From NCBI RefSeq assembly GCF_012516435.1, contig NZ_CP051216.1:2188001-2252000 (forward strand): a stretch of DNA of 64,000 nt, read 5' to 3'. The notes under the pieces are model-generated. The model had not been told where the DNA came from. It saw only the letters and a list, made by a program, of their open reading frames with translations, and did no database searches. Shown here piece by piece: positions 1-64,000 of this stretch; the stretch's first letter is position 1; each line of letters opens with the position of its first letter. This DNA comes from Pseudodesulfovibrio sp. zrk46 (GTDB lineage: Bacteria > Desulfobacterota > Desulfovibrionia > Desulfovibrionales > Desulfovibrionaceae). Both the position numbers and the translations under genes were made by a program.

Positions 1-445
1 GCAGTTGATACCAGTCCATGTAGAAATAGCGATACTGGGGGCTGCCCAACATGTTGAAACCAATGCGGCCGCCGGAGCGATAGTGATACGGGGCGAAATA
101 GAGCTTGGTCTTATCGAGGAAATACGGCTCAAAGGCGATGGCCATGGCGTAGATTTCCGGGTTGTTGGCCAGCACTCGACGGTTGAGGTCGAGGATCTCT
201 TCTTGGGTGAGGGTTGCGTCCTCAAGCGAGAAGGCGATGTTCTTGGCGATCTTTTGTACACCGGAAAGAACTGCGTCGATCTGGCTGGTGGTCTCGTGGG
301 CGACGCTTTGTGAGTGTGCCTGAGCCTGTCGCAGGATGATGCCGCGAGAGTACCAGTAGTTGTATGCCAGGATGGCGCACAGAATGACGAGGGCGCAACC
401 GAGGATTGCGAGGATAAGTTTAACTGCGAGACCGTGGCGTTTCAT
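1..445 (-). CDS. Membrane sensor protein, N-terminal part (runs off the window)
   Basis: Only the first 148 codons are inside the window; the frame is open to base 1. The start ATG overlaps the stop of the upstream binding-protein gene in an ATGA arrangement, so the two are translationally coupled. Residues 8-30 form a membrane anchor. After it comes an extracytoplasmic segment with features of a cache-type sensor (alternating helices, then an aromatic-rich stretch with FAPYHYR and YFYMDWY). In this family the cytoplasmic part is often a SpoIIE-type phosphatase, histidine kinase or cyclase, but it lies outside the window, so the output domain is unknown. The context suggests that it senses a ligand, perhaps presented by the neighbouring binding protein. 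Confidence 0.75.
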   Translation of the reverse strand, partial: MKRHGLAVKLILAILGCALVILCAILAYNYWYSRGIILRQAQAHSQSVAHETTSQIDAVLSGVQKIAKNIAFSLEDATLTQEEILDLNRRVLANNPEIYAMAIAFEPYFLDKTKLYFAPYHYRSGGRIGFNMLGSPQYRYFYMDWYQL

Positions 446-1407
446 CGGACCGGCCCCCTGTAGAATTCGGGAAATAGTGGGGCCTTATCTATGAAGTCCA
501 TCTCGATAAGCGTGTCCTTAACCCGTTCGTATTCAGCCTGCTTCAGGATTCCCATGGACTTGGTGTCGTCGCCGTAGATGATGTTTTCCATGCGGGCCAG
601 CATCCAACGCTGGTGGGCCCTGTTGGCCGGGACCCGCGCCTCTGTCATGCGGCGCATTACGCTTTCGATGGCTTCATCCGGATGATTGAACGCGTACATC
701 CAGCCGCGGGCTGTGGCTTCGACCAGAGCCTTGACCACTTCGGGCTTGCTGTCGGCTGTCGATTCCAGGCAGTAGATACCGTCTTCAGGGAAATCGAGAT
801 CAAAGTCCCGGTAAAAGAATGGGCGCAGTTCATCCTCTTCCAAACCGTAGTTCAGGAGGGTGTGGTATTCATTGTACCACATGGCGGATGCTGCCTGAAC
901 GCCACCACGCATGAAAAGGTCCAGCGAGTCGGACTGTGGGATGATATTGACGTTGATGCCCTTTCTTTTGAACAGAGCACGTCCCTGCACCTGAAATTCA
1001 TTGGCCCAGAGGCCTATCTTTTTGCCGCCGAGATCGTCGAGAGAGTTGATATTGGAGCTTTTGAGCGTGACGAGCATGAGGGCCGAGTGCTGAACGAACT
1101 GACCGACGTTGACGATGGGCAGGGAGGCACGTTTCATGAGGCCCGTGGAGAGGAACATGGTGGCGAAATCCGCCTTGCCGCTTTCCAGATATTCGCTGGC
1201 AAGGATGTCGGGACCGCCATGGTAGATTTCTACTTCCAGCCCTGCTTCCTTGTAGAGCCCCTTGTCCTCGGCCATGTAGAATCCGGCGAATTGCGCCTGT
1301 GGCAACCACTGCAGGACAATGGAAGTCTGTTCCTGGGCGCGGACATTGGCGGCGACCAGCAGAATGACCAGTATAAGGAGAGGGATGATTCGTTTGCTGT
1401 GTTGCAT
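442..1407 (-). CDS. NMT1/THI5-like periplasmic substrate-binding protein
   Basis: Protein of 321 residues. It opens with a signal peptide (MQHSKRII then a hydrophobic core to about residue 25) and continues as a type 2 periplasmic binding protein of the NMT1/THI5/SsuA class: VLQWLPQAQFAGFYMAEDKG, KGLYKEAGLEVEI and GKADFATMF are the typical early motifs. I chose the ATG at 1407 rather than the upstream one at 1488. It lies 8 nt beyond the stop of the rhodanese gene, has an AGAGG-type ribosome site, and starts exactly at the signal peptide. Proteins of this class bind pyrimidine, sulfonate or nitrile-type ligands for ABC import. No permease or ATPase is adjacent, so a signalling role with the downstream sensor is possible (inference). 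Confidence 0.85.
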   Translation of the reverse strand: MQHSKRIIPLLILVILLVAANVRAQEQTSIVLQWLPQAQFAGFYMAEDKGLYKEAGLEVEIYHGGPDILASEYLESGKADFATMFLSTGLMKRASLPIVNVGQFVQHSALMLVTLKSSNINSLDDLGGKKIGLWANEFQVQGRALFKRKGINVNIIPQSDSLDLFMRGGVQAASAMWYNEYHTLLNYGLEEDELRPFFYRDFDLDFPEDGIYCLESTADSKPEVVKALVEATARGWMYAFNHPDEAIESVMRRMTEARVPANRAHQRWMLARMENIIYGDDTKSMGILKQAEYERVKDTLIEMDFIDKAPLFPEFYRGPVR

Positions 1408-1415
1408 GATGCCCT

Positions 1416-2567
1416 CTATTTCCCGACCGCTTCGCTGAATTCTTTCACGGTATCTTTCCATGCCTTGGTGTTCGTTGTCCCTTTCCATGCCAGTCGGGGG
1501 TCCATCTGAACTATCAGCGTATCCTGTATGACCTGATGCATTGCGTAGCCCAGTTTGGAGAGCTTGCGGATGGAGCCGAGAATCAGCGGCTTGCTGATGC
1601 CTGCCGCATCGATTTTCTTGAGGCTCACCACGATGTAGTTGTTGAACTTGACGTTGGCCAGCAGGAAACTGAGAGCCTTTCGATCGCTGTTGTTCAGTCG
1701 CTCGTCATTGGTGATGGTCAGCAGCATTCCCTGATTGCTGGAGATGGAACGGTTGGTCTCTATGGTGGGTTTGAGCTTGTCTTCCTGATCGGCGATGGAC
1801 AGGATGCCTCCATCCAGAAACGCGTAGTCAAAGTAGCCGTAGCTCTCGAGGAAATATTGGAGCCAGCGAACCTGCTTGCCCACAGCGTCAAAGAACAGCA
1901 GCTTCTTTTCGGTCCAGATGCGGGAAACGACCAGCTCCATCAGGGAATCCAAGGGTATGTTTCGGATATGCGGGAGCTTCGGAACATCCTCGCGCTGGAA
2001 CGGGTCGCGGATATCTATGACTATGGAATTCCCTGCTTCTGCTTCTTTGGCAAAGGTCGTGTAATCATGGAGCCGCTCGTTGAACTGGCGGTCCGAAATG
2101 ATTCGGTTGGGCCGGGCCGGAGTCTCGCCCATGAGCGTCGCTTTGTCGGGAGCGGCGAGAATCCAGTCGAAGATGCCGCCGTCGTATACATAAACATCGG
2201 TGAAGCCCAGAGAGATGGCGAGCTGTGCTGCCTGATAGCTTTTGGCGCAGGTGTGCCCATTGCAGTAGAAAATGAGCGGGGTGGGGTCGTCCTTGGGACG
2301 GAGGCGCTCCAGTTTCTCTGGAAAGGCCGGATCATTGAGCGGGAGCAGGAAGGCCCTGTTGATACGGGCCACGTCGTACTCAAACCGGGACCGGATATCC
2401 ACCACGCGAGTGGAGAAGTAGTCGTCCAGCAGTTGCTCCGTGGTGATGTACGGTACCTCCGGGTAAAAGGCGCGCAAGGGGTAGGAGTCCCCTTCGCTTG
2501 CCATTGCCGGAAGAGCCATCAGTATAGCCGCAAGGGCTATACACAACATGCTGCGGACGTGAACCAT
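1416..2567 (-). CDS. Exported protein with two rhodanese domains
   Basis: Protein of 383 residues with a signal peptide ending near residue 23 (ALPAMAS). The first rhodanese domain (about 40-150) has VVDIRSRFEYDVARI and an active-site loop beginning at C102 (CNGHTCAKS), so it could carry a persulfide. The second domain (about 165-270) has VIDIRDPFQRED, but the loop reads FFDAVGKQVRW with no cysteine, so it is probably inactive. The last 110 residues match nothing I recognise. The gene starts 2 nt after the hydrolase stop and ends 8 nt before the binding-protein start, so it is in the same operon. Sulfur transfer or sulfur sensing in the periplasm is plausible; the substrate is unknown. Confidence 0.85.
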   Translation of the reverse strand: MVHVRSMLCIALAAILMALPAMASEGDSYPLRAFYPEVPYITTEQLLDDYFSTRVVDIRSRFEYDVARINRAFLLPLNDPAFPEKLERLRPKDDPTPLIFYCNGHTCAKSYQAAQLAISLGFTDVYVYDGGIFDWILAAPDKATLMGETPARPNRIISDRQFNERLHDYTTFAKEAEAGNSIVIDIRDPFQREDVPKLPHIRNIPLDSLMELVVSRIWTEKKLLFFDAVGKQVRWLQYFLESYGYFDYAFLDGGILSIADQEDKLKPTIETNRSISSNQGMLLTITNDERLNNSDRKALSFLLANVKFNNYIVVSLKKIDAAGISKPLILGSIRKLSKLGYAMHQVIQDTLIVQMDPRLAWKGTTNTKAWKDTVKEFSEAVGK

Positions 2568-2569
2568 GG

Positions 2570-3082
2570 CTATTCCTGTCCTGTGAATTTTTCGAGGAAG
2601 TGACTGAACAGCGTGCCGATGGTTGGGATGCTCTCCGACAACCGGTGTCCATCAGGCAGGATGTGCAGGTCGGCACGGTGCTGCTTGGAAAAACGGATGG
2701 AGCCGTCCACATCAACCACGTCGTCCTGCCAGCCGTGAACCACGGAAATGGTCTCAGGCAGGTTGGAGAAGACATGGATGGCGTAGCCGGGCAAATAAAA
2801 GGCCGGCGCCAGCAGGAACAGGCCTGCGACATCAAGCTGTTTGGCGGCAGCGGCGGCAACGTAACCGCCCATGCTGGAGCCAGTGAGAATGACCGGCCCG
2901 GGAGCGTCTTGCAGTGATTCAACGAGGAATTCCACACGGTCATCCGGGTTTTCCATGGACTGGAAATCAGGGGCGTCGAGGGTGAGGCCAGCGTTGGCAG
3001 CTATTTCGGAAAGTGCCTTGCTCTTGTCTCCCCAGGGCTGGCTGAGGGATCCGTGGCACCAGATCAGGGTCGCTTGGGTCAT
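2570..3082 (-). CDS. Small alpha/beta hydrolase (YqiA/UPF0227-like esterase)
   Basis: Protein of 170 residues, short for the fold, similar in size to YqiA-type esterases. The nucleophile elbow is G68-S-S70-M-G-G. The acid is in the QDDVVDVD stretch (D120/D121) and the histidine in DGHRLSE (H146), so the triad is complete. LIWCHGSLSQPWG gives the oxyanion strand. An ATG at 3088 is also in frame, but the GGAG sits 1 nt from it and 7 nt from the ATG at 3082, so I prefer 3082. It lies 38 nt after the hybrid kinase and 2 nt before the rhodanese gene. It has no signal peptide, so it is cytoplasmic. Substrate unknown. Confidence 0.82.
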   Translation of the reverse strand: MTQATLIWCHGSLSQPWGDKSKALSEIAANAGLTLDAPDFQSMENPDDRVEFLVESLQDAPGPVILTGSSMGGYVAAAAAKQLDVAGLFLLAPAFYLPGYAIHVFSNLPETISVVHGWQDDVVDVDGSIRFSKQHRADLHILPDGHRLSESIPTIGTLFSHFLEKFTGQE

Positions 3083-3120
3083 ACTCATGCTCCGGTTTGT
3101 GGGTGTTTGATGGGATCGTA

Positions 3121-5424
3121 TTACACAGAGTCTAATCGTTCAATGTATTCGGAAAGAACCTTCAATATTTGCTGGACATGTTCCGGGTCATTGCCGTTGT
3201 CCACCGCATTCTTGAGCGCGTCTCCGTAGCCGGAGACAGTCTCGAGATTTAACATCTCCCCCTGTTGGCTCAAGGTGTTTGCCTTTTCCAGCAGGGTAGG
3301 GATGTCCTTTTGATCAACGGCTGCAAATGCCGCCAATATCGTTTGCCGCAAATCCTCGGGGGCCAAGGATGCTGTGGGAGCCTCCTGTTCTGGTGTTGAG
3401 CCCTGAACAGGGTCTGCCGTTTGTTCGGAGGTGTTGTCAGGCTGCGTAATGGCACGAAGGCGGTCGAAGAGGGTGCTCTTCTTCACAGGCTTGGCTACGT
3501 GGTCGTTAGCTCCTGCCGCAAGGCACTTTTCCGTGTCTTCGGGGTGGGCGAATGCGGTCATGGCGATGATGGGCGTCGGGGGCAAGTTCTGGGCCGCCTC
3601 CCACTTACGGATGGCGCGGGTGGCCTGATAGCCGTCCATTTCCGGCATTTGAATGTCCATGAGCACAACGTCGTACTGGTTCTCGTGGAACAGCTCCAAA
3701 CCCGCTTCACCGTTTTCTGCCACCGTCAGGGTGCAGGGTGAATTCTGCAGGTAGGTCTGGATGACAAAGGCGTTGTACTTGGAATCCTCCATCATGAGGA
3801 TGTTCAGCGTCGGCAGTTCGGGGGCCCTGGTGACGGCGACGGTTTTACTCACAGAGGGAGCACTTATGGAGAGGGGAGTGAAACAGGCCGTGAACAGGAA
3901 GGTGCTCCCATTGCCCACGGAGCTTTCGGCCCATATGCGGCCACCCATCATTTGCACCAACTGTTTGCTGATGGCCAGGCCGAGGCCCGTGCCGCCAAAC
4001 TTGCGGGTGGTGGAGCTGTCTGCCTGGGTGAATGACTCAAAGATGGAAGAGAGCTTGTCCGGAGGGATGCCCGGGCCTGTGTCCATGACAGAGAACTGGA
4101 TCAGCACGTCGCGACCGGTGGTGTTGGGAGTCTTCTCCACCAACAAGTGAATGGTGCCGCTGTCAGTAAACTTCAGGGCGTTGCCGAGCAGGTTGAGCAG
4201 AATCTGGCGCAATCGGGTGGGATCGCCTTCAAGTCGGTCCGGCACATCCGGGGTGATGAAGCAGGAGAATTCCAGTCCCTTCTGCTGGGCCTTGGGTTCC
4301 ACCACGTTGCATGCCTTATCCACGGTCTCGGACAGGCTGAAGCTAGTGCTCTCCAAAGTCAGGTGGCCTGCTTCGATCTTGGACAGGTCGAGGATGTCGT
4401 CCAGAATCTCCAGCAGACTCTCGCCAGCGGTGCGGAAGACCTGAACATACTTGGCCTGGTCCTTGGTCAGTTCTGTCTCCCACAGGATGTCGGCCATGCC
4501 GAGGATGGCGTTCATTGGCGTACGGATTTCGTGACTCATGCTGGCCAGAAAACGGCTCTTGGCAAGGTTGGCGACTTCGGCGGACTTTTGCGCCGTGCGA
4601 ACCTCTTCCAAGGCTTGGTTCAGGGAAATGTTTTTTTGCTTGAGCTCGTCAGTGCGTGTCTTGACCGTGTTTTCCAGCGCGTTCTTGTGATCCGCCAGCC
4701 GGGTGTTGGCCTCGCGCAGGTCCTGAATGAGATGGCGAACGGATTCGCGCATGTCGTCGATGGCGCGGGCAAGGGTCCCCAGCTCACCGGGGAGATTGGT
4801 GTTGATGGGAGCTTCAAGTTCTCCGTCGGCAATGGAGATGGCTGATTCTTCCAACTGCTTGAGTGGTCCGAAGATGCGCTTGCGGGAAAAGAACAGGGTG
4901 GTCTGCGAAATGGCAAGGATCAACGCCATTCCGAGAGCGAGAGTGCCCAAGGCGTTGACCAGCAGGTCGTGTCGGTAAGTGGCGGTATTGGACGCAATAT
5001 TGAAGGTGCCGATCCATTCGCCGTACTTGCGGATCTCCACTGTGCGGGTGCGGAAGTCGCTGTCTTTTTCAAAGGACTGGAACGAGCGGCCTGCGAACCG
5101 GGGTTTGGCCTTGGAGGCCATGGTTTCCCGGCCGGTGACAACCTGTGCGAAGACCACGGATTCGTCTCGAAGTACGGCATCAATGAAGTCGCGAGCCGAG
5201 GCGTGGTCCACCTGCCATACTGCCGAGGCCAGGCTGGTCTCGCCCAGCAGGGCGATGCCGTCGAGACGATGCTCTACCTGCCTGTTGAGGCGGTAGGCAT
5301 TGAATATGATAATGGCGGCGGAAAACAGGAGTACGACGACGGTGGTTGTGGCCGTCTGTACGAGTGCTGCTTTCCTGCCCAGAACGTCTGAGGCTCTTCG
5401 TCTGGGCTTCTGATCCTTGTTCAT
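3121..5424 (-). CDS. Hybrid sensor histidine kinase with receiver and degenerate HPt-like tail
   Basis: Protein of 767 residues. Order: TM1 (about 25-45), a short periplasmic sensor, TM2 (about 160-180), HAMP (to about 235), a coiled coil with a second helix, HisKA with H298 in SHEIRTPMN, an HATPase domain with LLNLLGNALKFTD, DTGPGIP and GGTGLGLAIS, and a receiver with phospho-acceptor D590 (LMDIQMPEMDG). The receiver's acidic pocket reads MMED, so one of the usual two acidic residues is kept next to a Met. The last 75 residues are helical and resemble an HPt domain in which the phosphohistidine is replaced (EKANTLSQQ). First gene of the probable operon running to base 1; the ligand is unknown. 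Confidence 0.92.
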   Translation of the reverse strand: MNKDQKPRRRASDVLGRKAALVQTATTTVVVLLFSAAIIIFNAYRLNRQVEHRLDGIALLGETSLASAVWQVDHASARDFIDAVLRDESVVFAQVVTGRETMASKAKPRFAGRSFQSFEKDSDFRTRTVEIRKYGEWIGTFNIASNTATYRHDLLVNALGTLALGMALILAISQTTLFFSRKRIFGPLKQLEESAISIADGELEAPINTNLPGELGTLARAIDDMRESVRHLIQDLREANTRLADHKNALENTVKTRTDELKQKNISLNQALEEVRTAQKSAEVANLAKSRFLASMSHEIRTPMNAILGMADILWETELTKDQAKYVQVFRTAGESLLEILDDILDLSKIEAGHLTLESTSFSLSETVDKACNVVEPKAQQKGLEFSCFITPDVPDRLEGDPTRLRQILLNLLGNALKFTDSGTIHLLVEKTPNTTGRDVLIQFSVMDTGPGIPPDKLSSIFESFTQADSSTTRKFGGTGLGLAISKQLVQMMGGRIWAESSVGNGSTFLFTACFTPLSISAPSVSKTVAVTRAPELPTLNILMMEDSKYNAFVIQTYLQNSPCTLTVAENGEAGLELFHENQYDVVLMDIQMPEMDGYQATRAIRKWEAAQNLPPTPIIAMTAFAHPEDTEKCLAAGANDHVAKPVKKSTLFDRLRAITQPDNTSEQTADPVQGSTPEQEAPTASLAPEDLRQTILAAFAAVDQKDIPTLLEKANTLSQQGEMLNLETVSGYGDALKNAVDNGNDPEHVQQILKVLSEYIERLDSV

Positions 5425-5600
5425 TGTCTACTGCCGTGGTTTGAAAGAGAAACGAATCACCTATTTCATATTGGTTTCGTTGATATTGTGCAAGCTCAGG
5501 GGCAAAAAATCCTGCTGATGTTTCGGGCTTGCAGGTCAAAAACGAACGAAAGAGTGTCTGGTGGGTGTTTCAATTCCTCTTATGCCCATCGGCAGACAAC

Positions 5601-5631
5601 AAAAAAGGTCGGAACAAATCCGACCTTTTTT
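5601..5631. terminator. Bidirectional intrinsic terminator
   Basis: A perfect stem AAAAAAGGTCGGA / TCCGACCTTTTTT closes a 5-nt loop and carries A and T tracts on its two sides. It ends the CII-like gene on the minus strand. Confidence 0.85.
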
Positions 5632-5664
5632 GGGAGGAGGTGTATAAGGGTAAGGTTTTTTTGT

Positions 5665-5913
5665 TTAGGCGTGGCCTCTGTCCAGGGAGTAACCCATTTC
5701 AGTGGCCATAAATTGGAGGGGGCGGACGTCAGAAGTTACCTTCATGATTTCCAGCAGGGTTTCGGCACCCAGCTTGGCGCTGGCGTCGAAGGGATTGATT
5801 TCGCGCATCAGGGTAGAGTATGGCTTGTTGATCTTCTCAGCTACGATCTTGGCCTGAATGCCGCTATCGAGGATGCAGTCCTGAACCACCTTGGTCACGT
5901 TCTTCTCAAACAT
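5665..5913 (-). CDS. Phage CII-like (CP76 family) transcriptional regulator
   Basis: Protein of 82 residues, all helical by appearance. It has the CP76/CII pattern: KVVQDCILDSGIQAKIVAEKI, then KPYSTLMREINP, a loop, and LLEIMKVTSDVRPLQFMATEMG. Families of this type bind DNA as oligomers and are found both in prophages and as chromosomal regulators. I chose the ATG at 5913 because a GGAGGG lies 7 nt upstream; an in-frame ATG at 5982 would add 23 residues unlike the family. No phage genes surround it. The array of TGCGACA elements 170-260 bp upstream is the obvious candidate for its own control region, although nothing here proves that this protein is the binder. Confidence 0.75.
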   Translation of the reverse strand: MFEKNVTKVVQDCILDSGIQAKIVAEKINKPYSTLMREINPFDASAKLGAETLLEIMKVTSDVRPLQFMATEMGYSLDRGHA

Positions 5914-6009
5914 ATCGCCCTCCACATGGGTTGGTTTCACAGTCTCATGCAGGCTCCCCTGCTGTTTCGCTCTATATAGCAACGGGCGTGCCAGTGTGGT
6001 GTTATTTTG

Positions 6010-6015
6010 ATTATA
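6010..6015 (-). promoter_or_regulatory. Possible -10 element for the CII-like gene
   Basis: A perfect TATAAT on the minus strand in an AT-rich stretch, about 95 bp before the gene start. No convincing -35 box at the standard spacing, so the call is tentative. Confidence 0.3.
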
Positions 6016-6082
6016 TTCTGAAAAGACTAATGGTTATAAAAAGTCTAAATTTTATTAGGGTGATTGCATCTGCATATTAGAT

Positions 6083-6171
6083 GTGTCGCGCGACACGTTG
6101 CATGCGACATGTTTGCGACATAATGCGACGCATTGAGTCATTTTTGCGACAGTATGTATTGTGGTGCGACA
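6083..6171. promoter_or_regulatory. Helically phased TGCGACA operator array
   Basis: Copies of TGCGACA start at 6103, 6114, 6145 and 6165, with a one-mismatch copy TGCGACG at 6124. A perfect 14-bp palindrome GTGTCGCGCGACAC at 6083-6096 holds another GCGACA. From 6103 onward the spacings are 11, 10, 21 and 20 bp, i.e. one or two helical turns, so all copies face the same side of the DNA. The array lies between the CII-like gene and the small Trp-rich gene, both on the minus strand, upstream of the former. It looks like a cooperative binding region. The cognate protein is unknown; the CII-like regulator is the nearest candidate. Confidence 0.6.
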
Positions 6172-6221
6172 GCGAGAAGAGGAGAAAGGGCGAAGGGGAA
6201 AATTAAGAAAATTAACCACTG

Positions 6222-6253
6222 AAAAAGGGAGCCGCGTGAGCGACTCCCTTTCA
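6222..6253 (-). terminator. Intrinsic terminator after the small Trp-rich gene
   Basis: A stem AAAGGGAGYCGC / GCGRCTCCCTTT with one mismatch and a GTGA loop, followed on the minus strand by a short T run. It ends the transcript that holds the gene at 6351-6473. Confidence 0.6.
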
Positions 6254-6350
6254 AGGGCCCGGCGAAACCGGGATCCGAACCTAGAGGCAAGGCTGTTTAG
6301 GTGGGTTGCGGTCCAATCCTTTTTTGCCGTTGGAGGTGTTCGGTTCGGCC

Positions 6351-6473
6351 TTAGGAGTTCGAGTTACCTGTCCAGTCCTGAGACCAGGACTTCCAGGACT
6401 CGAGGTATTGGTGCCAACACTGGCGGCCAATTATGATGTCCATGATCTTGGTGATATTGATATTGGAAAACAT
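6351..6473 (-). CDS. 40-residue Trp-rich small protein, function unknown
   Basis: A short gene with an excellent ribosome site: AAGGAGAA ends 7-8 nt before the ATG at 6473. The product starts MFSNINITKIMDIIIG and ends with a Trp-rich half holding W20, W27, W30 and W34 and one cysteine (C19). The first half is mildly hydrophobic and amphipathic; there is no clear signal peptide. It lies 85 nt after the TetR gene on the same strand and is followed by its own terminator, so it may be the last cistron of the tetR transcript. I do not recognise the family. The strong SD and the terminator are the evidence that it is real; no protein evidence is available. Confidence 0.55.
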   Translation of the reverse strand: MFSNINITKIMDIIIGRQCWHQYLESWKSWSQDWTGNSNS

Positions 6474-6558
6474 ATTGGTTCTCCTTTTTCTCTTTTGGTT
6501 TAGGTTGATTAAATAAAATCAGTCCCTACGTTTGCTAGGCGTTTTATCAACAGCCGTC

Positions 6559-7137
6559 CTAGCTTTGGCTGTTTGTCAGGCTGCGTTCCACGTGGCAGAT
6601 GGTCTCCTCGTGAAGCCCCTCCGATTGGTAGGGGGTCAACAGCGAGGTACGGACACTACCGACGATGTTACCGTAGATGATCAGTGCGGTCTGCTTGATC
6701 GGCAGTTCGCGGATCGTCCCGTCGGCGATACCCTTGGATACGCATTGTTCCAGCAACTCAATGAAGGTGCGGAACTTCACAGCCACCTTGGCGGCGTCAA
6801 CGCCGGGTTCCATGTGGCTGAACGGGGAGCAGCGGAGCAGGATGGGAAACCTGGTTCGGTACTCCTCGGTGAAGTCAAAGTAGGCGGTCATGTAGCTCTT
6901 GATGTTATCAAGACCGGTCAGTTCATCGTTAAGAGAGGCCTGGAGCCTGGCGATGATACGATCCGCCATGTCAAACCCTGATGCGAGAAACAACTCCTGC
7001 TTACTGCCGAAGTAGTGGGAGACCAGACCAAAGGAGACATCGGCGCGGCTTGCAACGTCTTTGACCGTTGCTCCGGTGAAACCCAGCTCCCCAAAAGCTT
7101 CCTGAGCAGCTGTGAGTATTGCTTCCTTTTTTGTCAT
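6559..7137 (-). CDS. TetR/AcrR family transcriptional repressor
   Basis: Protein of 192 residues, normal length for the family. The N-terminal HTH is clear: AILTAAQEAFGELGFTGATV, KDVASRADVSFGLVSHYFGSKQELF (about residues 5-50). The remaining helices form the variable ligand domain. The start at 7137 has AAGGAAG upstream. Two copies of an operator-like dyad lie 31-87 bp upstream, so autoregulation is likely. No efflux pump or enzyme is next to it apart from the 40-residue gene downstream, so its main target may be elsewhere or may be that small gene. Confidence 0.9.
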   Translation of the reverse strand: MTKKEAILTAAQEAFGELGFTGATVKDVASRADVSFGLVSHYFGSKQELFLASGFDMADRIIARLQASLNDELTGLDNIKSYMTAYFDFTEEYRTRFPILLRCSPFSHMEPGVDAAKVAVKFRTFIELLEQCVSKGIADGTIRELPIKQTALIIYGNIVGSVRTSLLTPYQSEGLHEETICHVERSLTNSQS

Positions 7138-7167
7138 AGTACTTCCTTTTTTCCCTGCGTTCAGGGT

Positions 7168-7223
7168 TAGATTGATCGTGCAATCAATCCGTTGATTCAG
7201 GTATAGATTGATCGTGCAATCAA
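7168..7223. promoter_or_regulatory. Duplicated TetR operator-like dyads
   Basis: An exact 20-bp direct repeat occurs at 7168-7187 and 7204-7223, offset by 36 bp. Each copy holds a dyad TTGAT-N6-ATCAA (ATTGAT/ATCAAT in the first). The position just before tetR and the dyad form fit repressor sites. Binding by the adjacent TetR is inference. Confidence 0.65.
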
Positions 7224-7538
7224 AGTCAAGCGATTTCGGAAAGAACGCGTTATAATTTCCGATTTTAACGCATAATATGTTTAAATCATTAAACTAATAA
7301 ATTTGAGTTTTATCGCGTTCGGGGGTTTAGTTAACTGTATATGGTCTAACTGTCCATAACATTATTGTAGAACGCATTGGGAGTGTTGGTGTCTCGGCAG
7401 CGGTAAATGTAGGGAATCGCGAGGTGGCCGTGTGAGAAATTCAAGTGCGTGTTTGAATGCAGAAAATAGATAACTGCCTAGTTTGTAAACGAATTTGATG
7501 GAACATTGATTAATTCTGCGTGCATCGCCTGAATGCAT
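7224..7538. other. AT-rich intergenic stretch without a recognisable gene
   Basis: About 315 bp between the tetR operators and the glnS terminator. No open frame with a ribosome site, no RNA fold that I recognise, and no repeat was seen. It probably holds only the upstream part of the tetR promoter. Confidence 0.4.
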
Positions 7539-7573
7539 AAAAAAAGGGCGGGAAGCATCTAGCTTCCCGCCCT
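7539..7573 (-). terminator. Intrinsic terminator of glnS
   Basis: A perfect 11-bp stem GGGCGGGAAGC / GCTTCCCGCCC around ATCTA, with seven T on the minus strand. Confidence 0.9.
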
Positions 7574-7598
7574 TGTCGGCTACAATTGTGTAGGGCAG

Positions 7599-9371
7599 TT
7601 AGCCCATCTTTTTCTTCACCTTGGCCCAGGTGTCGCGGAGCGTGGTGGTACGGTTGAATACCCACTTCTCTCCGGCTACGTGATCCTTGCTGTCAGCGCA
7701 GAAGTAACCGGTGCGTTCAAACTGGAAGTTGGTGCCGGGAGCCATGTCGGCCATGGCAGGCTCGACGTAGCACTCGGAGAGCACTTCCAGGGAATGGGGA
7801 TCAACGTAGTCTACGAAGGTCTTGCCTTCTTCTGGTGCGTTAGGATTCTCGCAGGTGAAGAGGTTGGAGTAGTTGCGAACCTCGGCCTTGAGGCCCTTGG
7901 CAGCGGAGACCCAGTGCATGGTGCCCTTGACCTTGCGGCCGCCTTCAATCCAGCCGCCCTTGGACTCGGGGTCATAGGTGGCGCGGATCTCGGTAACGTT
8001 GCCGTCAGCGTCGGTCTCGAAGCCGGTGCACTTTACGTAGTAGGCGCCGCGCAGACGGACCTCGCGGTCCGGGCCCATGCGGAAGAATTTCTTGGGCGGG
8101 TCGATCATGAAGTCGTCGCGCTCAATCCATACTTCACGGGTGAAGGGCACGGTGCGGGTGCCATAGGACTCGTCCTCGGGGTTGAGGCCGATTTCAAACT
8201 CGTCCACCTGATCTTCGGGGTAGTTCTCGATGACCAGCTTGACCGGATTCATGACGCCCATGTAGCGCGCTGCGCGTTTGTTCAGATCTTCGCGGACGCA
8301 GGCTTCGAGCAGGGCGTAATCCACCATGGAATCAGCCTTGGCCACGCCGATGCGTTCGCAGAAGTCGCGGATGGATTCCGGGGTGAAGCCGCGGCGGCGG
8401 AAACCGGAGATGGTCGGCATGCGCGGATCGTCCCAGCCGGAAACGTGGCCTTCCTGCACGAGCTGGATGAGCTTGCGCTTGGACAGGACAGTGCCGGAAA
8501 TGTTCAGGCGAGCGAACTCGTACTGGTAGGGGCGGTTGTTGAAACCGGGCAGCGCAGCCAATTCATTATATATGGCTTCGTTCTCGCCGAAGAGCTCGGG
8601 CTGCTTGAGGCCTTCCATGAGGGTATCAACGCACCAGTCGTAGAGTGGGCGGTTGTTTTCGAACTCCAGCGTGCAGATGGAGTGAGTGATGCCCTCGATG
8701 GCGTCAGACAGGCCGTGGGTGAAGTCGTACATGGGGTAGATGCACCATGCGTCACCGGTGCGGTGGTGGTCGGCGTGCTTGATGCGGTACAGGGCCGGAT
8801 CACGCAGCATGACATTGGGTGCGGCCATGTCGATCTTGCCGCGCAGGATGCATTCGCCGTCCTTCAACTCGCCGGAGCGCATTTTGCGGAAGAGCTCGAG
8901 GTTCTCCTCCACAGTGCGGTTGCGGTAGGGGGACTCGACACCGGGCTCCTTGAGGGTGCCGCGATTTTCGCGAATCTCGTCAGCACTCTGATGATCTACG
9001 TAAGCCTTACCCATTTTAATGAAGAGCTCGGCGATGTAATACAGCTTCTCGAAGTAGTCGGAAGCGAACGGGTTGTTGTCCCACTCGAAGCCGAGCCAGG
9101 ACACGTCCTCGCGGATGGAGTCAACGTACTCCACGTCTTCCTTCACCGGGTTGGTGTCGTCGAAGCGGAGGTTGCATTTGCCCTGATAGTCGCGGGCCAG
9201 ACCGAAATTCAGGCAGATGGACTTGGCGTGTCCAATGTGCAGGTATCCATTGGGTTCCGGGGGGAAACGAGTGTGCACACGGCCTTCATATTTGCCGTTC
9301 TCGTTATCCTTGTCGATGATGTTCCGGATGAAATCTTTGCCCTTTTCAGGTGCGTCAGGAGTGTTGCTCAT
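7599..9371 (-). CDS. glnS: Glutaminyl-tRNA synthetase
   Basis: Protein of 590 residues. A class Ic synthetase that charges tRNA-Gln with glutamine in the cytoplasm. The HIGH signature is at residues 45-48 in PPEPNGYLHIGHAKS. The KMSKS-type loop reads VLSKRKLI, as usual for GlnRS. DDTNPVKEDVEYVDSI and the C-terminal anticodon-binding beta-barrels (from about 360) are present. The open frame extends 99 codons further upstream with no similarity to the family; the ATG at 9371, with AAGGAA before it, gives the standard N-terminus. Monocistronic, with a strong terminator, and divergent from the binding-protein gene at 9562. Confidence 0.98.
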   Translation of the reverse strand: MSNTPDAPEKGKDFIRNIIDKDNENGKYEGRVHTRFPPEPNGYLHIGHAKSICLNFGLARDYQGKCNLRFDDTNPVKEDVEYVDSIREDVSWLGFEWDNNPFASDYFEKLYYIAELFIKMGKAYVDHQSADEIRENRGTLKEPGVESPYRNRTVEENLELFRKMRSGELKDGECILRGKIDMAAPNVMLRDPALYRIKHADHHRTGDAWCIYPMYDFTHGLSDAIEGITHSICTLEFENNRPLYDWCVDTLMEGLKQPELFGENEAIYNELAALPGFNNRPYQYEFARLNISGTVLSKRKLIQLVQEGHVSGWDDPRMPTISGFRRRGFTPESIRDFCERIGVAKADSMVDYALLEACVREDLNKRAARYMGVMNPVKLVIENYPEDQVDEFEIGLNPEDESYGTRTVPFTREVWIERDDFMIDPPKKFFRMGPDREVRLRGAYYVKCTGFETDADGNVTEIRATYDPESKGGWIEGGRKVKGTMHWVSAAKGLKAEVRNYSNLFTCENPNAPEEGKTFVDYVDPHSLEVLSECYVEPAMADMAPGTNFQFERTGYFCADSKDHVAGEKWVFNRTTTLRDTWAKVKKKMG

Positions 9372-9516
9372 CAATAGTTCCTTGCTGTGTATTGGTATCC
9401 CTGCCGGGGTATATATCGGAAAATGGGCGGAGTGCGAAATGATTATCGCCGCCGGGGTATGGAAATACGGCAAATCGGGTGAGCGGTCAACGCAGTGGTG
9501 CGACGCTGAAAAAAAT

Positions 9517-9531
9517 GTCCAGCTTCTGGAC
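9517..9531. promoter_or_regulatory. Inverted repeat in the glnS / binding-protein divergent region
   Basis: GTCCAG-CTT-CTGGAC lies 31 bp before the start of the plus-strand gene. It could be an operator or a small 5' hairpin. Confidence 0.25.
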
Positions 9532-9561
9532 GCGTTCCATTTTTTCGTGCATATAAACCGT

Positions 9562-10341
9562 ATGTTAGGGGAATATATAACGCGTTTTCTTAGTCTTGTG
9601 CTGCTTGTCTTGATGATGGGCGGTGCAGCCATTGCCGAAGAAGTCAAAGTTGGCATTGGATTTTCCATTCCCCCTTACGTGATAAAGAACAATAATTCCG
9701 GTCTGGAAGTGGAGATCATCCGCTCTTCTTTGGCCGCTGCCGGTCATGCCGTCCAATTTATCTATCTTCCCAATCTTCGTTTGCCCGTGGAATTCGCACA
9801 GAACAATGTGGACTGTGTCGCTGCCAATGCGTCCTATGATCTGGCCAATGATTCCGGCCGTCCCGTGAGCCGATCGGATGAAACTCTTTCGCTCCAGAAC
9901 TATGCCATAACCTTGTCGCGAAACGGGCTGGTTATCAATTCATTGCAGGACTTGGGCGACAAGCAGGTGTTGGCATTCAATAACGCTGTTAAGTATCTCA
10001 GTCCCACCTTCGCCGCCATTGCCGGGGCCAATCCTCATTACTCCGAGTTGGCCGACCAGTCCCTTCAGGTCCGTATGCTCTATTCAGGGCGCACCCAGGT
10101 AGTGGTTGCGGACAAACGGATATTCCTGTGGTGGCGACAACAGATATTGAATTCCAACCTTGCTGATGACGTGGATATGCTTGTCCCGTTGAAGTTCCAC
10201 GCCATTTTCCCTCCCTCTCCTCGCCGTGTGCATTTTGGCAGCAAAAGACTGTGCAGCGAATTCAACAACGGCTTGGCGACGATCAAGAAAAACGGTCTCT
10301 ATGATCGCATCATGGAACGCTACGTAAAAACCGATATTTAG
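9562..10341 (+). CDS. Orphan extracellular solute-binding protein, family 3-like
   Basis: Protein of 259 residues with a signal peptide (to about AAIAEE, residue 26). A type 2 binding-protein fold follows: VKVGIGFSIPPYVIKN, then the lobe-switch region QDLGDKQVLAFNNAVKYLSP, and a C-terminal FNNGLATIKKNGLYDRIMERY typical of the SBP_bac_3 clan. No ABC permease or ATPase is nearby. In this group such proteins often act as free ligand sensors or are paired with distant transporters. The ribosome site is weak, so the start is set mainly by the signal peptide. Confidence 0.82.
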   Translation: MLGEYITRFLSLVLLVLMMGGAAIAEEVKVGIGFSIPPYVIKNNNSGLEVEIIRSSLAAAGHAVQFIYLPNLRLPVEFAQNNVDCVAANASYDLANDSGRPVSRSDETLSLQNYAITLSRNGLVINSLQDLGDKQVLAFNNAVKYLSPTFAAIAGANPHYSELADQSLQVRMLYSGRTQVVVADKRIFLWWRQQILNSNLADDVDMLVPLKFHAIFPPSPRRVHFGSKRLCSEFNNGLATIKKNGLYDRIMERYVKTDI

Positions 10342-10489
10342 TCGTATCCTCTCGCATCATCTCATTATATTTTCCTACCTTTCAGATTAATAATGGTTCA
10401 CGAGTTGTGGCCGTGTTATGGTCTGCACCTGTTGTATTGATTTGATAACGCCATCGGATTCGGTGGTCGATTGCCATAGGAGAGGGTGT

Positions 10490-12493
10490 ATGCGTTTTTC
10501 GGATGTTTCCATCAGCGTGAAAATAATCGGGAGCTTTCTTTTCATTGTTCTGCTTTTTCTGGCGACCGGGATTCTCGTCAAGGTCTTCCAGAATGCGACC
10601 GTGAACTCGGCCAAAGTGATGGAGACGTCGCTGGGCATGAAGATCGCAGTCCGTTCCGACATGCAGATGATCATGGAAATTCTCGCGGGTAACGACGATA
10701 AGGGCTTGGACAGCACCCGTGCAGAGCATGAGCAGTTTTCCAAAGAGTATGAACTCCTTTCGGATGATATCCTGAAGTTGTCTGGAGACGCCCGGGTGCA
10801 GGATACGGTTGAAAAGGCGCGGAGTCTCCATGCATCGGAATTTGAGCCTCGCATCGCCAAGATTTACTCCCTGAAGAAAGATTCTCTTCAGGCCTTGAGG
10901 GATCTGGATAAGGCCATGGTGCAGATGGAGCTGGCTTTTGACGAGGTCGTCACGGTGAGTGAGCAGTTTGAAGAGACGGCATCCAACAGCGTGGACGAGC
11001 GCCTCAATGCAGGTGCGGACGCCTTTGAAGTCCTCTCCAAGGAGTTGTCCTGGGTGGATATCGTCATGGAGATCAAGGCCAATCTGGCAGTGACCCGAAT
11101 TACAATTGAAGAATTCGTTCAGGGTGAAGACCCTGATGAACTGAATGCACTGGAAAAGGAATACAAGGAAGATGTTGCAGCATTTGACGTGTTCGCATCG
11201 GCCCTGATCAAGGGTGGAAGCGCATTCGGGGATATTGTCGTGGCCGTGGACGATCCCGCTTTGGTGCCACTTGCCAATAAGCTGGATGAAGTACACGACA
11301 AGGTGTTTCAGCCCGCTGCTGCAAGAGTGATGGAGATGCACCGCAAGTATGCGGATATCAACGTTGCCCTCGCTAAGGAAGATGCCGCTGCTGACGAGGC
11401 GGGCGAATCCTTATTTGAAATGATAGAAACCGTTGAGGCTTACGCCAAGAAAAACATGGACGGAAGAGTCGTGGATTCCAATATGGCGCTCCTGTCTGGC
11501 GTCGGCGTGTCCATGCTGCTTGCGCTTGGTCTTGGGCTGTTCCTCTCGCGCAAAATTACTCGTCCCTTGCAGGTGGCATTGGATACCTCCAATGTCATGG
11601 CCGAGGGTGACCTCTCTCGTAATGTCGAGTCCGACAGCAAGGACGAAACCGGACGGATGCTCAGCTCCATGGGAGCGATGCTCCACAAGCTGCGTGACGT
11701 GGTGTTCGGTGTGAACGATTCCGTAGAGCAGGTGGCCGCTGCAGGCGAAGAGCTCGCTTCCACGGCGCAAACCCTTTCCCAGAATAGCACCGAGCAGGCT
11801 GCCAGCATTGAAGAGCTGAGTGGCTCGGTGGAAGAGGTTACTTCCTCCATTGCCCAGACAGCCAGCAATTCACGGGAAACCTCCAATATCGCCAATACGG
11901 CGTCCGGCAAGGCTGTGGAGAGTGGTGAAGCCGTCACCCATGCGGTTACGGCCATGAAGGAGATCGCCGACAAGATCAGCATCATCGAAGAGATTGCCCG
12001 TCAGACCAACCTGCTGGCCCTCAACGCCGCCATCGAAGCCGCTCGTGCCGGTGAGCACGGCAAGGGGTTCGCAGTGGTTGCCGCCGAGGTGCGCAAGCTG
12101 GCAGAGCGAAGCGGTCAGGCCGCTGGCGAAATCAGTGAGCTGTCCTCCAATACGGTTTCCGTGGCTGACAAGGCCGTGAACATGCTGCACGAGCTGGTCC
12201 CGGATATCGAGAAGACCGCAGAGTTGGTCAGCGAGATCAGCGCGGCCTGCGAAGAACAGGATTCGGCCATCAAGCAGATATCCACGGCCCTCGATGGCGT
12301 GGAGCAGGTGACGCAGGCTACAGCCTCTGCCTCCGAGGAAATGGCGTCCACCGCAGAAGAACTGTCCAGCCAGGCCGAAGGGCTTCAACGCATGATGGAC
12401 TTCTTCAATACCGGACAGCAGTCCGCCGGCATGACGCGCAAGGCGCCTGCCGCACTGCCGCCCGGTGGAGACGCTGGTCTGGAACGATTTTAG
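10490..12493 (+). CDS. Methyl-accepting chemotaxis protein
   Basis: Protein of 667 residues. TM1 is at about 8-32 ([15 protein letters not shown]). A large helical periplasmic domain follows, then TM2 at about 330-350 ([19 protein letters not shown]), HAMP ([13 protein letters not shown]) and a long cytoplasmic signalling hairpin. The conserved tip is [20 protein letters not shown] followed by [15 protein letters not shown]. The ATG at 10490 has AGGAGAG 5-6 nt upstream; an earlier frame extension has no ribosome site. No C-terminal CheR-binding pentapeptide is seen. The sensed ligand is unknown. Confidence 0.95.
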
Positions 12494-12511
12494 AACACCA
12501 CATGAATGATG

Positions 12512-12547
12512 AGCCGGGGCGTGATAAATCACGCCCCGGCTTTTTTT
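12512..12547 (+). terminator. Intrinsic terminator after the chemotaxis receptor
   Basis: A 13-bp perfect stem AGCCGGGGCGTGA / TCACGCCCCGGCT around a 4-nt loop, followed by seven T. Confidence 0.92.
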
Positions 12548-12649
12548 ATTGGTTTACTGCGTGTTGCCATGTGATAGGCGATGCTGTAACTTGTTCTCGT
12601 TGCAGCGGAATTGGCCGCTGTTTTTCAGCCGATCTCCCCGGAGGACGTC

Positions 12650-13111
12650 ATGAGTCTCGTTACGCTGCCTCATTCCGATGAAGATTACGCCACTTTTGTG
12701 GACCGGAATCTCCATAAATTCATCCCGAAGTTTAAGGGGTACTCCGTCAATCCCACCGGATTCCATCCCGGATGGAACTGGGCTGCGTTCTTCTTCACCT
12801 TCTGGTGGTTTCTCTACCGGAAGATGTACATGTGGGCCGTGATCTGCTTCATCACCCTGTGGCTTCCCTATCTCAACCTGCTCATCGTCATCGGCTGGGG
12901 TGTTGCCGCCAACAATCTTTACTACAAACACGCCAATACCAAGATCGCCGAGGTCAAGGCGTTCCATGGCGACGGCTATCGCATGTACCTGCGCGATGCC
13001 GGCGGCGTGAACGGTTGGGTACCCTGGGTCGGGCTGCTTGTTTCGGGCGGTTTCATTATTCTCTTGCTCCTGCTCGGGGTGCTGGGAGCCGCGTTCATGG
13101 CAGCCACCTGA
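12650..13111 (+). CDS. DUF2628-type small membrane protein
   Basis: Protein of 153 residues. A soluble N-terminus is followed by the family hallmark, a Trp/Phe-rich stretch (GWNWAAFFFTFWWFLYRKMY, residues about 43-62), and then hydrophobic segments at about 62-90 and 130-150. YKHANTKIAEV lies on the cytoplasmic side between membrane parts. The ATG at 12650 is preceded by GGAGG at 6 nt; a longer in-frame start lacks this. The function of the family is unknown. It stands alone between a terminator and the bacteriohemerythrin gene. Confidence 0.8.
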   Translation: MSLVTLPHSDEDYATFVDRNLHKFIPKFKGYSVNPTGFHPGWNWAAFFFTFWWFLYRKMYMWAVICFITLWLPYLNLLIVIGWGVAANNLYYKHANTKIAEVKAFHGDGYRMYLRDAGGVNGWVPWVGLLVSGGFIILLLLLGVLGAAFMAAT

Positions 13112-13200
13112 AAGGGTGTCTGGTTCGAATTGTTTATGACGCCGGGGCAGAGCGTTTCGCTCTCCTGGTTGTGTTCAATGATTGGATAACAGGTTGTAAA

Positions 13201-13605
13201 ATGTCGTCTTGTATTGAGTGGAAGAACAAGTTCTCTGTCGGCGTGAAGCGGATAGATGATGAACATAAGGTCCTGGTTGGACTGATTAATAAGGCGTTTG
13301 ACTCGTCGGAACTCATGGATGCAACCGAGGCCACCTTCAGTTTGCTCAGGGATATGAACGACTACGCCGAGATGCATTTCGCCACCGAGGATACGTTGAT
13401 GCGTGAGTATAACTATCCGACCATGGATCTGCACCTGAAGGAACACGATCTTTTTCGGCGAAGGGTCAGCGAGGCATTGGCCCGAGGCAAGAACGGCGCT
13501 GATCCATATAAGGTATTTCAGTTTCTGCGCGACTGGTTTTACAACCACACCATGAAGGATGACATGGCTCTTGGCGAATACCTTCAGTCCAAGAGACTGT
13601 CCTGA
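13201..13605 (+). CDS. Bacteriohemerythrin
   Basis: Protein of 134 residues with all ligands of the di-iron oxygen-binding site at standard spacing: H22, H59, E63, H78, H82, H116 and D121 (motifs DDEHK, MHFATE, HLKEH, HTMKDD). The four-helix bundle binds O2 reversibly, for storage, delivery or sensing in microaerobic conditions. This fits with the oxidase operon elsewhere in the window. The ribosome site is weak (AGG at 10 nt), so expression may be low. The stop codon directly abuts the stop of the convergent gene at 13606, with no terminator between them. Confidence 0.95.
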   Translation: MSSCIEWKNKFSVGVKRIDDEHKVLVGLINKAFDSSELMDATEATFSLLRDMNDYAEMHFATEDTLMREYNYPTMDLHLKEHDLFRRRVSEALARGKNGADPYKVFQFLRDWFYNHTMKDDMALGEYLQSKRLS

Positions 13606-14364
13606 TCACTGGCTGCTTTTCAGCAAATCAAAATAATTTCGGATGATGGCGTCAAAGGTGCCGTTGTCCTTGAGCCGTTTGGCGGCTGCGTTGAGTTCGT
13701 CAATTTTCCCGGCGAGAGCCGAGCGCTTTGAGACCGCGAAATAGACCGGCACCGTCTCGTCGTGGCGGTAAGTGGCCTTGGTCATCAGGTGTCCCAATCC
13801 GAGGGTGCTCACCAGATAGTCTCCCTGGCTCTCGGTGGAGAGCACCGTATCCACCCGGCCGTTCGCCAGCTTCAGGAAGTTGAACTTGTCGTCGTTCACT
13901 TCTTCCTTCATGAGATTCTCTCTATTGTCGAATTCATTGAAATACTTTGCATTCCTCTGAACGCCAATGATCTTTCCGTGCAAGTCGTCGATGGACTTGA
14001 TGTCCTGTGAGGTTTTAAGGCGGTAGAATACCTTGGCAGATTTCGTCTTGTACGGAGGCTCAATGAACAGCAGGTACTTTTCGCGTTCAGGACGTTTGAG
14101 GACACCGCTCAGAAATTGGAGCTTGCCGACTTGCATCAGGTTCAAACAGCGCGCCCATGGGCACTCAATGAATGTCGGCGTCATGCCTACTTCCGCCAGC
14201 AGGGCCTTGGTCATCTCGACATCTATTCCATTGAACGATCCGTTCTCCACTACTTTCCATGGCGGGAAGTGGTCGAGGCCCACAGCGACATCCTGGGCCG
14301 GGGAGAGGGTCGGAATCAGAATAATCGTCAGACAGAGCAACGCTGCGGAGAAAAAGAGTTTCAT
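13606..14364 (-). CDS. Orphan extracellular solute-binding protein, family 3
   Basis: Protein of 252 residues with a signal peptide ending at about residue 23 (TLSPAQ). Mature motifs are AVGLDHFPPWKVVENGSFNGIDVEMTKALL, the hinge region SIDDLHGKIIGVQRN, and AKRLKDNGTFDAIIRNYFDLL at the end; all are typical of SBP_bac_3. No permease is adjacent. It is the third binding protein without a transporter in the first 15 kb. It may bind an amino acid or other small anion; the ligand is not predictable. Confidence 0.87.
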   Translation of the reverse strand: MKLFFSAALLCLTIILIPTLSPAQDVAVGLDHFPPWKVVENGSFNGIDVEMTKALLAEVGMTPTFIECPWARCLNLMQVGKLQFLSGVLKRPEREKYLLFIEPPYKTKSAKVFYRLKTSQDIKSIDDLHGKIIGVQRNAKYFNEFDNRENLMKEEVNDDKFNFLKLANGRVDTVLSTESQGDYLVSTLGLGHLMTKATYRHDETVPVYFAVSKRSALAGKIDELNAAAKRLKDNGTFDAIIRNYFDLLKSSQ

Positions 14365-14541
14365 GCATCAGGACTAGCCGTATCCAATAATTTTTTCAAG
14401 TCATGCAGAATTATCGCCGAACGAATTCGTGATGAAGAAAGAACAATGACCAGCAGTCACTTTTCGTCATACCCCATTGACCCAATGGCCCCCTTGCCGT
14501 AGCCTGTCCGCATTTCATTTTCACCATGGGGGAGAGGCGAT

Positions 14542-16962
14542 ATGGACAACGGTAATCATGCCTTCGGCGGCGTGGAGGTGTGCATCGATTTCGGTGCGAT
14601 CACCGGAATTTTCGAGCAGGCCCACAGCGAGGGGCGCGACACCCTTTTTGAATACGAGGTGTACAACCTCTTGCGCGACTCCGGGGCCGAAACACCGCCC
14701 AAGTGCATCTTGTTGACGCGTGGCTCCCGTCCCACGGACGAGACCCTGTCTTCTCTGCCCGGTGACAAGGCCGTGCTCAAGATCGTGTCGTCCACCATCA
14801 TGCACAAAACCGAAGTCGGTGGCGTGCGCGTGGTGGAGAATACGCCGGACCGCATTCGTTCGGCGTGGCGACGCATGCTGTACGAAGTGCCGGAGAACTA
14901 CGCCGCCATGCTGGAGGCCAACCCCAAGGGCGCGCCCGAGGCCTATGCCGGGTTGTCCGGCGAAGCACTGGTCTCCGCCATCGCCCGCGATGTCCGCGGC
15001 GTATTGCTGGTGGAGTTTATGAAGCCCGATTCTCAGGCCTTCGGTAATGAATTGATCGTAGGTATCCGCCGTACCCGAGAGTTCGGCATGGTCCTCGGTG
15101 CAGGGCTGGGCGGTACCGATACCGAGCTGTATGCCGAGCGGTTTCGCAAGGGGCAGGCCGTGGTGGCTGCCTCCACGGCTTTGACTGATGGCGAGACCTT
15201 TTTCGAGCTCTTCCGAAAGACGCTCTCCTACAAGAAGCTGGCCGGACTCACTCGTGGCCAGCGGCGTATCGTCACGGACGAGCAACTTATCGAATGCTTC
15301 TCCTCCTTCATCGACATGGCCAACCATTATTCCCCGGAGAATCCGGACGCGCCGTTCGTCATTGAGGAGTTGGAGATCAATCCCTTTGCCTACGCGGATT
15401 ATCTCATGGTGCCGCTGGACGGCATGTGCCGCTTCTCCCGGCCCGATTCCCTGCCGGCCTCCCGCCCGGTGGAGAAGATCGGCAAGCTGCTGCATCCGGC
15501 GACCATCGGCATTATCGGCGTTTCTTCCACGCGCATGAATTTTGGTCGCATCATCCTGAACAATGTCATCGACGCGGGGTTCGACAAGGAAGGCATGGTT
15601 ATTATCCGTCCCGGCGGGGGCGAGATCGACGGCGTTCGCTGTGTGGATTCGCTGGCCGATCTGGATACCAGACTCGATCTTTTCGTGGTGGCTGTTGGGG
15701 CGCCGCAGGTGCCCGGGCTGGTGGATGAAGTCGTCAGGCTGGACTGTGCCGAGTCAGTCATGCTCATCCCCGGAGGATTGGGCGAGACTGCCGAGAGCGA
15801 GGAGCGTGCCCGCGAGGTTATCGCACGCATCAACGAAGCCCACGAGCAAGGTGGCGGACCGGTTTTTCTCGGCGGCAACTGCATGGGCGTGGTTTCGCGT
15901 CCCGGCTCCTACGATACGTGGTTCATCCCCGAGGAAAAGCTGCCCAAACTCTCTTCCGGCAACCATCATCGCGCGGCGCTTATCTCCCAGTCCGGCGCGT
16001 TCATGCTCACCCGACTTTCCCAGTGTCCCATTCTGGATCCCGCCTACATGATTTCCGTGGGCAACCAGACCGACCTGACCCTTGGTGATCTCGTTACCTA
16101 CTTTGCCGACTCCGACGACGTGGACGTCATCGCCGTCTACGCCGAAGGGTTCAACGACATGGACGGCCTCGAGTTCTGCCGGGCCATCCGTCGTGCCGTG
16201 CTAGCGGGCAAGGAAGTGGTCTTCTACAAGGCGGGTCGTACACCCGAAGGGCAGTCCGCCACCAGCGGTCATACCGCGTCCGTGGCAGGCGATTATGTGG
16301 TTTGCGAATCCTGCGTACGTCAGGCCGGTGCCATCGTGGCCCAGTCCTTCACCCAGTTCGAGCATCTCTTCATGCTGGCAGAGCGACTGCATCACAAGGT
16401 CATTCACGGCAACCGCCTTGCCGCCATGTCCGGTGCCGGGTTCGAGGCCGTTGGTATGGCCGACTCCATCCATTCGGACGATTACCACATGGAGTTGGCC
16501 CCCCTGAGCGAAGAAACGCGCGGCAAGCTGACCGAGTTGTTTGTCGAGAAACGTCTCGATTCCCTTGTCACCGTCACCAATCCCCTCGATATCACTCCCG
16601 GTTCCGACGACCAGGTACATGCCGATGTCATCCGCATCCTCGCCAAGGACCCGTACGTGGACGCCGTGGTGGCCGGGCTTGATCCCATGTCTCCGGTCAT
16701 GCGCACATTGGCGGACCCGGAACATGCGGACTACAATTTCGAGGATGACCGTTCCATTGCCGCCCTCATCGAGGATCTGCTGCCCACCCTTGATACCCCG
16801 GTCATCGGTGTCATCGATGGCGGACGTCTGTACGACCCCCTTGTGGACAAGCTCAAGGAAGCGGGACTCTGTACTTTCCGCACGTCTGATCAGGCTGTGG
16901 CAGCCATTGCCCAGTACATTGACGGCAGGCTGAACGCCGAGCGCATTCGTCAGCGCGGATAA
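14542..16962 (+). CDS. ADP-forming acyl-CoA synthetase (acetate-CoA ligase type), fused subunits
   Basis: Protein of 806 residues. The domain order is ATP-grasp first (about 20-260, with LKIVSSTIMHKTEVGGV), then CoA-binding Rossmann fold (about 315-420, GIIGVSSTRMNFG), then the succinyl-CoA-ligase flavodoxin-like domains. The phospho-acceptor histidine is H577 in TSGHTAS. The enzyme interconverts acyl-CoA, ADP and Pi with acid, CoA and ATP, allowing substrate-level phosphorylation from acetyl-CoA. The subunit order is the reverse of the common alpha-beta fusion. GGGGGAGAGG precedes the ATG. It is followed at 290 bp by a two-component operon; joint regulation is possible but unproven. The exact acid is unknown. 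Confidence 0.9.
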   Translation: MDNGNHAFGGVEVCIDFGAITGIFEQAHSEGRDTLFEYEVYNLLRDSGAETPPKCILLTRGSRPTDETLSSLPGDKAVLKIVSSTIMHKTEVGGVRVVENTPDRIRSAWRRMLYEVPENYAAMLEANPKGAPEAYAGLSGEALVSAIARDVRGVLLVEFMKPDSQAFGNELIVGIRRTREFGMVLGAGLGGTDTELYAERFRKGQAVVAASTALTDGETFFELFRKTLSYKKLAGLTRGQRRIVTDEQLIECFSSFIDMANHYSPENPDAPFVIEELEINPFAYADYLMVPLDGMCRFSRPDSLPASRPVEKIGKLLHPATIGIIGVSSTRMNFGRIILNNVIDAGFDKEGMVIIRPGGGEIDGVRCVDSLADLDTRLDLFVVAVGAPQVPGLVDEVVRLDCAESVMLIPGGLGETAESEERAREVIARINEAHEQGGGPVFLGGNCMGVVSRPGSYDTWFIPEEKLPKLSSGNHHRAALISQSGAFMLTRLSQCPILDPAYMISVGNQTDLTLGDLVTYFADSDDVDVIAVYAEGFNDMDGLEFCRAIRRAVLAGKEVVFYKAGRTPEGQSATSGHTASVAGDYVVCESCVRQAGAIVAQSFTQFEHLFMLAERLHHKVIHGNRLAAMSGAGFEAVGMADSIHSDDYHMELAPLSEETRGKLTELFVEKRLDSLVTVTNPLDITPGSDDQVHADVIRILAKDPYVDAVVAGLDPMSPVMRTLADPEHADYNFEDDRSIAALIEDLLPTLDTPVIGVIDGGRLYDPLVDKLKEAGLCTFRTSDQAVAAIAQYIDGRLNAERIRQRG

Positions 16963-16986
16963 TTTCACTTTCCATCCGAACCAACG

Positions 16987-17039
16987 GGGGAAAGAGGGAA
17001 AAACTTATCAAAGGTTTATCTCTCTTTTCCCCTTTTTCG
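16987..17039 (+). terminator. Probable intrinsic terminator
   Basis: GGGGAAAGAG pairs with CTCTTTTCCCC across a long loop with one bulge, followed by TTTTT. Weaker than the others in the window. Confidence 0.45.
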
Positions 17040-17252
17040 TGGCCTTGATTCAGGCTTCTCTGTCCGGCTCAGCCCCCGTAGGCCGTGGGTTTGCGGTAAT
17101 GCCGCCTATCTATCTCACGTTGTTGAAGAAGATAAGCTTCCTCGTTGTTGTGTTATTCCTATGCGTTTGATACTCTTCTGATAGGTGTAAGCTCTACTCT
17201 GCCTGTAGCGTTGCGGTTGATGCTATCGTGAATGTTCTCATGAGGAAGCGGT

Positions 17253-18968
17253 ATGTCGGATCATCAGTATTATCACGGTTTGGCCAAGTCCATGATGGCG
17301 ACCATTGTGTTGGTTTCCATTGCGCCGCTTTTCATCATCGCCCTTATTGCCGGATATCAATACAGCGTAGCCTACGAAGAAAAGGTGGAGGCCCATCTGC
17401 GTGAACTGGTGCTCAAGCATGACCAGTCCGTGGATGTCTTTCTGGAAGAAAAGATTGCGGAAATACAGGTGCTGGCCGAAGTGGTCGGCGTGAACCGTTT
17501 GCAGGATGAGGACGGTCTCAAGAAACTCCACGATGTGCTGGTGCGTATGCATGGCACCGACTTCGTGGACCTCGGTCTTGTCAATGACAAGGGCATTCAG
17601 GAGGTCTACGCAGGTCCATACAAGCTCGAGGGCGCCGACTATGCCGAGGCCGAGTGGTTCAAGGACGTACAAAAGCGCAAGGTGTATGTCAGCGATGTTT
17701 CCCTTGGCTTGCGTGGCGTTCCCCATTTCATCATCGCCCTCCAGATGGAGAGCGAGGGACGGCAGTGGGTGCTGCGAACCGCCCTCGACTTCATCGCCTT
17801 CAACAAGCTGGTGGAAGACATCCGCATAGGCGAGACCGGTCTGGCCTACATCATCAACAAGGATGCTGAATTTCAGACCACGCCCCGCCGTGATATGACC
17901 GGCGAGATGCCTTTGCTGCGCCAGTTGGTGAAGCAGGTTGATAACTCCTCAAAGCTGGGCCGCGGTCGCGCCGCCATGACCATCGAGGCCGATCCTGTCA
18001 CAGGCGAGAATATCATCTTCGTGACCAGCCCGTTGAAGTCCGGCGAGTGGCTTATGGTCTTCCAGCAGGAAGCCTCGGATGTCTTCTCCGCACTCAATCG
18101 TACCCGGAATCTCTTGATCGTGATGGTTCTGCTCGGCGGTATCTCCATTGGCGCCATGGCCTACCTCATGAGTCGACGCATGGCTCGAAAGGTCGAGCTC
18201 TCCGACATGGAAAAGGAAATGATGAACGAGCAGGTCATCGAAGCGGGCAAGCTCGCCAGTGTGGGTGAACTTGCCGCGGGTATTGCCCATGAGATCAACA
18301 ATCCGGTGGCCATCATGGTGGAAGAAGCCGGGTGGATTCAGGATTTGCTGGATGAGGGGCTGAACAAGGACGACAATGAGCGAGAGGTCCAGCGTGCACT
18401 GAACCAGATTCGCAATCAGGGAGTGCGCTGCCGTGAGATTACCCACAAGCTCCTGAGCTTTGCGCGCAAGATCGATCCCACTGTCGAAGAAATTTCCCTC
18501 AACGACATGGTGCAGGAGATGGCCGAGTTTTGCGAACAGCGCGCCCGCTATGCCAATGTACTCATCGAGACAAGCCTGGCCGACTCCATACCTGCCGTGG
18601 AAGGCAGCGCATCCGAATTGCAGCAGGTGTTGCTCAATCTCATCAATAACGCCATCGACGCCATGGATCCGGGAGGAGGCAATCTGGATATCATGACCCG
18701 TGTGGAAGATCAGAATGTGGTGGTCTCCATTTCAGACACGGGTGTGGGTATCCCACAGGCAAATTTATCGCGAATTTTTGATCCCTTCTTTACCACCAAG
18801 CCGGTGGGCAAGGGGACTGGGCTGGGGTTGTCCATCATCTATGGCATCATCAACAAGATGGACGGTGAAATCTCGGTCAAGTCCATAGTGGATCAGGGAA
18901 CCACATTCACCATCCGGCTACCCATGGCAGAGGGTAATCCGGACAATGTGGAACAAGGGGAAGGTTAG
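17253..18968 (+). CDS. Sensor histidine kinase with dCache-like periplasmic domain
   Basis: Protein of 571 residues. TM1 at about 14-37, a large extracytoplasmic domain with double-cache features (EAEWFKDVQKRKVYVSDVSLG, FIIALQM, GETGLAYIINKDAEF), TM2 at about 288-308, a short linker, HisKA with H346 in AGIAHEINNPVAIM, and an HATPase domain with LLNLINNAIDAM, DTGVGIP and GKGTGLGLSI. This is the NtrB/PAS-less class typical of Desulfovibrio. The ATG has GAGGAAG upstream. The next three genes are all single-domain response regulators on the same strand, so the kinase probably phosphorylates one or more of them. Confidence 0.94.
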   Translation: MSDHQYYHGLAKSMMATIVLVSIAPLFIIALIAGYQYSVAYEEKVEAHLRELVLKHDQSVDVFLEEKIAEIQVLAEVVGVNRLQDEDGLKKLHDVLVRMHGTDFVDLGLVNDKGIQEVYAGPYKLEGADYAEAEWFKDVQKRKVYVSDVSLGLRGVPHFIIALQMESEGRQWVLRTALDFIAFNKLVEDIRIGETGLAYIINKDAEFQTTPRRDMTGEMPLLRQLVKQVDNSSKLGRGRAAMTIEADPVTGENIIFVTSPLKSGEWLMVFQQEASDVFSALNRTRNLLIVMVLLGGISIGAMAYLMSRRMARKVELSDMEKEMMNEQVIEAGKLASVGELAAGIAHEINNPVAIMVEEAGWIQDLLDEGLNKDDNEREVQRALNQIRNQGVRCREITHKLLSFARKIDPTVEEISLNDMVQEMAEFCEQRARYANVLIETSLADSIPAVEGSASELQQVLLNLINNAIDAMDPGGGNLDIMTRVEDQNVVVSISDTGVGIPQANLSRIFDPFFTTKPVGKGTGLGLSIIYGIINKMDGEISVKSIVDQGTTFTIRLPMAEGNPDNVEQGEG

Positions 18969-19011
18969 AAAAAACATCGCAATGGGATTGCGGAACCAAA
19001 CGGAGGTCTGA

Positions 19012-19440
19012 ATGCCAGCACGAATCTTACTCATCGATGACGAACAGGGTTTTGTGGAAACCATGGCAAAACGTCTTGAAATGCGTAACTATCCGGTGTC
19101 CACTGCGTTCAACGCGCAGGAGGGACTGGACACCCTCAGCAAGGTGACCATTGACGTGGTGGTGCTGGATGTGAAGATGCCCGGTATGGACGGCATCGAA
19201 GCTCTGGCCCGGATCAAGGCGGAACATCCGCTGGTGGAGGTGATCATGCTTACCGGTCACGCCACGGTCGAGAACGCCATCGAGGGCATGAAGCGCGGTG
19301 CGTTTGATTACATGATGAAGCCGTGCGACATGGACGGGCTGCTTGCCAAGGTGGACGAAGCCTATGACAAGAAGGTGGCCCATGAAGACCGCATACTGGA
19401 AGCACGCGCCCGGCACATTGCGCTGCGGCGAGGAGTATAG
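19012..19440 (+). CDS. CheY-like single-domain response regulator 1
   Basis: Protein of 142 residues, a receiver domain only. The acidic pocket is D9-D10, the acceptor is D53 (LDVKMPGMDG), the conserved Thr is in LTGHATVENA and the Lys in MMKPCDM. A 20-residue basic helical tail follows. GGAGG lies before the ATG. With no output domain it must act by protein contact or phosphotransfer. First of three tandem paralogues, 43 nt after the kinase. Confidence 0.93.
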   Translation: MPARILLIDDEQGFVETMAKRLEMRNYPVSTAFNAQEGLDTLSKVTIDVVVLDVKMPGMDGIEALARIKAEHPLVEVIMLTGHATVENAIEGMKRGAFDYMMKPCDMDGLLAKVDEAYDKKVAHEDRILEARARHIALRRGV

Positions 19441-19446
19441 ACGGAA

Positions 19447-19827
19447 ATGACCGACGAACCGATACGCGTCCTGTTGGTGGACGATGAAGTGGGCTTTCTG
19501 GAAGTCCTGACCAAGCGCATGGGCAGGCGGGGGTTCGACATGACCGCCGCCCCCAGCGGCACCGACGGCATTCAGGTGTTGCGCAAGGCGGACTTCGACG
19601 TTGCCGTTCTCGACCTCAAGCTGGAGGACATGGACGGTATTGAAGTCCTGACGATATTCAAGAAGATGGTCCCGGAGATGCCGGTGATCATGCTCACGGG
19701 CCATGGCTCGGAGCAGGCGGCCAGCGAAGGGTTGGCTCAGGGCGCCTTCGACTATCTTCTCAAACCCTGCGACCTGGATGAGCTCATTGCAAAGATCCAA
19801 GAGGCCGTGGATCAAAACAGGGAGTAG
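19447..19827 (+). CDS. CheY-like single-domain response regulator 2 (variant acceptor loop)
   Basis: Protein of 126 residues. Acidic pocket D12-D13, acceptor D56, Thr in LTGHGSEQAA, Lys in LLKPCDL. The acceptor loop reads DLKLEDMDG instead of the usual D-x-K-M-P-G-M-D-G in its neighbours, which may change its partner or dephosphorylation rate. It starts 6 nt after the previous stop, so it is translationally linked. No output domain. Confidence 0.92.
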   Translation: MTDEPIRVLLVDDEVGFLEVLTKRMGRRGFDMTAAPSGTDGIQVLRKADFDVAVLDLKLEDMDGIEVLTIFKKMVPEMPVIMLTGHGSEQAASEGLAQGAFDYLLKPCDLDELIAKIQEAVDQNRE

Positions 19828-19833
19828 CTCAAC

Positions 19834-20235
19834 GTGGACAACATCAAAGTGATGCTTGTGGACGATGAGGTCCATTTCGTGGAGACGCTGGAGAAGCGAC
19901 TGGGCAAGAGAGGTTTCGAGGTCTGTGCCACTTCTTCGGGAGAAGAAGCTCTTGAAAAGTTGCATGATTTCGACGCTGATGTGGTGGTGCTGGACGTGAA
20001 GATGCCCGGCATGGACGGCATTGCCGTTCTCAATCAGATCAAGACCCAGTGGCCGCTCATGGAGGTGGTCATGCTCACTGGGCACGCCAGTGTGGAGGTC
20101 GCCATTCGCGGCATGGAGCTGGGCGCGTTCGATTATCTCATGAAGCCCATGGAGTTTCAGGACCTGATTTACAAGGTTGAGGACGCCGCCAAGCAGAAGC
20201 GGCTCAAGGAACGGAAGATCAGCCGGACCGGCTAG
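19834..20235 (+). CDS. CheY-like single-domain response regulator 3 (GTG start)
   Basis: Protein of 133 residues. Acidic pocket D10-D11, acceptor D54 (LDVKMPGMDG), LTGHASVEVA and YLMKPMEF. It starts with GTG at 19834, 6 nt after the previous stop, with GGGAG in the end of the upstream gene. A basic tail (KQKRLKERK) ends the protein. Last gene of the kinase operon. Confidence 0.92.
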   Translation: MDNIKVMLVDDEVHFVETLEKRLGKRGFEVCATSSGEEALEKLHDFDADVVVLDVKMPGMDGIAVLNQIKTQWPLMEVVMLTGHASVEVAIRGMELGAFDYLMKPMEFQDLIYKVEDAAKQKRLKERKISRTG

Positions 20236-20261
20236 CCCGATCCCCGTTCAGGGGACCGGGC
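20235..20261. terminator. Hairpin between convergent genes
   Basis: GCCCGATCCCC pairs with GGGGACCGGGC with one mismatch around a 5-nt loop. No strong T tract, so termination is only probable. Confidence 0.4.
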
Positions 20262-20277
20262 CATACGTTCTGCCTGG

Positions 20278-20775
<498 letters not shown>

Positions 20776-20924
20776 TGATATTCTCCTTGCGGTTTGATTT
20801 CGTTGAAAACAATGTAACCTAATAATTTCATTGCACAAGAAGGCACTATTTTATTCGTGGCGAACCTTTTGGTAGGAATTGAACAATACCACGCCCCTGG
20901 GGCGGAAACTTTTTTTGAGGCGAT

Positions 20925-21257
20925 ATGCTTACGTACAAGGGAAAAGAGTACCGCTGTCCGGTCGAGGTGACGATGGACATGATCAGCGGCAAGTGGAAGA
21001 GCCTGATTCTGTGGCACTTGCATGAGCAGCCCATGCGGTACAAGGAGCTGGAGCGCATCGTACCCGGCGTGAGCCAGAAGATGCTGACTCAACAGCTCAA
21101 AGAGATGGAAGACGATGGTCTGCTGGTGCGCACTGTGTTTCCCGAGGTACCGCCTCGGGTGGAGTATGAGCTGACTGAACTCGGCCATTCCGTCTTTCCC
21201 ATGCTGGAGATCATGCACAATTGGGCCGTGGATCGGCTTGGTTGCAAACAGGAATAA
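20925..21257 (+). CDS. HxlR-family winged-helix regulator
   Basis: Protein of 110 residues. The family hallmarks are CPVEVTMDMISGKWKSLILWHL, MRYKELERIVPGVSQKMLTQQLKEMEDDGLLVR and PPRVEYELTELG. C11 sits where HypR/QorR-type members carry a redox-active cysteine. It is divergent from the VOC gene and 17 nt upstream of the PEP-synthase-like gene on the same strand, so it may regulate both sides. GAGGCG precedes the ATG. Confidence 0.93.
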   Translation: MLTYKGKEYRCPVEVTMDMISGKWKSLILWHLHEQPMRYKELERIVPGVSQKMLTQQLKEMEDDGLLVRTVFPEVPPRVEYELTELGHSVFPMLEIMHNWAVDRLGCKQE

Positions 21258-21274
21258 CCTGACCCCGGAGTTGT

Positions 21275-23857
21275 ATGGGCTTTTTTGATTGGTTTCCTTT
21301 CTTCGGCAAACCGGAAAAATCACCGGAAGAAATCGCCGAGATGCGCCGGACCCTGTCGGAGCGGTACGATCACTTCCGTCTGCTGCTTCAGGCAAATAAT
21401 AACGCCCATGAACTGATGGGAGAGTTGGAGGAGGCCTTGCGTGGCTTCACTCCTTACGGGATGCACTACGTGCGCACCTTGTGTACGCGTATCTCAACGT
21501 CCATCTTTCAGATGGTTCGTCACCTGACGGAACTCAACCCCAAGGCTTACGCAGGTCTCATGCCTGCCTACCAATCCATACAGGCCAACATCATGCCGCA
21601 TCTGGAAGCGGGGGAGGATTACAAGCCGCCCCGGGTGCTGGTACTGAATCTGGCTGATGTCGGCCGTGATCACGCCGATCTGACCGGCCCAAAGATGGCT
21701 ATGCTTGGGGAGGCAGGGCGTGCTCTGAACATGAATATCCCCGAGGGATTCGTTGTAACCACCGATGCCTTTCGCGCTTATATGCGGGCTGGTGGCAGAG
21801 AAAAGGAGATCGATCGTCTCATCCAGATGGTTGATCCCGATGACCGGGAAGCCATGTTCAGGCTCTCATCCCGTATCATGCAGATGGTCATCGATGCCCG
21901 TTTGCCCAATGAGTTGGCAGAAAAGATTCTGGCCGCCTACGATGACCTGCGTGCCGCAACAGGGCAAGAGGTCAAGCTGGCTGTCCGTTCTTCGGCGTTG
22001 GGCGAGGACATCGAAGGCGCCTCGTTTGCCGGGCAGTATCGATCCATCCTCAACGTGGACCGGAGTTCCCTGCTGAATGCCTACAAGGAGGTCGTGGCGT
22101 CCAAGTATTCGTTGCAGGCCATGGCATATCGGTTGGCGCAGGGGATCAGAGACGAGGATGTCGCCATGTCCGTGGGCTGTATGGTTATGGTGGATGCTCG
22201 TTCCGGTGGTGTGGCCTATTCCCGTAGCCCGGTGAATATCCGCGATGAGCGGGTGTCGGTCCATTCGGTCTGGGGATTGCCCAAGGCGGTTGTGGACGGC
22301 TCCATTGCCACAGATGAATTTCAGGTCGGCCGTGAGCCCGCAGAAGTGGTGGAGCGACTGGTCGCCGAAAAGGTGGAACAGTACGGATGTCACGATGCCG
22401 AGGGCATCTGCCGACTGGAGGTGCTGGATCAGAACCAGAACGTTCCCTCCCTCAGTGATGAGGAAGCTGTTCGCGTGGCAGCCGAGGCCGTGAAGCTGGA
22501 AGAATATTTCGGATTGCCGCAGGACGTGGAGTGGGCCGTCACCGACGACGGTGTGTTCCACCTGTTGCAGTGTCGTCCATTGATGTTGATGGATGAAGAT
22601 GAGGGACCTCATGAAGCCGTGGGCGATTTGCCGTCCCCCCTTCTGCATGGTGGCCGCACAGCCAGTCCAGGTGTTGGTGTCGGGCCGGTTCATGTGATTC
22701 GTAAAGATGCGGATGCCCTGACGTTTCCTGACGGCGGTGTCATGGTGTTACGGCAGGCCTTACCCAGCAGGGCGGCGTTGCTGGATCGATGTAGCGCGGT
22801 GATTACGGAGCAGGGCGGTATTGCCGGGCACCTCGCCAACGTTGCCCGCGAGTTCGGTGTCCCGGCCATCTTTCGGGTGAAGGGTGCCATGGACAGTCTG
22901 GAAAACGGCCAGATTGTCACTGTGGATGCGGACGGGCACGGCGTCTACGACGGCGCGGTCGAGGCCCTGCTGGTGGAGAAACCGAGGCAGCGCGTCATGC
23001 GCGGCAGTCCGGTGCAGGCCACCTTGCGCAGGGCGGCGCGGCATATTGTCCGCCTCAATCTGACCAATCCCGAGGCGCCGGAGTTCCGGCCTTCCGGCTG
23101 CAAGACCCTGCACGACATCATGCGCTTTGCCCATGAAATGGCTGTGCGGGAAATGTTCGAGATGAGTACCCATGAGGACTTCATTCAGGCGGCGTCGCGC
23201 CAGCTCATCTGCGGCGTGCCCAAGCAGTTCTGGGTGCTAAATCTGGATGACGGCATCTCGCCGGAGGGCGAAGACCGCGAAGACCGTTGCGTGTTGCTGG
23301 AGCATGTGGATTCCTTTCCCATGCGTGCCTTGTGGGAGGGTATGCAGGCTGTGCCATGGGAAGGCCCGCCGCCCATGCATGCGGGCGGGCTCATGTCCGT
23401 CATGTTCGAGGCCACGGCCAATCCCAATCTGGTCCCGGCCGGACGTTCGCATTACACCCAGAAGAACTATTTCATGATCTCCAAGAACTATTGCTGCCTC
23501 CAGTCTCGCTTCGGGTTCCATTTCTGTGGCGTGGAGTCGCTGGTCAGTGACCGGATCTCCGAGAATTACGCCAGCTTCCAGTTCAAGGGCGGGGCGGCCA
23601 ACGTGGACCGTCGTGTTCTGCGCGCCAAATTCATCGGTGATCTGCTGGAGGATTTCGACTTCCGTGTGCGTATTCGTCAGGACAACATGTTCGCCCGTGT
23701 AGAAGGGCTTGATCGCGAAGAAATGGATTACCGGCTCAAGATCATAGGCTACCTCGTCACCCACACCCGGCAGTTGGACATGATCATGACCAACGCCACG
23801 CAGGTGAAGGAGAAGCGGGAGAAGTTCCTAGCCGATTTCAAGATGTTCAAGAAGTAG
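21275..23857 (+). CDS. PEP-synthase-like protein with unusual C-terminal third
   Basis: Protein of 860 residues. Residues 1-120 are a helical extension. The pyruvate-phosphate dikinase ATP-binding domain follows (about 125-450; KLAVRSSALGEDIEGASFAGQY, WGLPKAVVDG, LLQCRPLM). The swivelling phosphohistidine domain comes next, with H519 in TEQGGIAGHLANVAREFGVPAIF. The PEP/pyruvate TIM barrel expected after it is absent. Residues about 600-860 are instead a different sequence with a conserved-looking NYCCLQSRFGFHF and IRQDNMFARVEG. So ATP-dependent histidine phosphorylation is likely but the acceptor is probably not pyruvate. GGAG precedes the ATG. Possibly co-transcribed with the HxlR gene. Confidence 0.82.
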   Translation: MGFFDWFPFFGKPEKSPEEIAEMRRTLSERYDHFRLLLQANNNAHELMGELEEALRGFTPYGMHYVRTLCTRISTSIFQMVRHLTELNPKAYAGLMPAYQSIQANIMPHLEAGEDYKPPRVLVLNLADVGRDHADLTGPKMAMLGEAGRALNMNIPEGFVVTTDAFRAYMRAGGREKEIDRLIQMVDPDDREAMFRLSSRIMQMVIDARLPNELAEKILAAYDDLRAATGQEVKLAVRSSALGEDIEGASFAGQYRSILNVDRSSLLNAYKEVVASKYSLQAMAYRLAQGIRDEDVAMSVGCMVMVDARSGGVAYSRSPVNIRDERVSVHSVWGLPKAVVDGSIATDEFQVGREPAEVVERLVAEKVEQYGCHDAEGICRLEVLDQNQNVPSLSDEEAVRVAAEAVKLEEYFGLPQDVEWAVTDDGVFHLLQCRPLMLMDEDEGPHEAVGDLPSPLLHGGRTASPGVGVGPVHVIRKDADALTFPDGGVMVLRQALPSRAALLDRCSAVITEQGGIAGHLANVAREFGVPAIFRVKGAMDSLENGQIVTVDADGHGVYDGAVEALLVEKPRQRVMRGSPVQATLRRAARHIVRLNLTNPEAPEFRPSGCKTLHDIMRFAHEMAVREMFEMSTHEDFIQAASRQLICGVPKQFWVLNLDDGISPEGEDREDRCVLLEHVDSFPMRALWEGMQAVPWEGPPPMHAGGLMSVMFEATANPNLVPAGRSHYTQKNYFMISKNYCCLQSRFGFHFCGVESLVSDRISENYASFQFKGGAANVDRRVLRAKFIGDLLEDFDFRVRIRQDNMFARVEGLDREEMDYRLKIIGYLVTHTRQLDMIMTNATQVKEKREKFLADFKMFKK

Positions 23858-23949
23858 TATCAGGCTTGCCTCAACGGTGTCGGCGACTTATTTTATACAG
23901 AGTAAAGAAAGTTCATTCTCATTAAGAAATAGACGCCAAGGAGGTTGCC

Positions 23950-24183
23950 ATGACCTTCATTACTGCTGCCCGTTTCTCCAAGGAACGTCTGGAAAAGGAC
24001 GAGAACCTTCGTATTCGTGCCGATCAGGTGCAACACCACCTGCGTGAAATTGCCCTTGATGTGGGGCTTGATCCCGAATTGAATGTGACCCGCGCCGAGG
24101 TGAATGATGAAGTTCGCATCGGTATCAGCGAATACATGGATGAGTATTACCGCGAGGCTCCGGGATCCTGGCGGCACTACTAA
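23950..24183 (+). CDS. 77-residue hypothetical protein
   Basis: A small soluble, charged protein (MTFITAARFSKERLEKDENL to a C-terminal APGSWRHY) with a perfect AAGGAGG 6 nt before the ATG and a strong terminator directly after. This marks it as a real, well-translated gene. It is probably helical in the first half. I do not recognise a family. It stands alone between the PEP-synthase-like gene and the oxidase operon. Confidence 0.78.
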   Translation: MTFITAARFSKERLEKDENLRIRADQVQHHLREIALDVGLDPELNVTRAEVNDEVRIGISEYMDEYYREAPGSWRHY

Positions 24184-24206
24184 AACGGCATAAGCCCACA
24201 AACGAT

Positions 24207-24244
24207 GAGGCCCCGCTGCATATTGCAGCGGGGCCTCTTTTTTT
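24207..24244 (+). terminator. Strong intrinsic terminator
   Basis: A 14-bp perfect stem GAGGCCCCGCTGCA / TGCAGCGGGGCCTC around a 3-nt loop, followed by seven T. It isolates the oxidase operon from the upstream gene. Confidence 0.95.
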
Positions 24245-24280
24245 GGAAAACTGGTGGTGGTAGTAAAAAAAGCAACAGTC

Positions 24281-24321
24281 CATTGCAATGAATGGTAATT
24301 TAGCCTATTTTGCTAAATAGG
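24281..24321. promoter_or_regulatory. Dyads before the cytochrome oxidase operon
   Basis: Three overlapping or adjacent inverted repeats lie 37-77 bp before the cytochrome c start: CATTGCAATG at 24281-24290, ATTTAGC-N7-GCTAAAT at 24298-24318, and CCTATTT-N4-AAATAGG at 24304-24321. They may be operators or part of a promoter. They do not match the FNR/CRP or Rex consensus. Confidence 0.35.
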
Positions 24322-24357
24322 TTTCTTTATTACTTACATACCAATGAGGTTTTACAA

Positions 24358-24663
24358 ATGAAAAAAGTTCTGTTTCTGCTCTCTGCCATTCTGTGTTTGT
24401 CCGTGACCGCCGCCCTGGCTGTTGACGGTGGTGCTTTGTACGAAAAGAAATGCGCCAAGTGTCACAATGACGGCACCCATTCTTCCAAGGCTGGTGGTGG
24501 CGTGGTCCTGAAGGGACAGGGCGCCGAGATGATCCACAAGAAGTTGGAAGGCTATCTGGACGGCTCTTATGGCGGAGCGAAAAAGAAGACCATGGCTCGC
24601 GTGCTGGGCAAGTTCTCCCCCGAGGAGATCAAGGCCATGGCCGACCACATCGGCTCCATGTAA
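24358..24663 (+). CDS. Small class I cytochrome c (c553-type)
   Basis: Protein of 101 residues with a signal peptide ending near ALA (residues 19-21). The haem site is C32-A-K-C35-H36, and M79 in KKKTMARVL is the likely sixth ligand. The mature protein of about 80 residues is the size of Desulfovibrio cytochrome c553. It is periplasmic and leads the oxidase operon, 9 nt before the SCO gene, so it is the probable electron donor to the di-haem subunit II. GAGG lies before the ATG at 24358. Confidence 0.93.
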   Translation: MKKVLFLLSAILCLSVTAALAVDGGALYEKKCAKCHNDGTHSSKAGGGVVLKGQGAEMIHKKLEGYLDGSYGGAKKKTMARVLGKFSPEEIKAMADHIGSM

Positions 24664-24672
24664 CGGTGCGCC

Positions 24673-25683
24673 ATGCAACGGCTCATCGCGATTGCAATAC
24701 TTATCGTGCTCATGGCCGCCCCCTCGTGGGCGGCCACTGAGCACGGTTCCATGCAGCATGGTGATGACCATTCTTCCATGGCCCAGGAGGCCATGCCGCA
24801 TGATGGCAAGGACCACTCCAAGCTGGACCTAACGGAAGAGGGCCACATGGATCATGGCGACATGGCCAATGAATCCATGGAAGGTCACGAGGCCCATCAG
24901 GATCAGTCCATGACAGATCATGACATGGAGGGGATGGATGCCGAGGCCCACGATCATGAAAAGATGATGGAAGAGGTCAAGGAAGCAGACATCCCGGTGG
25001 GTATCGAGGAAAAGCTGGGCAATGTGCTGCCGGACGTGGAATTCACCGATTCCGAAGGCAACAAGGTGCGCCTGTTGGAACTGGTCAAAGACACGCCGGT
25101 CATGCTTCTTCCCATCTATTACCGCTGTCCCGACGTCTGCAACCTGCTGCAGGGCGGTTTTGCCTCCATCCTGCCCAAGGTCGCGCTGAAACCGGGCGAG
25201 GAGATCAAGGTCGTCTCCCTGAGCTTTGCGCCCGAGGAGCAGACCAAGGACGCTGCCCGGGCCAAGCGCAACTACACCGCCATTCTCGACGGCAAGTTCC
25301 CGCCCGAATACTGGACTTTTCTCACTGGCGACCAGCAGTCCATTGACCAGACGCTGGATGCCATCGGCTACACCGTGCAAAAGCAGGGCAAGCTGTGGGC
25401 ACACCCCGTGGCAGCCATTGCCATTGCGCCGGGCGGCAAGGTTGTGCGCTATCTGTACGGCACCACGTTCCTGCCGTTCGACATCACCATGGCAGGGACC
25501 GAGGCCGCACAAGGCAAGACCGGGCTCTCCATCAAGCGACTGCTCTCCTACTGCTATAACTACGATCCTGACGGACGACGTTACGTCTTTGATATCCTGC
25601 GGGTTTCCGGGTTCTCCATTCTCGGCTTCGTGGGTATCTTCCTGGCGTGGCTCATCCTCGGCGGCAAGAAAAAAAGGCGATAG
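24673..25683 (+). CDS. SCO1/SenC copper chaperone with His/Met-rich N-terminal region
   Basis: Protein of 336 residues. A signal peptide (to about residue 20) is followed by about 85 residues extremely rich in His, Met, Asp and Glu (repeated HGD, DHS, HMDHGDM, DMEGMD), a likely copper store. The SCO thioredoxin fold follows, with the copper motif C152-P-D-V-C156 and a histidine in GKLWAHPVAAI. A C-terminal TM helix (about 310-330, GFSILGFVGIFLAWLIL) ends in KKKRR. SCO proteins mature the CuA centre of subunit II. The His/Met extension is much longer than usual. Confidence 0.93.
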   Translation: MQRLIAIAILIVLMAAPSWAATEHGSMQHGDDHSSMAQEAMPHDGKDHSKLDLTEEGHMDHGDMANESMEGHEAHQDQSMTDHDMEGMDAEAHDHEKMMEEVKEADIPVGIEEKLGNVLPDVEFTDSEGNKVRLLELVKDTPVMLLPIYYRCPDVCNLLQGGFASILPKVALKPGEEIKVVSLSFAPEEQTKDAARAKRNYTAILDGKFPPEYWTFLTGDQQSIDQTLDAIGYTVQKQGKLWAHPVAAIAIAPGGKVVRYLYGTTFLPFDITMAGTEAAQGKTGLSIKRLLSYCYNYDPDGRRYVFDILRVSGFSILGFVGIFLAWLILGGKKKRR

Positions 25684-25686
25684 ACC

Positions 25687-27297
25687 ATGGCGGATACCGC
25701 GCAGGGATTCATGGCCCCCAAGGGGCGACACTGGATACTGGAATGGCTTTTCACCATCGACCACAAACGTATCGGCATGCTCTACCTCTGGTGCATTGCC
25801 CTATTCTTCGTGGTGGGTGTGCTGCTGGGGCTGATCATCCGGCTGGAACTCTTCGGGCCGGGCAAGGACATCATCGGTCCGCAGGCGTATAACGCCATCT
25901 TCACCCTGCACGGTGTGATCATGATCTTCATCGTGGTCATCCCGTCCATCCCGGCCGCCTTTGGCAACATATTCCTGCCCCTGCAACTGGGGGCGGAGGA
26001 CGTGGCCTTTCCGCGATTAAACATGTTCTCGTGGTGGCTCTACATCATCGGCGGCGCCATCGCCCTTGTCTCTCTCTTCACGGGCGGTGGCGCGCCGGAT
26101 ACGGGCTGGACCTTTTACGTGCCGTTCTCGGCTGTCACGTCCACCAACGTCTCGGTGGCCGTGGCAGGTGTGTTCATCCTCGGCTTTTCGTCCATCCTGA
26201 CGGGGCTTAATTTTATCGTCACCATACACCGACTGCGTGCGCCGGGGCTCAAGTGGACGCGCCTCACCCTGTTTGCCTGGGCGCTCTATGCCACGGCATG
26301 GATTCAGGTGCTGGCTACGCCCATCCTGTCCATCACCGTGGTGCTCATCGCCATCGAGCGACTGCTCGGCATGGGCATCTTTGATCCGGCCCGGGGCGGC
26401 GATCCCATCCTGTACCAGCATCTGTTCTGGATCTACTCCCACCCGGCGGTCTACATCATGATTCTGCCCGCCATGGGTGTGATCTCGGACATCATCCCGG
26501 TCTTCTGCCGCAAGTCCATCTTCGGCTACAAGACCATCGTGGGCTCCAGTCTCGCCATCGCCTTTGCCGGTTCGCTGGTCTGGGCGCACCACATGTTCGT
26601 GTCCGGCATGTCCGATACCGCGGTCATGGTTTTCTCGCTGCTGACCTTCGTCGTGGCCGTGCCTTCGGCGGTCAAGGTCTTCAACTGGCTCTCCACCATG
26701 TACAAGGGGGCCATCCGACCGGAACCGCCCCTTATTTTTGCCCTCGGTTTCATCTTCCTGTTTGCCATGGGTGGCATCACCGGGCTGGTGCTCGGCTCGG
26801 CTGGTACAGACATGCACGTGCATGACACCTATTTCGTGGTGGGCCACTTCCACTATGTCATTTTTGGCGGCACCGGCTTCGGCATGTTCGCGGCCATTCA
26901 CTACTGGTTCCCGAAAATCTACGGGCGCATGTATAACAAGAAACTGGCCAACATCAGCGCCGTGATTCTCGTAGTGGGCCTCAACGGCCTCTATTTCCCC
27001 ATGTACCTGTTGGGATTGGCCGGGATGCCGCGCCGCTACTACGACTATCTGCCGCAGTATACCGAGCTGCATCAGTGGTCCACCTACGGCTCGTGGATTA
27101 CGGCAATTGGTCTTATCCTGATGTTCTACAACCTGATTCATTCCCGCTATCGGGGAGAGTTGGTCGGGCGCAACCCGTGGCAGGCGGCAACCTTGGAGTG
27201 GACGCTGCCTTCACCGCCGCCCTCGCACAATTTCGACGAGGAACCCGTGGTCACACACGGCCCCTATGACTTCCACGAAGTGAGGGACCATGACTGA
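25687..27297 (+). CDS. coxA: Haem-copper oxidase subunit I, A2-type
   Basis: Protein of 536 residues with about 12 TM helices. It reduces O2 to water and pumps protons. The CuB ligand and cross-linked tyrosine are in Y250-S-H252-PAVY256, with AHHMF and HDTYFVVGHFHYV supplying the other CuB and haem ligands. The helix VI glutamate of the A1 type is absent and a YS pair stands in its place, the mark of the A2 subfamily. The N-terminal AEDVAFPRLNMFSWWL carries the D-channel region. It starts 3 nt after the SCO stop and overlaps subunit III by 8 nt. Confidence 0.97.
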   Translation: MADTAQGFMAPKGRHWILEWLFTIDHKRIGMLYLWCIALFFVVGVLLGLIIRLELFGPGKDIIGPQAYNAIFTLHGVIMIFIVVIPSIPAAFGNIFLPLQLGAEDVAFPRLNMFSWWLYIIGGAIALVSLFTGGGAPDTGWTFYVPFSAVTSTNVSVAVAGVFILGFSSILTGLNFIVTIHRLRAPGLKWTRLTLFAWALYATAWIQVLATPILSITVVLIAIERLLGMGIFDPARGGDPILYQHLFWIYSHPAVYIMILPAMGVISDIIPVFCRKSIFGYKTIVGSSLAIAFAGSLVWAHHMFVSGMSDTAVMVFSLLTFVVAVPSAVKVFNWLSTMYKGAIRPEPPLIFALGFIFLFAMGGITGLVLGSAGTDMHVHDTYFVVGHFHYVIFGGTGFGMFAAIHYWFPKIYGRMYNKKLANISAVILVVGLNGLYFPMYLLGLAGMPRRYYDYLPQYTELHQWSTYGSWITAIGLILMFYNLIHSRYRGELVGRNPWQAATLEWTLPSPPPSHNFDEEPVVTHGPYDFHEVRDHD

Positions 27298-27886
27298 GCA
27301 TCATGATTATCAGGGCGCAAAGATGGGGATGTGGATTTTCCTGTTCACGGAAATCCTCCTCTTCGGCGGTCTTTTCGTGCTCTTTGCCGTGACCTTCCAG
27401 CGGTACCCCACGGAGTTTCACGAGGCGAGCAAGCTGCTTGATGTGACCATGGGAACCACCAACACCGTGGTGCTGATCACTTCATCCCTGTGCGCGGCTC
27501 TGTCCATCGTGGCCCTGCAGCGGGGAGAGCGGAAACGGTCGGAGATGCTTATCGGCCTGACCATCCTGCTGGCGTGCTGCTTCTTGGTCATCAAGTATTT
27601 CGAGTGGTCGGCAAAGTTCCATCACGGCATCTATCCCGGATCTACCGAGATAGCGGACTGGGCACCGGGCAAGCAGGCCTATTTCGCCCTGTACTATGCC
27701 ATGACCGGGCTGCACGGTATCCACGTGATCATCGGTATGGCGGTGCTCGGCTGGGTCTGGTGGCTCATCCGGCGGGAGAAGTGTACCCCTGATCATTTTG
27801 TGGCCCTGGAAAACGCCGGGTTGTACTGGCATTTGGTGGACCTCATTTGGATCTACCTCTTCCCACTCTATTACCTCATCACCTAG
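27290..27886 (+). CDS. coxC: Cytochrome oxidase subunit III
   Basis: Protein of 198 residues with five predicted TM helices. Family motifs are KMGMWIFLFTEILLFGGLF, the central PGKQAYFALYYAMTGLHGIHVIIGM and the terminal YWHLVDLIWIYLFPLYYL. The short five-helix form, as in quinol- and caa3-type oxidases. Its ATG lies inside the end of subunit I with GAGGG upstream. Confidence 0.96.
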   Translation: MTEHHDYQGAKMGMWIFLFTEILLFGGLFVLFAVTFQRYPTEFHEASKLLDVTMGTTNTVVLITSSLCAALSIVALQRGERKRSEMLIGLTILLACCFLVIKYFEWSAKFHHGIYPGSTEIADWAPGKQAYFALYYAMTGLHGIHVIIGMAVLGWVWWLIRREKCTPDHFVALENAGLYWHLVDLIWIYLFPLYYLIT

Positions 27887-27898
27887 GAAGGGACGCGT

Positions 27899-28189
27899 AT
27901 GAACGAGACGAATACGAATCATCACGGTCCCGGTTACGGACTTTTTATCGGCGTCTGGGCCGCGCTCATGGTGCTGACCTGCATCACGGTGGTGGTGTCG
28001 GGCATTGACCTCGACTTCCTCAATGTGCTGGTCGCCATGTCCGTGGCCACCACCAAGGCGTTACTGGTGGTCATGTTCTTCATGCACCTCAAGTACGAGA
28101 ACACGACGCTCAAGCTCATGGTGTTGGTGGCTTTCGTGATTCTGGCCATATTTATCGGCTTCACCTTCTTCGACACGGCATACAGGTAG
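27899..28189 (+). CDS. coxD: Cytochrome oxidase subunit IV (small, three-helix)
   Basis: Protein of 96 residues with three TM segments (about 15-37, 42-62, 68-92). VVMFFMHLKYENTTLKLMVLVAF is the usual signature of prokaryotic subunit IV. A strong GGAAGGG precedes the ATG. It lies between subunit III and subunit II, the order also known in Desulfovibrio. Confidence 0.93.
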   Translation: MNETNTNHHGPGYGLFIGVWAALMVLTCITVVVSGIDLDFLNVLVAMSVATTKALLVVMFFMHLKYENTTLKLMVLVAFVILAIFIGFTFFDTAYR

Positions 28190-28192
28190 ACT

Positions 28193-29404
28193 ATGTATCC
28201 ACAGGTATTCAGCGCAGCAAAGGAAGTGGACCAGGCGTTCCTGATCATCCTCGGCTTCTCCGTGTTCATCTTGGTGGCCGTGACCGCGACAATGCTCTTC
28301 TTTCTGTGGCGGTATCATCATAAACGTCACCCGAATGCAGCGGATATCAAGGGCAGCGTCTGGCTGGAGATCGTCTGGACAGGATTGCCCACCATCATCG
28401 TGCTTGGCCTGTTCTGGACCGGTTGGACCAGCTTTCAGGCCATGCGCACCATTCCTGAAGGAGCCATGGAAGTGCAGGTGGAAGGCCGCATGTGGTCGTG
28501 GCTCTTCACTTATGAAAACGGCAAGAGCGCGCCGGAGCTGGTGGTGCCGGTCAATACGCCCATCAAGCTCAACCTCAAGGCCCGCGACGTCATCCACAGT
28601 TTCTACATCCCGGCCATGCGCGTGAAATGGGATATGGTCCCGGGCATGGACACCGAGGTCTGGTTCGAGTCGGACAAGACCGGCGAGTTCGATATTTTCT
28701 GTGCCGAGTACTGCGGCCTCAAGCACGCCGACATGCTGGCCGTGCTGCGCGTGGTGGAGCAGGGCACATTCGATATCTGGATCAACGAGACCAAGAAGTC
28801 GGGCCAGCAGGGTCTCAAGCTCATGGAAGAGTATGGCTGCTTTGACTGCCATTCCATGGACGGCAGCGAGGATGTTGCGCCGACACTCATGAATCTGGCG
28901 GGTAAGGAGCTTTTGGTCATCCGTCCTGACGGCACCGAGGCAAAGGTCACGGCTGACGAGGCGTATATCAAGCAGTCCATCATGGAACCCGGCGCATTGC
29001 TGGTGAAGGACTGGGACGATGATATGCCTTCCTTTGCCGGAGAAATGTCCAAGGACGATCTGGACTTTATCGCACAGTATCTGATGACCGGTGGAGAAGG
29101 ACACCCCGGTGAAAAGCTGGCGGACGAGGAAGGATGCCTGGCCTGTCATACCACCACGGGCGAGGACGACGTCGGTCCCACATTCAAGGGACTCTTTGGC
29201 GAGACCCGGACCGTCACCAACGAAGCGGGCGAGTCCAAGACCGTCAAGATTGACGAAAAGTACCTGCGTGAGGCCATTACGAATCCATCGGCATGGATTC
29301 CCGAAGGATATGATGACGGCATGCCGCCGTACGATGATATTGACGAAGAGACACTGGAAGGGCTGATCAAGTACCTCAAGTCCCTTGGTAAGGGGGACGG
29401 CTAG
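28193..29404 (+). CDS. coxB: Cytochrome oxidase subunit II with CuA and two haem c domains
   Basis: Protein of 403 residues. Two TM helices (about 13-38 and 62-82) are followed by a cupredoxin domain with all CuA ligands: H135, C170, C174, H178 and M181 (FCAEYCGLKHADM). Two cytochrome c domains are fused behind it, with haem sites C216-FDC-H220 and C315-LAC-H319. Ordinary caa3 subunit II has one. The two-haem form is what has been described for the Desulfovibrio vulgaris cc(b/o)o3 oxidase. The likely electron path is small cytochrome c, haem c, CuA, haem-copper centre. The gene end overlaps the ctaB start. Confidence 0.97.
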   Translation: MYPQVFSAAKEVDQAFLIILGFSVFILVAVTATMLFFLWRYHHKRHPNAADIKGSVWLEIVWTGLPTIIVLGLFWTGWTSFQAMRTIPEGAMEVQVEGRMWSWLFTYENGKSAPELVVPVNTPIKLNLKARDVIHSFYIPAMRVKWDMVPGMDTEVWFESDKTGEFDIFCAEYCGLKHADMLAVLRVVEQGTFDIWINETKKSGQQGLKLMEEYGCFDCHSMDGSEDVAPTLMNLAGKELLVIRPDGTEAKVTADEAYIKQSIMEPGALLVKDWDDDMPSFAGEMSKDDLDFIAQYLMTGGEGHPGEKLADEEGCLACHTTTGEDDVGPTFKGLFGETRTVTNEAGESKTVKIDEKYLREAITNPSAWIPEGYDDGMPPYDDIDEETLEGLIKYLKSLGKGDG

Positions 29405-30234
29405 TGATGCATGCGGTCCTTGGATTGGCGCGCCCGCGAGTGAGTCTTGCCGTGGCGGGCGGCAGCCTGTTCGGCGCGTACTACCACGGTGTGACCGAGT
29501 CATGGCTGGCTGTGGCCGCCGCGCTCGGTTCATTCCTGCTGTGCGCTGGCTGTTCGGCCCTGAACCAGATTCAGGAGCGGGAGCAGGACCGGCGCATGGA
29601 GCGCACTGCTGACCGTCCGTTGGCGACCGGTGCCTTATCGGTCAATGCAGCGTTACGCATGGCCCTGCTGTGGATGCTCTCTGGTGGCGGTCTGTACTTC
29701 ATCGCGGGGGGCTGGCCGCTCCTGCTGTTGGGCGCTGCCATCGTTGCCGTTTACAATGGCCTCTACACACCGCTGAAGCGGGTAACGCCCATGGCGTTGC
29801 TGGCAGGTGGCTTTGCCGGGGCCGTGCCTCCGTTGACCGGATGGCTGGCCGCCGGTGGGAACGCTCTGGATTTTCGTATTCTTGGCGTGACTGCAATCTT
29901 TTATCTCTGGCAGGTGCCCCATTTCTGGCTGCTGGCTGAGAAGCATCGTGACGATTACCGCCGCGCCGGTTTTGCCATGCTGGAGGCGACCCTGTCGTCG
30001 CACATCCGTTCCCGGCTGATGGTGATCTGGGTGGGCGCGTATTTTGTCGGGCTCGGCTGTCTGGCCGGACTGGCCGGGCCAGCCTCCCTGCGATGGCTGG
30101 TACCGCCCGTGTTGTTGCTGGCAGGTGGCGGGGCGGTCCTGTCCGTATTGGCTGGCCGCATGCGGTTTGCTTCGGCTTCCATGTACGGTTCCCTGCCACT
30201 GACCCTATGTTTTTTATTGATGAACACCCCTTGA
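29404..30234 (+). CDS. ctaB: Protohaem IX farnesyltransferase (haem O synthase)
   Basis: Protein of 276 residues (or 275), UbiA family, with about eight TM helices. The first prenyl-diphosphate motif reads NQIQEREQDRRMERTADRPL, with Glu where the first Asp is usual; the second region is YLWQVPHFWLLAEKHRDDYRRAG. It adds farnesyl to haem B to give haem O. GTG at 29404 overlaps the CoxII stop; ATG at 29407 is the alternative. No ctaA (haem A synthase) is in the operon, which fits an o-type oxidase. Confidence 0.94.
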   Translation: MMHAVLGLARPRVSLAVAGGSLFGAYYHGVTESWLAVAAALGSFLLCAGCSALNQIQEREQDRRMERTADRPLATGALSVNAALRMALLWMLSGGGLYFIAGGWPLLLLGAAIVAVYNGLYTPLKRVTPMALLAGGFAGAVPPLTGWLAAGGNALDFRILGVTAIFYLWQVPHFWLLAEKHRDDYRRAGFAMLEATLSSHIRSRLMVIWVGAYFVGLGCLAGLAGPASLRWLVPPVLLLAGGGAVLSVLAGRMRFASASMYGSLPLTLCFLLMNTP

Positions 30235-30247
30235 CCCGGAGTTGGAC

Positions 30248-30673
30248 ATGCTTTGGATACATCCGATCATACAGGCCGTTTGCCTGATCCTCGCCACCTA
30301 CGTCATGTACATGGGCTACATGCGCTTCAAGTTCCAGCATCTGGGTCAGAAGGCGTTTTTCAACTGGAAGCGGCATGTCCTGCTGGGCAAGATGGTGCAC
30401 TGTCTTTGGCTGCTTGGTCTTGCCCTCGGTTTAGCCATGGCTCACTTCTATTGGGGCAGCGTGAACCTGACAGGCGGCCACTATTACGTAGGCGTTGCCA
30501 TGGGACCGCTCATTCTGGTCAGCCTCGGCACCGGATTGATGCTACAAAAGCCCAAGGGCAAGCGTGCCGGACTGGCTCTGTTTCACGGCATCACCAATGT
30601 CACTCTCTATCTCATGGCACTGTATCAGGCATGGACGGCCATCGAGGTTGTCGAGCTCTTTCTGCTCGACTAG
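30248..30673 (+). CDS. DUF4079 four-helix membrane protein
   Basis: Protein of 141 residues with four TM helices and histidines at helix ends (QHLGQK, MVHCLWLL, MAHFYWG, ALFHGITN), similar in plan to cytochrome b561-like proteins. Haem binding is possible but not shown. The ATG at 30248 has GGAG at 6 nt. Last gene of the oxidase operon, 13 nt after ctaB. Confidence 0.8.
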   Translation: MLWIHPIIQAVCLILATYVMYMGYMRFKFQHLGQKAFFNWKRHVLLGKMVHCLWLLGLALGLAMAHFYWGSVNLTGGHYYVGVAMGPLILVSLGTGLMLQKPKGKRAGLALFHGITNVTLYLMALYQAWTAIEVVELFLLD

Positions 30674-30721
30674 TCGCACCTTGACTACGTCGCCTTCCGA
30701 CTTAGTTTCATTTGTCAGGGT

Positions 30722-30739
30722 TGTCCCCATATGTGGACA
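30722..30739. promoter_or_regulatory. 18-bp dyad before the TSCPD gene
   Basis: TGTCCNCATATGNGGACA, centred on CATATG, with a single mismatched pair. It lies 93 bp before the TSCPD gene. It may be an operator; the protein is unknown. Confidence 0.35.
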
Positions 30740-30831
30740 GCCATTCAGACATGGCGTACAACTTGCGCCTGTAGGGAGCCCCTCGCGGCTGCCGTTTTCG
30801 GAAACTCTATTAGACAAATGGACGGAACCCC

Positions 30832-31146
30832 ATGGAAACACTTCAACTTGATCTTGCTCCCCTTTCCCCGCTGAATCCCACCGAAGGTCAGGCCGGCGAC
30901 GTTGACGCCTACAAGCCGGAACTGGTTTGCGCAAAGATGATCCACTACAAGGTGGAGGATCACAAACTGACCAAGCTCCACTTCACTGGTGGCTGCGAAG
31001 GCAACCTGACCGCCATCTCCAAGCTGCTTGAAGGCATGGACATTGACGATGTGGTGGACAAACTTAGCGGCATTACCTGCGGCAAGAAGGACACTTCCTG
31101 TGCCGACCAGCTCTGTAACGCGCTGAAAGGACACATGGACGACTAG
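30832..31146 (+). CDS. TSCPD domain protein
   Basis: Protein of 104 residues. After about 30 residues of linker it carries the small TSCPD fold: LHFTGGCEGNLTAISKLLEGM, DVVDKLSGITCGKKDTSCADQL. The namesake motif reads T-S-C-A-D. In other proteins this domain ends vitamin B12-dependent ribonucleotide reductases or stands alone; its cysteines may bind a metal or a partner. It is monocistronic, with a terminator after it. No catalytic role can be assigned. Confidence 0.85.
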   Translation: METLQLDLAPLSPLNPTEGQAGDVDAYKPELVCAKMIHYKVEDHKLTKLHFTGGCEGNLTAISKLLEGMDIDDVVDKLSGITCGKKDTSCADQLCNALKGHMDD

Positions 31147-31170
31147 TAGAGCGAACGACTTCGCTTTCCG

Positions 31171-31204
31171 AAAAGCCCATCGTCTCCCGGCGGTGGGCTT
31201 TTTC
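31171..31204 (+). terminator. Intrinsic terminator after the TSCPD gene
   Basis: AAAAGCCCA-CG pairs with CG-TGGGCTTTTT around TCTCCC; T tract follows. Confidence 0.8.
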
Positions 31205-31246
31205 GTTTGCTGGCACCCCAACCGGGAACTTGTTGCAGGATAATGG

Positions 31247-31262
31247 TTGACTGATCAATCAA
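31247..31262. promoter_or_regulatory. TetR-type dyad before the FUSC gene
   Basis: TTGACTGATCAATCAA is a 16-bp near-perfect palindrome around TGATCA, 69 bp before the start. It is similar in form to the dyads near the two tetR genes of this window. Confidence 0.35.
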
Positions 31263-31331
31263 TGTATGAAAAGGGACCGTTCTGCGCCGCGATATTTCAT
31301 CAGAGAATGAGCGGCCGAGGAACCAATTACC

Positions 31332-32378
31332 ATGGCATTTCTACAAAAATATATGACCACCGGGCATACGCGTCACGGTATCAAGGTCGGTCTTGCCAGT
31401 GTGTTGGCCTACTGGTTTTCCGATCTCATCGGGCTGCCCTATGCATACTGGGCCGTGGTTTCCACGGTCATCGTCATGCAGATTCAGGTGTCGGATTCCA
31501 TTCACATGTGTCTGTACCGCTTCACAGGTACGGCCATTGGCGCGGTCATCGGTATCGCTGCCATCGTCATCTTTCCGGCCACGCATTACTACACGCTGCT
31601 CGGTATCTTCATCACAACAGGGCTATGCGCCTATCTGACGCGGTACCATGTCCGTTTTCGCATGGCCGCCATTACCGTCTCCATCGTCTACCTGACCGCC
31701 ATGCAGGACGATGGGCGTATCCTCTTCGCCCTTTACCGGGTGGGCGAGATTGGCGTTGGTGTGCTCTCCGCCTTCCTTGTTTCTGTATTTATCTGGCCCA
31801 ATCGTACAGGTTTGGCTCTGCGTGAGCGCATCGAAAAGCAGTATGACGAGCTGGCCGATCACTACCTTCTCATCATGGGCAACTTCCTGTCCCTGCAGAA
31901 GAAGACCGACCCTGACCTCCTCTTTGATCTGGCCGTGGAAACCAAGAACAACCGCGAAATGTTCCACAAGGTCTATGCCCACGAGCGCCGCTTCTTCCGC
32001 GACGACGTGCAACTGCTCTCCATGCAGGTGTCCGCCCTCAATTCATCCATCGAGCGCGTGCAGGCCATGCTGGTGCTGCTCAACGAGGTGGACGGCAAGG
32101 CCTTTGACATCATCATGGCCCCCGAACTCATGGAGCTCACTCGCGCCACTGGTGATGCCTTGCGCGCCATCGGTACCGGAACGCCCCATGACCCGCATCG
32201 GCTTGCCGCCGCATGTGATGCCACCGAGCGTCGTTTCCTCGAACTGCGTCCCCAGGGCGTGACCGAGCGGTTCCAGTATCAGCGACTCTTTCAGGTGCTC
32301 GGCTTCATCAACGCCTCCCAGCATCTGGGTGAGTATGTTCTCAGCATTCTCAATTCTTCGAAGATGCCGAAAGAGTAG
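31332..32378 (+). CDS. FUSC-family (aromatic acid exporter-like) membrane protein
   Basis: Protein of 348 residues. Six closely packed TM helices lie in residues 20-165 (GIKVGLASVLAYWFSDLIGLPY, AYWAVVSTVIVMQ, YYTLLGIFITTGLCAYLT). A long helical cytoplasmic half follows (RERIEKQYDELADHYLLIMGN onwards). This is half the size of YccS/AaeB proteins and matches the single-unit FUSC/ArAE forms thought to export aromatic acids or other toxic metabolites. GAGGAA precedes the ATG. Monocistronic. Confidence 0.88.
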   Translation: MAFLQKYMTTGHTRHGIKVGLASVLAYWFSDLIGLPYAYWAVVSTVIVMQIQVSDSIHMCLYRFTGTAIGAVIGIAAIVIFPATHYYTLLGIFITTGLCAYLTRYHVRFRMAAITVSIVYLTAMQDDGRILFALYRVGEIGVGVLSAFLVSVFIWPNRTGLALRERIEKQYDELADHYLLIMGNFLSLQKKTDPDLLFDLAVETKNNREMFHKVYAHERRFFRDDVQLLSMQVSALNSSIERVQAMLVLLNEVDGKAFDIIMAPELMELTRATGDALRAIGTGTPHDPHRLAAACDATERRFLELRPQGVTERFQYQRLFQVLGFINASQHLGEYVLSILNSSKMPKE

Positions 32379-32400
32379 CGTCTCAGATAATTCATTTGCC

Positions 32401-32437
32401 AAAAAAAAGGCCGTCCTCATGGGGACGGCCTTTTTTT
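32401..32437. terminator. Bidirectional intrinsic terminator
   Basis: AAAAAAAGGCCGTCC / GGGACGGCCTTTTTTT around a 4-nt loop, shared by the convergent FUSC and ABC operons. Confidence 0.93.
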
Positions 32438-32456
32438 GCGTTCTCTTTTGGAGAAA

Positions 32457-33254
32457 TTAGTAAATACCTTTTCGCCGATACATTCTCGAAACAACCAATT
32501 CGATAATCACGAATAACCCCACCGGAACCGTCAGAAAGACCAGCGTCAGCAACGAGCCGAGGCTGCGGTCGGAAGAGTTGAGGTAGGGGAACAGGTAGCC
32601 GGTGAAGGAGTCAACGGCACCGCCGCCGATGAGGAAGACGAGAAAGTATTCGGAAAAGGCCACCAGAAAGACCACGGAGCCGCCTGCGATGGCGGCAGGC
32701 ATGAGCATAGGCAGGTCGACTTGCAGAAATCGTTGGATTGGCCCGGCACCCAAGTTCTTTGCGCATAGTTCGAACTCTTCGCCGAATGCCTGATACCCCG
32801 CGGTCAGGGCGCGGAGCATGTACGGGTAGCTGAATATGGTCAGCACCATCACGATGCCGATGAAGGTGTCGGCCAGCCCTGCCTTGATGAACAGGAAGTG
32901 GACGCCCATGGAAAAGGCCATGGACGGTACCAGCGCCGGGGCCAGAAAGAGTCCTTCCATCAGTGCTTTCCCTTTGAAATGGCGACGGGCGAAATGGTGA
33001 GCCGGGGCGATGCACAGGCCAAAGGAGAGCAGGACCGCCAGCAGGGAGTAGGCCAGTGACGAGAGCATGTGTTGCGTCACTGGGCCAGCCTGTGAGGCGA
33101 GAAAGTGCACCGCGCGCAGATCGAATTTGGCCGGAATCAGGTCAGGGAATTTCCAGCCCGGAGCCACCGCATAGAGCGCCAGCACCGACAAGGGGAGCAG
33201 GGAGGCGGCTGCGATGACCGAGAAGATGAGCGTACGGTAGAGGTGCGACATCAC
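32457..33254 (-). CDS. ABC transporter permease (YnjC/ThiP-like), second half
   Basis: Protein of 265 residues with six TM helices. The EAA loop that contacts the ATPase reads ALTAGYQAFGEEFELCAKNLGAGPIQRF. It belongs to the thiamine/iron/spermidine importer permease group. Its start overlaps the stop of the first permease by 4 nt. In E. coli YnjC the two permease halves are fused; here they are separate. Last gene of the operon. Confidence 0.9.
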   Translation of the reverse strand: MMSHLYRTLIFSVIAAASLLPLSVLALYAVAPGWKFPDLIPAKFDLRAVHFLASQAGPVTQHMLSSLAYSLLAVLLSFGLCIAPAHHFARRHFKGKALMEGLFLAPALVPSMAFSMGVHFLFIKAGLADTFIGIVMVLTIFSYPYMLRALTAGYQAFGEEFELCAKNLGAGPIQRFLQVDLPMLMPAAIAGGSVVFLVAFSEYFLVFLIGGGAVDSFTGYLFPYLNSSDRSLGSLLTLVFLTVPVGLFVIIELVVSRMYRRKGIY

Positions 33255-34135
33255 AGCTTCCTGTCCTTGCCGCTCAAGCGGGCGGCGATGCGGGTGTAGG
33301 CCACGATGAAGCCGAGGGAGAAGATCACCATGCAGACCAGAATGGCCATGGCCACCGGACGGTTGATGAGGTCGCGCCGGAAGTAGAGATTGTAGACCTC
33401 CATGCTGAGCATGCCGGGCGAGCTCTCGCTGAGCAGGAAGGGGATATCAAAGGCCCCGAAGGCGTACAGAAACAGGATGATGGACGCGGTGTGCAGGGCC
33501 GGGCGCATGTGCGGCAGGGCCACCCGAAAGAAGATGGTTGCCGGACCAGCACCGAGCATGGCTGCGGTCTGTACCAGCCTCGGGTCCAGCCGCTTGAGCA
33601 CGGCAAAGGCGAGGATGATGACGAACGGCACTTCCTTGTACACGTAGGCGAGGATCATCCCTGCACCGCTGCCCCCGTGAATGACCGAGGGGAAGTCCTG
33701 CACCGTGTTTACCAGTCCGAGATGGTGGCCGATAGAGGCCATGATGCCGGACTGGCTCCAGAATATCAGCACGATGAAGGCCACGGCGATGTGCGGCAGG
33801 ATGAGCGGCACCTTGTAAACCACCGAGAGCCGTTCCAGCCGTTCGGGGAGCCGCCAGATGAGATAGGCGAACACCGCGCCGAGAGCTACTGAGATTGCGG
33901 TGGCAACAGCGGCCACCCACAACGAGTGGGCGGCCGATGCAAGAATGTGCGGGCGTAACAGTTCCCCATAGGCCGCGAACAGGCCTCCTTCATGGGGGAC
34001 GGGCAGCCAGAAACCGAGGGATTGGGCCACGGTCATGGCGAGCCCGCCCAGAAAGAGCAGGGCCAGCGGGATCAGGAGTGGCGACAGTTTGAGCAGTGTC
34101 CTGCCCGCAGTGGCTTCAGTCCTACCTGAGGACAT
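33251..34135 (-). CDS. ABC transporter permease (YnjC/ThiP-like), first half
   Basis: Protein of 294 residues with six TM helices. The EAA loop reads VQTAAMLGAGPATIFFRVALPHMRP. GGGAGGAGA lies just before the ATG, inside the end of the binding-protein gene, which it overlaps by 14 nt. It forms the membrane channel with the next gene. Confidence 0.92.
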   Translation of the reverse strand: MSSGRTEATAGRTLLKLSPLLIPLALLFLGGLAMTVAQSLGFWLPVPHEGGLFAAYGELLRPHILASAAHSLWVAAVATAISVALGAVFAYLIWRLPERLERLSVVYKVPLILPHIAVAFIVLIFWSQSGIMASIGHHLGLVNTVQDFPSVIHGGSGAGMILAYVYKEVPFVIILAFAVLKRLDPRLVQTAAMLGAGPATIFFRVALPHMRPALHTASIILFLYAFGAFDIPFLLSESSPGMLSMEVYNLYFRRDLINRPVAMAILVCMVIFSLGFIVAYTRIAARLSGKDRKL

Positions 34136-35363
34136 TCTCCTCCCAGCCCTTTTCCAGAGCTTCCAGGTATTCCGCCGGGATCTCCGGCAGAGACTGCTTG
34201 GACAGTTCTTCCGGTGTCAGCGTGGCTGCGCCGAGGTCCATGGCATCGAATTGCTTGCGCTCTTCTTCAGGGAGCATATTGACCACGATGGCCGGGAAGT
34301 CTCCCCAGTTGGAGGGATCAAGCTTGGAGAGCTGGGCTTCGGGAGACATCAGGAAGTTGGCCGCCACCATGGCGCCAGCCTTGTTGGGCGCGTTCGCCGG
34401 GATGGCCGTGAAGTGGAGGTTGAACAGGCTGCCTTCATTCATGATGAAGGTGCGAACCGAGTCGGGATAGGTGCCGTCCAGAATCTTGGATTGGGCGTGC
34501 AGCGGGTGGTAGGACATGTTGATGTCTACCTCGCCGCGGGCGAACAGGGTGTCCAGTTCGGCAGAGCCCTTGGGGTAGGACTTGCCTTCCTGCCACAGGT
34601 ACGGCTTCAGCTCATTCAGGTATGCCCAGAGCTTGGGGGCATTTTCATTGAAGAGGTTTTCATTCCAGCCGTGCATATACTGATCGGGACCGCCAGAAAC
34701 CGCATAGAATGCCTGACGAATGAAGGCGGAGCCGGTGAAATCCGGAGGCTGCGGATAGGTGAACTTGCCGGGGTGGGCTTTGACCCATTCGAGCAGATTC
34801 GTGAAGCTCTCAGGGTGCTCCAGCGTACGAGCTGAATCGAACTCGAAGACATACATGGCGCGGCCATACGGGGTTTCATATCCCTCGACAGGGTAGCCGA
34901 AGTCGAACCCGGCCAGCCCCTTGTCCACATACTTGTTGAAGTTGGGCAGTTTGTCCGCATAGGGACCGAACAGGGTGCCAGCTTCCTTGGTAGCCTTGAA
35001 GTTCTCGCCGTTGATCCAGAGGAGGTCGATGGAGCCAACGGTCTTGCCTGCGCTCTTTTCCGTGATCAGCTTGTTCACGAAAACACCGGCGTCCATTGGG
35101 ACGCGCACCAGCTTGATGTCGTAGCGGTCCTTAAGTTCCTTGGCCACATAGTTGTCGATCCAGTTGTTCACGTGCGCAAAGCCGCCATACATGTAGAACC
35201 GGACCTCGGTGCCGTGGGCCTGCTTTTCAATATCGTTCCATGAAGTGTCCAGCAGTTTGACGTGGGGTTCGGCGTTCTCTTTGTGCGGTGCTTCTCCGCA
35301 ACCGGCCATAAGCAATGCCGCCATGAGCATGACCGCTACGGTGATGTTCATTACAAATCGCAT
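34122..35363 (-). CDS. ABC transporter binding lipoprotein (YnjB-like)
   Basis: Protein of 413 residues. A lipobox (LLMAGC, cysteine 21) marks it as an outer-leaflet lipoprotein. The mature type 2 binding fold has WNDIEKQAHGTEVRFYMYGG, AKELKDRYDIKLVRVPMDAG, LLWINGENFKATKEAGTLFG and VNMLPEEERKQFDAMDLG, which together look like YnjB of E. coli. YnjBCD is usually labelled a putative thiamine importer, without proof of substrate. Its ATG abuts the stop of the ATPase gene. Confidence 0.9.
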   Translation of the reverse strand: MRFVMNITVAVMLMAALLMAGCGEAPHKENAEPHVKLLDTSWNDIEKQAHGTEVRFYMYGGFAHVNNWIDNYVAKELKDRYDIKLVRVPMDAGVFVNKLITEKSAGKTVGSIDLLWINGENFKATKEAGTLFGPYADKLPNFNKYVDKGLAGFDFGYPVEGYETPYGRAMYVFEFDSARTLEHPESFTNLLEWVKAHPGKFTYPQPPDFTGSAFIRQAFYAVSGGPDQYMHGWNENLFNENAPKLWAYLNELKPYLWQEGKSYPKGSAELDTLFARGEVDINMSYHPLHAQSKILDGTYPDSVRTFIMNEGSLFNLHFTAIPANAPNKAGAMVAANFLMSPEAQLSKLDPSNWGDFPAIVVNMLPEEERKQFDAMDLGAATLTPEELSKQSLPEIPAEYLEALEKGWEENVLR

Positions 35364-36311
35364 TTATTCTCCCTCCTCGGTGGTGTTGGCTAAGATGTCC
35401 ACCCTGTCGCCGACGGAAAGGCCGTTGTTGGCTGCATGGGTGGTGATATGGGTGCCGTCGATGTCGACGGTGTACTTCGTGTATTGCCCGGCAAAGGTGA
35501 TATCCGTGAGGACACCCATACCGTCCGGGCGGGCTGTAACGTGCAAATCCTGCGGGCGGGCATATCCCAGATGCGTGTCCAGCCCGATACGTTTGGACAG
35601 GGCGACTGGGAGTTCGTTGACCGGGCCTAGGAAACGGGCCACTTCCAGACTGGCCGGTTGTTCGTATACTTCACGAGCCGGTGCGAACTGTGCCAGTTGA
35701 CCATCCAGCATCACGCCCACGTGATCGGACATGAGGGACGCCTCCTCCTGATCGTGGGTCACGGCAATGGTGGTGACGCCAAACGCCTTTTGCGTGTCGC
35801 GGATGAACTCGGCCGTGGATGTCTTGAGGTTGCGGTCCAGATTGGCAAAGGGTTCGTCCAGCAGCAGAATGGCCGGATTGACTACCATGGCGCGGGCAAT
35901 GGCCACGCGCTGTCGCTGTCCTGCGGATAGCGTGACAGGGTAGTCGTTGCGCTTGTCCGCCAGATTGAAGAAATCCAGCAGCTCCATGACGCGGCGTTCG
36001 GTCTCGGCCTTGGCGATCTTGCGCGCCTTCAGGCCAAAGGCCACGTTGTCGAAAACCGTCAGGTTGGGGAAGAGCAGGTAATCCTGAAACACCAGAATGA
36101 CTGGGTTGTCCTTGTCAGGCGGTGTGCCGAAGATGAGCTTGCCGCTGTCAGCTTCTTCCAGCCCGGCGATGATCTTGAGCAGGGTGGTCTTGCCCACGCC
36201 GGACGGGCCGATGAACGAGGCGATGTCACCCTTGTCCACGGCAAAAGTGACGTCACGCAGAACAGGCTGCCCATCAAAGGATTTGGCTATGCCTTCTGCG
36301 CGAAGAAACAT
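35364..36311 (-). CDS. ABC transporter ATPase (YnjD/PotA-like)
   Basis: Protein of 315 residues. Walker A GPSGVGKTT, Q-loop VFQDYLLFPN, signature [15 protein letters not shown] (Ala in place of the first Gly), Walker B ILLLDEPFANLD and the switch H in AVTHDQEEA. A C-terminal regulatory TOBE-like domain (about 235-315) follows, as in PotA/CysA. The ATG at 36311 lies inside the end of the kinase gene (25-nt overlap) with GGGAG at 10 nt; the open frame extends further upstream without support. Confidence 0.92.
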   Translation of the reverse strand: MFLRAEGIAKSFDGQPVLRDVTFAVDKGDIASFIGPSGVGKTTLLKIIAGLEEADSGKLIFGTPPDKDNPVILVFQDYLLFPNLTVFDNVAFGLKARKIAKAETERRVMELLDFFNLADKRNDYPVTLSAGQRQRVAIARAMVVNPAILLLDEPFANLDRNLKTSTAEFIRDTQKAFGVTTIAVTHDQEEASLMSDHVGVMLDGQLAQFAPAREVYEQPASLEVARFLGPVNELPVALSKRIGLDTHLGYARPQDLHVTARPDGMGVLTDITFAGQYTKYTVDIDGTHITTHAANNGLSVGDRVDILANTTEEGE

Positions 36312-37300
36312 TCCATGTCTCCCAGATATTGCTCGATGCGGGCAAAGGTGTCCGCATTCTTCAGGGCGCGGTCGTCGCGCGTGTATTCGTAGTAGGCCAT
36401 GAAGCACCATGACATGGCGCGCAGCAGGATGGTTCGCTCCATGAGATCGGTCAGGCGCAGGGCCGTGTCCAAATCCATGTCCAGCCCGGCCTCGTCAAGG
36501 TAGGCAGCCACAAAATTTTTCTTGCCCTCATCGGTGAAGCGGAAGTCCGTCTTCCACAGCGTCGTGGTGGGCACGAGGAAATGTCCGATGTCCTGAAAAC
36601 GACTGGTGACGACTGCTTTTTCCCAGTCAACCAGCCAGCCGCGCCCGGTCTCGTCATCGATGATGAAGTTGTGCGAGTTGACCTCGGTGTTGGCGATGAC
36701 CAGCGGATCGCCGCGGAAGTCCTCGGCTGCTTCTTCGGCCAGCCGGGTGATCTCGGCGTGGTAGTCGAGGAGAAGCTGCTTCTGTTTGGTCATCGGATGA
36801 TCGGGATAGCGATGAATGAGTCCTTCGCTCTCCCTGGCGATGTCCAGAATGGGATTGGCCTGCACGATGAGGCTGTGGTCCACGGGTTGTGAATGCACTT
36901 TGGCAAAGATGCGGGCGGCCTCGCGCCAGTCGTTTTCGTATTGCAGCGGGCGACCCGGCAGGTACTCCATGAGCAGCACACCCTTGCCGAGCCCGTCCAG
37001 CTTGGGGTCGGGCTCGCAGTAGAAGGGCCGCGGCGTCACGCCGGAGCGCACCAGCGCGCGGAGCACCGCGAACTCGTACTCGATCTGGTCCTCAAGCCCC
37101 AGTTGGCTGTCGTGATTGATGCGAAAGACGTGGGATGCGTCGCCGTATATCTCGTTGACCGTGATGCGGTAATTCTCATTGTATTCGCCCGCAGCGAGGA
37201 AGGATATATGCTCCTCGGGGTCGTCCAAGACCACCCATTTGCGGGTCTCTAGAAATGTAGTGATAGCCTCTATGGTGTCCATAAATTCGATTGATAGCAA
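36287..37300 (-). CDS. Phosphotransferase, APH/choline kinase fold (TTG start)
   Basis: Protein of 337 residues and first gene of the ABC operon. The ATP-binding start region includes YNENYRITV and VFRINHDSQLGLEDQIEYE, and VLLMEYLPGRPL marks the hinge. The catalytic loop reads NTEVNSHN (E206 to N211) where H-G-D-x-x-x-x-N is normal, so the base aspartate is a glutamate; the metal D225-W-E is kept. GGAGGG lies 6 nt before a TTG at 37300, whereas the ATG at 37282 has no ribosome site, so I chose TTG. Family members phosphorylate thiamine, choline or aminoglycosides; with this importer a thiamine- or choline-like substrate is likely. Confidence 0.82.
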   Translation of the reverse strand: MLSIEFMDTIEAITTFLETRKWVVLDDPEEHISFLAAGEYNENYRITVNEIYGDASHVFRINHDSQLGLEDQIEYEFAVLRALVRSGVTPRPFYCEPDPKLDGLGKGVLLMEYLPGRPLQYENDWREAARIFAKVHSQPVDHSLIVQANPILDIARESEGLIHRYPDHPMTKQKQLLLDYHAEITRLAEEAAEDFRGDPLVIANTEVNSHNFIIDDETGRGWLVDWEKAVVTSRFQDIGHFLVPTTTLWKTDFRFTDEGKKNFVAAYLDEAGLDMDLDTALRLTDLMERTILLRAMSWCFMAYYEYTRDDRALKNADTFARIEQYLGDMECFFAQKA

Positions 37301-37546
37301 ACTATACCCTCCATATGCAACGCAAGAGGCAAATATTGTTCGTCAAATTGTCTGATGGCTGTCAGATGGGCCACACTACGAAACGGGCATAAACGAAATT
37401 GTATATATTCTGGTAACTATATAAATATTAAGAAGATAAATTTTCTGTCGCTCGTAAGGTGGGTTATTTGTTGACGCTTCAAGTGGTTATGATACAAATG
37501 TCAGGCTAAGAATTCTCTTCGGTTTCGGCTTGTTCTTCGGGGGAAG

Positions 37547-38662
37547 ATGACGATTTGGCGGTTGTTATGTGCAGGCGGTATGATTGAGATTATTCGACGA
37601 TTTGTCGTGTTGGCGTTGATACTTGTCGGAGGGGCCTTGTTTCTGTGGCCCGGAGACAAGGTCATGGTTGTGAAGCTGGCTGATTTTGAGCGGGGCTACA
37701 CTCAGTATAAACAATGGAAGGAAGAGCATGAGATTCTTCCTTTTGAAGAATACAAATTCCATGCGACCAAGGACCGTCGTCAGGCGGTGAGCGGTGACGC
37801 ATGGACTTCCTTGTTCTCGCGGATGGGGCAACCCGAAGGCGATACGGAGATGATGTCCCGTCGCTTTGGTTACTTCAAAAACGAGTTCGCCTTTTTTGCC
37901 GATGAAGCCCCCTTTGATTCCCTGAAAACAATGCCTCAGGGATATGTGCTCATCGACGGCACAAAGTGGCTATCCTTCCGTTACGATTACCCACAGGAAT
38001 TTCAGGACCTCCCTTATCCATATTGGCGTCCCTTAAAGTGGCAGGGCGTAGCGTTGGTCGTGTTGGGCCTGTGCTTGTACGCCTTTTTACCACGCAGGAA
38101 GTGGGGGGCTGATGCCATTCGCCACTCCAACGGCAGCGCCGTGGTGTCTGCCGACCTGTTGGGACTCATGCTTGCAGCGGGCTTTGGCCTGCTGCCGTGC
38201 CTGATCATCTGGGATAATGTTCCCGGTGCTTCCATTCTGTCCATGGACGGAGGATGGGGCTGGCTCACCATTGCCATGTGGCTGATGGCGTTGTGTGGCT
38301 TGGCGCTGTTGCTGGTAGGTCTGCATTATAGCCGTCTGGCGTACTTCGTGAGTGACGACGGTCTGCGCATTGTCAAGGGCGGACGGGAGTCCGTAGTTGC
38401 GTGGGACGGTATCGAATATTTCCAATCATATGAATCCAAAACTTCGTCCCGGTTGGGGCGGATACTCATCCTGTTTGGCGGCTCGTTGCATGCTGCGGGG
38501 TTGGGTATTGCCATGCAGCACAACAACGAAGTTGGCATTCGGGTCCATGCTGCGGACGGCAGGATTTTCAAGATCATGGCCAACGGATTGAGTCGGTTTG
38601 ATGAGATCGAAGCTGCACTCAAGTCACACGGCGTGAAGAGAAAACGTAAAGGTTCCAAATAG
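37547..38662 (+). CDS. Membrane protein of unknown function with PH-like C-terminus
   Basis: Protein of 371 residues. TM segments lie at about 16-34, 165-183, 200-222 and 238-262. Between the first two is a soluble domain of about 120 residues with FERGYTQYKQWKEEHEILPFEEYK. The C-terminal 95 residues (YFVSDDGLRIVKGGRESVVAWDGIEYFQSYES onward) look like a bacterial PH-like domain. GGGGGAAG precedes the ATG. It lies 22 nt before the giant exported protein gene, same strand, and opens the unknown five-gene cluster. I do not recognise a named family. Confidence 0.7.
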   Translation: MTIWRLLCAGGMIEIIRRFVVLALILVGGALFLWPGDKVMVVKLADFERGYTQYKQWKEEHEILPFEEYKFHATKDRRQAVSGDAWTSLFSRMGQPEGDTEMMSRRFGYFKNEFAFFADEAPFDSLKTMPQGYVLIDGTKWLSFRYDYPQEFQDLPYPYWRPLKWQGVALVVLGLCLYAFLPRRKWGADAIRHSNGSAVVSADLLGLMLAAGFGLLPCLIIWDNVPGASILSMDGGWGWLTIAMWLMALCGLALLLVGLHYSRLAYFVSDDGLRIVKGGRESVVAWDGIEYFQSYESKTSSRLGRILILFGGSLHAAGLGIAMQHNNEVGIRVHAADGRIFKIMANGLSRFDEIEAALKSHGVKRKRKGSK

Positions 38663-38684
38663 AGAAGAGATGACGGAGAGAGAG

Positions 38685-41600
38685 ATGCGTGTATGGGTCA
38701 AAATTTGTGCTGTAACCTTACTGGTTGCGCTGACGACTGTCGTTATGGGCAGCGTCGCCTTGGCAGGTGAATCATCCATTGTCGGAGAATGGAAACGGGC
38801 GGATGGCCACGCTGTGAAATTTTCTCAGGATGGCGACCAGATCGTGGGCGTCATCACCGAGTTGGGGCCGGTTGGCGCTTATGGTTTCACCGAAGGGGAG
38901 ACAACGTTCAGGCTCAAGCCCACGGATGATCCCAACGTCTTTTCCGGCGAGATCAAATGGCGCTGGCAGGGTAGTGACAAGCAGGAGTGGAAGCCCCAGA
39001 CCATGACGGTCTCGGGTGACAGTCTTTCCGGTGCCGGAACATGGGAGCGGCTGTCCGTTGCGGATTCCCTGCTGTCGTCTGCTTCCAGCCTGTGGGGCGA
39101 GGCAAAGGCCAAGACCGAAGAGGTCATGGCTTCCGAAGAGATGCAGGCTGCCAAGCAGAGCGCTGGCGAGCTGTGGGACAAGACCAAGGAGAAATCTTCC
39201 GAGGTGATGCAGTCTGAAGAGATGCAGGCTGTCAAGGAACAGGCCGGGGAAGCCTGGGATGCGACCAAGGAAACGACTTCCGAGGTCATGGCTTCGGATG
39301 AAGTGCAGGCGGCAAAACAGGTGGTCATGAGTTGGTACGACAAGCTCATGGCGTCGCTGTTCGGTGTGGATTCCATCAAGTCGCCGAGTCCTGCAGACGG
39401 TATCCCCATCCCGCAAATCGAGTGTGCATTCATCAATGAACACAGCGACGAGGGATACGGTTTCACCAATGTGAAGGAACAGTATTTTGTGGGTGAGACC
39501 CTGCTGGTTGGATACGTCGGTCCTGAAAGCAGCCCTGCATGGTATGGACTGTTCGCCCCCGGCAAAGCGGTAAAGGATCAAAGTGTCCAGTTTGGCACTG
39601 AGATAGATGGCCGCCGACTGGGTGGTGCCAAGTATGGCGTGGTGCCGGTAAATGTGCCGCCCAAACCCGGTTGCTATGAATTGATCATGACCAACGATAC
39701 GTCCAAGGAGGCGGTGGTCATGGCGCGCACTACTATCAAGGTGGTGCCGGATGAGGACTCTCCTGTTCCTGCCGTATTCATTCCCAGAACAGTCTTTGCT
39801 CCCGGCGAGATGATTGCCGTGGAAGCCCCTGCCAATGATTTATGGCCGAAAGCCTTCGTTATGATGGTTCCGGCTGAGGTGCCGCACGGAGATTATATCG
39901 TGGCATCAAGCAAGCGTAAGGGATCAAAGGGGCTTGGTGATGTGCGCGACGGCGTCATCAGTATGGCTGCCCCCCGCGAAAAGGGATTGTATTCTCTTCG
40001 TGTTTTCACGGAAGGAAGCAGACGGGGGCAGGAGCTGGCCCATGTTGATTTTGAAGTAAGGGATATTCAGTGGAGCGGTGAACCCAAGATCGCGCTGGAT
40101 TCGGAATCCTATGAAGCCGGGAAGGGCTTCTCGCTGGTGTTCAACGCCATGCCGGACTGGCACCCCAAGGCGTGGATCGCTTTGGTGCCGGCCGATGCGC
40201 CTGATGCCAATGGTGGAGAAGCGGACAAGGTGGACGTCGCCTATCTCAATCTCCAGCAGAAGAAGACCGGGGCCTGGTATGTCGTGGCACCCAAGCAGCC
40301 CGGGAAATACGAGTTTCGTATGTTCCCTTCTCGCAACGCTGACAAGGCAGTCTTGAAAGCTGGCTTTGAAGTGGCGCTTCCCGAGGGGTACGCTGACAGG
40401 AAACCGTCAATGACGATCGTTTCTCCCACCACGTACACCTTTGATCCGCTGGTCGTGGATTATGTCGCGCGAAAGGACTGGTCGTCCGATTCCTGGTTCG
40501 GGCTGATGCGACCAGACGCTCCGAGAAATACGCATGAAGCATACAAAGTTGCGCTGGGAAAAAAGCAACTCAAGTTCGCGGATGAAGGGACGCAGACCTT
40601 TTCTCTCCCGGCCGAGCCGGGGTCGCTTGAATTGCGCATGTACGGCGGCCCGGACGCCAATGATCTGATCCTGACCGTGCCTGTCGAGGTGGTCGCGCAG
40701 CCGGATGTCGCTGCAGCCGAGGCCACGGCAGATGCTGAGGCTCAGGAGTTCCTCGACTCACTGCCTGATTACGAGGAGTTCGATATCTCCGACGAGCAGT
40801 TCGAGCAGTTCATAACCGTGCCTGAGATGCCGGATATCCCGCTCACCTCCAGTGCGGGCGAGGGCGCTCTCAAGATGTGTAATTCCGGTGTTCAGGTGGC
40901 TGAACTCAGGAAGCAACTCATCCAACTGGCTAACTACTATTATCCTGACCAGCCCATCTACACCTACGCGGATGTGACGGAGATGACTCCGCCCATGCTG
41001 GTGCAGCCCGTGGCGAATAGAGAATTGGACGCCGATTGCATCGACCGTGAAATCGACACCATGACCAAGCTGGATCTGACCCTTGGGCGTGACAACAAGT
41101 TCGCAGAGTCGCTTCAGAATCTGGGGCTGACCCTTATTACCAAGTGGAATCTTCCCACGAAGACGGGTGAGAAACTGACCAAGGCCATCAATGTCGCCGT
41201 GGACACCTACAACCATGGTGGTGCTTCCATCGCGGCAATCAAGAAGGGTAATTATTCGGATGCCGTTTTTCAGGCCGTGACCGTTGTGGTCAAGAATATG
41301 GTCACGGCATGCGGCAGTCCTGATTGCATGAGTTCCGTTCGTAATTCGGCTGACCAGTTACTCACCAAGTACGTGGCCAAATTGCCCGCCGGAAAGAAAG
41401 CAGCGTTTCTGAACAAGATGCGTTCGGCGCTCGGGAGTGACCCCTTCATCAAGCGTCTGGACGAAATGGAAGACGCCATGAACGTGGGGCTGAACGTGGA
41501 TACCGGCACCGGAGTGGTTGAGGCCAACAGTGGCGACTATCGCCGTGCCATCTGGACATTCACTTCCTCCGCCGCCCAGATTCATCCCGCTACGGCAACG

Positions 41601-42647
41601 GCCGTGGCCGTGGGAACTGCTGGGTACGAGGGCATGGTTGCCGTGCGCGACATGCTTGTCGATGAGACCACGCAGAATCTCTACAAGGGGTACAAGTTCG
41701 CCTTTGACGGCGGCAAGGAGGGCGATGCTGTCTGGGCTGGTCTCAGTCAGGGCTATGCCTATCCGTACGCCAAGGTGCGGGAAATGATGATCAAGAACCC
41801 CACCAACCCCATGGTGCGCAAAGCCCTGACCGAAGGGCACCGAATCCGCAATCTGGCGGGTGGTGCTGCCAAGCTCAAGGCAGATCAGATCAGCGAAGCC
41901 GAAGTGGAGGCATACCTCAAGGATCAGTTTGAGGCATGGCGCACCGCAGAGAAGAAGAACACCAAGTTCAGCCGTCAGTTGCAGGAGTACAAGCGCGACT
42001 TCGATAATCTGGAATGCCTTTCCGCCATGTCGAACACCATGAAGAAGGCTCGCGACGAGAAGGGCTTCTTCGGGCGAACCAAGGACAGCTGGAACAACTA
42101 TTGGGCTGGCTCCTGTGATGATGCCAAGACCTTTGCTGCCTACGCCAAGATTCGCAACGACATCGATGCCGAGTTGAAAAAGTGGAGCGAAGGCAAGGGC
42201 TGTCAGAAGATGTCCCAGAACTATCAGTCCAAGAAGCTCGCCTGTACGTTGATGGATGGTGGCGCCGGGGCCTACCGCGTGAGAATGGCCAAGATGGCCA
42301 AGGACTGCGGTTGGAAGCCTTCCGTGCAGCATTACGCCCAGATGAACTACGCCAACAAGCTGGTCAAATTGAATAAATATGAAAAAGTGGCCATCAAAGT
42401 GCTGACCAAGATAGGTCGGACGGACCTTCTGCACTGTATGTGCCGCCATAACAGCCCGTTCCATTCGAACGGATATCATCCTCAAAAGACCAAGGGACGC
42501 AGTCCCTCATGTGATAATGGCAGCGGTCCATGCATCGGCGGTGAATGGGGCTGTGGACGATACAGCTTCAGGCCCGGTGCAGCCAAGGCATGCAACGTGG
42601 CCGGAGCCATTGCCGACTACAAGAAGAACCTGAAGAACAAGAAGTAA
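38685..42647 (+). CDS. Giant exported protein with repeats, Ig-like modules and Cys-rich end
   Basis: Protein of 1320 residues with a signal peptide (cleavage near VALAG, residue 28). Residues 30-125 resemble a small beta-barrel (GEWKRADGHAVKFSQDGDQI). Three tandem 27-residue helical repeats follow (136-216). Then come about four beta-sandwich modules (about 250-680) sharing a W-x-P-K-A-W-I-A-L-V-P-A-D-like core. An acidic linker (DYEEFDISDEQFEQF) leads into a large helical region and a Cys-rich C-terminus (HCMCRHN, PSCDNGSGPC, GEWGCG). About 17 cysteines remain after the signal, suggesting disulfides or metal. The ATG at 38685 has GGAG at 6-7 nt and starts the signal peptide. Probably surface or periplasmic; function unknown. 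Confidence 0.8.
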   Translation: MRVWVKICAVTLLVALTTVVMGSVALAGESSIVGEWKRADGHAVKFSQDGDQIVGVITELGPVGAYGFTEGETTFRLKPTDDPNVFSGEIKWRWQGSDKQEWKPQTMTVSGDSLSGAGTWERLSVADSLLSSASSLWGEAKAKTEEVMASEEMQAAKQSAGELWDKTKEKSSEVMQSEEMQAVKEQAGEAWDATKETTSEVMASDEVQAAKQVVMSWYDKLMASLFGVDSIKSPSPADGIPIPQIECAFINEHSDEGYGFTNVKEQYFVGETLLVGYVGPESSPAWYGLFAPGKAVKDQSVQFGTEIDGRRLGGAKYGVVPVNVPPKPGCYELIMTNDTSKEAVVMARTTIKVVPDEDSPVPAVFIPRTVFAPGEMIAVEAPANDLWPKAFVMMVPAEVPHGDYIVASSKRKGSKGLGDVRDGVISMAAPREKGLYSLRVFTEGSRRGQELAHVDFEVRDIQWSGEPKIALDSESYEAGKGFSLVFNAMPDWHPKAWIALVPADAPDANGGEADKVDVAYLNLQQKKTGAWYVVAPKQPGKYEFRMFPSRNADKAVLKAGFEVALPEGYADRKPSMTIVSPTTYTFDPLVVDYVARKDWSSDSWFGLMRPDAPRNTHEAYKVALGKKQLKFADEGTQTFSLPAEPGSLELRMYGGPDANDLILTVPVEVVAQPDVAAAEATADAEAQEFLDSLPDYEEFDISDEQFEQFITVPEMPDIPLTSSAGEGALKMCNSGVQVAELRKQLIQLANYYYPDQPIYTYADVTEMTPPMLVQPVANRELDADCIDREIDTMTKLDLTLGRDNKFAESLQNLGLTLITKWNLPTKTGEKLTKAINVAVDTYNHGGASIAAIKKGNYSDAVFQAVTVVVKNMVTACGSPDCMSSVRNSADQLLTKYVAKLPAGKKAAFLNKMRSALGSDPFIKRLDEMEDAMNVGLNVDTGTGVVEANSGDYRRAIWTFTSSAAQIHPATATAVAVGTAGYEGMVAVRDMLVDETTQNLYKGYKFAFDGGKEGDAVWAGLSQGYAYPYAKVREMMIKNPTNPMVRKALTEGHRIRNLAGGAAKLKADQISEAEVEAYLKDQFEAWRTAEKKNTKFSRQLQEYKRDFDNLECLSAMSNTMKKARDEKGFFGRTKDSWNNYWAGSCDDAKTFAAYAKIRNDIDAELKKWSEGKGCQKMSQNYQSKKLACTLMDGGAGAYRVRMAKMAKDCGWKPSVQHYAQMNYANKLVKLNKYEKVAIKVLTKIGRTDLLHCMCRHNSPFHSNGYHPQKTKGRSPSCDNGSGPCIGGEWGCGRYSFRPGAAKACNVAGAIADYKKNLKNKK
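39090..39332 (+). repeat. Three tandem 81-bp coding repeats
   Basis: Three exact-length units of 27 codons encode residues 136-162, 163-189 and 190-216 of the giant protein. The shared pattern is L/A-W-x-x-x-K-x-K-x-x-E-V-M-x-S-E-E-M-Q-A. Trp at 137, 164 and 191 repeats at the same register. They should form a long amphipathic helix. Confidence 0.85.
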
Positions 42648-42670
42648 CCAAACAATACCGGAGGATTGAT

Positions 42671-43534
42671 ATGTCTCTCAAAGGCAAGTTCGACATCACG
42701 GCATCGAAGACGGCTCCTGACGGGACCGTGTTCGAGATTCTGGAATTGCAGGAACTCAAGGGCTACTGGAACACCTTTGCGGCGGAACGTCTGTATTACG
42801 CCAACAAGGCGGGTATGAAGGCCAAGGTGGTCCGCATCCGTCTGGATAATTCTTCCATTCGCCTGGAGCCGGGTGCGCTCTATTTCATGCAGGGCAATCT
42901 GGAGATGAAGACCAGCAGCGGCGGCGGCATGATGAAGGGCCTCCTGCGCAAGACCCTGACGGGCGAGACCTTCTTCGTCAATGAGATCTGCGGTACCGGT
43001 GATGTCTATCTCGAGCCGACCTTCGGGCACTACTTCCTGCACGACATCGGCGGTCTCGAAGGCGGCGTGGTCGTGGACAAGGGGTACTTCTTCGCAGGCA
43101 GCGGCGAGCTCGACATTGCCATCAACAAGGAAAAGAAGATGTCCGCCGGTTTCTTTGGTGGCAAGGGGTTCTTCTCCACCAAGATCTCCGGCATCGGCGT
43201 GGCTGTGGTGCTTTCGCCCGTCCCGCTCGACGAAGTGGAGATCATGGATCTCAGCGGCGGCAAGCTTTCCGTGGACGGCAGCTTTGCCTTCATGCGCTCG
43301 GAAAGCGTTCAGTACACCGTGGAAAAATCCAGCAAGTCCTGGCTGGCTACCTCGGTCTCCGGTGAAGGGTTGCTCCAGACCTATTCCGGCGCGGGCAAGG
43401 TGTGGATGGCTCCCACCCAGTCCATCTACGAGCAGTTGACGGCAGTGCCCGGAGGCATGGCCTCAGCAATGCGTGGCGGCGGAGGCGGCGGTGGTGACGA
43501 TGACGATGATTACGATGACGGCGATGACGATTAG
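42671..43534 (+). CDS. AIM24/TIGR00266-type beta-helix protein with acidic tail
   Basis: Protein of 287 residues with no signal peptide. The beta-rich repeat fold of the AIM24 family is suggested by IRLEPGALYFMQGNLEMKTS, GETFFVNEICGTGDVYLEP, GGLEGGVVVDKGYFFAGSGELD, KGFFSTKISGIGVAVV and GEGLLQTYSGAGKVWMAPTQSIYEQ. A tail of seven Gly followed by an Asp-rich run (DDDDDYDDGDDD) is added. GGAGG lies 6-7 nt before the ATG. Bacterial AIM24 proteins have no settled function; the yeast protein shapes the inner mitochondrial membrane. A role in envelope organisation is inference. Confidence 0.85.
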   Translation: MSLKGKFDITASKTAPDGTVFEILELQELKGYWNTFAAERLYYANKAGMKAKVVRIRLDNSSIRLEPGALYFMQGNLEMKTSSGGGMMKGLLRKTLTGETFFVNEICGTGDVYLEPTFGHYFLHDIGGLEGGVVVDKGYFFAGSGELDIAINKEKKMSAGFFGGKGFFSTKISGIGVAVVLSPVPLDEVEIMDLSGGKLSVDGSFAFMRSESVQYTVEKSSKSWLATSVSGEGLLQTYSGAGKVWMAPTQSIYEQLTAVPGGMASAMRGGGGGGGDDDDDYDDGDDD

Positions 43535-43597
43535 ATCGCTTGACCCGTAAGGGGAGAGTAAGGGTATCAACATCAAAAGTATGGGAGAGAGAAGAGA

Positions 43598-43786
43598 ATG
43601 GATTTTGAAAGCTTAATTGGCCTGTTGATCATGCTTGGCTTCATCTTCTTCGTGATCAAATTCAACAAGAAGAAGAAAAAGAAGAAGCGTAAGAAGGGAC
43701 GCAGAGGCGGAGGCGGTACCAGCCGTCATAATGAACATCTTGATAATGAAGACGATTACGACGACGGCGGCGGAGACGACGATTAG
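43598..43786 (+). CDS. 62-residue membrane polyampholyte
   Basis: A very small protein in four blocks: one TM helix (SLIGLLIMLGFIFFVIKF, residues 5-22), a run of lysines and arginines (25-36), a Gly run with a short linker, and an acidic tail DDYDDGGGDDD. The tail copies the end of the AIM24 protein encoded just upstream. The TM followed by positive charges predicts a cytoplasmic C-terminus. GAGAGAAGAG precedes the ATG. No family recognised. It may bind the AIM24 protein or a negatively charged partner through the Lys block (inference). Confidence 0.72.
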   Translation: MDFESLIGLLIMLGFIFFVIKFNKKKKKKKRKKGRRGGGGTSRHNEHLDNEDDYDDGGGDDD

Positions 43787-43802
43787 CCTTTGAGAGAATG
43801 TG

Positions 43803-43830
43803 CCGCGCCCGGATTGCCGGGCGCGGTTTT
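43803..43830 (+). terminator. Hairpin plus T run just before the next start (possible attenuator)
   Basis: CCGCGCCCGG / CCGGGCGCGG is a perfect 10-bp stem with an ATTG loop and TTTT. It lies only 17 nt after the previous stop and ends 10 nt before the next ATG, whose GGAG follows directly. It should reduce read-through into the last gene. Confidence 0.65.
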
Positions 43831-43839
43831 GGAGAGCGC

Positions 43840-44970
43840 ATGAAGACCCTATTGTATTCCCTTGTCATGGTGGCCCTGATGGCCACGGCCGCGCCCGCGT
43901 CCTCACTGGAGGCCATTTGGAGCGACGTTCATCCCAGGCTGTCCAAGGCTGTGGCCGAGTTGGAGCAGCGAGGCAATGTCCCGGACTCGTCATGGAATCC
44001 GTTCGAGGCAGACAAGGATAGCGTGGACGACGACATCAATGACTTGCTGGACGAGTGCATCGAGGTGCTCGGCATCTCCGACATGGCTACCATCAAGGCG
44101 GCCATTCAGGAGTTGCAGAAGGATTCTCGCCATTGTCGCGAAACCGTGGCAGAGCTCAAGACCGAGCGTCTGGCCGCACCCAAGAAGGTGGAGAAGTGGG
44201 AGCTCTGGAAAAAGGACGTTTCCACCATTGATGAAGAGATCGCATCGCTCACGGCTCGGGAAAAGGATAATACCCGCAGGGTGGAAGAACTCGTAGACCA
44301 ACTGCTGGCAGAAATGCGCAAGCTCGGCATGAATGTCGACCGTGAGCAGGTGGAGACACTGGTCTACTCAGTCACGGGTTCCGATGATGTCCAGATGGTT
44401 TCCGTGTTCAACAACGTCAAGCTCATCACCACCGAGTTGCAGCGACTCACGTCCGAGGCCAACGAAAACATCGAGATGGCAAAGCGCTACTACGGTATGC
44501 ACACCTTGCTGCTGCGTATCCTGTTGAACCTGTATCAGCAGTATGAGCACAAGATTGACGAGGTATACCTTGTGCGCATCGAGGAGATTGTCGAGAAGCA
44601 GGAAGACCTGATGGATGAAACCGAGGACAAGATTTCCGACGAGCCGGAGAAATTTCGCGAAATTTACGAGGCCAACCTCAAGGCTCAGACATTGACCCGG
44701 GATACGGCCAATCTCTATGCAGACTACCTGAAGAAGAATCGGGAGCGCATCGTGGACGCCCGAGAGAAGGTGGCTGACGAGTATGATGCGGCTCTCAATA
44801 CGTATCAGACCGTGCAGGGGGCGCATAACCTCATCGCCCTCATGCGCGATGCCAACGCCATGCTCGAACGCATGTCCGGGCTGCAGACCCCTGAGCTCAT
44901 GGTTTTTCAAAACGTTGAGATGCGTAACGAGTTCCGCAAGCTCTCCGCAAAGCTGGGGGCTGAAGGGTAA
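43840..44970 (+). CDS. Periplasmic helical (coiled-coil) protein, function unknown
   Basis: Protein of 376 residues with a signal peptide (MKTLLYSLVMVALMATAAPAS). The mature protein is almost all helix and strongly charged: ELQKDSRHCRETVAELKTE, EEIASLTAREKDNTRRVEELVDQLLAEMRKL, QYEHKIDEVYLVRIEEIVEKQEDLM, DYLKKNRERIVDAREKVADEYDAAL. Only two cysteines. GGAG precedes the ATG at 43840. Same strand as the four genes upstream, last in the cluster and followed by a strong terminator. It may act as a periplasmic scaffold for the giant exported protein (inference). Confidence 0.72.
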   Translation: MKTLLYSLVMVALMATAAPASSLEAIWSDVHPRLSKAVAELEQRGNVPDSSWNPFEADKDSVDDDINDLLDECIEVLGISDMATIKAAIQELQKDSRHCRETVAELKTERLAAPKKVEKWELWKKDVSTIDEEIASLTAREKDNTRRVEELVDQLLAEMRKLGMNVDREQVETLVYSVTGSDDVQMVSVFNNVKLITTELQRLTSEANENIEMAKRYYGMHTLLLRILLNLYQQYEHKIDEVYLVRIEEIVEKQEDLMDETEDKISDEPEKFREIYEANLKAQTLTRDTANLYADYLKKNRERIVDAREKVADEYDAALNTYQTVQGAHNLIALMRDANAMLERMSGLQTPELMVFQNVEMRNEFRKLSAKLGAEG

Positions 44971-45000
44971 CGATTGTATCAGGGAGATAATCTCAAAAAC

Positions 45001-45040
45001 AAAAAGGGCCGAGTGTGCAATCTCGGCCCTTTTCTTTTTC
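45001..45040. terminator. Bidirectional intrinsic terminator
   Basis: AAAAGGGCCGAG / CTCGGCCCTTTT around an 8-nt loop, with A and T tracts. It separates the unknown cluster from the convergent RND operon. Confidence 0.9.
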
Positions 45041-45075
45041 CGGTTTGCGGGACCGGAGTCTATGGGGGATGGTCA

Positions 45076-48000
45076 CTATCGGGGGTTATTGACCTTGTAG
45101 AACATGGAGTAGAGTACCGGCACCACGATCAGGGTGAGGACGGTGGCGAATGCCAGTCCAGACATGATGGTGACGGCCATGGCAGAGAAGAAGGCATCCG
45201 CCACCAGCGGCAGCATGCCGAGGATGGTGGTGGCCGCAGCCATGGAGACCGGACGGATACGGCTGACAGCCGCGTCAACGACAGCGTTGTATGGCGATTT
45301 CCCGTCTTCCAGTTCGATTTTGATCTGATCCAGCAGCACCACCGCGTTCTTGATGAGCATACCCGACAGGCTGAGGAACCCGAGCAGGGCCATGAAGCCG
45401 AAGGGCTCACCGGACACCAGCAGGCCGATGCTAACGCCGATGATGGCCAGCGGCACGGTCAACCAGATGATGAGCGGGTTGCGCAGGTTATTGAACAGCA
45501 TGATGGTGACCAGAATCATGATGATGGTCGGCAGCAGCAGAGATTGGGCCAGGCTGGACTGGGCGTCGGTGGAGTCTTCGTACTCGCCACCCCATTCAAG
45601 GACGTAGCCTGGAGGCAGCTTGATGGCTTCGATCTGCGGCTTCAGCTCCTTGAACAACACCGAGGGCAGGCCTGATGCCGGGTCGCAGGATGCGGTGATG
45701 GTCAACAGGCGGTTGCGGGTCTTGAGCGTGCCGAACGCCATGTCGGTTCGGAACTCGGACACCACCTCTTCCACCGGAATCATGCGCTGGGCCACAGGGC
45801 TGAACACCTGAATGTTGCCCAATTCCTGTACGGCCTCGCGTTCATTTTCGGGTGGCCGGACCGTGATAGGCAGCAGCTTGTCGCCTTCGCGGTAGACGCC
45901 CACCTGTGTGCCGTCAAAGAACATGCGCATGGCGTCGGCCAGCATCGGCCGGGTGATGCCTGCCAGCTTGGATGGCGTCTCTGACATGACGGGCCGGATG
46001 ACTTTGACCTCCTGCCGCCAGTTGTCGCGCACGCCCTGTGCGTTGCCGCTGGCTGTCATGATCGCCTGCGCTTCAAGAGAGAGTCTGCGAAGCTCTTTGG
46101 TGTCAGGACCGCTGAAGCGTACTTCGATGGAGGCGTCGCGTCCCGGTCCCAGACGGAACTTCTTGAACTTGGGCTCTGCATCCGGATAGGCCGCTTCGAC
46201 CTTCGCCTGATATTTGGACAGAATGGCGTCGATCCGGTGGTAGTCCTCCACCTCCACCAGCAGCATGCCATAGGAGGAGTTAGTCTTCTCTGGCGAGTAG
46301 GTCAGGATGAAGCGTGGTCCGCCCTGTCCCACAAAAGTGGTGACGGATTTGATCTCTTCGTCGGCCATGAGCATTTGCTCGATCTCGGCAAGATCTGCGC
46401 TGGTGTCGCGAATATCCGTGCCCTGCGGCATCCAGTAGTGGATGAAGAAGCGGGGCTGGGTCGAGGCCGGGAAAAAGCTCTGTTTGACGAAACCAAAACC
46501 GTAGATCGAGGCTGCCAGCATAACCAGCAGGGCTACCACGGTGAGCTTGCGCCGGTGCAGACAGAAGGTCAGGAAGTTGCGATAGATGGTGAACAGTTTG
46601 CCACCATAGGGATCGCCTTCTTCCGAGATCTTGGGTTTGAGGAACATGTCGCAGAGCAGGGGGGTGACGGTCACCGCCGTGATCCAGCTCATGAACAGTG
46701 AAATGCAGAGCACGATGAACAGGGAACGGCAGAATTCGCCAACCGCGTCCTCACTCAAACCGATGCCGGCAAAGGCCATGATGGCGATGACGGTGGCGCC
46801 GAGCAGGGGCCACTTGTTCTGGTCCACCACTTCGATGGCCGCTTGCAGTCGGTCCTTGCCCTGCTGATAGCGGATGAGCAGGCCTTCCACGACAACGATG
46901 GCGTTGTCCACCAGCATACCCAGCGCGATAATAAGCGCGCCGAGAGATATGCGCTCAAGCGCCACCCCCGCCATCTTGATGAAGATAAACGAACCGCAGA
47001 TGGTGATGAGCAGGATGGCGCCGATGAGGACGCCGCTCTGCATGCCCATGAACAGGAGCAGCACCACGATGACGATGGCCACGGCTTCACCCAGATTCAC
47101 GGTGAATGAGGTGACGGCTTCATCGACGCGTTTGGGCTGGTAGTACACCGTGTTGATGTGCATGCCCACCGGGGTCTGGCCTTCCAGTTCCGCCAGCTTG
47201 GCATCAATGGCGGTGCCGAGGTCCACCACGTTGCCCGAGGAGACCATGGAGATGCCCAGCGCAACGGATTGATTGCCGTCATAGCGCATGATCTGGGCGG
47301 GCGTGTCGGTATAGCCTCGACTGATGTCGGCAAGGTCGCGCAGCGGGACGAGATTGCCAGCGGAATCCTTGATGAGCAGGTCGCCCAGCGCATCCACGGA
47401 TTCAACCGTGCCCGTGGGTGAAATCTCGACATACTCACGGCCCACGCGGACATTGCCCGCCGGGACAACGAGATTCTGCTGGGACAGGGCGGTGTAGACC
47501 GCATCCAGCGAAACGCCGAGACGGCTCATTCGGGCGCGGGATATTTCCACGTACACGTTCTCGGTCTGGCTTCCCCAGACCGTAATCTTGGCCACGTTAT
47601 CCACCAGCAGGAGCTGTTTGCGCAGGTAGTCGGCAAAGTCCTGAAGGTCGCGGGTGGTGTATCCGTCGCCAGTGATGGCCAGCAGGATGCCGTAGACGTC
47701 ACCGAAATCATCGATGACCAACGACGGGCCTGCGCCGGGGGGCAGTTCCCCTTGTGCGTCGTTGACCTTGCGGCGGAGCTCATCCCACACCTGCGGCAGG
47801 GTGGTCTTGTCGTATTTGTCCTGTATTTCAACGGTCACAATGGACTGGCCCGGGTTGTTGACCGAGGAGACCTTCTCCAGTTGGCCCAGCTGCTGGGCAG
47901 CACTTTCGATGACGTCGGTCACTTCGTCGGCCACCTCGGCAGGTGTTGCGCCGGGGTAGTTGGTGACGATGAGTGCTTCCTTGATGGTAAATTCGGGGTC

Positions 48001-48108
48001 TTCCAACCGCGACATTTCAAGGAAGGAGATTGCGCCTCCTATTAGGAGGCAGACCGTCAGCACCAGCGTGATGGTCTTTTTTCGGATGGAAAATTCAGCC
48101 AGATTCAT
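45076..48108 (-). CDS. RND efflux pump inner-membrane subunit
   Basis: Protein of 1010 residues with the double 6-TM plan and two large periplasmic loops of the AcrB/MdtB type. IRKKTITLVLTVCLLIGG opens TM1, GALIIALGMLVDNAIVVVEG carries the proton-relay Asp in TM4, and the second half has LLGFLSLSGMLIKNAVVLLDQI. It exports drugs, solvents or lipophilic compounds using proton force. Its ATG overlaps the adaptor stop by 1 nt. No outer-membrane factor gene is adjacent, so a TolC-type partner must be elsewhere. Confidence 0.95.
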   Translation of the reverse strand: MNLAEFSIRKKTITLVLTVCLLIGGAISFLEMSRLEDPEFTIKEALIVTNYPGATPAEVADEVTDVIESAAQQLGQLEKVSSVNNPGQSIVTVEIQDKYDKTTLPQVWDELRRKVNDAQGELPPGAGPSLVIDDFGDVYGILLAITGDGYTTRDLQDFADYLRKQLLLVDNVAKITVWGSQTENVYVEISRARMSRLGVSLDAVYTALSQQNLVVPAGNVRVGREYVEISPTGTVESVDALGDLLIKDSAGNLVPLRDLADISRGYTDTPAQIMRYDGNQSVALGISMVSSGNVVDLGTAIDAKLAELEGQTPVGMHINTVYYQPKRVDEAVTSFTVNLGEAVAIVIVVLLLFMGMQSGVLIGAILLITICGSFIFIKMAGVALERISLGALIIALGMLVDNAIVVVEGLLIRYQQGKDRLQAAIEVVDQNKWPLLGATVIAIMAFAGIGLSEDAVGEFCRSLFIVLCISLFMSWITAVTVTPLLCDMFLKPKISEEGDPYGGKLFTIYRNFLTFCLHRRKLTVVALLVMLAASIYGFGFVKQSFFPASTQPRFFIHYWMPQGTDIRDTSADLAEIEQMLMADEEIKSVTTFVGQGGPRFILTYSPEKTNSSYGMLLVEVEDYHRIDAILSKYQAKVEAAYPDAEPKFKKFRLGPGRDASIEVRFSGPDTKELRRLSLEAQAIMTASGNAQGVRDNWRQEVKVIRPVMSETPSKLAGITRPMLADAMRMFFDGTQVGVYREGDKLLPITVRPPENEREAVQELGNIQVFSPVAQRMIPVEEVVSEFRTDMAFGTLKTRNRLLTITASCDPASGLPSVLFKELKPQIEAIKLPPGYVLEWGGEYEDSTDAQSSLAQSLLLPTIIMILVTIMLFNNLRNPLIIWLTVPLAIIGVSIGLLVSGEPFGFMALLGFLSLSGMLIKNAVVLLDQIKIELEDGKSPYNAVVDAAVSRIRPVSMAAATTILGMLPLVADAFFSAMAVTIMSGLAFATVLTLIVVPVLYSMFYKVNNPR

Positions 48109-49220
48109 TATTCGCGGCCTCCGATACGACCTTTCAGCACCTTCACCTTCTGGCCTTCACGCAGGTAATTGACGCCTGCCACGACGATGACATCACCGGG
48201 CTGCACGCCCTTGGAGGCCTGGAACATGTCCTTCATGATGCGGCCGATTTCTATCTCGCGTTTCTGTACGGAGTTGTCCTTGTTCAGGACCCAGACGAAT
48301 TTCTTTCCTTCCACTTCGCCCACTACGGAGGAGAAGGGGATAGCCACGGAATTGTCTCCGTTGTCAGGCATGTTGCCCACGACCTCGGCGGTCATGCCGG
48401 GATGCACGCCAGAGTCTTCGGTATTATCCATGGTCATTGTGACCTGATAGGTCTGGGTTTCGGAGTTGGCCGTGGTCTGGAATTCTTTCACTTGGACAGG
48501 AAAGACCTTGCCGGGCAGGGATTCAAAGCGAACATGCGCCTCAGGCATCTCTCCAACGCCGCTGTTGAAGCCGCGCAGCCAGACTGATTCGGGCACATCC
48601 ATTACCACGTCGAGGGCAGAGGTGTCGGCCAGTGTGACGATCTCTTCCTTGGCCTGAATGAATTCGTGGTTGGAGATGTCTTTGGTTGCGATGAAGCCGG
48701 AGAAGGGCGCGGTGAGGCGGGTGTACTGCAGGTTCAGGCGAGCACGACGCAGGGACTGCTCCAGAGAGAGCACTTCGGCGCGGCTGGTTTCGTAGGTGGA
48801 CTGGGCCGTGTCAAAGGCGGACTGGGCGATGATCTTATCTTCCAGCAGCTTGCGGTTGCGTTCAATATTCAGCCTGGCTTCCTTGAGCACCGAGCGCGCA
48901 CCCACCAAACGGGCTTCGTAGTCGGCAATGGCGGCCAGATAGTCGCGCTGGTCAAGCTGGGCAATGAGCTGGCCCTTTTCCACGCGATCGCCTTCCTTCA
49001 CTTCAAGGCGGACCACTTCACCGGAAACACGGAAGGCAAGGCTCGCCTCCTGCGTTGCTTTCACTTTACCGGGAAAGGTCCGGGACTCCTTGTCCATTGC
49101 CCCGGAAATTTCTACTACCCGCACCGGGCGAATGGCTTCGGCTTTCTTTACTTCTTCTTTGCAGCCCGTGGAGAAAAGCGTGATGGCGGCAAGCAGACAC
49201 ACAACAGTCAAACGTTTCAT
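48108..49220 (-). CDS. RND efflux periplasmic adaptor lipoprotein
   Basis: Protein of 370 residues with a lipobox (LFSTGC, Cys 20). Order: the beta-barrel strand RTFPGKVKATQEASLAFRVSGEVVRLEV, the lipoyl half, a coiled-coil hairpin (LVGARSVLKEARLNIERNRKLLEDKIIAQ), second lipoyl half (FSGFIATKDISNHEFIQAKEEI) and a membrane-proximal domain. The ATG at 49220 has GAGGAAG at 7 nt; the frame extends further upstream through the operator region without support. Links the pump to an outer-membrane channel. Confidence 0.95.
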   Translation of the reverse strand: MKRLTVVCLLAAITLFSTGCKEEVKKAEAIRPVRVVEISGAMDKESRTFPGKVKATQEASLAFRVSGEVVRLEVKEGDRVEKGQLIAQLDQRDYLAAIADYEARLVGARSVLKEARLNIERNRKLLEDKIIAQSAFDTAQSTYETSRAEVLSLEQSLRRARLNLQYTRLTAPFSGFIATKDISNHEFIQAKEEIVTLADTSALDVVMDVPESVWLRGFNSGVGEMPEAHVRFESLPGKVFPVQVKEFQTTANSETQTYQVTMTMDNTEDSGVHPGMTAEVVGNMPDNGDNSVAIPFSSVVGEVEGKKFVWVLNKDNSVQKREIEIGRIMKDMFQASKGVQPGDVIVVAGVNYLREGQKVKVLKGRIGGRE

Positions 49221-49242
49221 AGTTGCTTCCTCAAATGAGTTA

Positions 49243-49260
49243 ATTAATCGGTTGATTAAT
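49243..49260. promoter_or_regulatory. TetR operator in front of the adaptor gene
   Basis: ATTAATC-N4-GATTAAT, a perfect 18-bp dyad 23 bp before the adaptor start. A 17-bp identical copy lies before tetR at 49868. The duplication marks it as the site of the neighbouring repressor and implies an internal promoter. Confidence 0.8.
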
Positions 49261-49276
49261 TTGTGGGTAAAAAAAA

Positions 49277-49858
49277 TTATGTCCAGTGAGCGGGGATGCC
49301 TCGCTGCAGGATATCGACGACGATGTCGGTGTACCTTTCTGCCAGCTCTTTGTTGTCCCGGCACAGGTTGCCGCCGAGAAGGTGGTCGGAGAACACCATA
49401 CCCATGATGGCGGTGAAGCGGATATCCTTGGTCTGCAGATCGCCGGGGTTGGTAATGCCGAACCGTTCAAGATTCTCGGAGAACTGGGCCCAGCAGTAGT
49501 TGGTCAGATCGTCTCTCAGGTCCTGAAGCTCTTCGCTGTCATGGTTCAACTGGCGGAGTCCCACGAGGTAGACGTCCGGGTGCTCGTGGGAATCTTTGAG
49601 CAGGTTTCGAACGATTTGTTCGGTCAACTCGTTCAGGGTGTTGGCGTTGTTCATGCTCGCATCAGATTGCTGTTTCACCCGCTGACAGAACTCGGCAAAG
49701 ATGTCCCGTAGCAGGTTGATCTTGCCGCCGAAGTAGTAAGAGATCATGGCGCTGTTCACGCCAGCCTCGTTGGCGATTTCGCGGATTCCCACGGCGTCGA
49801 ATGTCTTTTGGGCAAAGAGTTTTGCCGCTGCATGGAAGATGAGTTCCTTTTTCGTCAT
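49277..49858 (-). CDS. TetR/AcrR family repressor of the RND operon
   Basis: Protein of 193 residues. HTH in the first 50 residues: KELIFHAAAKLFAQKTFDAV, GIREIANEAGVNSAMISYYFGGKINLL. The remaining part resembles the CecR/AcrR-type C-terminal domain. It is the first gene of the tetR-adaptor-pump unit. Matching dyads before tetR and before the adaptor gene point to repression of both itself and the pump. Confidence 0.93.
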   Translation of the reverse strand: MTKKELIFHAAAKLFAQKTFDAVGIREIANEAGVNSAMISYYFGGKINLLRDIFAEFCQRVKQQSDASMNNANTLNELTEQIVRNLLKDSHEHPDVYLVGLRQLNHDSEELQDLRDDLTNYCWAQFSENLERFGITNPGDLQTKDIRFTAIMGMVFSDHLLGGNLCRDNKELAERYTDIVVDILQRGIPAHWT

Positions 49859-49867
49859 GGGGAATCA

Positions 49868-49884
49868 ATTAATCGGTTGATTAA
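49868..49884. promoter_or_regulatory. TetR operator in front of tetR
   Basis: Seventeen bases identical to the dyad at 49243 (ATTAATC-GGTT-GATTAA), 10 bp before the tetR start. Confidence 0.8.
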
Positions 49885-49965
49885 AAAATGTCAATCAACG
49901 GAATGAGTCATGTTTACTCCATGGCAACACACTGGCTGAACAGGGGATAGGGCGAATCGGGAGGC

Positions 49966-51696
49966 CTAGTCGGCCGGGAAATGCGCAAGGAAATCTTCTC
50001 CTGCGCGGGAGATGGTGCTGCCGGCACGTCCCTTTCGGGCGGAGATCAACCCGAGGGTCTGGAGGCGTTGCAGACGCAGGCGGAGCTGCTGGATGGTGAG
50101 TGTGACGCCCTTGGCGGCCAGCAGGTCGATGACGGTGTGACGACCGTAGCGGCTGTTGGCCTGCTTGCCTTCCTGATAGACGCGCAGGATGGCGAGAATC
50201 TCGGGCAGGAAATCGTGCTCCTCGATCTTTTCCACCAGTTCTCCTACTTCAGAGGCCGGAGTGGCGTCGGTGATCCGGCTGTCACTCATGATGTGGTACG
50301 GCAAATCCGAGACATCCAGCACGGGCTTGAGGCTTGAGGCCATGAGCGAAAGGACATTGAACAGCTCCTGCTCGTCTCCTTCCCAATGGCGCTTGCGCAT
50401 GAAGTCGATGAGGTCGGCGGTCAGGCGCACCTTCTGGCCGGAGAAATGTGCGCGGAGGTAGTCGTTGGCCAACTGCTCCACATCTTCGGGCCGCTTGGAT
50501 AGGGGCGGGATGGTGCACTGGTTCTGCTGCAACAGCAGGAAGAGTTCGTGGGAAATCTGTCGGCGTTTGTACAGCTCGTTGAGGTCGTCATGGCTGGTGG
50601 CCGTGACGCGCACGTCCACAGGGATGTGTACCTTGCCGTGCTGGCGGACGACCCGCTGCTCCTGAATGATCTGAATGAGGCGGTTCTGCAGGTCCACCGG
50701 CAGGGACTCCAGTCCTTCCAGGCAAATGGTGCCGAGATGGCTGACTTCGATGATGCCGGGGTAGATGCCGGTCTCGTCTTCCCAGCCGAACAATTCGCGT
50801 TCCAGCATGTCTTTGGAACGGGAAGGGCAATGCAGGGAGCCGAATGGGTGCCCTTTGCGCGGGGAGGCATTGTGGATCATCTGGGCCAGACGCCGTTTGC
50901 CCGAACCGATGGTGCCGCTGATATGAATAGGTGAGTCGGTGCGGGCCATCAGGCTTGCGCGGTCAATAAGTCCCTGCATGGCCTTGCTGTGGGCAACGAG
51001 CAGGTCAAAGGTCACGTCTTCCTGATTGGCAGGCGTGCCGCCCAGCCAGTTGGACACGTATCGGTTAGATGCCGGGCCGAGCTGCTTGTTGGCCATGTGG
51101 GCCAGCGTCTTGAAATAGTTGGCCACCAGTTGCTTGCGAGGCAGCTCCAGCTCGAACAGGTCGTAAATCTCGAGAATGTACGACATGCCGATACAGCGGG
51201 TGCCAAGGTTGATGACCTGTGCGTATTTGGGCGGCACCAGCGTCTCTTCGTCAGGGTGCACTACCCAGTCGATGTCGTCCGGCGGTGTCTCTTCCGGGGA
51301 GAAGGCCACCAGCTCGTGCGACAGCTCGTAAAAGTCCAGCTCGTTCAGGACTTCCATGGTGTTGGAAAGGGAGTCGTTGACCACCAGCAGCTTCTGCCCG
51401 GGGGGAAGCGCCAGAATACGGTTCATGTGGAACTGGTTGATCCTGCGCTCGCCCCGCATGGTCTGGCCGAGGTTCGGGTGCAGCTTGCGGGCCATGTTGA
51501 GGCTGCTTTCGTGCAGAGCAAAGAGCAGGTCTTCCTCGTTGAAGTCCATCTGGTCCAATTGACCGAACAGGCAGCGTTCGACGTGCAGTTCCGGGCCGAA
51601 AATGGACTGCAACTGCTCGGACAACACGACACCCAACCGTTCCTGAAAGGTCATGACGGTGAGGCGTGTGGGCTTAGTCCGGGCAGTCGTTTCCAA
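49966..51696 (-). CDS. Degenerate AAA+ (bEBP-like) regulator lacking GAFTGA (TTG start)
   Basis: Protein of 576 residues. An N-terminal domain of about 230 residues is unrecognised. A sigma-54-activator-like AAA+ core follows: Walker A as G261-TIGSGKR, ERELFGW at the usual place, then DETGIYPG where GAFTGA should be, and Walker B weakened to ICLEG. VRVTATSHDDLNELYKRRQISHELFLLL matches the arginine-finger region. The C-terminus (about 500-576) is a winged-helix-like LRLRLQRLQTLGLISARKG rather than a Fis HTH. It should not open sigma-54 promoters. GGAG lies 7 nt before TTG 51696. Last gene after the peptide-import operon, 13 nt behind the hydrolase gene. Confidence 0.78.
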   Translation of the reverse strand: METTARTKPTRLTVMTFQERLGVVLSEQLQSIFGPELHVERCLFGQLDQMDFNEEDLLFALHESSLNMARKLHPNLGQTMRGERRINQFHMNRILALPPGQKLLVVNDSLSNTMEVLNELDFYELSHELVAFSPEETPPDDIDWVVHPDEETLVPPKYAQVINLGTRCIGMSYILEIYDLFELELPRKQLVANYFKTLAHMANKQLGPASNRYVSNWLGGTPANQEDVTFDLLVAHSKAMQGLIDRASLMARTDSPIHISGTIGSGKRRLAQMIHNASPRKGHPFGSLHCPSRSKDMLERELFGWEDETGIYPGIIEVSHLGTICLEGLESLPVDLQNRLIQIIQEQRVVRQHGKVHIPVDVRVTATSHDDLNELYKRRQISHELFLLLQQNQCTIPPLSKRPEDVEQLANDYLRAHFSGQKVRLTADLIDFMRKRHWEGDEQELFNVLSLMASSLKPVLDVSDLPYHIMSDSRITDATPASEVGELVEKIEEHDFLPEILAILRVYQEGKQANSRYGRHTVIDLLAAKGVTLTIQQLRLRLQRLQTLGLISARKGRAGSTISRAGEDFLAHFPAD

Positions 51697-51709
51697 GTTG
51701 TTCTCCGTA

Positions 51710-52435
51710 TTAGTTCATGCGCTCGGCGCAAACACCGGTGAAGTGTTCGAACAGGGGCAGCATGTCGTCGTTGACGGTCAGCATCATCTCGGGATGCCAC
51801 TGGACCACCATGACGGGGCGGGATTCGTGTTCGGCGGCTTCAATAACGCCATCAGTTGCGCGGGCCGTGATCCTGAGACCTTCGCCCACTTCCTTGATGG
51901 ACTGATGGTGAACGCTGTTGACCGGGATGGTCTCGCCGAAGAGCTTGTACACTACCGAGCCTTCCTCTGCCACCACGTTGTGGTCATGTCCGGCGCTCGG
52001 TGCCAGCGGCACGGGCAGATGCACCAGCGTACTCTCGGGGAAATCGGTCGGGACATCCTGATGCAGGGTGCCGCCAAGGGCCACGTTGACCACCTGTGCG
52101 CCGCGACAGATGCCGAGGATGGGCAGGTCCATGTTCAGGGCTTCTTCAGCCATCATGAACTGGATGTCGTCCAGTTCGGATTCAGCGTCCATGAGGTCCA
52201 TGATCGGCTCCTCGCCATAACGGGAGGGAGCCACGTCCATGCCGCCGACGAACAGTACCCCGTGAGCGGTGGCCAGCATGTCGCGCGCCACCTGGCGATC
52301 CATGGTGGCAGGCAGGATGAACGGGAGCGCGCCACCCTTGATGATGGCGTCGGTATAGGTCTTGGTGACCATGTTGCAGATCATGCCGAGTTTGCTTTTC
52401 TCGAGATTCGGCACGATGGCGATGACAGGTTTCAT
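51710..52435 (-). CDS. Class I glutamine amidotransferase-like hydrolase (PuuD family)
   Basis: Protein of 241 residues. The nucleophile is C110 in LGICRGAQ, the histidine in VVQWHPEM with the following Glu. LFVGGMDVAPSRYGEEP is the family oxyanion strand. PuuD cleaves gamma-glutamyl-GABA; relatives act on other gamma-glutamyl amides. The ATG at 52435 begins the conserved fold. It follows the importer genes on the same strand (53 nt) and precedes the AAA+ regulator, so it probably hydrolyses an imported gamma-glutamyl compound. Confidence 0.88.
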   Translation of the reverse strand: MKPVIAIVPNLEKSKLGMICNMVTKTYTDAIIKGGALPFILPATMDRQVARDMLATAHGVLFVGGMDVAPSRYGEEPIMDLMDAESELDDIQFMMAEEALNMDLPILGICRGAQVVNVALGGTLHQDVPTDFPESTLVHLPVPLAPSAGHDHNVVAEEGSVVYKLFGETIPVNSVHHQSIKEVGEGLRITARATDGVIEAAEHESRPVMVVQWHPEMMLTVNDDMLPLFEHFTGVCAERMN

Positions 52436-52488
52436 TGAATATCCGTTTTGTAGAGTGTGGGACAAATCCCGCAAGCGTTATTTGTTGG

Positions 52489-53340
52489 TTACTTTACCTT
52501 GGGGTCGAGAGCGGCACGCAGGCCGTCGCCCAGCAGGTTGAAAAAGAGCACGGTCAGGAAGATGGCGATGCCCGGGAACAGGGTCATGTGGTCGGCCACG
52601 CCGATGTAGTCGCGGCTCTCTGCCAGCATGGCGCCCCACTCAGGGGTCGGCGGCTGTGCGCCCAGACCGAGGAAGCTGAGGCTGGAGGCCGTGATGATGG
52701 AGGTGCCGATGCGCATGGTGAAGTACACGATAACGCCGGACAGGGTGCCGGGCATGATGTGAACGAACATGATGCGGCGACGGGACGCGCCTGTGCTCTT
52801 GGCAGCTTTCACGTACAGGCTCTCCTTGAGGGCCAGCGTGCTGCCGCGCACTATTCGCGCGAATGTCGGCATACTGAACACCGAGACCGCCACGACCACG
52901 TTCACCAGACCGGGGCCGAGGATCGCAACAATGGCGATGGCCAGCAGGATGCCGGGGAAGGCGAACAGCACGTCGGAGGTGCGCATGATCAGGCCGTCGA
53001 GGAAGCCGCCGAAGAAGCCGGACACGAGACCGAGGGCCACGCCTACCAGTGCGCCGAGGATGACCGAGGTAAGGCCTACGGACAGGGAGATGCGCGTACC
53101 AAAGATGATGCGCGAGAGGATGTCGCGGCCAAAGACGTCGGTGCCGCACCAGTGTTCCCAGGAGGGCGGCATCATGGAGAGGCCGTAATCCACCTCGAAC
53201 GGGTCATAGGGGGCGACCCACGGTGCGAAGATGGCGGTCAGCACCAGAATGACGATGAAGCCCGCCGATACCATGGCGATTTTTCGTTTTTTGAACTTGT
53301 GCCAGAAAATCCCGAAGGGAGTCGTTGTCTGTGGTTCCAT
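52489..53340 (-). CDS. gsiD: Peptide ABC permease (GsiD/DppC-like)
   Basis: Protein of 283 residues with an N-terminal TM, then [29 protein letters not shown], the family hallmark, and five further TM helices. The EAA loop reads [22 protein letters not shown]. Forms the channel with the DppB-like gene 10 nt upstream. The gsi name is by analogy with E. coli gsiABCD. Confidence 0.93.
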
Positions 53341-53350
53341 GTCGGCTCCC

Positions 53351-54274
53351 TTAGTCGTAGCGAATTTCCGGGTTGATCACGGCGTAGACCATGTCGACCA
53401 CGAGATTGATGAACACGAAGTGGAAAGAATAGAGCAGGAGCAGAGCCTGAAGCACGGGATAGTCGCGCACGGCCACTGCTTCGATCATGTAGCGGCCGAG
53501 ACCGGGCCATGCAAAGACCGTCTCGACAACCACCGAACCGCCCAGCAGGAAGCCGAACTGGAGACCGATCATGGTGATGACCGGGATCAGGGCGTTGCGG
53601 AAGGCGTGCTTCCACATGACCATCGACTCACGCACACCCTTGGCGCGGGCCGTGGAGATATACTCCTCGTCCAGCACGTCGAGGAACGCGGACAGGGTGA
53701 AGCGTGCCATGATGGCGGCCACCATTGCGCCCAGCGTGATGGATGGCAGGACAAGTTCCGACAGCTTGCCGGTATAGCCCGCCACGGGCAGCCAGCCCAG
53801 ATGGACTGCGAAAAGTTGTATGAGCAATAGGCCCAGCCAGAACTGTGGGATTGATATGCCTGAGACCGACACGATCATGGCCGTGTAGTCCTGCCATTTC
53901 CCACTGTAGATGGCTGCGATGGCCCCGAAGAACACGCCGAAGATGACGGACCACAGGAGTCCGGCCATGGCCATGTGCATGGTGGGGGGATAGCGCAGCG
54001 CTATCTCGTCGTAGACCGGGAGGTCTGTCCGGAGACTTGTTCCCAAGTCTCCGGTCAGGACCTTGCCCATATAATTCAGGTACTGCATGGGGAGCGGGTC
54101 GTTGAGACCCAGCTCCTCACGCAGCATTTCTATCGTCGCGGGGTCGGCGTCGTCACCGGCCATCATGCGCGCGGGATCGCCCGGCAGCATGTGCACAAAG
54201 GCAAAGGCCAGGATGGAAACGACCAACAGCACCGGGATGATGTTGATCAGTCGTTTGATGAAGTATTTCAGCAA
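53351..54274 (-). CDS. gsiC: Peptide ABC permease (GsiC/DppB-like), TTG start
   Basis: Protein of 307 residues. [23 protein letters not shown] is the typical first helix, followed by [16 protein letters not shown] and the EAA loop [23 protein letters not shown]. It begins with TTG at 54274, with AGG about 7 nt upstream; no in-frame ATG or GTG fits the family start. Pairs with the GsiD-like permease. Confidence 0.92.
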
Positions 54275-54302
54275 AACGAACCTAATCCTTATTGGTTATT
54301 CG

Positions 54303-55826
54303 TTACTGGAGGTCAGCTTTTTCCATGTTGAAGCCACCGTCGGCCATGGGCACGACACCGGAGAGCTTCTTGTTCTTGGCAGCGGTCAGGGTGTCGACGA
54401 ACAGGTAGCCCCAGGGAGCCTTTTCCCAGATCTCATCCTGCAGCTTGGCGTATGCATCGCCACGGACCTTGGGGTCTGCGGAGGACAGACCGGCCTGGAT
54501 CATGTCGTCGGTAGCCTTGTCAGAGAAGAAACCGAAGTTGGACATGGCCGGCGGAGCAGCCTCGGTGGACAGCAGCGGACGGGTTCCCCAGTCAGCGTCA
54601 CCGGTGGAGGCGGACCAGCCACCGAAGGCCAGGAAGGGATCCTTGCCGACAGTGTCAGCCTTGTTGGATTCCAGCTTGTTGTAGAAGGAAGCGACGTCCA
54701 TGGAGACCAGGTCGCCGGTGATGTTGATCTTTTCAAGCTGCTGCTTGATCATTTCAGTGGCGCGGAGGCGGTTGGAAGCGTTGGGGGTCATGAAGGTGAC
54801 CTTGAAGCCCTTCTCGTAACCGGCTTCTTTCATGAGAGCCTTGGCCTTTTCTACATCGTAAGGCCATGCGCCCTGCTTGGAGTAGAACTGGAGGTTCGGC
54901 GGGATGATGGAATCCAGCACGGTTCCTGCGCCGCCCCATGCGATCTTGATGATGGCTTCCTTGTTCAGGGCGTAGTTGATGGCCTGACGGACGCGAACGT
55001 CGGACAGGGGCTCGAACTTGGTGTTCATGATCAGGTAGCGGGCGATGATGGAAGGCTGGCGGATGATTTCGATCTTGTTGTCACGCTCGGCAACCTTGGC
55101 CAGCTCTGCGGGCATGGGGTAGATGTAGTGGGCCTGACCGGCGCGCAGCATGGCGAGGCGGGCACCACCTTCAGGAACAGGACGGAAGGTGACGGTGTCG
55201 ACCTTAACCTTTTCGCCCCAGTAGTTGTCGTTGCGCTTGATCTTCACGTAGTTGCCGGAGACCCATTTTACGAACTCGTAAGGACCGGTGCCGACGGGGT
55301 GCTTGGAAATGTCGTCGCCGTACTGCTCGATGGCCTTGGGAGACACGATCAGGGAGCCGGGGTGGGCAATGGCGTTAACAAAGGCACCGAAGGGTTCCTT
55401 CAGGGTGAACTTGATGGTGTAGTCATCCACGACAACACATTCCTTGACGGGCTTCATCAGGGAGGAACGCTTGTACTTGCCGGTCATCATGCGGTCGATG
55501 TTCGCCTTGACGGCCTGAGCGTTGAAGTCGGCACCGTCGTGGAACTTGATGCCCTTGCGCAGTTTGAAGACGAACTCGGTGGCTGCGTCGTTGAAGGTGT
55601 AGGACTCGGCCAGCACCGGAATGATCTTCAGCTCGGTGTCAAAGCCCATGAGGCCCTGGAGCATGGTGCGTTCGATGGCGCCGGAGTAAGTGTCGGACGT
55701 GTTGTGCGGATCCAGGGATTTAACCGTGGAATCGCAGGCGTAGACAACGTCCTTTCCTGCTGCCATGGCCGGGCTGGCAATCAGCAGAGCCATGAGCATC
55801 AGGGGAAGCAATCGGGTAAATTTCAT
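54303..55826 (-). CDS. gsiB: Peptide ABC binding protein (GsiB/DppA-like)
   Basis: Protein of 507 residues with a signal peptide (to SPAMAAG). Family 5 binding-protein motifs: STVKSLDPHNTSDTYSG, FVFKLRKGIKFHDGADFNAQ, GTGPYEFVKW, and RVRQAINYALNKEAII. It closely resembles GsiB, the glutathione-binding protein of E. coli. The ATG at 55826 has AGGAGA at 7 nt; an ATG five codons upstream is less well placed. Confidence 0.93.
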   Translation of the reverse strand: MKFTRLLPLMLMALLIASPAMAAGKDVVYACDSTVKSLDPHNTSDTYSGAIERTMLQGLMGFDTELKIIPVLAESYTFNDAATEFVFKLRKGIKFHDGADFNAQAVKANIDRMMTGKYKRSSLMKPVKECVVVDDYTIKFTLKEPFGAFVNAIAHPGSLIVSPKAIEQYGDDISKHPVGTGPYEFVKWVSGNYVKIKRNDNYWGEKVKVDTVTFRPVPEGGARLAMLRAGQAHYIYPMPAELAKVAERDNKIEIIRQPSIIARYLIMNTKFEPLSDVRVRQAINYALNKEAIIKIAWGGAGTVLDSIIPPNLQFYSKQGAWPYDVEKAKALMKEAGYEKGFKVTFMTPNASNRLRATEMIKQQLEKINITGDLVSMDVASFYNKLESNKADTVGKDPFLAFGGWSASTGDADWGTRPLLSTEAAPPAMSNFGFFSDKATDDMIQAGLSSADPKVRGDAYAKLQDEIWEKAPWGYLFVDTLTAAKNKKLSGVVPMADGGFNMEKADLQ

Positions 55827-55888
55827 CTTGATTCTCCTCATAGGTTTCTATGAATTAGCCCCGGATACATCACCGGAGCATACCTTCC

Positions 55889-57766
55889 TTAGGGTTGAAT
55901 GATGGCGCCGCATTCGCCCTCGGCCACCACATGACCGGGATTGATCTCGCGGTAGCTGAGCTTGGGCGGCAGGTCATCCACGCAGCGGATGGGGCTGGGA
56001 ATCTCGCCCTTGAGCATGGTGAAGTCGGTGCGGCGTTCTGGGTCGGCCACCGGGACAGCTGCCAGCAGACGCTTGGTGTATGCGTGCTGCGGATTTTCAA
56101 AGATGTCCTGGCGGGTTCCCATTTCCACGATCTGACCAAGGAACATGACAGCCACGCGGTGGCTGACGCGTTCCACGACTGCCATGTCGTGGGAGATGAA
56201 CATATATGCCAGCCCCAGTTCCTTCTGGAGCTCCATCATCAGGTTGAGGACCGTGGCCTGTACGGACACGTCCAGTGCGGAAACGGCTTCGTCCGCGATG
56301 ACCACCTTGGGGTTGGTGGACAGGGCGCGGGCAATGGCGATGCGCTGACGCTGGCCGCCCGAGAATTCGTGCGGATAACGGCTGGCGTGCGCCTTGGGGA
56401 TGCCGACACGCTCCAGCAGGTAGTGGACCCGGTCTTCGATCGCCTGTCCCTTGTACAGGTCATGGATGATCATGGGCTCGGCAATGGAGGTGCCGATGGT
56501 TCGGCGCGGGTTCAGGGAGGCGAACGGATCCTGGAAGATGAGCTGGATGTTTTCGCGCAGCTTCTGCATCTGCTTGTCGCCGTACTGGGAGATTTCTTCG
56601 CCCTGGAACTTGATGGACCCGGTGGACTCCTCCAGCTTGAGGATGGAGTAGCCAGTGGTGGACTTGCCGCAACCGGACTCGCCCACGATGCCCAGCGTTT
56701 CGCCGGGGTAGAGCTTGAAGGCCACGTCCTCTACGGCGTGAACCCGGTGGGTGGGCTTGCCGAAAAAGTTTTTCTTCACCACGAAGCGGGTGGTCAGGCC
56801 GTTCACTTCGAGGATGGGGTCGCCATCATAGTTGGGCGTGTCGATGATCTGGGAAACAGGGCGTTCCTGATCACCTTTCAGCTCCGCCTCCATGTCCAGA
56901 ATGGGCAGGGTGGACGGGAACTGGGTGCCGGTCATGCTGCCGAGCTTGGGCACGGAGCTGAGGAGTGCTTTGGTGTACGGGTGCTGCGGGTTCTTGAAGA
57001 TCGTCTTGACGTCATTCTCCTCGACCACTTCGCCTTTGTACATGACGATGGCGCGGTCAGCGAATTCGGCCACCACACCCATGTCGTGGGTGATGAAGAC
57101 CACGGCCATGCCGATCTCTTCCTGCAGCTGCCGGATGAGCGCCAGAATCTGGGCCTGAATGGTCACGTCGAGAGCGGTGGTGGGCTCGTCCGCGATGAGC
57201 AACTGCGGGTTGCAGGCCAGCGCCATGGCGGTCATGACACGCTGGCGCATGCCGCCGGACATCTGGTGCGGGTACTCGTTGGCGCGCTTCTCGGCGTCCG
57301 GGATGCGGACCAGCTCCAGCAGGTCGATGGCGCGTCGCCATGCACCCTGCTTGGACATGTCATTGTGCTGGAGCACGGCTTCGGCCAACTGGTTCCCGAT
57401 GGTGAACAGCGGGTTGAGCGAGGTCATGGGCTCCTGAAAGATCATGGACATGTCCGAGCCGCGGATGGAACGGGCGTCGGCGTTGGTGAAATTGGTGATG
57501 TCCTGCACCTTGCCGGACTTGCCGCGCAGCAGGATCTTGCCGGAGTCGGTGCGGGCCAGCTTGAGCAGCTGGATGACGCGGCGCATGGTCACGGTCTTGC
57601 CCGAGCCGGACTCGCCTACAATGGCGAGATTCTCTCCCCGTTTCACGGAGAAGGAGATGTCGTGCAGCACCTGTGTGTGCTTGTCGAAGGTAGGGAAACT
57701 GAGGGACAGGTTCTGGATGGACAGAATGTCGTCCGGTCCCATGCCCGTGTTGTTCTCTGTTGTCAT
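55889..57766 (-). CDS. gsiA: Fused dipeptide ABC ATPase (GsiA-like)
   Basis: Protein of 625 residues with two complete ABC domains: Walker A GESGSGKT and GESGCGKS, signatures MSGGMRQRVMTAMAL and FSGGQRQRIAIARAL, Walker B LLIADEPTTALD and VVIADEAVSALD (the second with Ala in place of Pro). Each is followed by the oligopeptide-transport C-terminal region. This DppD-DppF fusion is the GsiA form. AAGGACC lies before the ATG. Energises import through GsiC/GsiD. Confidence 0.94.
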   Translation of the reverse strand: MTTENNTGMGPDDILSIQNLSLSFPTFDKHTQVLHDISFSVKRGENLAIVGESGSGKTVTMRRVIQLLKLARTDSGKILLRGKSGKVQDITNFTNADARSIRGSDMSMIFQEPMTSLNPLFTIGNQLAEAVLQHNDMSKQGAWRRAIDLLELVRIPDAEKRANEYPHQMSGGMRQRVMTAMALACNPQLLIADEPTTALDVTIQAQILALIRQLQEEIGMAVVFITHDMGVVAEFADRAIVMYKGEVVEENDVKTIFKNPQHPYTKALLSSVPKLGSMTGTQFPSTLPILDMEAELKGDQERPVSQIIDTPNYDGDPILEVNGLTTRFVVKKNFFGKPTHRVHAVEDVAFKLYPGETLGIVGESGCGKSTTGYSILKLEESTGSIKFQGEEISQYGDKQMQKLRENIQLIFQDPFASLNPRRTIGTSIAEPMIIHDLYKGQAIEDRVHYLLERVGIPKAHASRYPHEFSGGQRQRIAIARALSTNPKVVIADEAVSALDVSVQATVLNLMMELQKELGLAYMFISHDMAVVERVSHRVAVMFLGQIVEMGTRQDIFENPQHAYTKRLLAAVPVADPERRTDFTMLKGEIPSPIRCVDDLPPKLSYREINPGHVVAEGECGAIIQP

Positions 57767-57785
57767 TGTTGGTCCTTGTTGACGC

Positions 57786-58961
57786 CTATTCGAAATATCC
57801 GGGGGAGACGACTTCGCCGTCCTTGATCATGACCTTGCCGCGCGCAACCACGTCGCGGATGGCGAGGGTCTCAGGTTCCATGATGATCAGGTCGCCGTCT
57901 GCGCCTTCGGCCAGCAGGCCTTTGATCCCTTCCAGTCCGTACATGCGGGCCGGGTTGATGGTCAGGGGCTTGAGCGCTTCTTCCAGCGGCAGCCCGAAGT
58001 GGTCCACCATGCGGCGCAGCTCGAAGAGCAGGGAGTCGGGTTTTGCCACGTCCATGCCGATGATGCGGCTATGGTCCGCATTCCATTTGGGCATGGAGCC
58101 GCCAGCATCGGAGCTGATCATGAGCTGGTCGAACAGTCCTTTTTCGCGGGCCTCCATGGCAAAGTCTGCGGCGTTGACCCAGACCGCGCTGTTGGGCGCT
58201 TCGCAGAAATGGGCCGTGGCATCCACGAAACCGCCGTTCTCTGCCAGCCACCAGACCTGATCCTTGAGATCCGTGTCCTTGCGGTTGATGTGGGTGGGCA
58301 CGAACATGTCGGCGCGGACGCCCAGTTCCTTGACGGCCTCGACAACGATATCGAGGCGCTCCGGCTTGATGCCGGTATGAACAGTGATGAAGCCGGGCTT
58401 GCCTGCCACCAGAGCGGCTACGCGAATGTCCGAGGCGAGGGTCGCCAGCTTATCAATGTCCATGTGGGGGCCGCGGATGTCTGCCAGCGCGAGCTTCACG
58501 CCGATAACGGGCGGCAGGTAAACGAGGTCGTGTGCTGCGTCACCGGTGATATTGGGGGAGGGATACCAATAGGAGCCGGTGAGCATGAAGGTGGTTATAC
58601 CTTCATTTTTGAACGCCTCGGTCTTTGCGAAAAGTGCTTCCACGGAGCGGGTCAGGGAGTCGGTGCCCAACAGGCCAATGGCTGTGGTGACGCCCGCCTT
58701 GGTGTTCATGGAAAGGGTCATCTCCGGGGTGCGGGTCTGGAAGCCGCCTTCGCCGCCACCGCCGGTGAAATGCTGATGTCCGTCGATGAAGCCGGGGACA
58801 ATGGTCATGCCGGAAGCGTCGATGATCTCGACCTCGCCGGGCAAGCCTGAAGGGTCAATGGTCTCCGCCATGGCGAGGATCTTGTCGCCGCCGATGAGGA
58901 TATCCTGCTTGCCGAGAGGCGCAGGGGCCTGAACGTTACCGTTTTGAATAAGCTTCATCAT
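57786..58961 (-). CDS. iadA: Isoaspartyl dipeptidase (beta-aspartyl peptidase)
   Basis: Protein of 391 residues of the amidohydrolase superfamily. It cleaves beta-aspartyl dipeptides that arise from isomerised Asp/Asn. The binuclear zinc ligands are all present: H62 and H64 (GFIDGHQHF), carboxylated K156 (GVKLAL), H195, H224 (PTHINR) and D285 (SSDAGG). E71 in GGGGEGG and Y131 in LTGSYWYPS match the substrate residues E77 and Y137 of E. coli IadA, with a constant offset of six up to H224. First gene of the importer operon, 19 nt before gsiA. Confidence 0.93.
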   Translation of the reverse strand: MMKLIQNGNVQAPAPLGKQDILIGGDKILAMAETIDPSGLPGEVEIIDASGMTIVPGFIDGHQHFTGGGGEGGFQTRTPEMTLSMNTKAGVTTAIGLLGTDSLTRSVEALFAKTEAFKNEGITTFMLTGSYWYPSPNITGDAAHDLVYLPPVIGVKLALADIRGPHMDIDKLATLASDIRVAALVAGKPGFITVHTGIKPERLDIVVEAVKELGVRADMFVPTHINRKDTDLKDQVWWLAENGGFVDATAHFCEAPNSAVWVNAADFAMEAREKGLFDQLMISSDAGGSMPKWNADHSRIIGMDVAKPDSLLFELRRMVDHFGLPLEEALKPLTINPARMYGLEGIKGLLAEGADGDLIIMEPETLAIRDVVARGKVMIKDGEVVSPGYFE

Positions 58962-59254
58962 TGGATTGTGGAGTGTGTAAGTTGTTTATGAACCCAAAAG
59001 AACTTATTAGTGCATATTGTGTCTCATTGCAATCCATTTAATGTTAAGATGGCTGTCGGTTTGGAAAGATGGGAGAAGGTGGAATGAAAAGAACAAAGCT
59101 GTAACTTGCTTAATTAATGTTGTAATTTCCTCTTTCAAAATGCCAAACATTATTTTGTAGGAGATTCAGAGGTGGCCCGGCTTAATGGTTGATTGCTGAA
59201 CCGGGCAGGCGTATCGTGCTCAGGCTTTTTAATTGTTCAGAGAAAGAGAAATCC

Positions 59255-60214
59255 ATGTTTGCCACCGTCGCCTCATCCTTATTGCCGCTTCTGCTCATGA
59301 TCTTTGTTGGAGCCGTGGCCTATCGTCGAGAAATTCTGCCGGAGAACAGTGCCACCGTTCTTAACGGGTTCACTTTCTACTTCACATTGCCCGCGTTGCT
59401 GTTTCAGGCCATGGCCACCACGCCCTTTGCGGATATCATGCAGCCTGCCTTCATCGGCGGCTATACCACGGCTATGTTTGCCACCTATGGCGTGGCCTTT
59501 GCGCTTTCTTCCATGCTGCTCAAGAGCCACTTCTCCGAATCTTCCATTCGCGCGACCAACGCCAGTTTCTGCAACTCCGCCTACCTCGGCTTTCCGATCA
59601 TGCTCTTTCTCTATGGCGACAATCACGAAGTCATGGTTGCTTCCACGCTTTCCATCATTCTGCCGACCCTGCTCATGATCGTCTGTCTCGCGACCATGGA
59701 ATTGCACCGCGCCGGTGGTGGGCAATCTCCAGTTGCGACCATTGGCAAGATTGCGCTCAATCTGTTCAAGACGCCGGTCATCTTCGCCACATTTGCCGGA
59801 GCTGGCTTTTCCTATTTTGGATTTACGCTGCCTGATTTTCTTTCCAACGGCCTGCGCATGTTCGGCATGGCCTCGATTCCCTGCGCGCTCTTTGCCGTGG
59901 GCATGCTCATCGTGAAGCTCAAGCTGGCTTTCTCTTTCCGGGAGATTGTCCTCGTTAATGTGGGCAAGCTCGTGCTGCATCCCATCATCGCCGCCTTCTG
60001 TTTTTATGCATTTGGTTTGCGAGGCGACATGCTCCTCGTGGGGATCATCCTTGCCGGGCTGCCCTCTGCCGCTGTGGTCTGCGTCATGGCCGAAACCTAC
60101 GACACCCGCGTGGCCGAGACTGCCGCAGCGCTCCTCGTCGGTACGCTTCTCTACATGCCCGCCATGTACGGAACACTGCTCATTGCCAGCATGTTCGGTC
60201 TTCATCTGCCGTGA
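59255..60214 (+). CDS. AEC family transporter (auxin efflux carrier-like)
   Basis: Protein of 319 residues with about ten TM helices in two repeats. MIFVGAVAYRREILPENSATVLNGFTFYFTLPALLF and the second-repeat SIPCALFAVGMLI and ILAGLPSAAVVCVMAETYD are family marks; each crossover region carries Asn/Pro. The family moves malate, malonate or amino acids by proton or sodium coupling. The ATG at 59255 has AAAGAGAA upstream; an earlier in-frame ATG lacks one. Divergent from iadA, with 293 bp of AT-rich DNA between them in which I see no gene. Confidence 0.9.
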   Translation: MFATVASSLLPLLLMIFVGAVAYRREILPENSATVLNGFTFYFTLPALLFQAMATTPFADIMQPAFIGGYTTAMFATYGVAFALSSMLLKSHFSESSIRATNASFCNSAYLGFPIMLFLYGDNHEVMVASTLSIILPTLLMIVCLATMELHRAGGGQSPVATIGKIALNLFKTPVIFATFAGAGFSYFGFTLPDFLSNGLRMFGMASIPCALFAVGMLIVKLKLAFSFREIVLVNVGKLVLHPIIAAFCFYAFGLRGDMLLVGIILAGLPSAAVVCVMAETYDTRVAETAAALLVGTLLYMPAMYGTLLIASMFGLHLP

Positions 60215-60321
60215 ACCGTTTTGAGAGTGTAATGATTGATTCTGCATCATCTTAAGGTTGTGGCGTTTGTGTGGTCATTGGTGTGGAGATTGGGGCACCT
60301 CTTGATTGTTTACAAGTGTTC

Positions 60322-60362
60322 AAAAAAAGAGCCGACTGAAACGTACGTTTCAGTCGGCTTTT
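60322..60362 (+). terminator. Intrinsic terminator after the AEC gene
   Basis: A perfect 30-bp palindrome (AGCCGACTGAAACGT and its complement) flanked by A and T tracts. Works in both directions. Confidence 0.9.
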
Positions 60363-60483
60363 CTTCTGCATTGGCTGATAACTTGGACGGTTATTGAAAA
60401 GAGTTTGAGACTGTTTCACTGAACACTATCTTGTGGTATCAGTTAAATACCAATCCCCTTTTACTGTATGGAACGACTTGATA

Positions 60484-62196
60484 ATGGAGCTGGGGCCAGT
60501 GAAAGAAAGCCAGGTAGAGTTATTGATTTTATATAGTGCAGTGGCATGTAGCATGTTTTTGGCTATCTCAGGGCTTGTCGCTTACATACCGGGTTTCGAG
60601 GTGCTTGGGCGTGTGCGTCCTGACTACATTCCTATGGCGCCAAGTACTGCCTTGTCATTCATGATGCTCTCCTTCCTTTTGCTGTTTGTTCAAAGAGGCA
60701 AACAACAGCCTTTAGTCGTTGGATTGTTATTCCTGAGCGTCTCTTTGGTTGGAACATTCGGGTTGCTAGAGCTGGTAGGGTTCCTTCTGGAAATGGATCT
60801 CAACTTTGAAGATGTAATAGTTCCCAAATTAGGGGAGCTGAAAGGTATACCCGTTGGCCGTATGTCGCCGAGTACGGGGGGCCTTTTTTTCCTTTCAAGC
60901 ATTTCACTGTTCGTGTTGTTTTTATGCAGAAGCATGGGTGCAGGGAGTGAAGTGAACGTGAGAAAAATATCAGGGGGGATATCCTCTTTGATCATGCTCA
61001 TAGCTTCAACAATTCTTCTGGGATACTTGTATGGAACTCCATTCTTCTATGGTCAGCGGACGATTCCAATGGCGCTTACAACAGCTCTCGGCTTCATGGC
61101 TCTCAGCGTCGGGCTTATTGTCGCCAACGGAAGGGATTATTACCCACTGAATGCGTTTGTCGGTTCATCTACCGCGGTTAGGTTGAAACGTTTATTTCTT
61201 CCTTTGATAGTAGCATTCATATTGATCCAAGGCAGTCTCACTATTTTGCTTAAGCCGCTGGTAAGTGGGCTGAATGAAGCATTTGTGACAGCAATAATTG
61301 TGATCCTCTATGTGTTTGTTTTTGGAATTGTCATTAATAAGGTTTCGAAAGTGGTCGGAGGTCAGATCGATAAGACGGAAAGACTATTGAGAGAAGCCGA
61401 GCGCCAACTCTCCATGGCTCACAGACTTGAGGCCATTGGACAATTGGCGTCTGGTATTGCCCATGAAATCAACACTCCCCTTCAGTATGTTGGTGGCAAT
61501 CTGCACTTCATGAAGCAAGCTCTGCCGGAAATTGAGCAGGCTTGTTCAAAGCTGCAACTCAGTACGGATGAAAGCAAAAGTGAAAGGGACGATGAGGAAT
61601 CGTCAATTGATAAACATGTCTCAGGGCTCGTCGAGGAGTATGGAGCTGCCGTTTCCGAGTCGATTAATGGTCTGAATCATATATCGACCATTGTCCGAGC
61701 AATGAAAAAGAGTTCTCATCCAGCTTCTGCTGCAACGCAACTCGCTGATTTTAATGAGTTGGTAGAAACATCTTTGTTGGTTTCACGCAATGAGTGGAAG
61801 TATGTTGCCGAGGTCGATCTTGATCTTGATGAAAGCCTACAGGCTATTTCGTGCAGTCCGGCAGGAATGACCCAGGTTGTTTTGAACCTGCTCCTGAATG
61901 CGGCCCAGGCAATTGACTCGAAGAACAAAAGAGTTGGTCCCAAGGGGATAATAACGATCAAAACATATGAAGAAGATGGGATGCTAGTCTTGTCTATTCA
62001 CGATGACGGCTGTGGCATTGCTCAGGAGCATTGGCATCGTGTATATGATCCGTTCTTTACAACCAAGGGAATTGGAAAAGGGACAGGGCAAGGCTTAAGC
62101 ATCGTCTACGATATAGTAAAAAAGCACAAAGGCTCCATTGAATTGGATTCACAGCTAGGAGTCGGGACGACCTTCACTGTGAGATTGCCCTTCTAG
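60484..62196 (+). CDS. Sensor histidine kinase with eight-helix membrane sensor
   Basis: Protein of 570 residues from the ATG at 60484 (GGAA at about 11 nt); a GTG at 60433 would add 17. About eight TM helices fill residues 10-280. Three of them start with a similar motif (YIPMAPSTALSF, RMSPSTGGLFF, TIPMALTTALGF), so the sensor is built of repeats. The kinase core has H327 in AHEINTPLQYVGGNLHF, VVLNLLLNAAQAID, HDDGCGIA and GKGTGQGLSIVYDI. No response regulator is adjacent. The coding sequence is AT-richer than its neighbours, a hint of transfer. Ligand unknown. Confidence 0.9.
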   Translation: MELGPVKESQVELLILYSAVACSMFLAISGLVAYIPGFEVLGRVRPDYIPMAPSTALSFMMLSFLLLFVQRGKQQPLVVGLLFLSVSLVGTFGLLELVGFLLEMDLNFEDVIVPKLGELKGIPVGRMSPSTGGLFFLSSISLFVLFLCRSMGAGSEVNVRKISGGISSLIMLIASTILLGYLYGTPFFYGQRTIPMALTTALGFMALSVGLIVANGRDYYPLNAFVGSSTAVRLKRLFLPLIVAFILIQGSLTILLKPLVSGLNEAFVTAIIVILYVFVFGIVINKVSKVVGGQIDKTERLLREAERQLSMAHRLEAIGQLASGIAHEINTPLQYVGGNLHFMKQALPEIEQACSKLQLSTDESKSERDDEESSIDKHVSGLVEEYGAAVSESINGLNHISTIVRAMKKSSHPASAATQLADFNELVETSLLVSRNEWKYVAEVDLDLDESLQAISCSPAGMTQVVLNLLLNAAQAIDSKNKRVGPKGIITIKTYEEDGMLVLSIHDDGCGIAQEHWHRVYDPFFTTKGIGKGTGQGLSIVYDIVKKHKGSIELDSQLGVGTTFTVRLPF

Positions 62197-62237
62197 GATG
62201 GATCAAAGCTTCCTTACGCAAAATGATGAATTGCGGA

Positions 62238-63068
62238 TCAGACTATGTCCTGCGGACAGTCCGTCACCATTCCCGTTACGCCCCATTCAGTAAACCGCTT
62301 CATGTCTTCAACACTGTTAACGGTGTACGGATTTACTGCCAATCCGGCTTCGCGGGCGCGGATTACGTTCTCCTGCGTCAGGGAGCGCCATCCCGGATGC
62401 CAGGCGTCGGCCTTTGTCTTTAAGGTGTCAGCCACTGGATCGCCTTTGTAGCGATGGGAAGTGAGCGCGCCCGTCAGGATGTGGGGAGCAAGTTCCTTGG
62501 CGCTGCGCACGTAGTCGTGGTTGAAGGATGAGATGATCACCTGATCTTCCATGCCCTGCGCCTTGATGCAGGCGAGGACGCGTTGAACCACTGAGTCTGC
62601 CAGTACGGAGGGCAATACGCGGGAAACGTCCTTGATCTCCACGTTGATCCACATGTCGAGCTCAGCGGTAATCTGCAACGCTTCGGTCAGGGTGGGGATG
62701 CGGAAGTCGGGATGGAGAATGTCCGGAACCTCTTGCCATTTTCTGGTGACGGGCGGCGGGCAGCTGCGGCGGGGATAAATGGCCGCGTTTAGCTGGCGGA
62801 GTTCCTTGAGGGTGAATCGCCACGGCACTTGCGGCGCGTTGTTCTTGAAGTCCGGGTGCGCGCTCGCGTTGGTGGTGCGGAGCAGGTTCAGATCGTGCAG
62901 GATGATGACTTCGCCGTCCCTGGTAAGCTGAACGTCGGTTTCCCAACACTTGGCGCCGACCTGCTTGGCCTTGCGCAGGGTATGCAGGGTGTTTTCCGGC
63001 CCGAGAGTGCGGCCTCCCCGATGGGCCATGATCAGGGGAGTGTCTTGAAAGAGAGAGAGCGGTTGCAA
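62238..63068 (-). CDS. ugpQ: Glycerophosphodiester phosphodiesterase (TTG start)
   Basis: Protein of 276 residues, TIM-barrel GDPD family. MAHRGGRTLGPENTLHTLRKA with H16 and R17, ETDVQLTRDGEVIILHDLNLLRTT with E43, D45 and H58, and VEIKD are the catalytic and metal residues. It hydrolyses glycerophosphodiesters to glycerol-3-phosphate and alcohol. No signal peptide, so cytoplasmic, like UgpQ. GGAG lies 7 nt before TTG 63068; there is no suitable ATG. It follows the amino acid ATPase gene by 23 nt on the same strand. Confidence 0.9.
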   Translation of the reverse strand: MQPLSLFQDTPLIMAHRGGRTLGPENTLHTLRKAKQVGAKCWETDVQLTRDGEVIILHDLNLLRTTNASAHPDFKNNAPQVPWRFTLKELRQLNAAIYPRRSCPPPVTRKWQEVPDILHPDFRIPTLTEALQITAELDMWINVEIKDVSRVLPSVLADSVVQRVLACIKAQGMEDQVIISSFNHDYVRSAKELAPHILTGALTSHRYKGDPVADTLKTKADAWHPGWRSLTQENVIRAREAGLAVNPYTVNSVEDMKRFTEWGVTGMVTDCPQDIV

Positions 63069-63091
63069 GAGGAGTCTCCGAAAAGCGCGGT

Positions 63092-63862
63092 CTAGTGGTT
63101 GAGAATCTGTTCCAGGAAGGTGCGGGTGCGCTCTTCGCGGGGTGCGGTAAAGAAGTCGTGTACCGGGGAGTATTCCACGATCTGGCCACGATCCATGAAG
63201 ACCATGGTGTCGGCCACTTCCTTGGCAAAGCCCATTTCGTGGGTGACGCAGATCATGGTCATGCCCTTGTCGGCCAGCTCGCGCATGACGTCGAGGACTT
63301 CCTTGATCATCTCCGGGTCGAGCGCCGAGGTGGGCTCGTCAAAGAGCATGATCTTCGGCTCCATGGCCAGCGCACGGGCAATGGCCACGCGCTGCTGCTG
63401 ACCGCCGGAAAGCTGTCCCGGGAATTTCTTGGCCTGTTCGGCGATGCCCACGCGCTCCAGATACATCTGTGCGAGGTCGATGGCTTCCTTGCGTGGCATG
63501 TTGCGTACATGGATGGGGCCGGAGATGACGTTGTCCAGAATGGTCATGTGCGGGAACAGGTTGAACTGCTGGAAGACCATGCCCACTTCGCGGCGGATGC
63601 GTTCGATGTGGCGCACGTCGTCGGTCAGGGCGGTGCCGTGCACGATGATCTTGCCTTCCTGATGCTCTTCAAGACGGTTGATGGTGCGGATCAGGGTGGA
63701 CTTGCCCGAACCGGACGGTCCGCAAACTACGACCTTTTCGCCCTGACGGACCTGCAGGTCGATGTCCTTGAGCACGTGGAACTGATCGTACCACTTGTTG
63801 AGCTTCTGAATATCGATGACCACGGGGCTGTCGCCCAGATGGGTGGCGGTGTTGGTAGCCAT
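63092..63862 (-). CDS. glnQ: Polar amino acid ABC transporter ATPase (GlnQ/AapP-like)
   Basis: Protein of 256 residues. Walker [11 protein letters not shown]-loop [12 protein letters not shown], signature [17 protein letters not shown], Walker [16 protein letters not shown], switch H in CVTHEMGFA. The close match to GlnQ-type ATPases ([16 protein letters not shown]) points to amino acid import. It starts 12 nt after the permease gene that enters from the right edge. The glnQ symbol marks the family; the amino acid is not known. Confidence 0.93.
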
Positions 63863-63874
63863 TTTCTTAATCCT

Positions 63875-64000
63875 CTATTTGCTTGCCGAGGGCATTTTCT
63901 TCTCAAGGTGCTGGCTGTAGGCGGACAGGCCGTAGCAGAGAATCCAGTACCAGAGCGCGATGAACACGTAAGCCTCTTCCAACCGTCCGAACCACTTGGG
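63875..64000 (-). CDS. Amino acid ABC permease, C-terminal part (runs off the window)
   Basis: The last 41 codons of a permease: FGRLEEAYVFIALWYWILCY, then YSQHLEKKM and a TAG at 63875-63877. The final TM helix and YSxxLEKK tail are typical of HisM/GlnP-type permeases. The rest lies beyond the window. Its downstream neighbour is the ATPase of the same transporter. Confidence 0.85.
   Translation of the reverse strand, partial: PKWFGRLEEAYVFIALWYWILCYGLSAYSQHLEKKMPSASK

Follow-up and report, generated by a model that had tools for sequence, protein, structure and literature searches.

Among described bacterial systems, those closest to the locus reported here are membrane proteins with PH domains and proteins of the AIM24 family. 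The PH-domain proteins DdE and DdF are reported to be needed for export of enterocin DD14 (PMC8657885), and membrane PHb proteins have been proposed to act as oligomeric transporters or pores (PMC2817789). AIM24 genes adjoin TerD in group I ter (tellurite) clusters, and that report ascribes no role to AIM24 in prokaryotes (PMC5822837); titles and abstract openings from our literature searches likewise describe no function for bacterial AIM24. In yeast, Aim24 is reported to be a mitochondrial inner-membrane protein that is tied to cardiolipin and membrane architecture and lacks an ordinary transmembrane (TM) helix (PMC3975624), and this location fits, by analogy, a membrane-bound role for AIM24 here.

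We analyzed a window of 64,000 nucleotides from the sulfate reducer Pseudodesulfovibrio sp. zrk46, in which a preliminary description had noted five same-strand genes as a candidate undescribed envelope system. ORF calls placed the genes, g1-g2-AIM24-g4-g5, on the + strand where they had been located, and taking the downstream starts reproduced the gaps given as 22-63 bp (22, 23, 63, and 53 bp):

37547 or 37580-38662, + strand: g1, predicted inner-membrane protein with about four TM helices
38670-42647, + strand: g2, large, predicted exported multi-domain protein with 18 Cys and 1325 aa, or 1320 aa if translation begins at the ATG at 38685
42671-43534, + strand: g3, AIM24 protein (PF01987, E 6.7e-41, 140.7 bits against a gathering cut-off of 25.7)
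43598-43786, + strand: g4, 62 aa, a single predicted TM helix, Lys-rich stretch, then an Asp-rich tail
43840-44970, + strand: g5, predicted exported protein of 376 aa, all-helical in the model
45001-45034: two-way terminator-like hairpin with T-runs, 3' of g5

AIM24 was the only one of the five proteins to match Pfam or NCBIfam above cut-off, while g1, g2, g4, and g5 had no such match, in agreement with the earlier statements that the third gene encodes an AIM24 protein and that the other four belong to no nameable family. The cluster had also been described as bounded by terminators or divergent promoters. The hairpin after g5 is consistent with this, whereas a consensus scan detected no + strand promoter-like site between g1 and the divergently oriented gene upstream; the upstream boundary therefore rests on gene orientation. 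An Rfam scan of the whole window was empty.

Within the genus, a close copy of AIM24 was found in 3 of 36 genomes, i.e., the window, G094, and Salidesulfovibrio brasiliensis, and distant AIM24 proteins were found in two more. The gene order is g1-g2-AIM24-g4-g5 in the window, g1-bigB-g2-AIM24-g4-g5 in G094, and g1-bigB-AIM24-g4-g5 in S. brasiliensis, where bigB encodes another large exported protein. Recurrence of this order in two other species of the genus supports the cluster as a real unit. Between the window and G094, identities were 88.9% for AIM24, 80.3% for g5, 57.9% for g2, 56.7% for g1, and 53.2% for g4, as compared to 69-77% for the five genes of a kinase-ABC-transporter operon that flanks the window cluster. 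We also compared flanking ORFs of at least 100 aa in all frames by blastp at E 1e-10 (74 from the window, 43 from G094, and 54 from S. brasiliensis, one contig of which was counted twice), and at these thresholds no flanking ORF was common to the window and either of the other two genomes. G094 and S. brasiliensis do have one upstream neighbor in common, 80% identical and of channel type by eye. Since this neighbor is common to both, their clusters may represent a single inheritance, giving two independent contexts and not three. The channel-type gene (L017:2037-3242 and L056:8533-9660) is divergent from g1, carries a K+-channel filter motif by eye, and was not found among the flanking ORFs of the window. 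The S. brasiliensis AIM24 gene (L017:8779-9662) reads as two overlapping ORFs, probably owing to a draft-assembly error or a frameshift.

The kinase-ABC operon (window 32457-37300) is kept as a block in all seven other genomes of the genus that were read, with varying upstream neighbors. In G094, some 130 kb separate it from the cluster. Five further genomes (G143, G115, G110, G146, and G126) carry it without the window's efflux gene beside it, and these have no close AIM24, with G126 holding a distant one; G080 also has the operon, its upstream side cut by a contig end, and no close AIM24.

The slot after g1 is occupied by g2, bigB, or both across the three species. The preliminary description of g2 as a 1320-residue exported multi-domain protein was confirmed, in that g2 has 1320-1325 aa, a signal-like N-terminus by hydropathy, and several domains by sequence, listed here together with the bigB loci:

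38760-39044, + strand: N-terminal domain, lipocalin-like by eye only
39087-39329, + strand: coil of three 27-residue repeats, the sole element found common to g2 and bigB
39387-40739, + strand: about four ~105-residue repeats that resemble one another (repeat-to-repeat i-E down to 5e-7)
42390-42644, + strand: C-terminal Cys-rich domain, by sequence comparison
L017:4468-8721 and L056:2955-7220, with relatives at L046-L055 and L083-L087: bigB, predicted exported protein

The N-terminal domain of g2 had no Pfam match, and the repeat region had none in Pfam or, by sequence search, in the PDB; the label "Ig-like", considered for these repeats, is backed by no Pfam family and was set aside. Pfam also returned, below its cut-off, a scorpion-peptide family for g2 (E 0.0098), which was judged to be a chance match to helical sequence. 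The Cys-rich domain also occurs in proteins near bigB (L047 and L049), and distant g1 relatives have giant partners that carry it (see below). In the order sample of 120 genomes, g2 was present in 2; bigB was tallied in 13, counting the window, for its coil alone, and G111 (E 2.2e-4). The S. brasiliensis bigB protein, at 1417 aa, resembles g2 solely in the 27-residue-repeat coil, and the two unrelated proteins are swapped in one slot. Among the 4329 ORFs searched, this coil was confined to the two g2 and two bigB proteins of the three operons, and it was found in none of the 15 other bigB relatives, among them L087, the N-terminus of which is possibly cut by a contig end. The coil may be the element recognized by the other gene products. 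Alternatively, it could have been copied between adjacent genes rather than kept for function.

Other families of the order and phylum also hold bigB relatives, two of which (L047 and L049) adjoin a gene for the Cys-rich domain. As an unnamed family of about 1150-1430 aa with a well-conserved C-terminal half, bigB extends to several families of the phylum, and G058 carries two tandem copies. A Pfam scan of four bigB-family loci gave TPR and PKD domains in L084 and nothing above cut-off in L017, L047, and L048. When S. brasiliensis was compared with G094, identity in bigB rose from 46-51% over residues 1-290 to 90-91% across the C-terminal half; g2, compared between the window and G094, was 57.6% identical over its last 85 residues, 57.9% over the whole protein, and 46.9% over residues 1081-1240. 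By these identity profiles, the variable C-terminal tip on a conserved trunk that characterizes polymorphic toxins is absent from bigB and g2.

For g1, the start at 37580 agrees with the starts of its homologs. Hydropathy analysis gave four strong TM segments, with a further, weaker one inside the PH-like part, and g1 is predicted to comprise an extracytoplasmic domain and a C-terminal, cytoplasmic domain:

38336-38659, + strand: PH-like domain of g1, by fold comparison

The structural model of g1, built from a two-sequence alignment, has a beta-rich C-terminal domain at a mean pLDDT of 46.9. VIA-align rows for the C-terminus comprised PH, FERM, or GRAM-type entries with Z up to 9.3 over 72 and 84 residues, and the FACT chains among them we take to be PH domains. 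Foldseek gave a best E of 0.0072 on this low-confidence model, in a list that also includes unrelated chains. As modeled at this low confidence, the C-terminus of g1 is a candidate PH-like fold, and the designation "PH-like membrane protein" is consistent with the fold comparison and, for the TM segments, with hydropathy. No Pfam family matched the PH-like domain alone at E 5 or the whole of g1 at E 1. Profiles of g1, bigB, and g5 gave only weak or helical chance matches to PDB sequences, and plasmid searches with g1 and bigB were empty. Like the bacterial PH-domain membrane proteins YdbS/YdbT and DdE/DdF, g1 is predicted to be multi-pass with a candidate PH-like domain on the cytoplasmic side, and it adjoins the gene of an exported product; unlike those families, it has no Pfam PH match. 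In contrast to DdE/DdF and enterocin DD14 export, the five genes include neither an ABC transporter nor a leaderless peptide gene, and g1 is paired with a giant protein whose N-terminus is signal-like.

In the order sample, members of the cluster were also found apart from one another. g5 occurred in 8 of the 120 order genomes, six of which have neither AIM24 nor g2; only G100 among these six has g1, more than 2 Mb from g5. AIM24 occurred in 14 of the 120, with 12 distant copies being 26-32% identical to the window protein, and a g4 profile searched at E 1 detected nothing beside these 12 or the two distant genus copies (~1.5 kb of flank). As a set, AIM24-g4-g5 was seen only in one genus in the samples examined. 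The preliminary description had looked to conserved co-occurrence of at least three genes as support for a system and to genes scattered without a conserved neighborhood as evidence against one. Such co-occurrence was found in three species, with the AIM24-g4-g5 set confined to their genus, and scattering applied to g5, AIM24, and some g1, while the order was kept in the three species.

The association of g1 with a giant exported protein reached further. Strong relatives of g1 (E below 1e-10) were found in 14 genomes, and their context was readable in 12, with G283 (contig end) and G570 left out. In nine of these 12, the gene that comes next on the same strand, 7-388 bp after g1, encodes a large protein whose start is signal-like, while G100, G102, and G104 have no large exported protein gene beside g1. 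Three of the nine loci are in this genus, one is in G006, and five are in genus g209, so that the nine are not independent. The giant partner in G006, from another family of the order, is bigB. Genus g209 is related only at the level of the phylum, and its giants measure 2903-3115 aa, apart from 1936 aa where a contig ends and 2975 aa where the sequence examined stops. They are like g2 in size, signal-like start, place directly after g1, and, in four of five, the Cys-rich domain; no named family is common to them, and g2 matched them in the Cys-rich domain alone. A model of this domain built without g209 sequences matched those four giants at E 3.9e-4 to 8.6e-3, and L109 gave no match at E 0.01. 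Adjacency of g1 and a giant protein is conserved more widely than the AIM24-g4-g5 set.

Just upstream of g1 in four of the five g209 loci (L080, L109, L110, and L112) is a gene of 506-513 aa, a lipoprotein by eye, which was not seen at the fifth (L111); that of L109, the only one tested, has a transglutaminase-like domain. Weak matches to g1 (E 1e-4 to 1e-8) were excluded from the count of nine in 12, i.e., G010, G019, G034, G055, and G067 from the order sample, together with G195 from the phylum sample and G492. The G492 match is presumably CydB, and the weak matches therefore include false ones. In G195, the remote g1 relative carries an additional fused domain, and after it comes a small TM protein that matches DUF7489 below threshold. 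Weak g1-like N-terminal matches also lie near exported proteins of 690-890 aa at L113, L115, and L116, in other families of the order.

These distributions bear on whether there is a system at all. Neighbors co-inherited by accident in a young genus would account for a set found in three species only, two with a common upstream neighbor, and for AIM24, g5, and some g1 occurring alone. We regard this as improbable, since the order is kept although the flanks of the window differ from those of the other two species, the large gene is swapped within the kept order, and g1-giant adjacency recurs in two more genera, of which one belongs to a different family of the order and the other is as distant as the phylum level. 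It is unlikely, though less so, that the giant is the end product of an S-layer-like or adhesive surface structure and the remaining genes are its assembly factors. The repeats, Cys-rich domain, and many Cys of g2 are compatible with such a structure, as are PKD and TPR matches in the distant giant partner L110; however, no surface anchor or sorting signal was recognized, and AIM24 and g4 are predicted to be cytoplasmic or membrane-facing.

The reading that we prefer, at a probability of about 0.38, is that the cluster is an accessory envelope module, in which g1, as a PH-domain membrane protein, would carry out the export, folding, or anchoring of a giant protein with the help of AIM24, g4, and g5. 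It is favored because the commonest association is g1 adjoining a giant exported protein, and because bacterial PH proteins are reported to be required for export of enterocin DD14 or are proposed to form pores (PMC8657885, PMC2817789). The large protein (g2 here, bigB or both elsewhere) would cross the inner membrane by Sec and meet g1 there. By analogy with bacterial PH proteins, g1 would oligomerize and aid onward transport, folding, or anchoring, while g5, helical and periplasmic by prediction, would engage the repeat coil found in both g2 and bigB. Through its Lys-rich stretch, g4 might hold the Asp-rich-tailed AIM24 electrostatically at the cytoplasmic face. We infer the topology, every contact, and the role of this module, and in the earlier phrase "undescribed envelope system" it is the conserved gene order in three species that stands, the envelope role being drawn from predicted locations. 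Weighing against this reading, AIM24 also has a published neighborhood with TerD (PMC5822837) and so is not tied to giant proteins, three of the 12 strong g1 relatives lack a large exported neighbor, g5 and AIM24 are common apart from the rest, G094 and S. brasiliensis may represent one inheritance, the g1 model is of low confidence, and the coil could be a copy passed between adjacent genes.

A bolder version, which we consider fairly unlikely, is an undescribed trans-envelope machine, composed of g1, a cytoplasmic AIM24/polyampholyte layer, and g5, that handles interchangeable giants recognized by their shared coil. If this were true, a bacterial AIM24 subfamily would gain a function and defined partners. 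More generally, the cluster may reveal the partners of some bacterial AIM24 proteins, as one AIM24 subfamily keeps a fixed partner set that differs from the TerD neighborhood. The swap of unrelated giants with one common coil predicts what the partners recognize, and the wider g1-giant adjacency hints at an unnamed class of envelope loci.

The remaining proteins of the proposed giant-protein module are AIM24, g4, and g5. AIM24 scored far above the Pfam cut-off, matched PDB 1yox at E 8.5e-11, and fell below the cut-off of TIGR00266 (77.6 against 96.6). By hydropathy it has no TM segment, and it ends in an Asp-rich tail that is missing from 11 of 12 other AIM24 proteins in the order sample. g4 likewise ends in an Asp-rich tail, has a Lys run next to its TM helix, and is represented by homologs of 73-74 aa in the same slot. 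It resembles the YxzE-like family (PF25184) in having one TM helix followed by a charged low-complexity tail; however, this low-complexity match scored 33.2 bits against a family cut-off of 40, and membership was rejected.

The main rival to the giant-protein module is membrane-stress protection, in which g1, AIM24, and g4 would patch or remodel an attacked inner membrane and the giant would sense or absorb stress. It ranks as such because bacterial AIM24 genes are reported to adjoin TerD in ter clusters, of group I (PMC5822837). It also draws on the reported ties of yeast Aim24 to cardiolipin and membrane architecture (PMC3975624), on Bacillus subtilis YxzE, namesake of the best sub-threshold g4 match, which is listed in the sigma-W regulon alongside the ydbST operon (PMC3498285), and on the PH domain of YdbT. 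We nevertheless find it fairly unlikely, as the g4-YxzE match is low-complexity and below cut-off, and different giants in one slot are left unexplained. Moreover, a Pfam scan of the five genes plus two flanking ones found no member of the TerD family, in contrast to AIM24-bearing ter clusters, and none of the PspA family.

g5 has a signal-like N-terminus by hydropathy and an all-helical model with a mean pLDDT of 54.2. A fold search with this model returned nothing at E 0.001 or better; its non-significant matches (E 0.24 and worse) include tripartite pore-forming toxins, rows that mean little because of the low pLDDT. A marginal PADLOC match of the helical g5 to Csm2 (E 0.0051) was judged to be chance. 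A distant relative of g5, close to DUF4150/DUF2169 genes on a plasmid of Rhodobacter, suggested a link to T6SS, which we discarded since the genes are convergent and the match covers 56% of g5 at 24% identity. Interbacterial antagonism, with the giants as effectors and the small genes giving delivery or immunity, could explain large modular exported proteins in a sporadic cassette and would accommodate the pore-forming-toxin rows. It is highly unlikely nonetheless, considering that conservation in bigB peaks in the C-terminal half, the reverse of what polymorphic toxin tips show, that no g5 fold match reached E 0.001, and that no PADLOC or PHROG family was matched apart from the marginal Csm2.

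Small TM proteins with DUF7489, a domain not named in the literature searched, are encoded near g1- or bigB-type loci (L081:1015-1335 and 1348-3855; L047:7697-8305). The DUF7489 match is below cut-off in L081 and above it in L047, and these proteins are perhaps a stand-in for g4.
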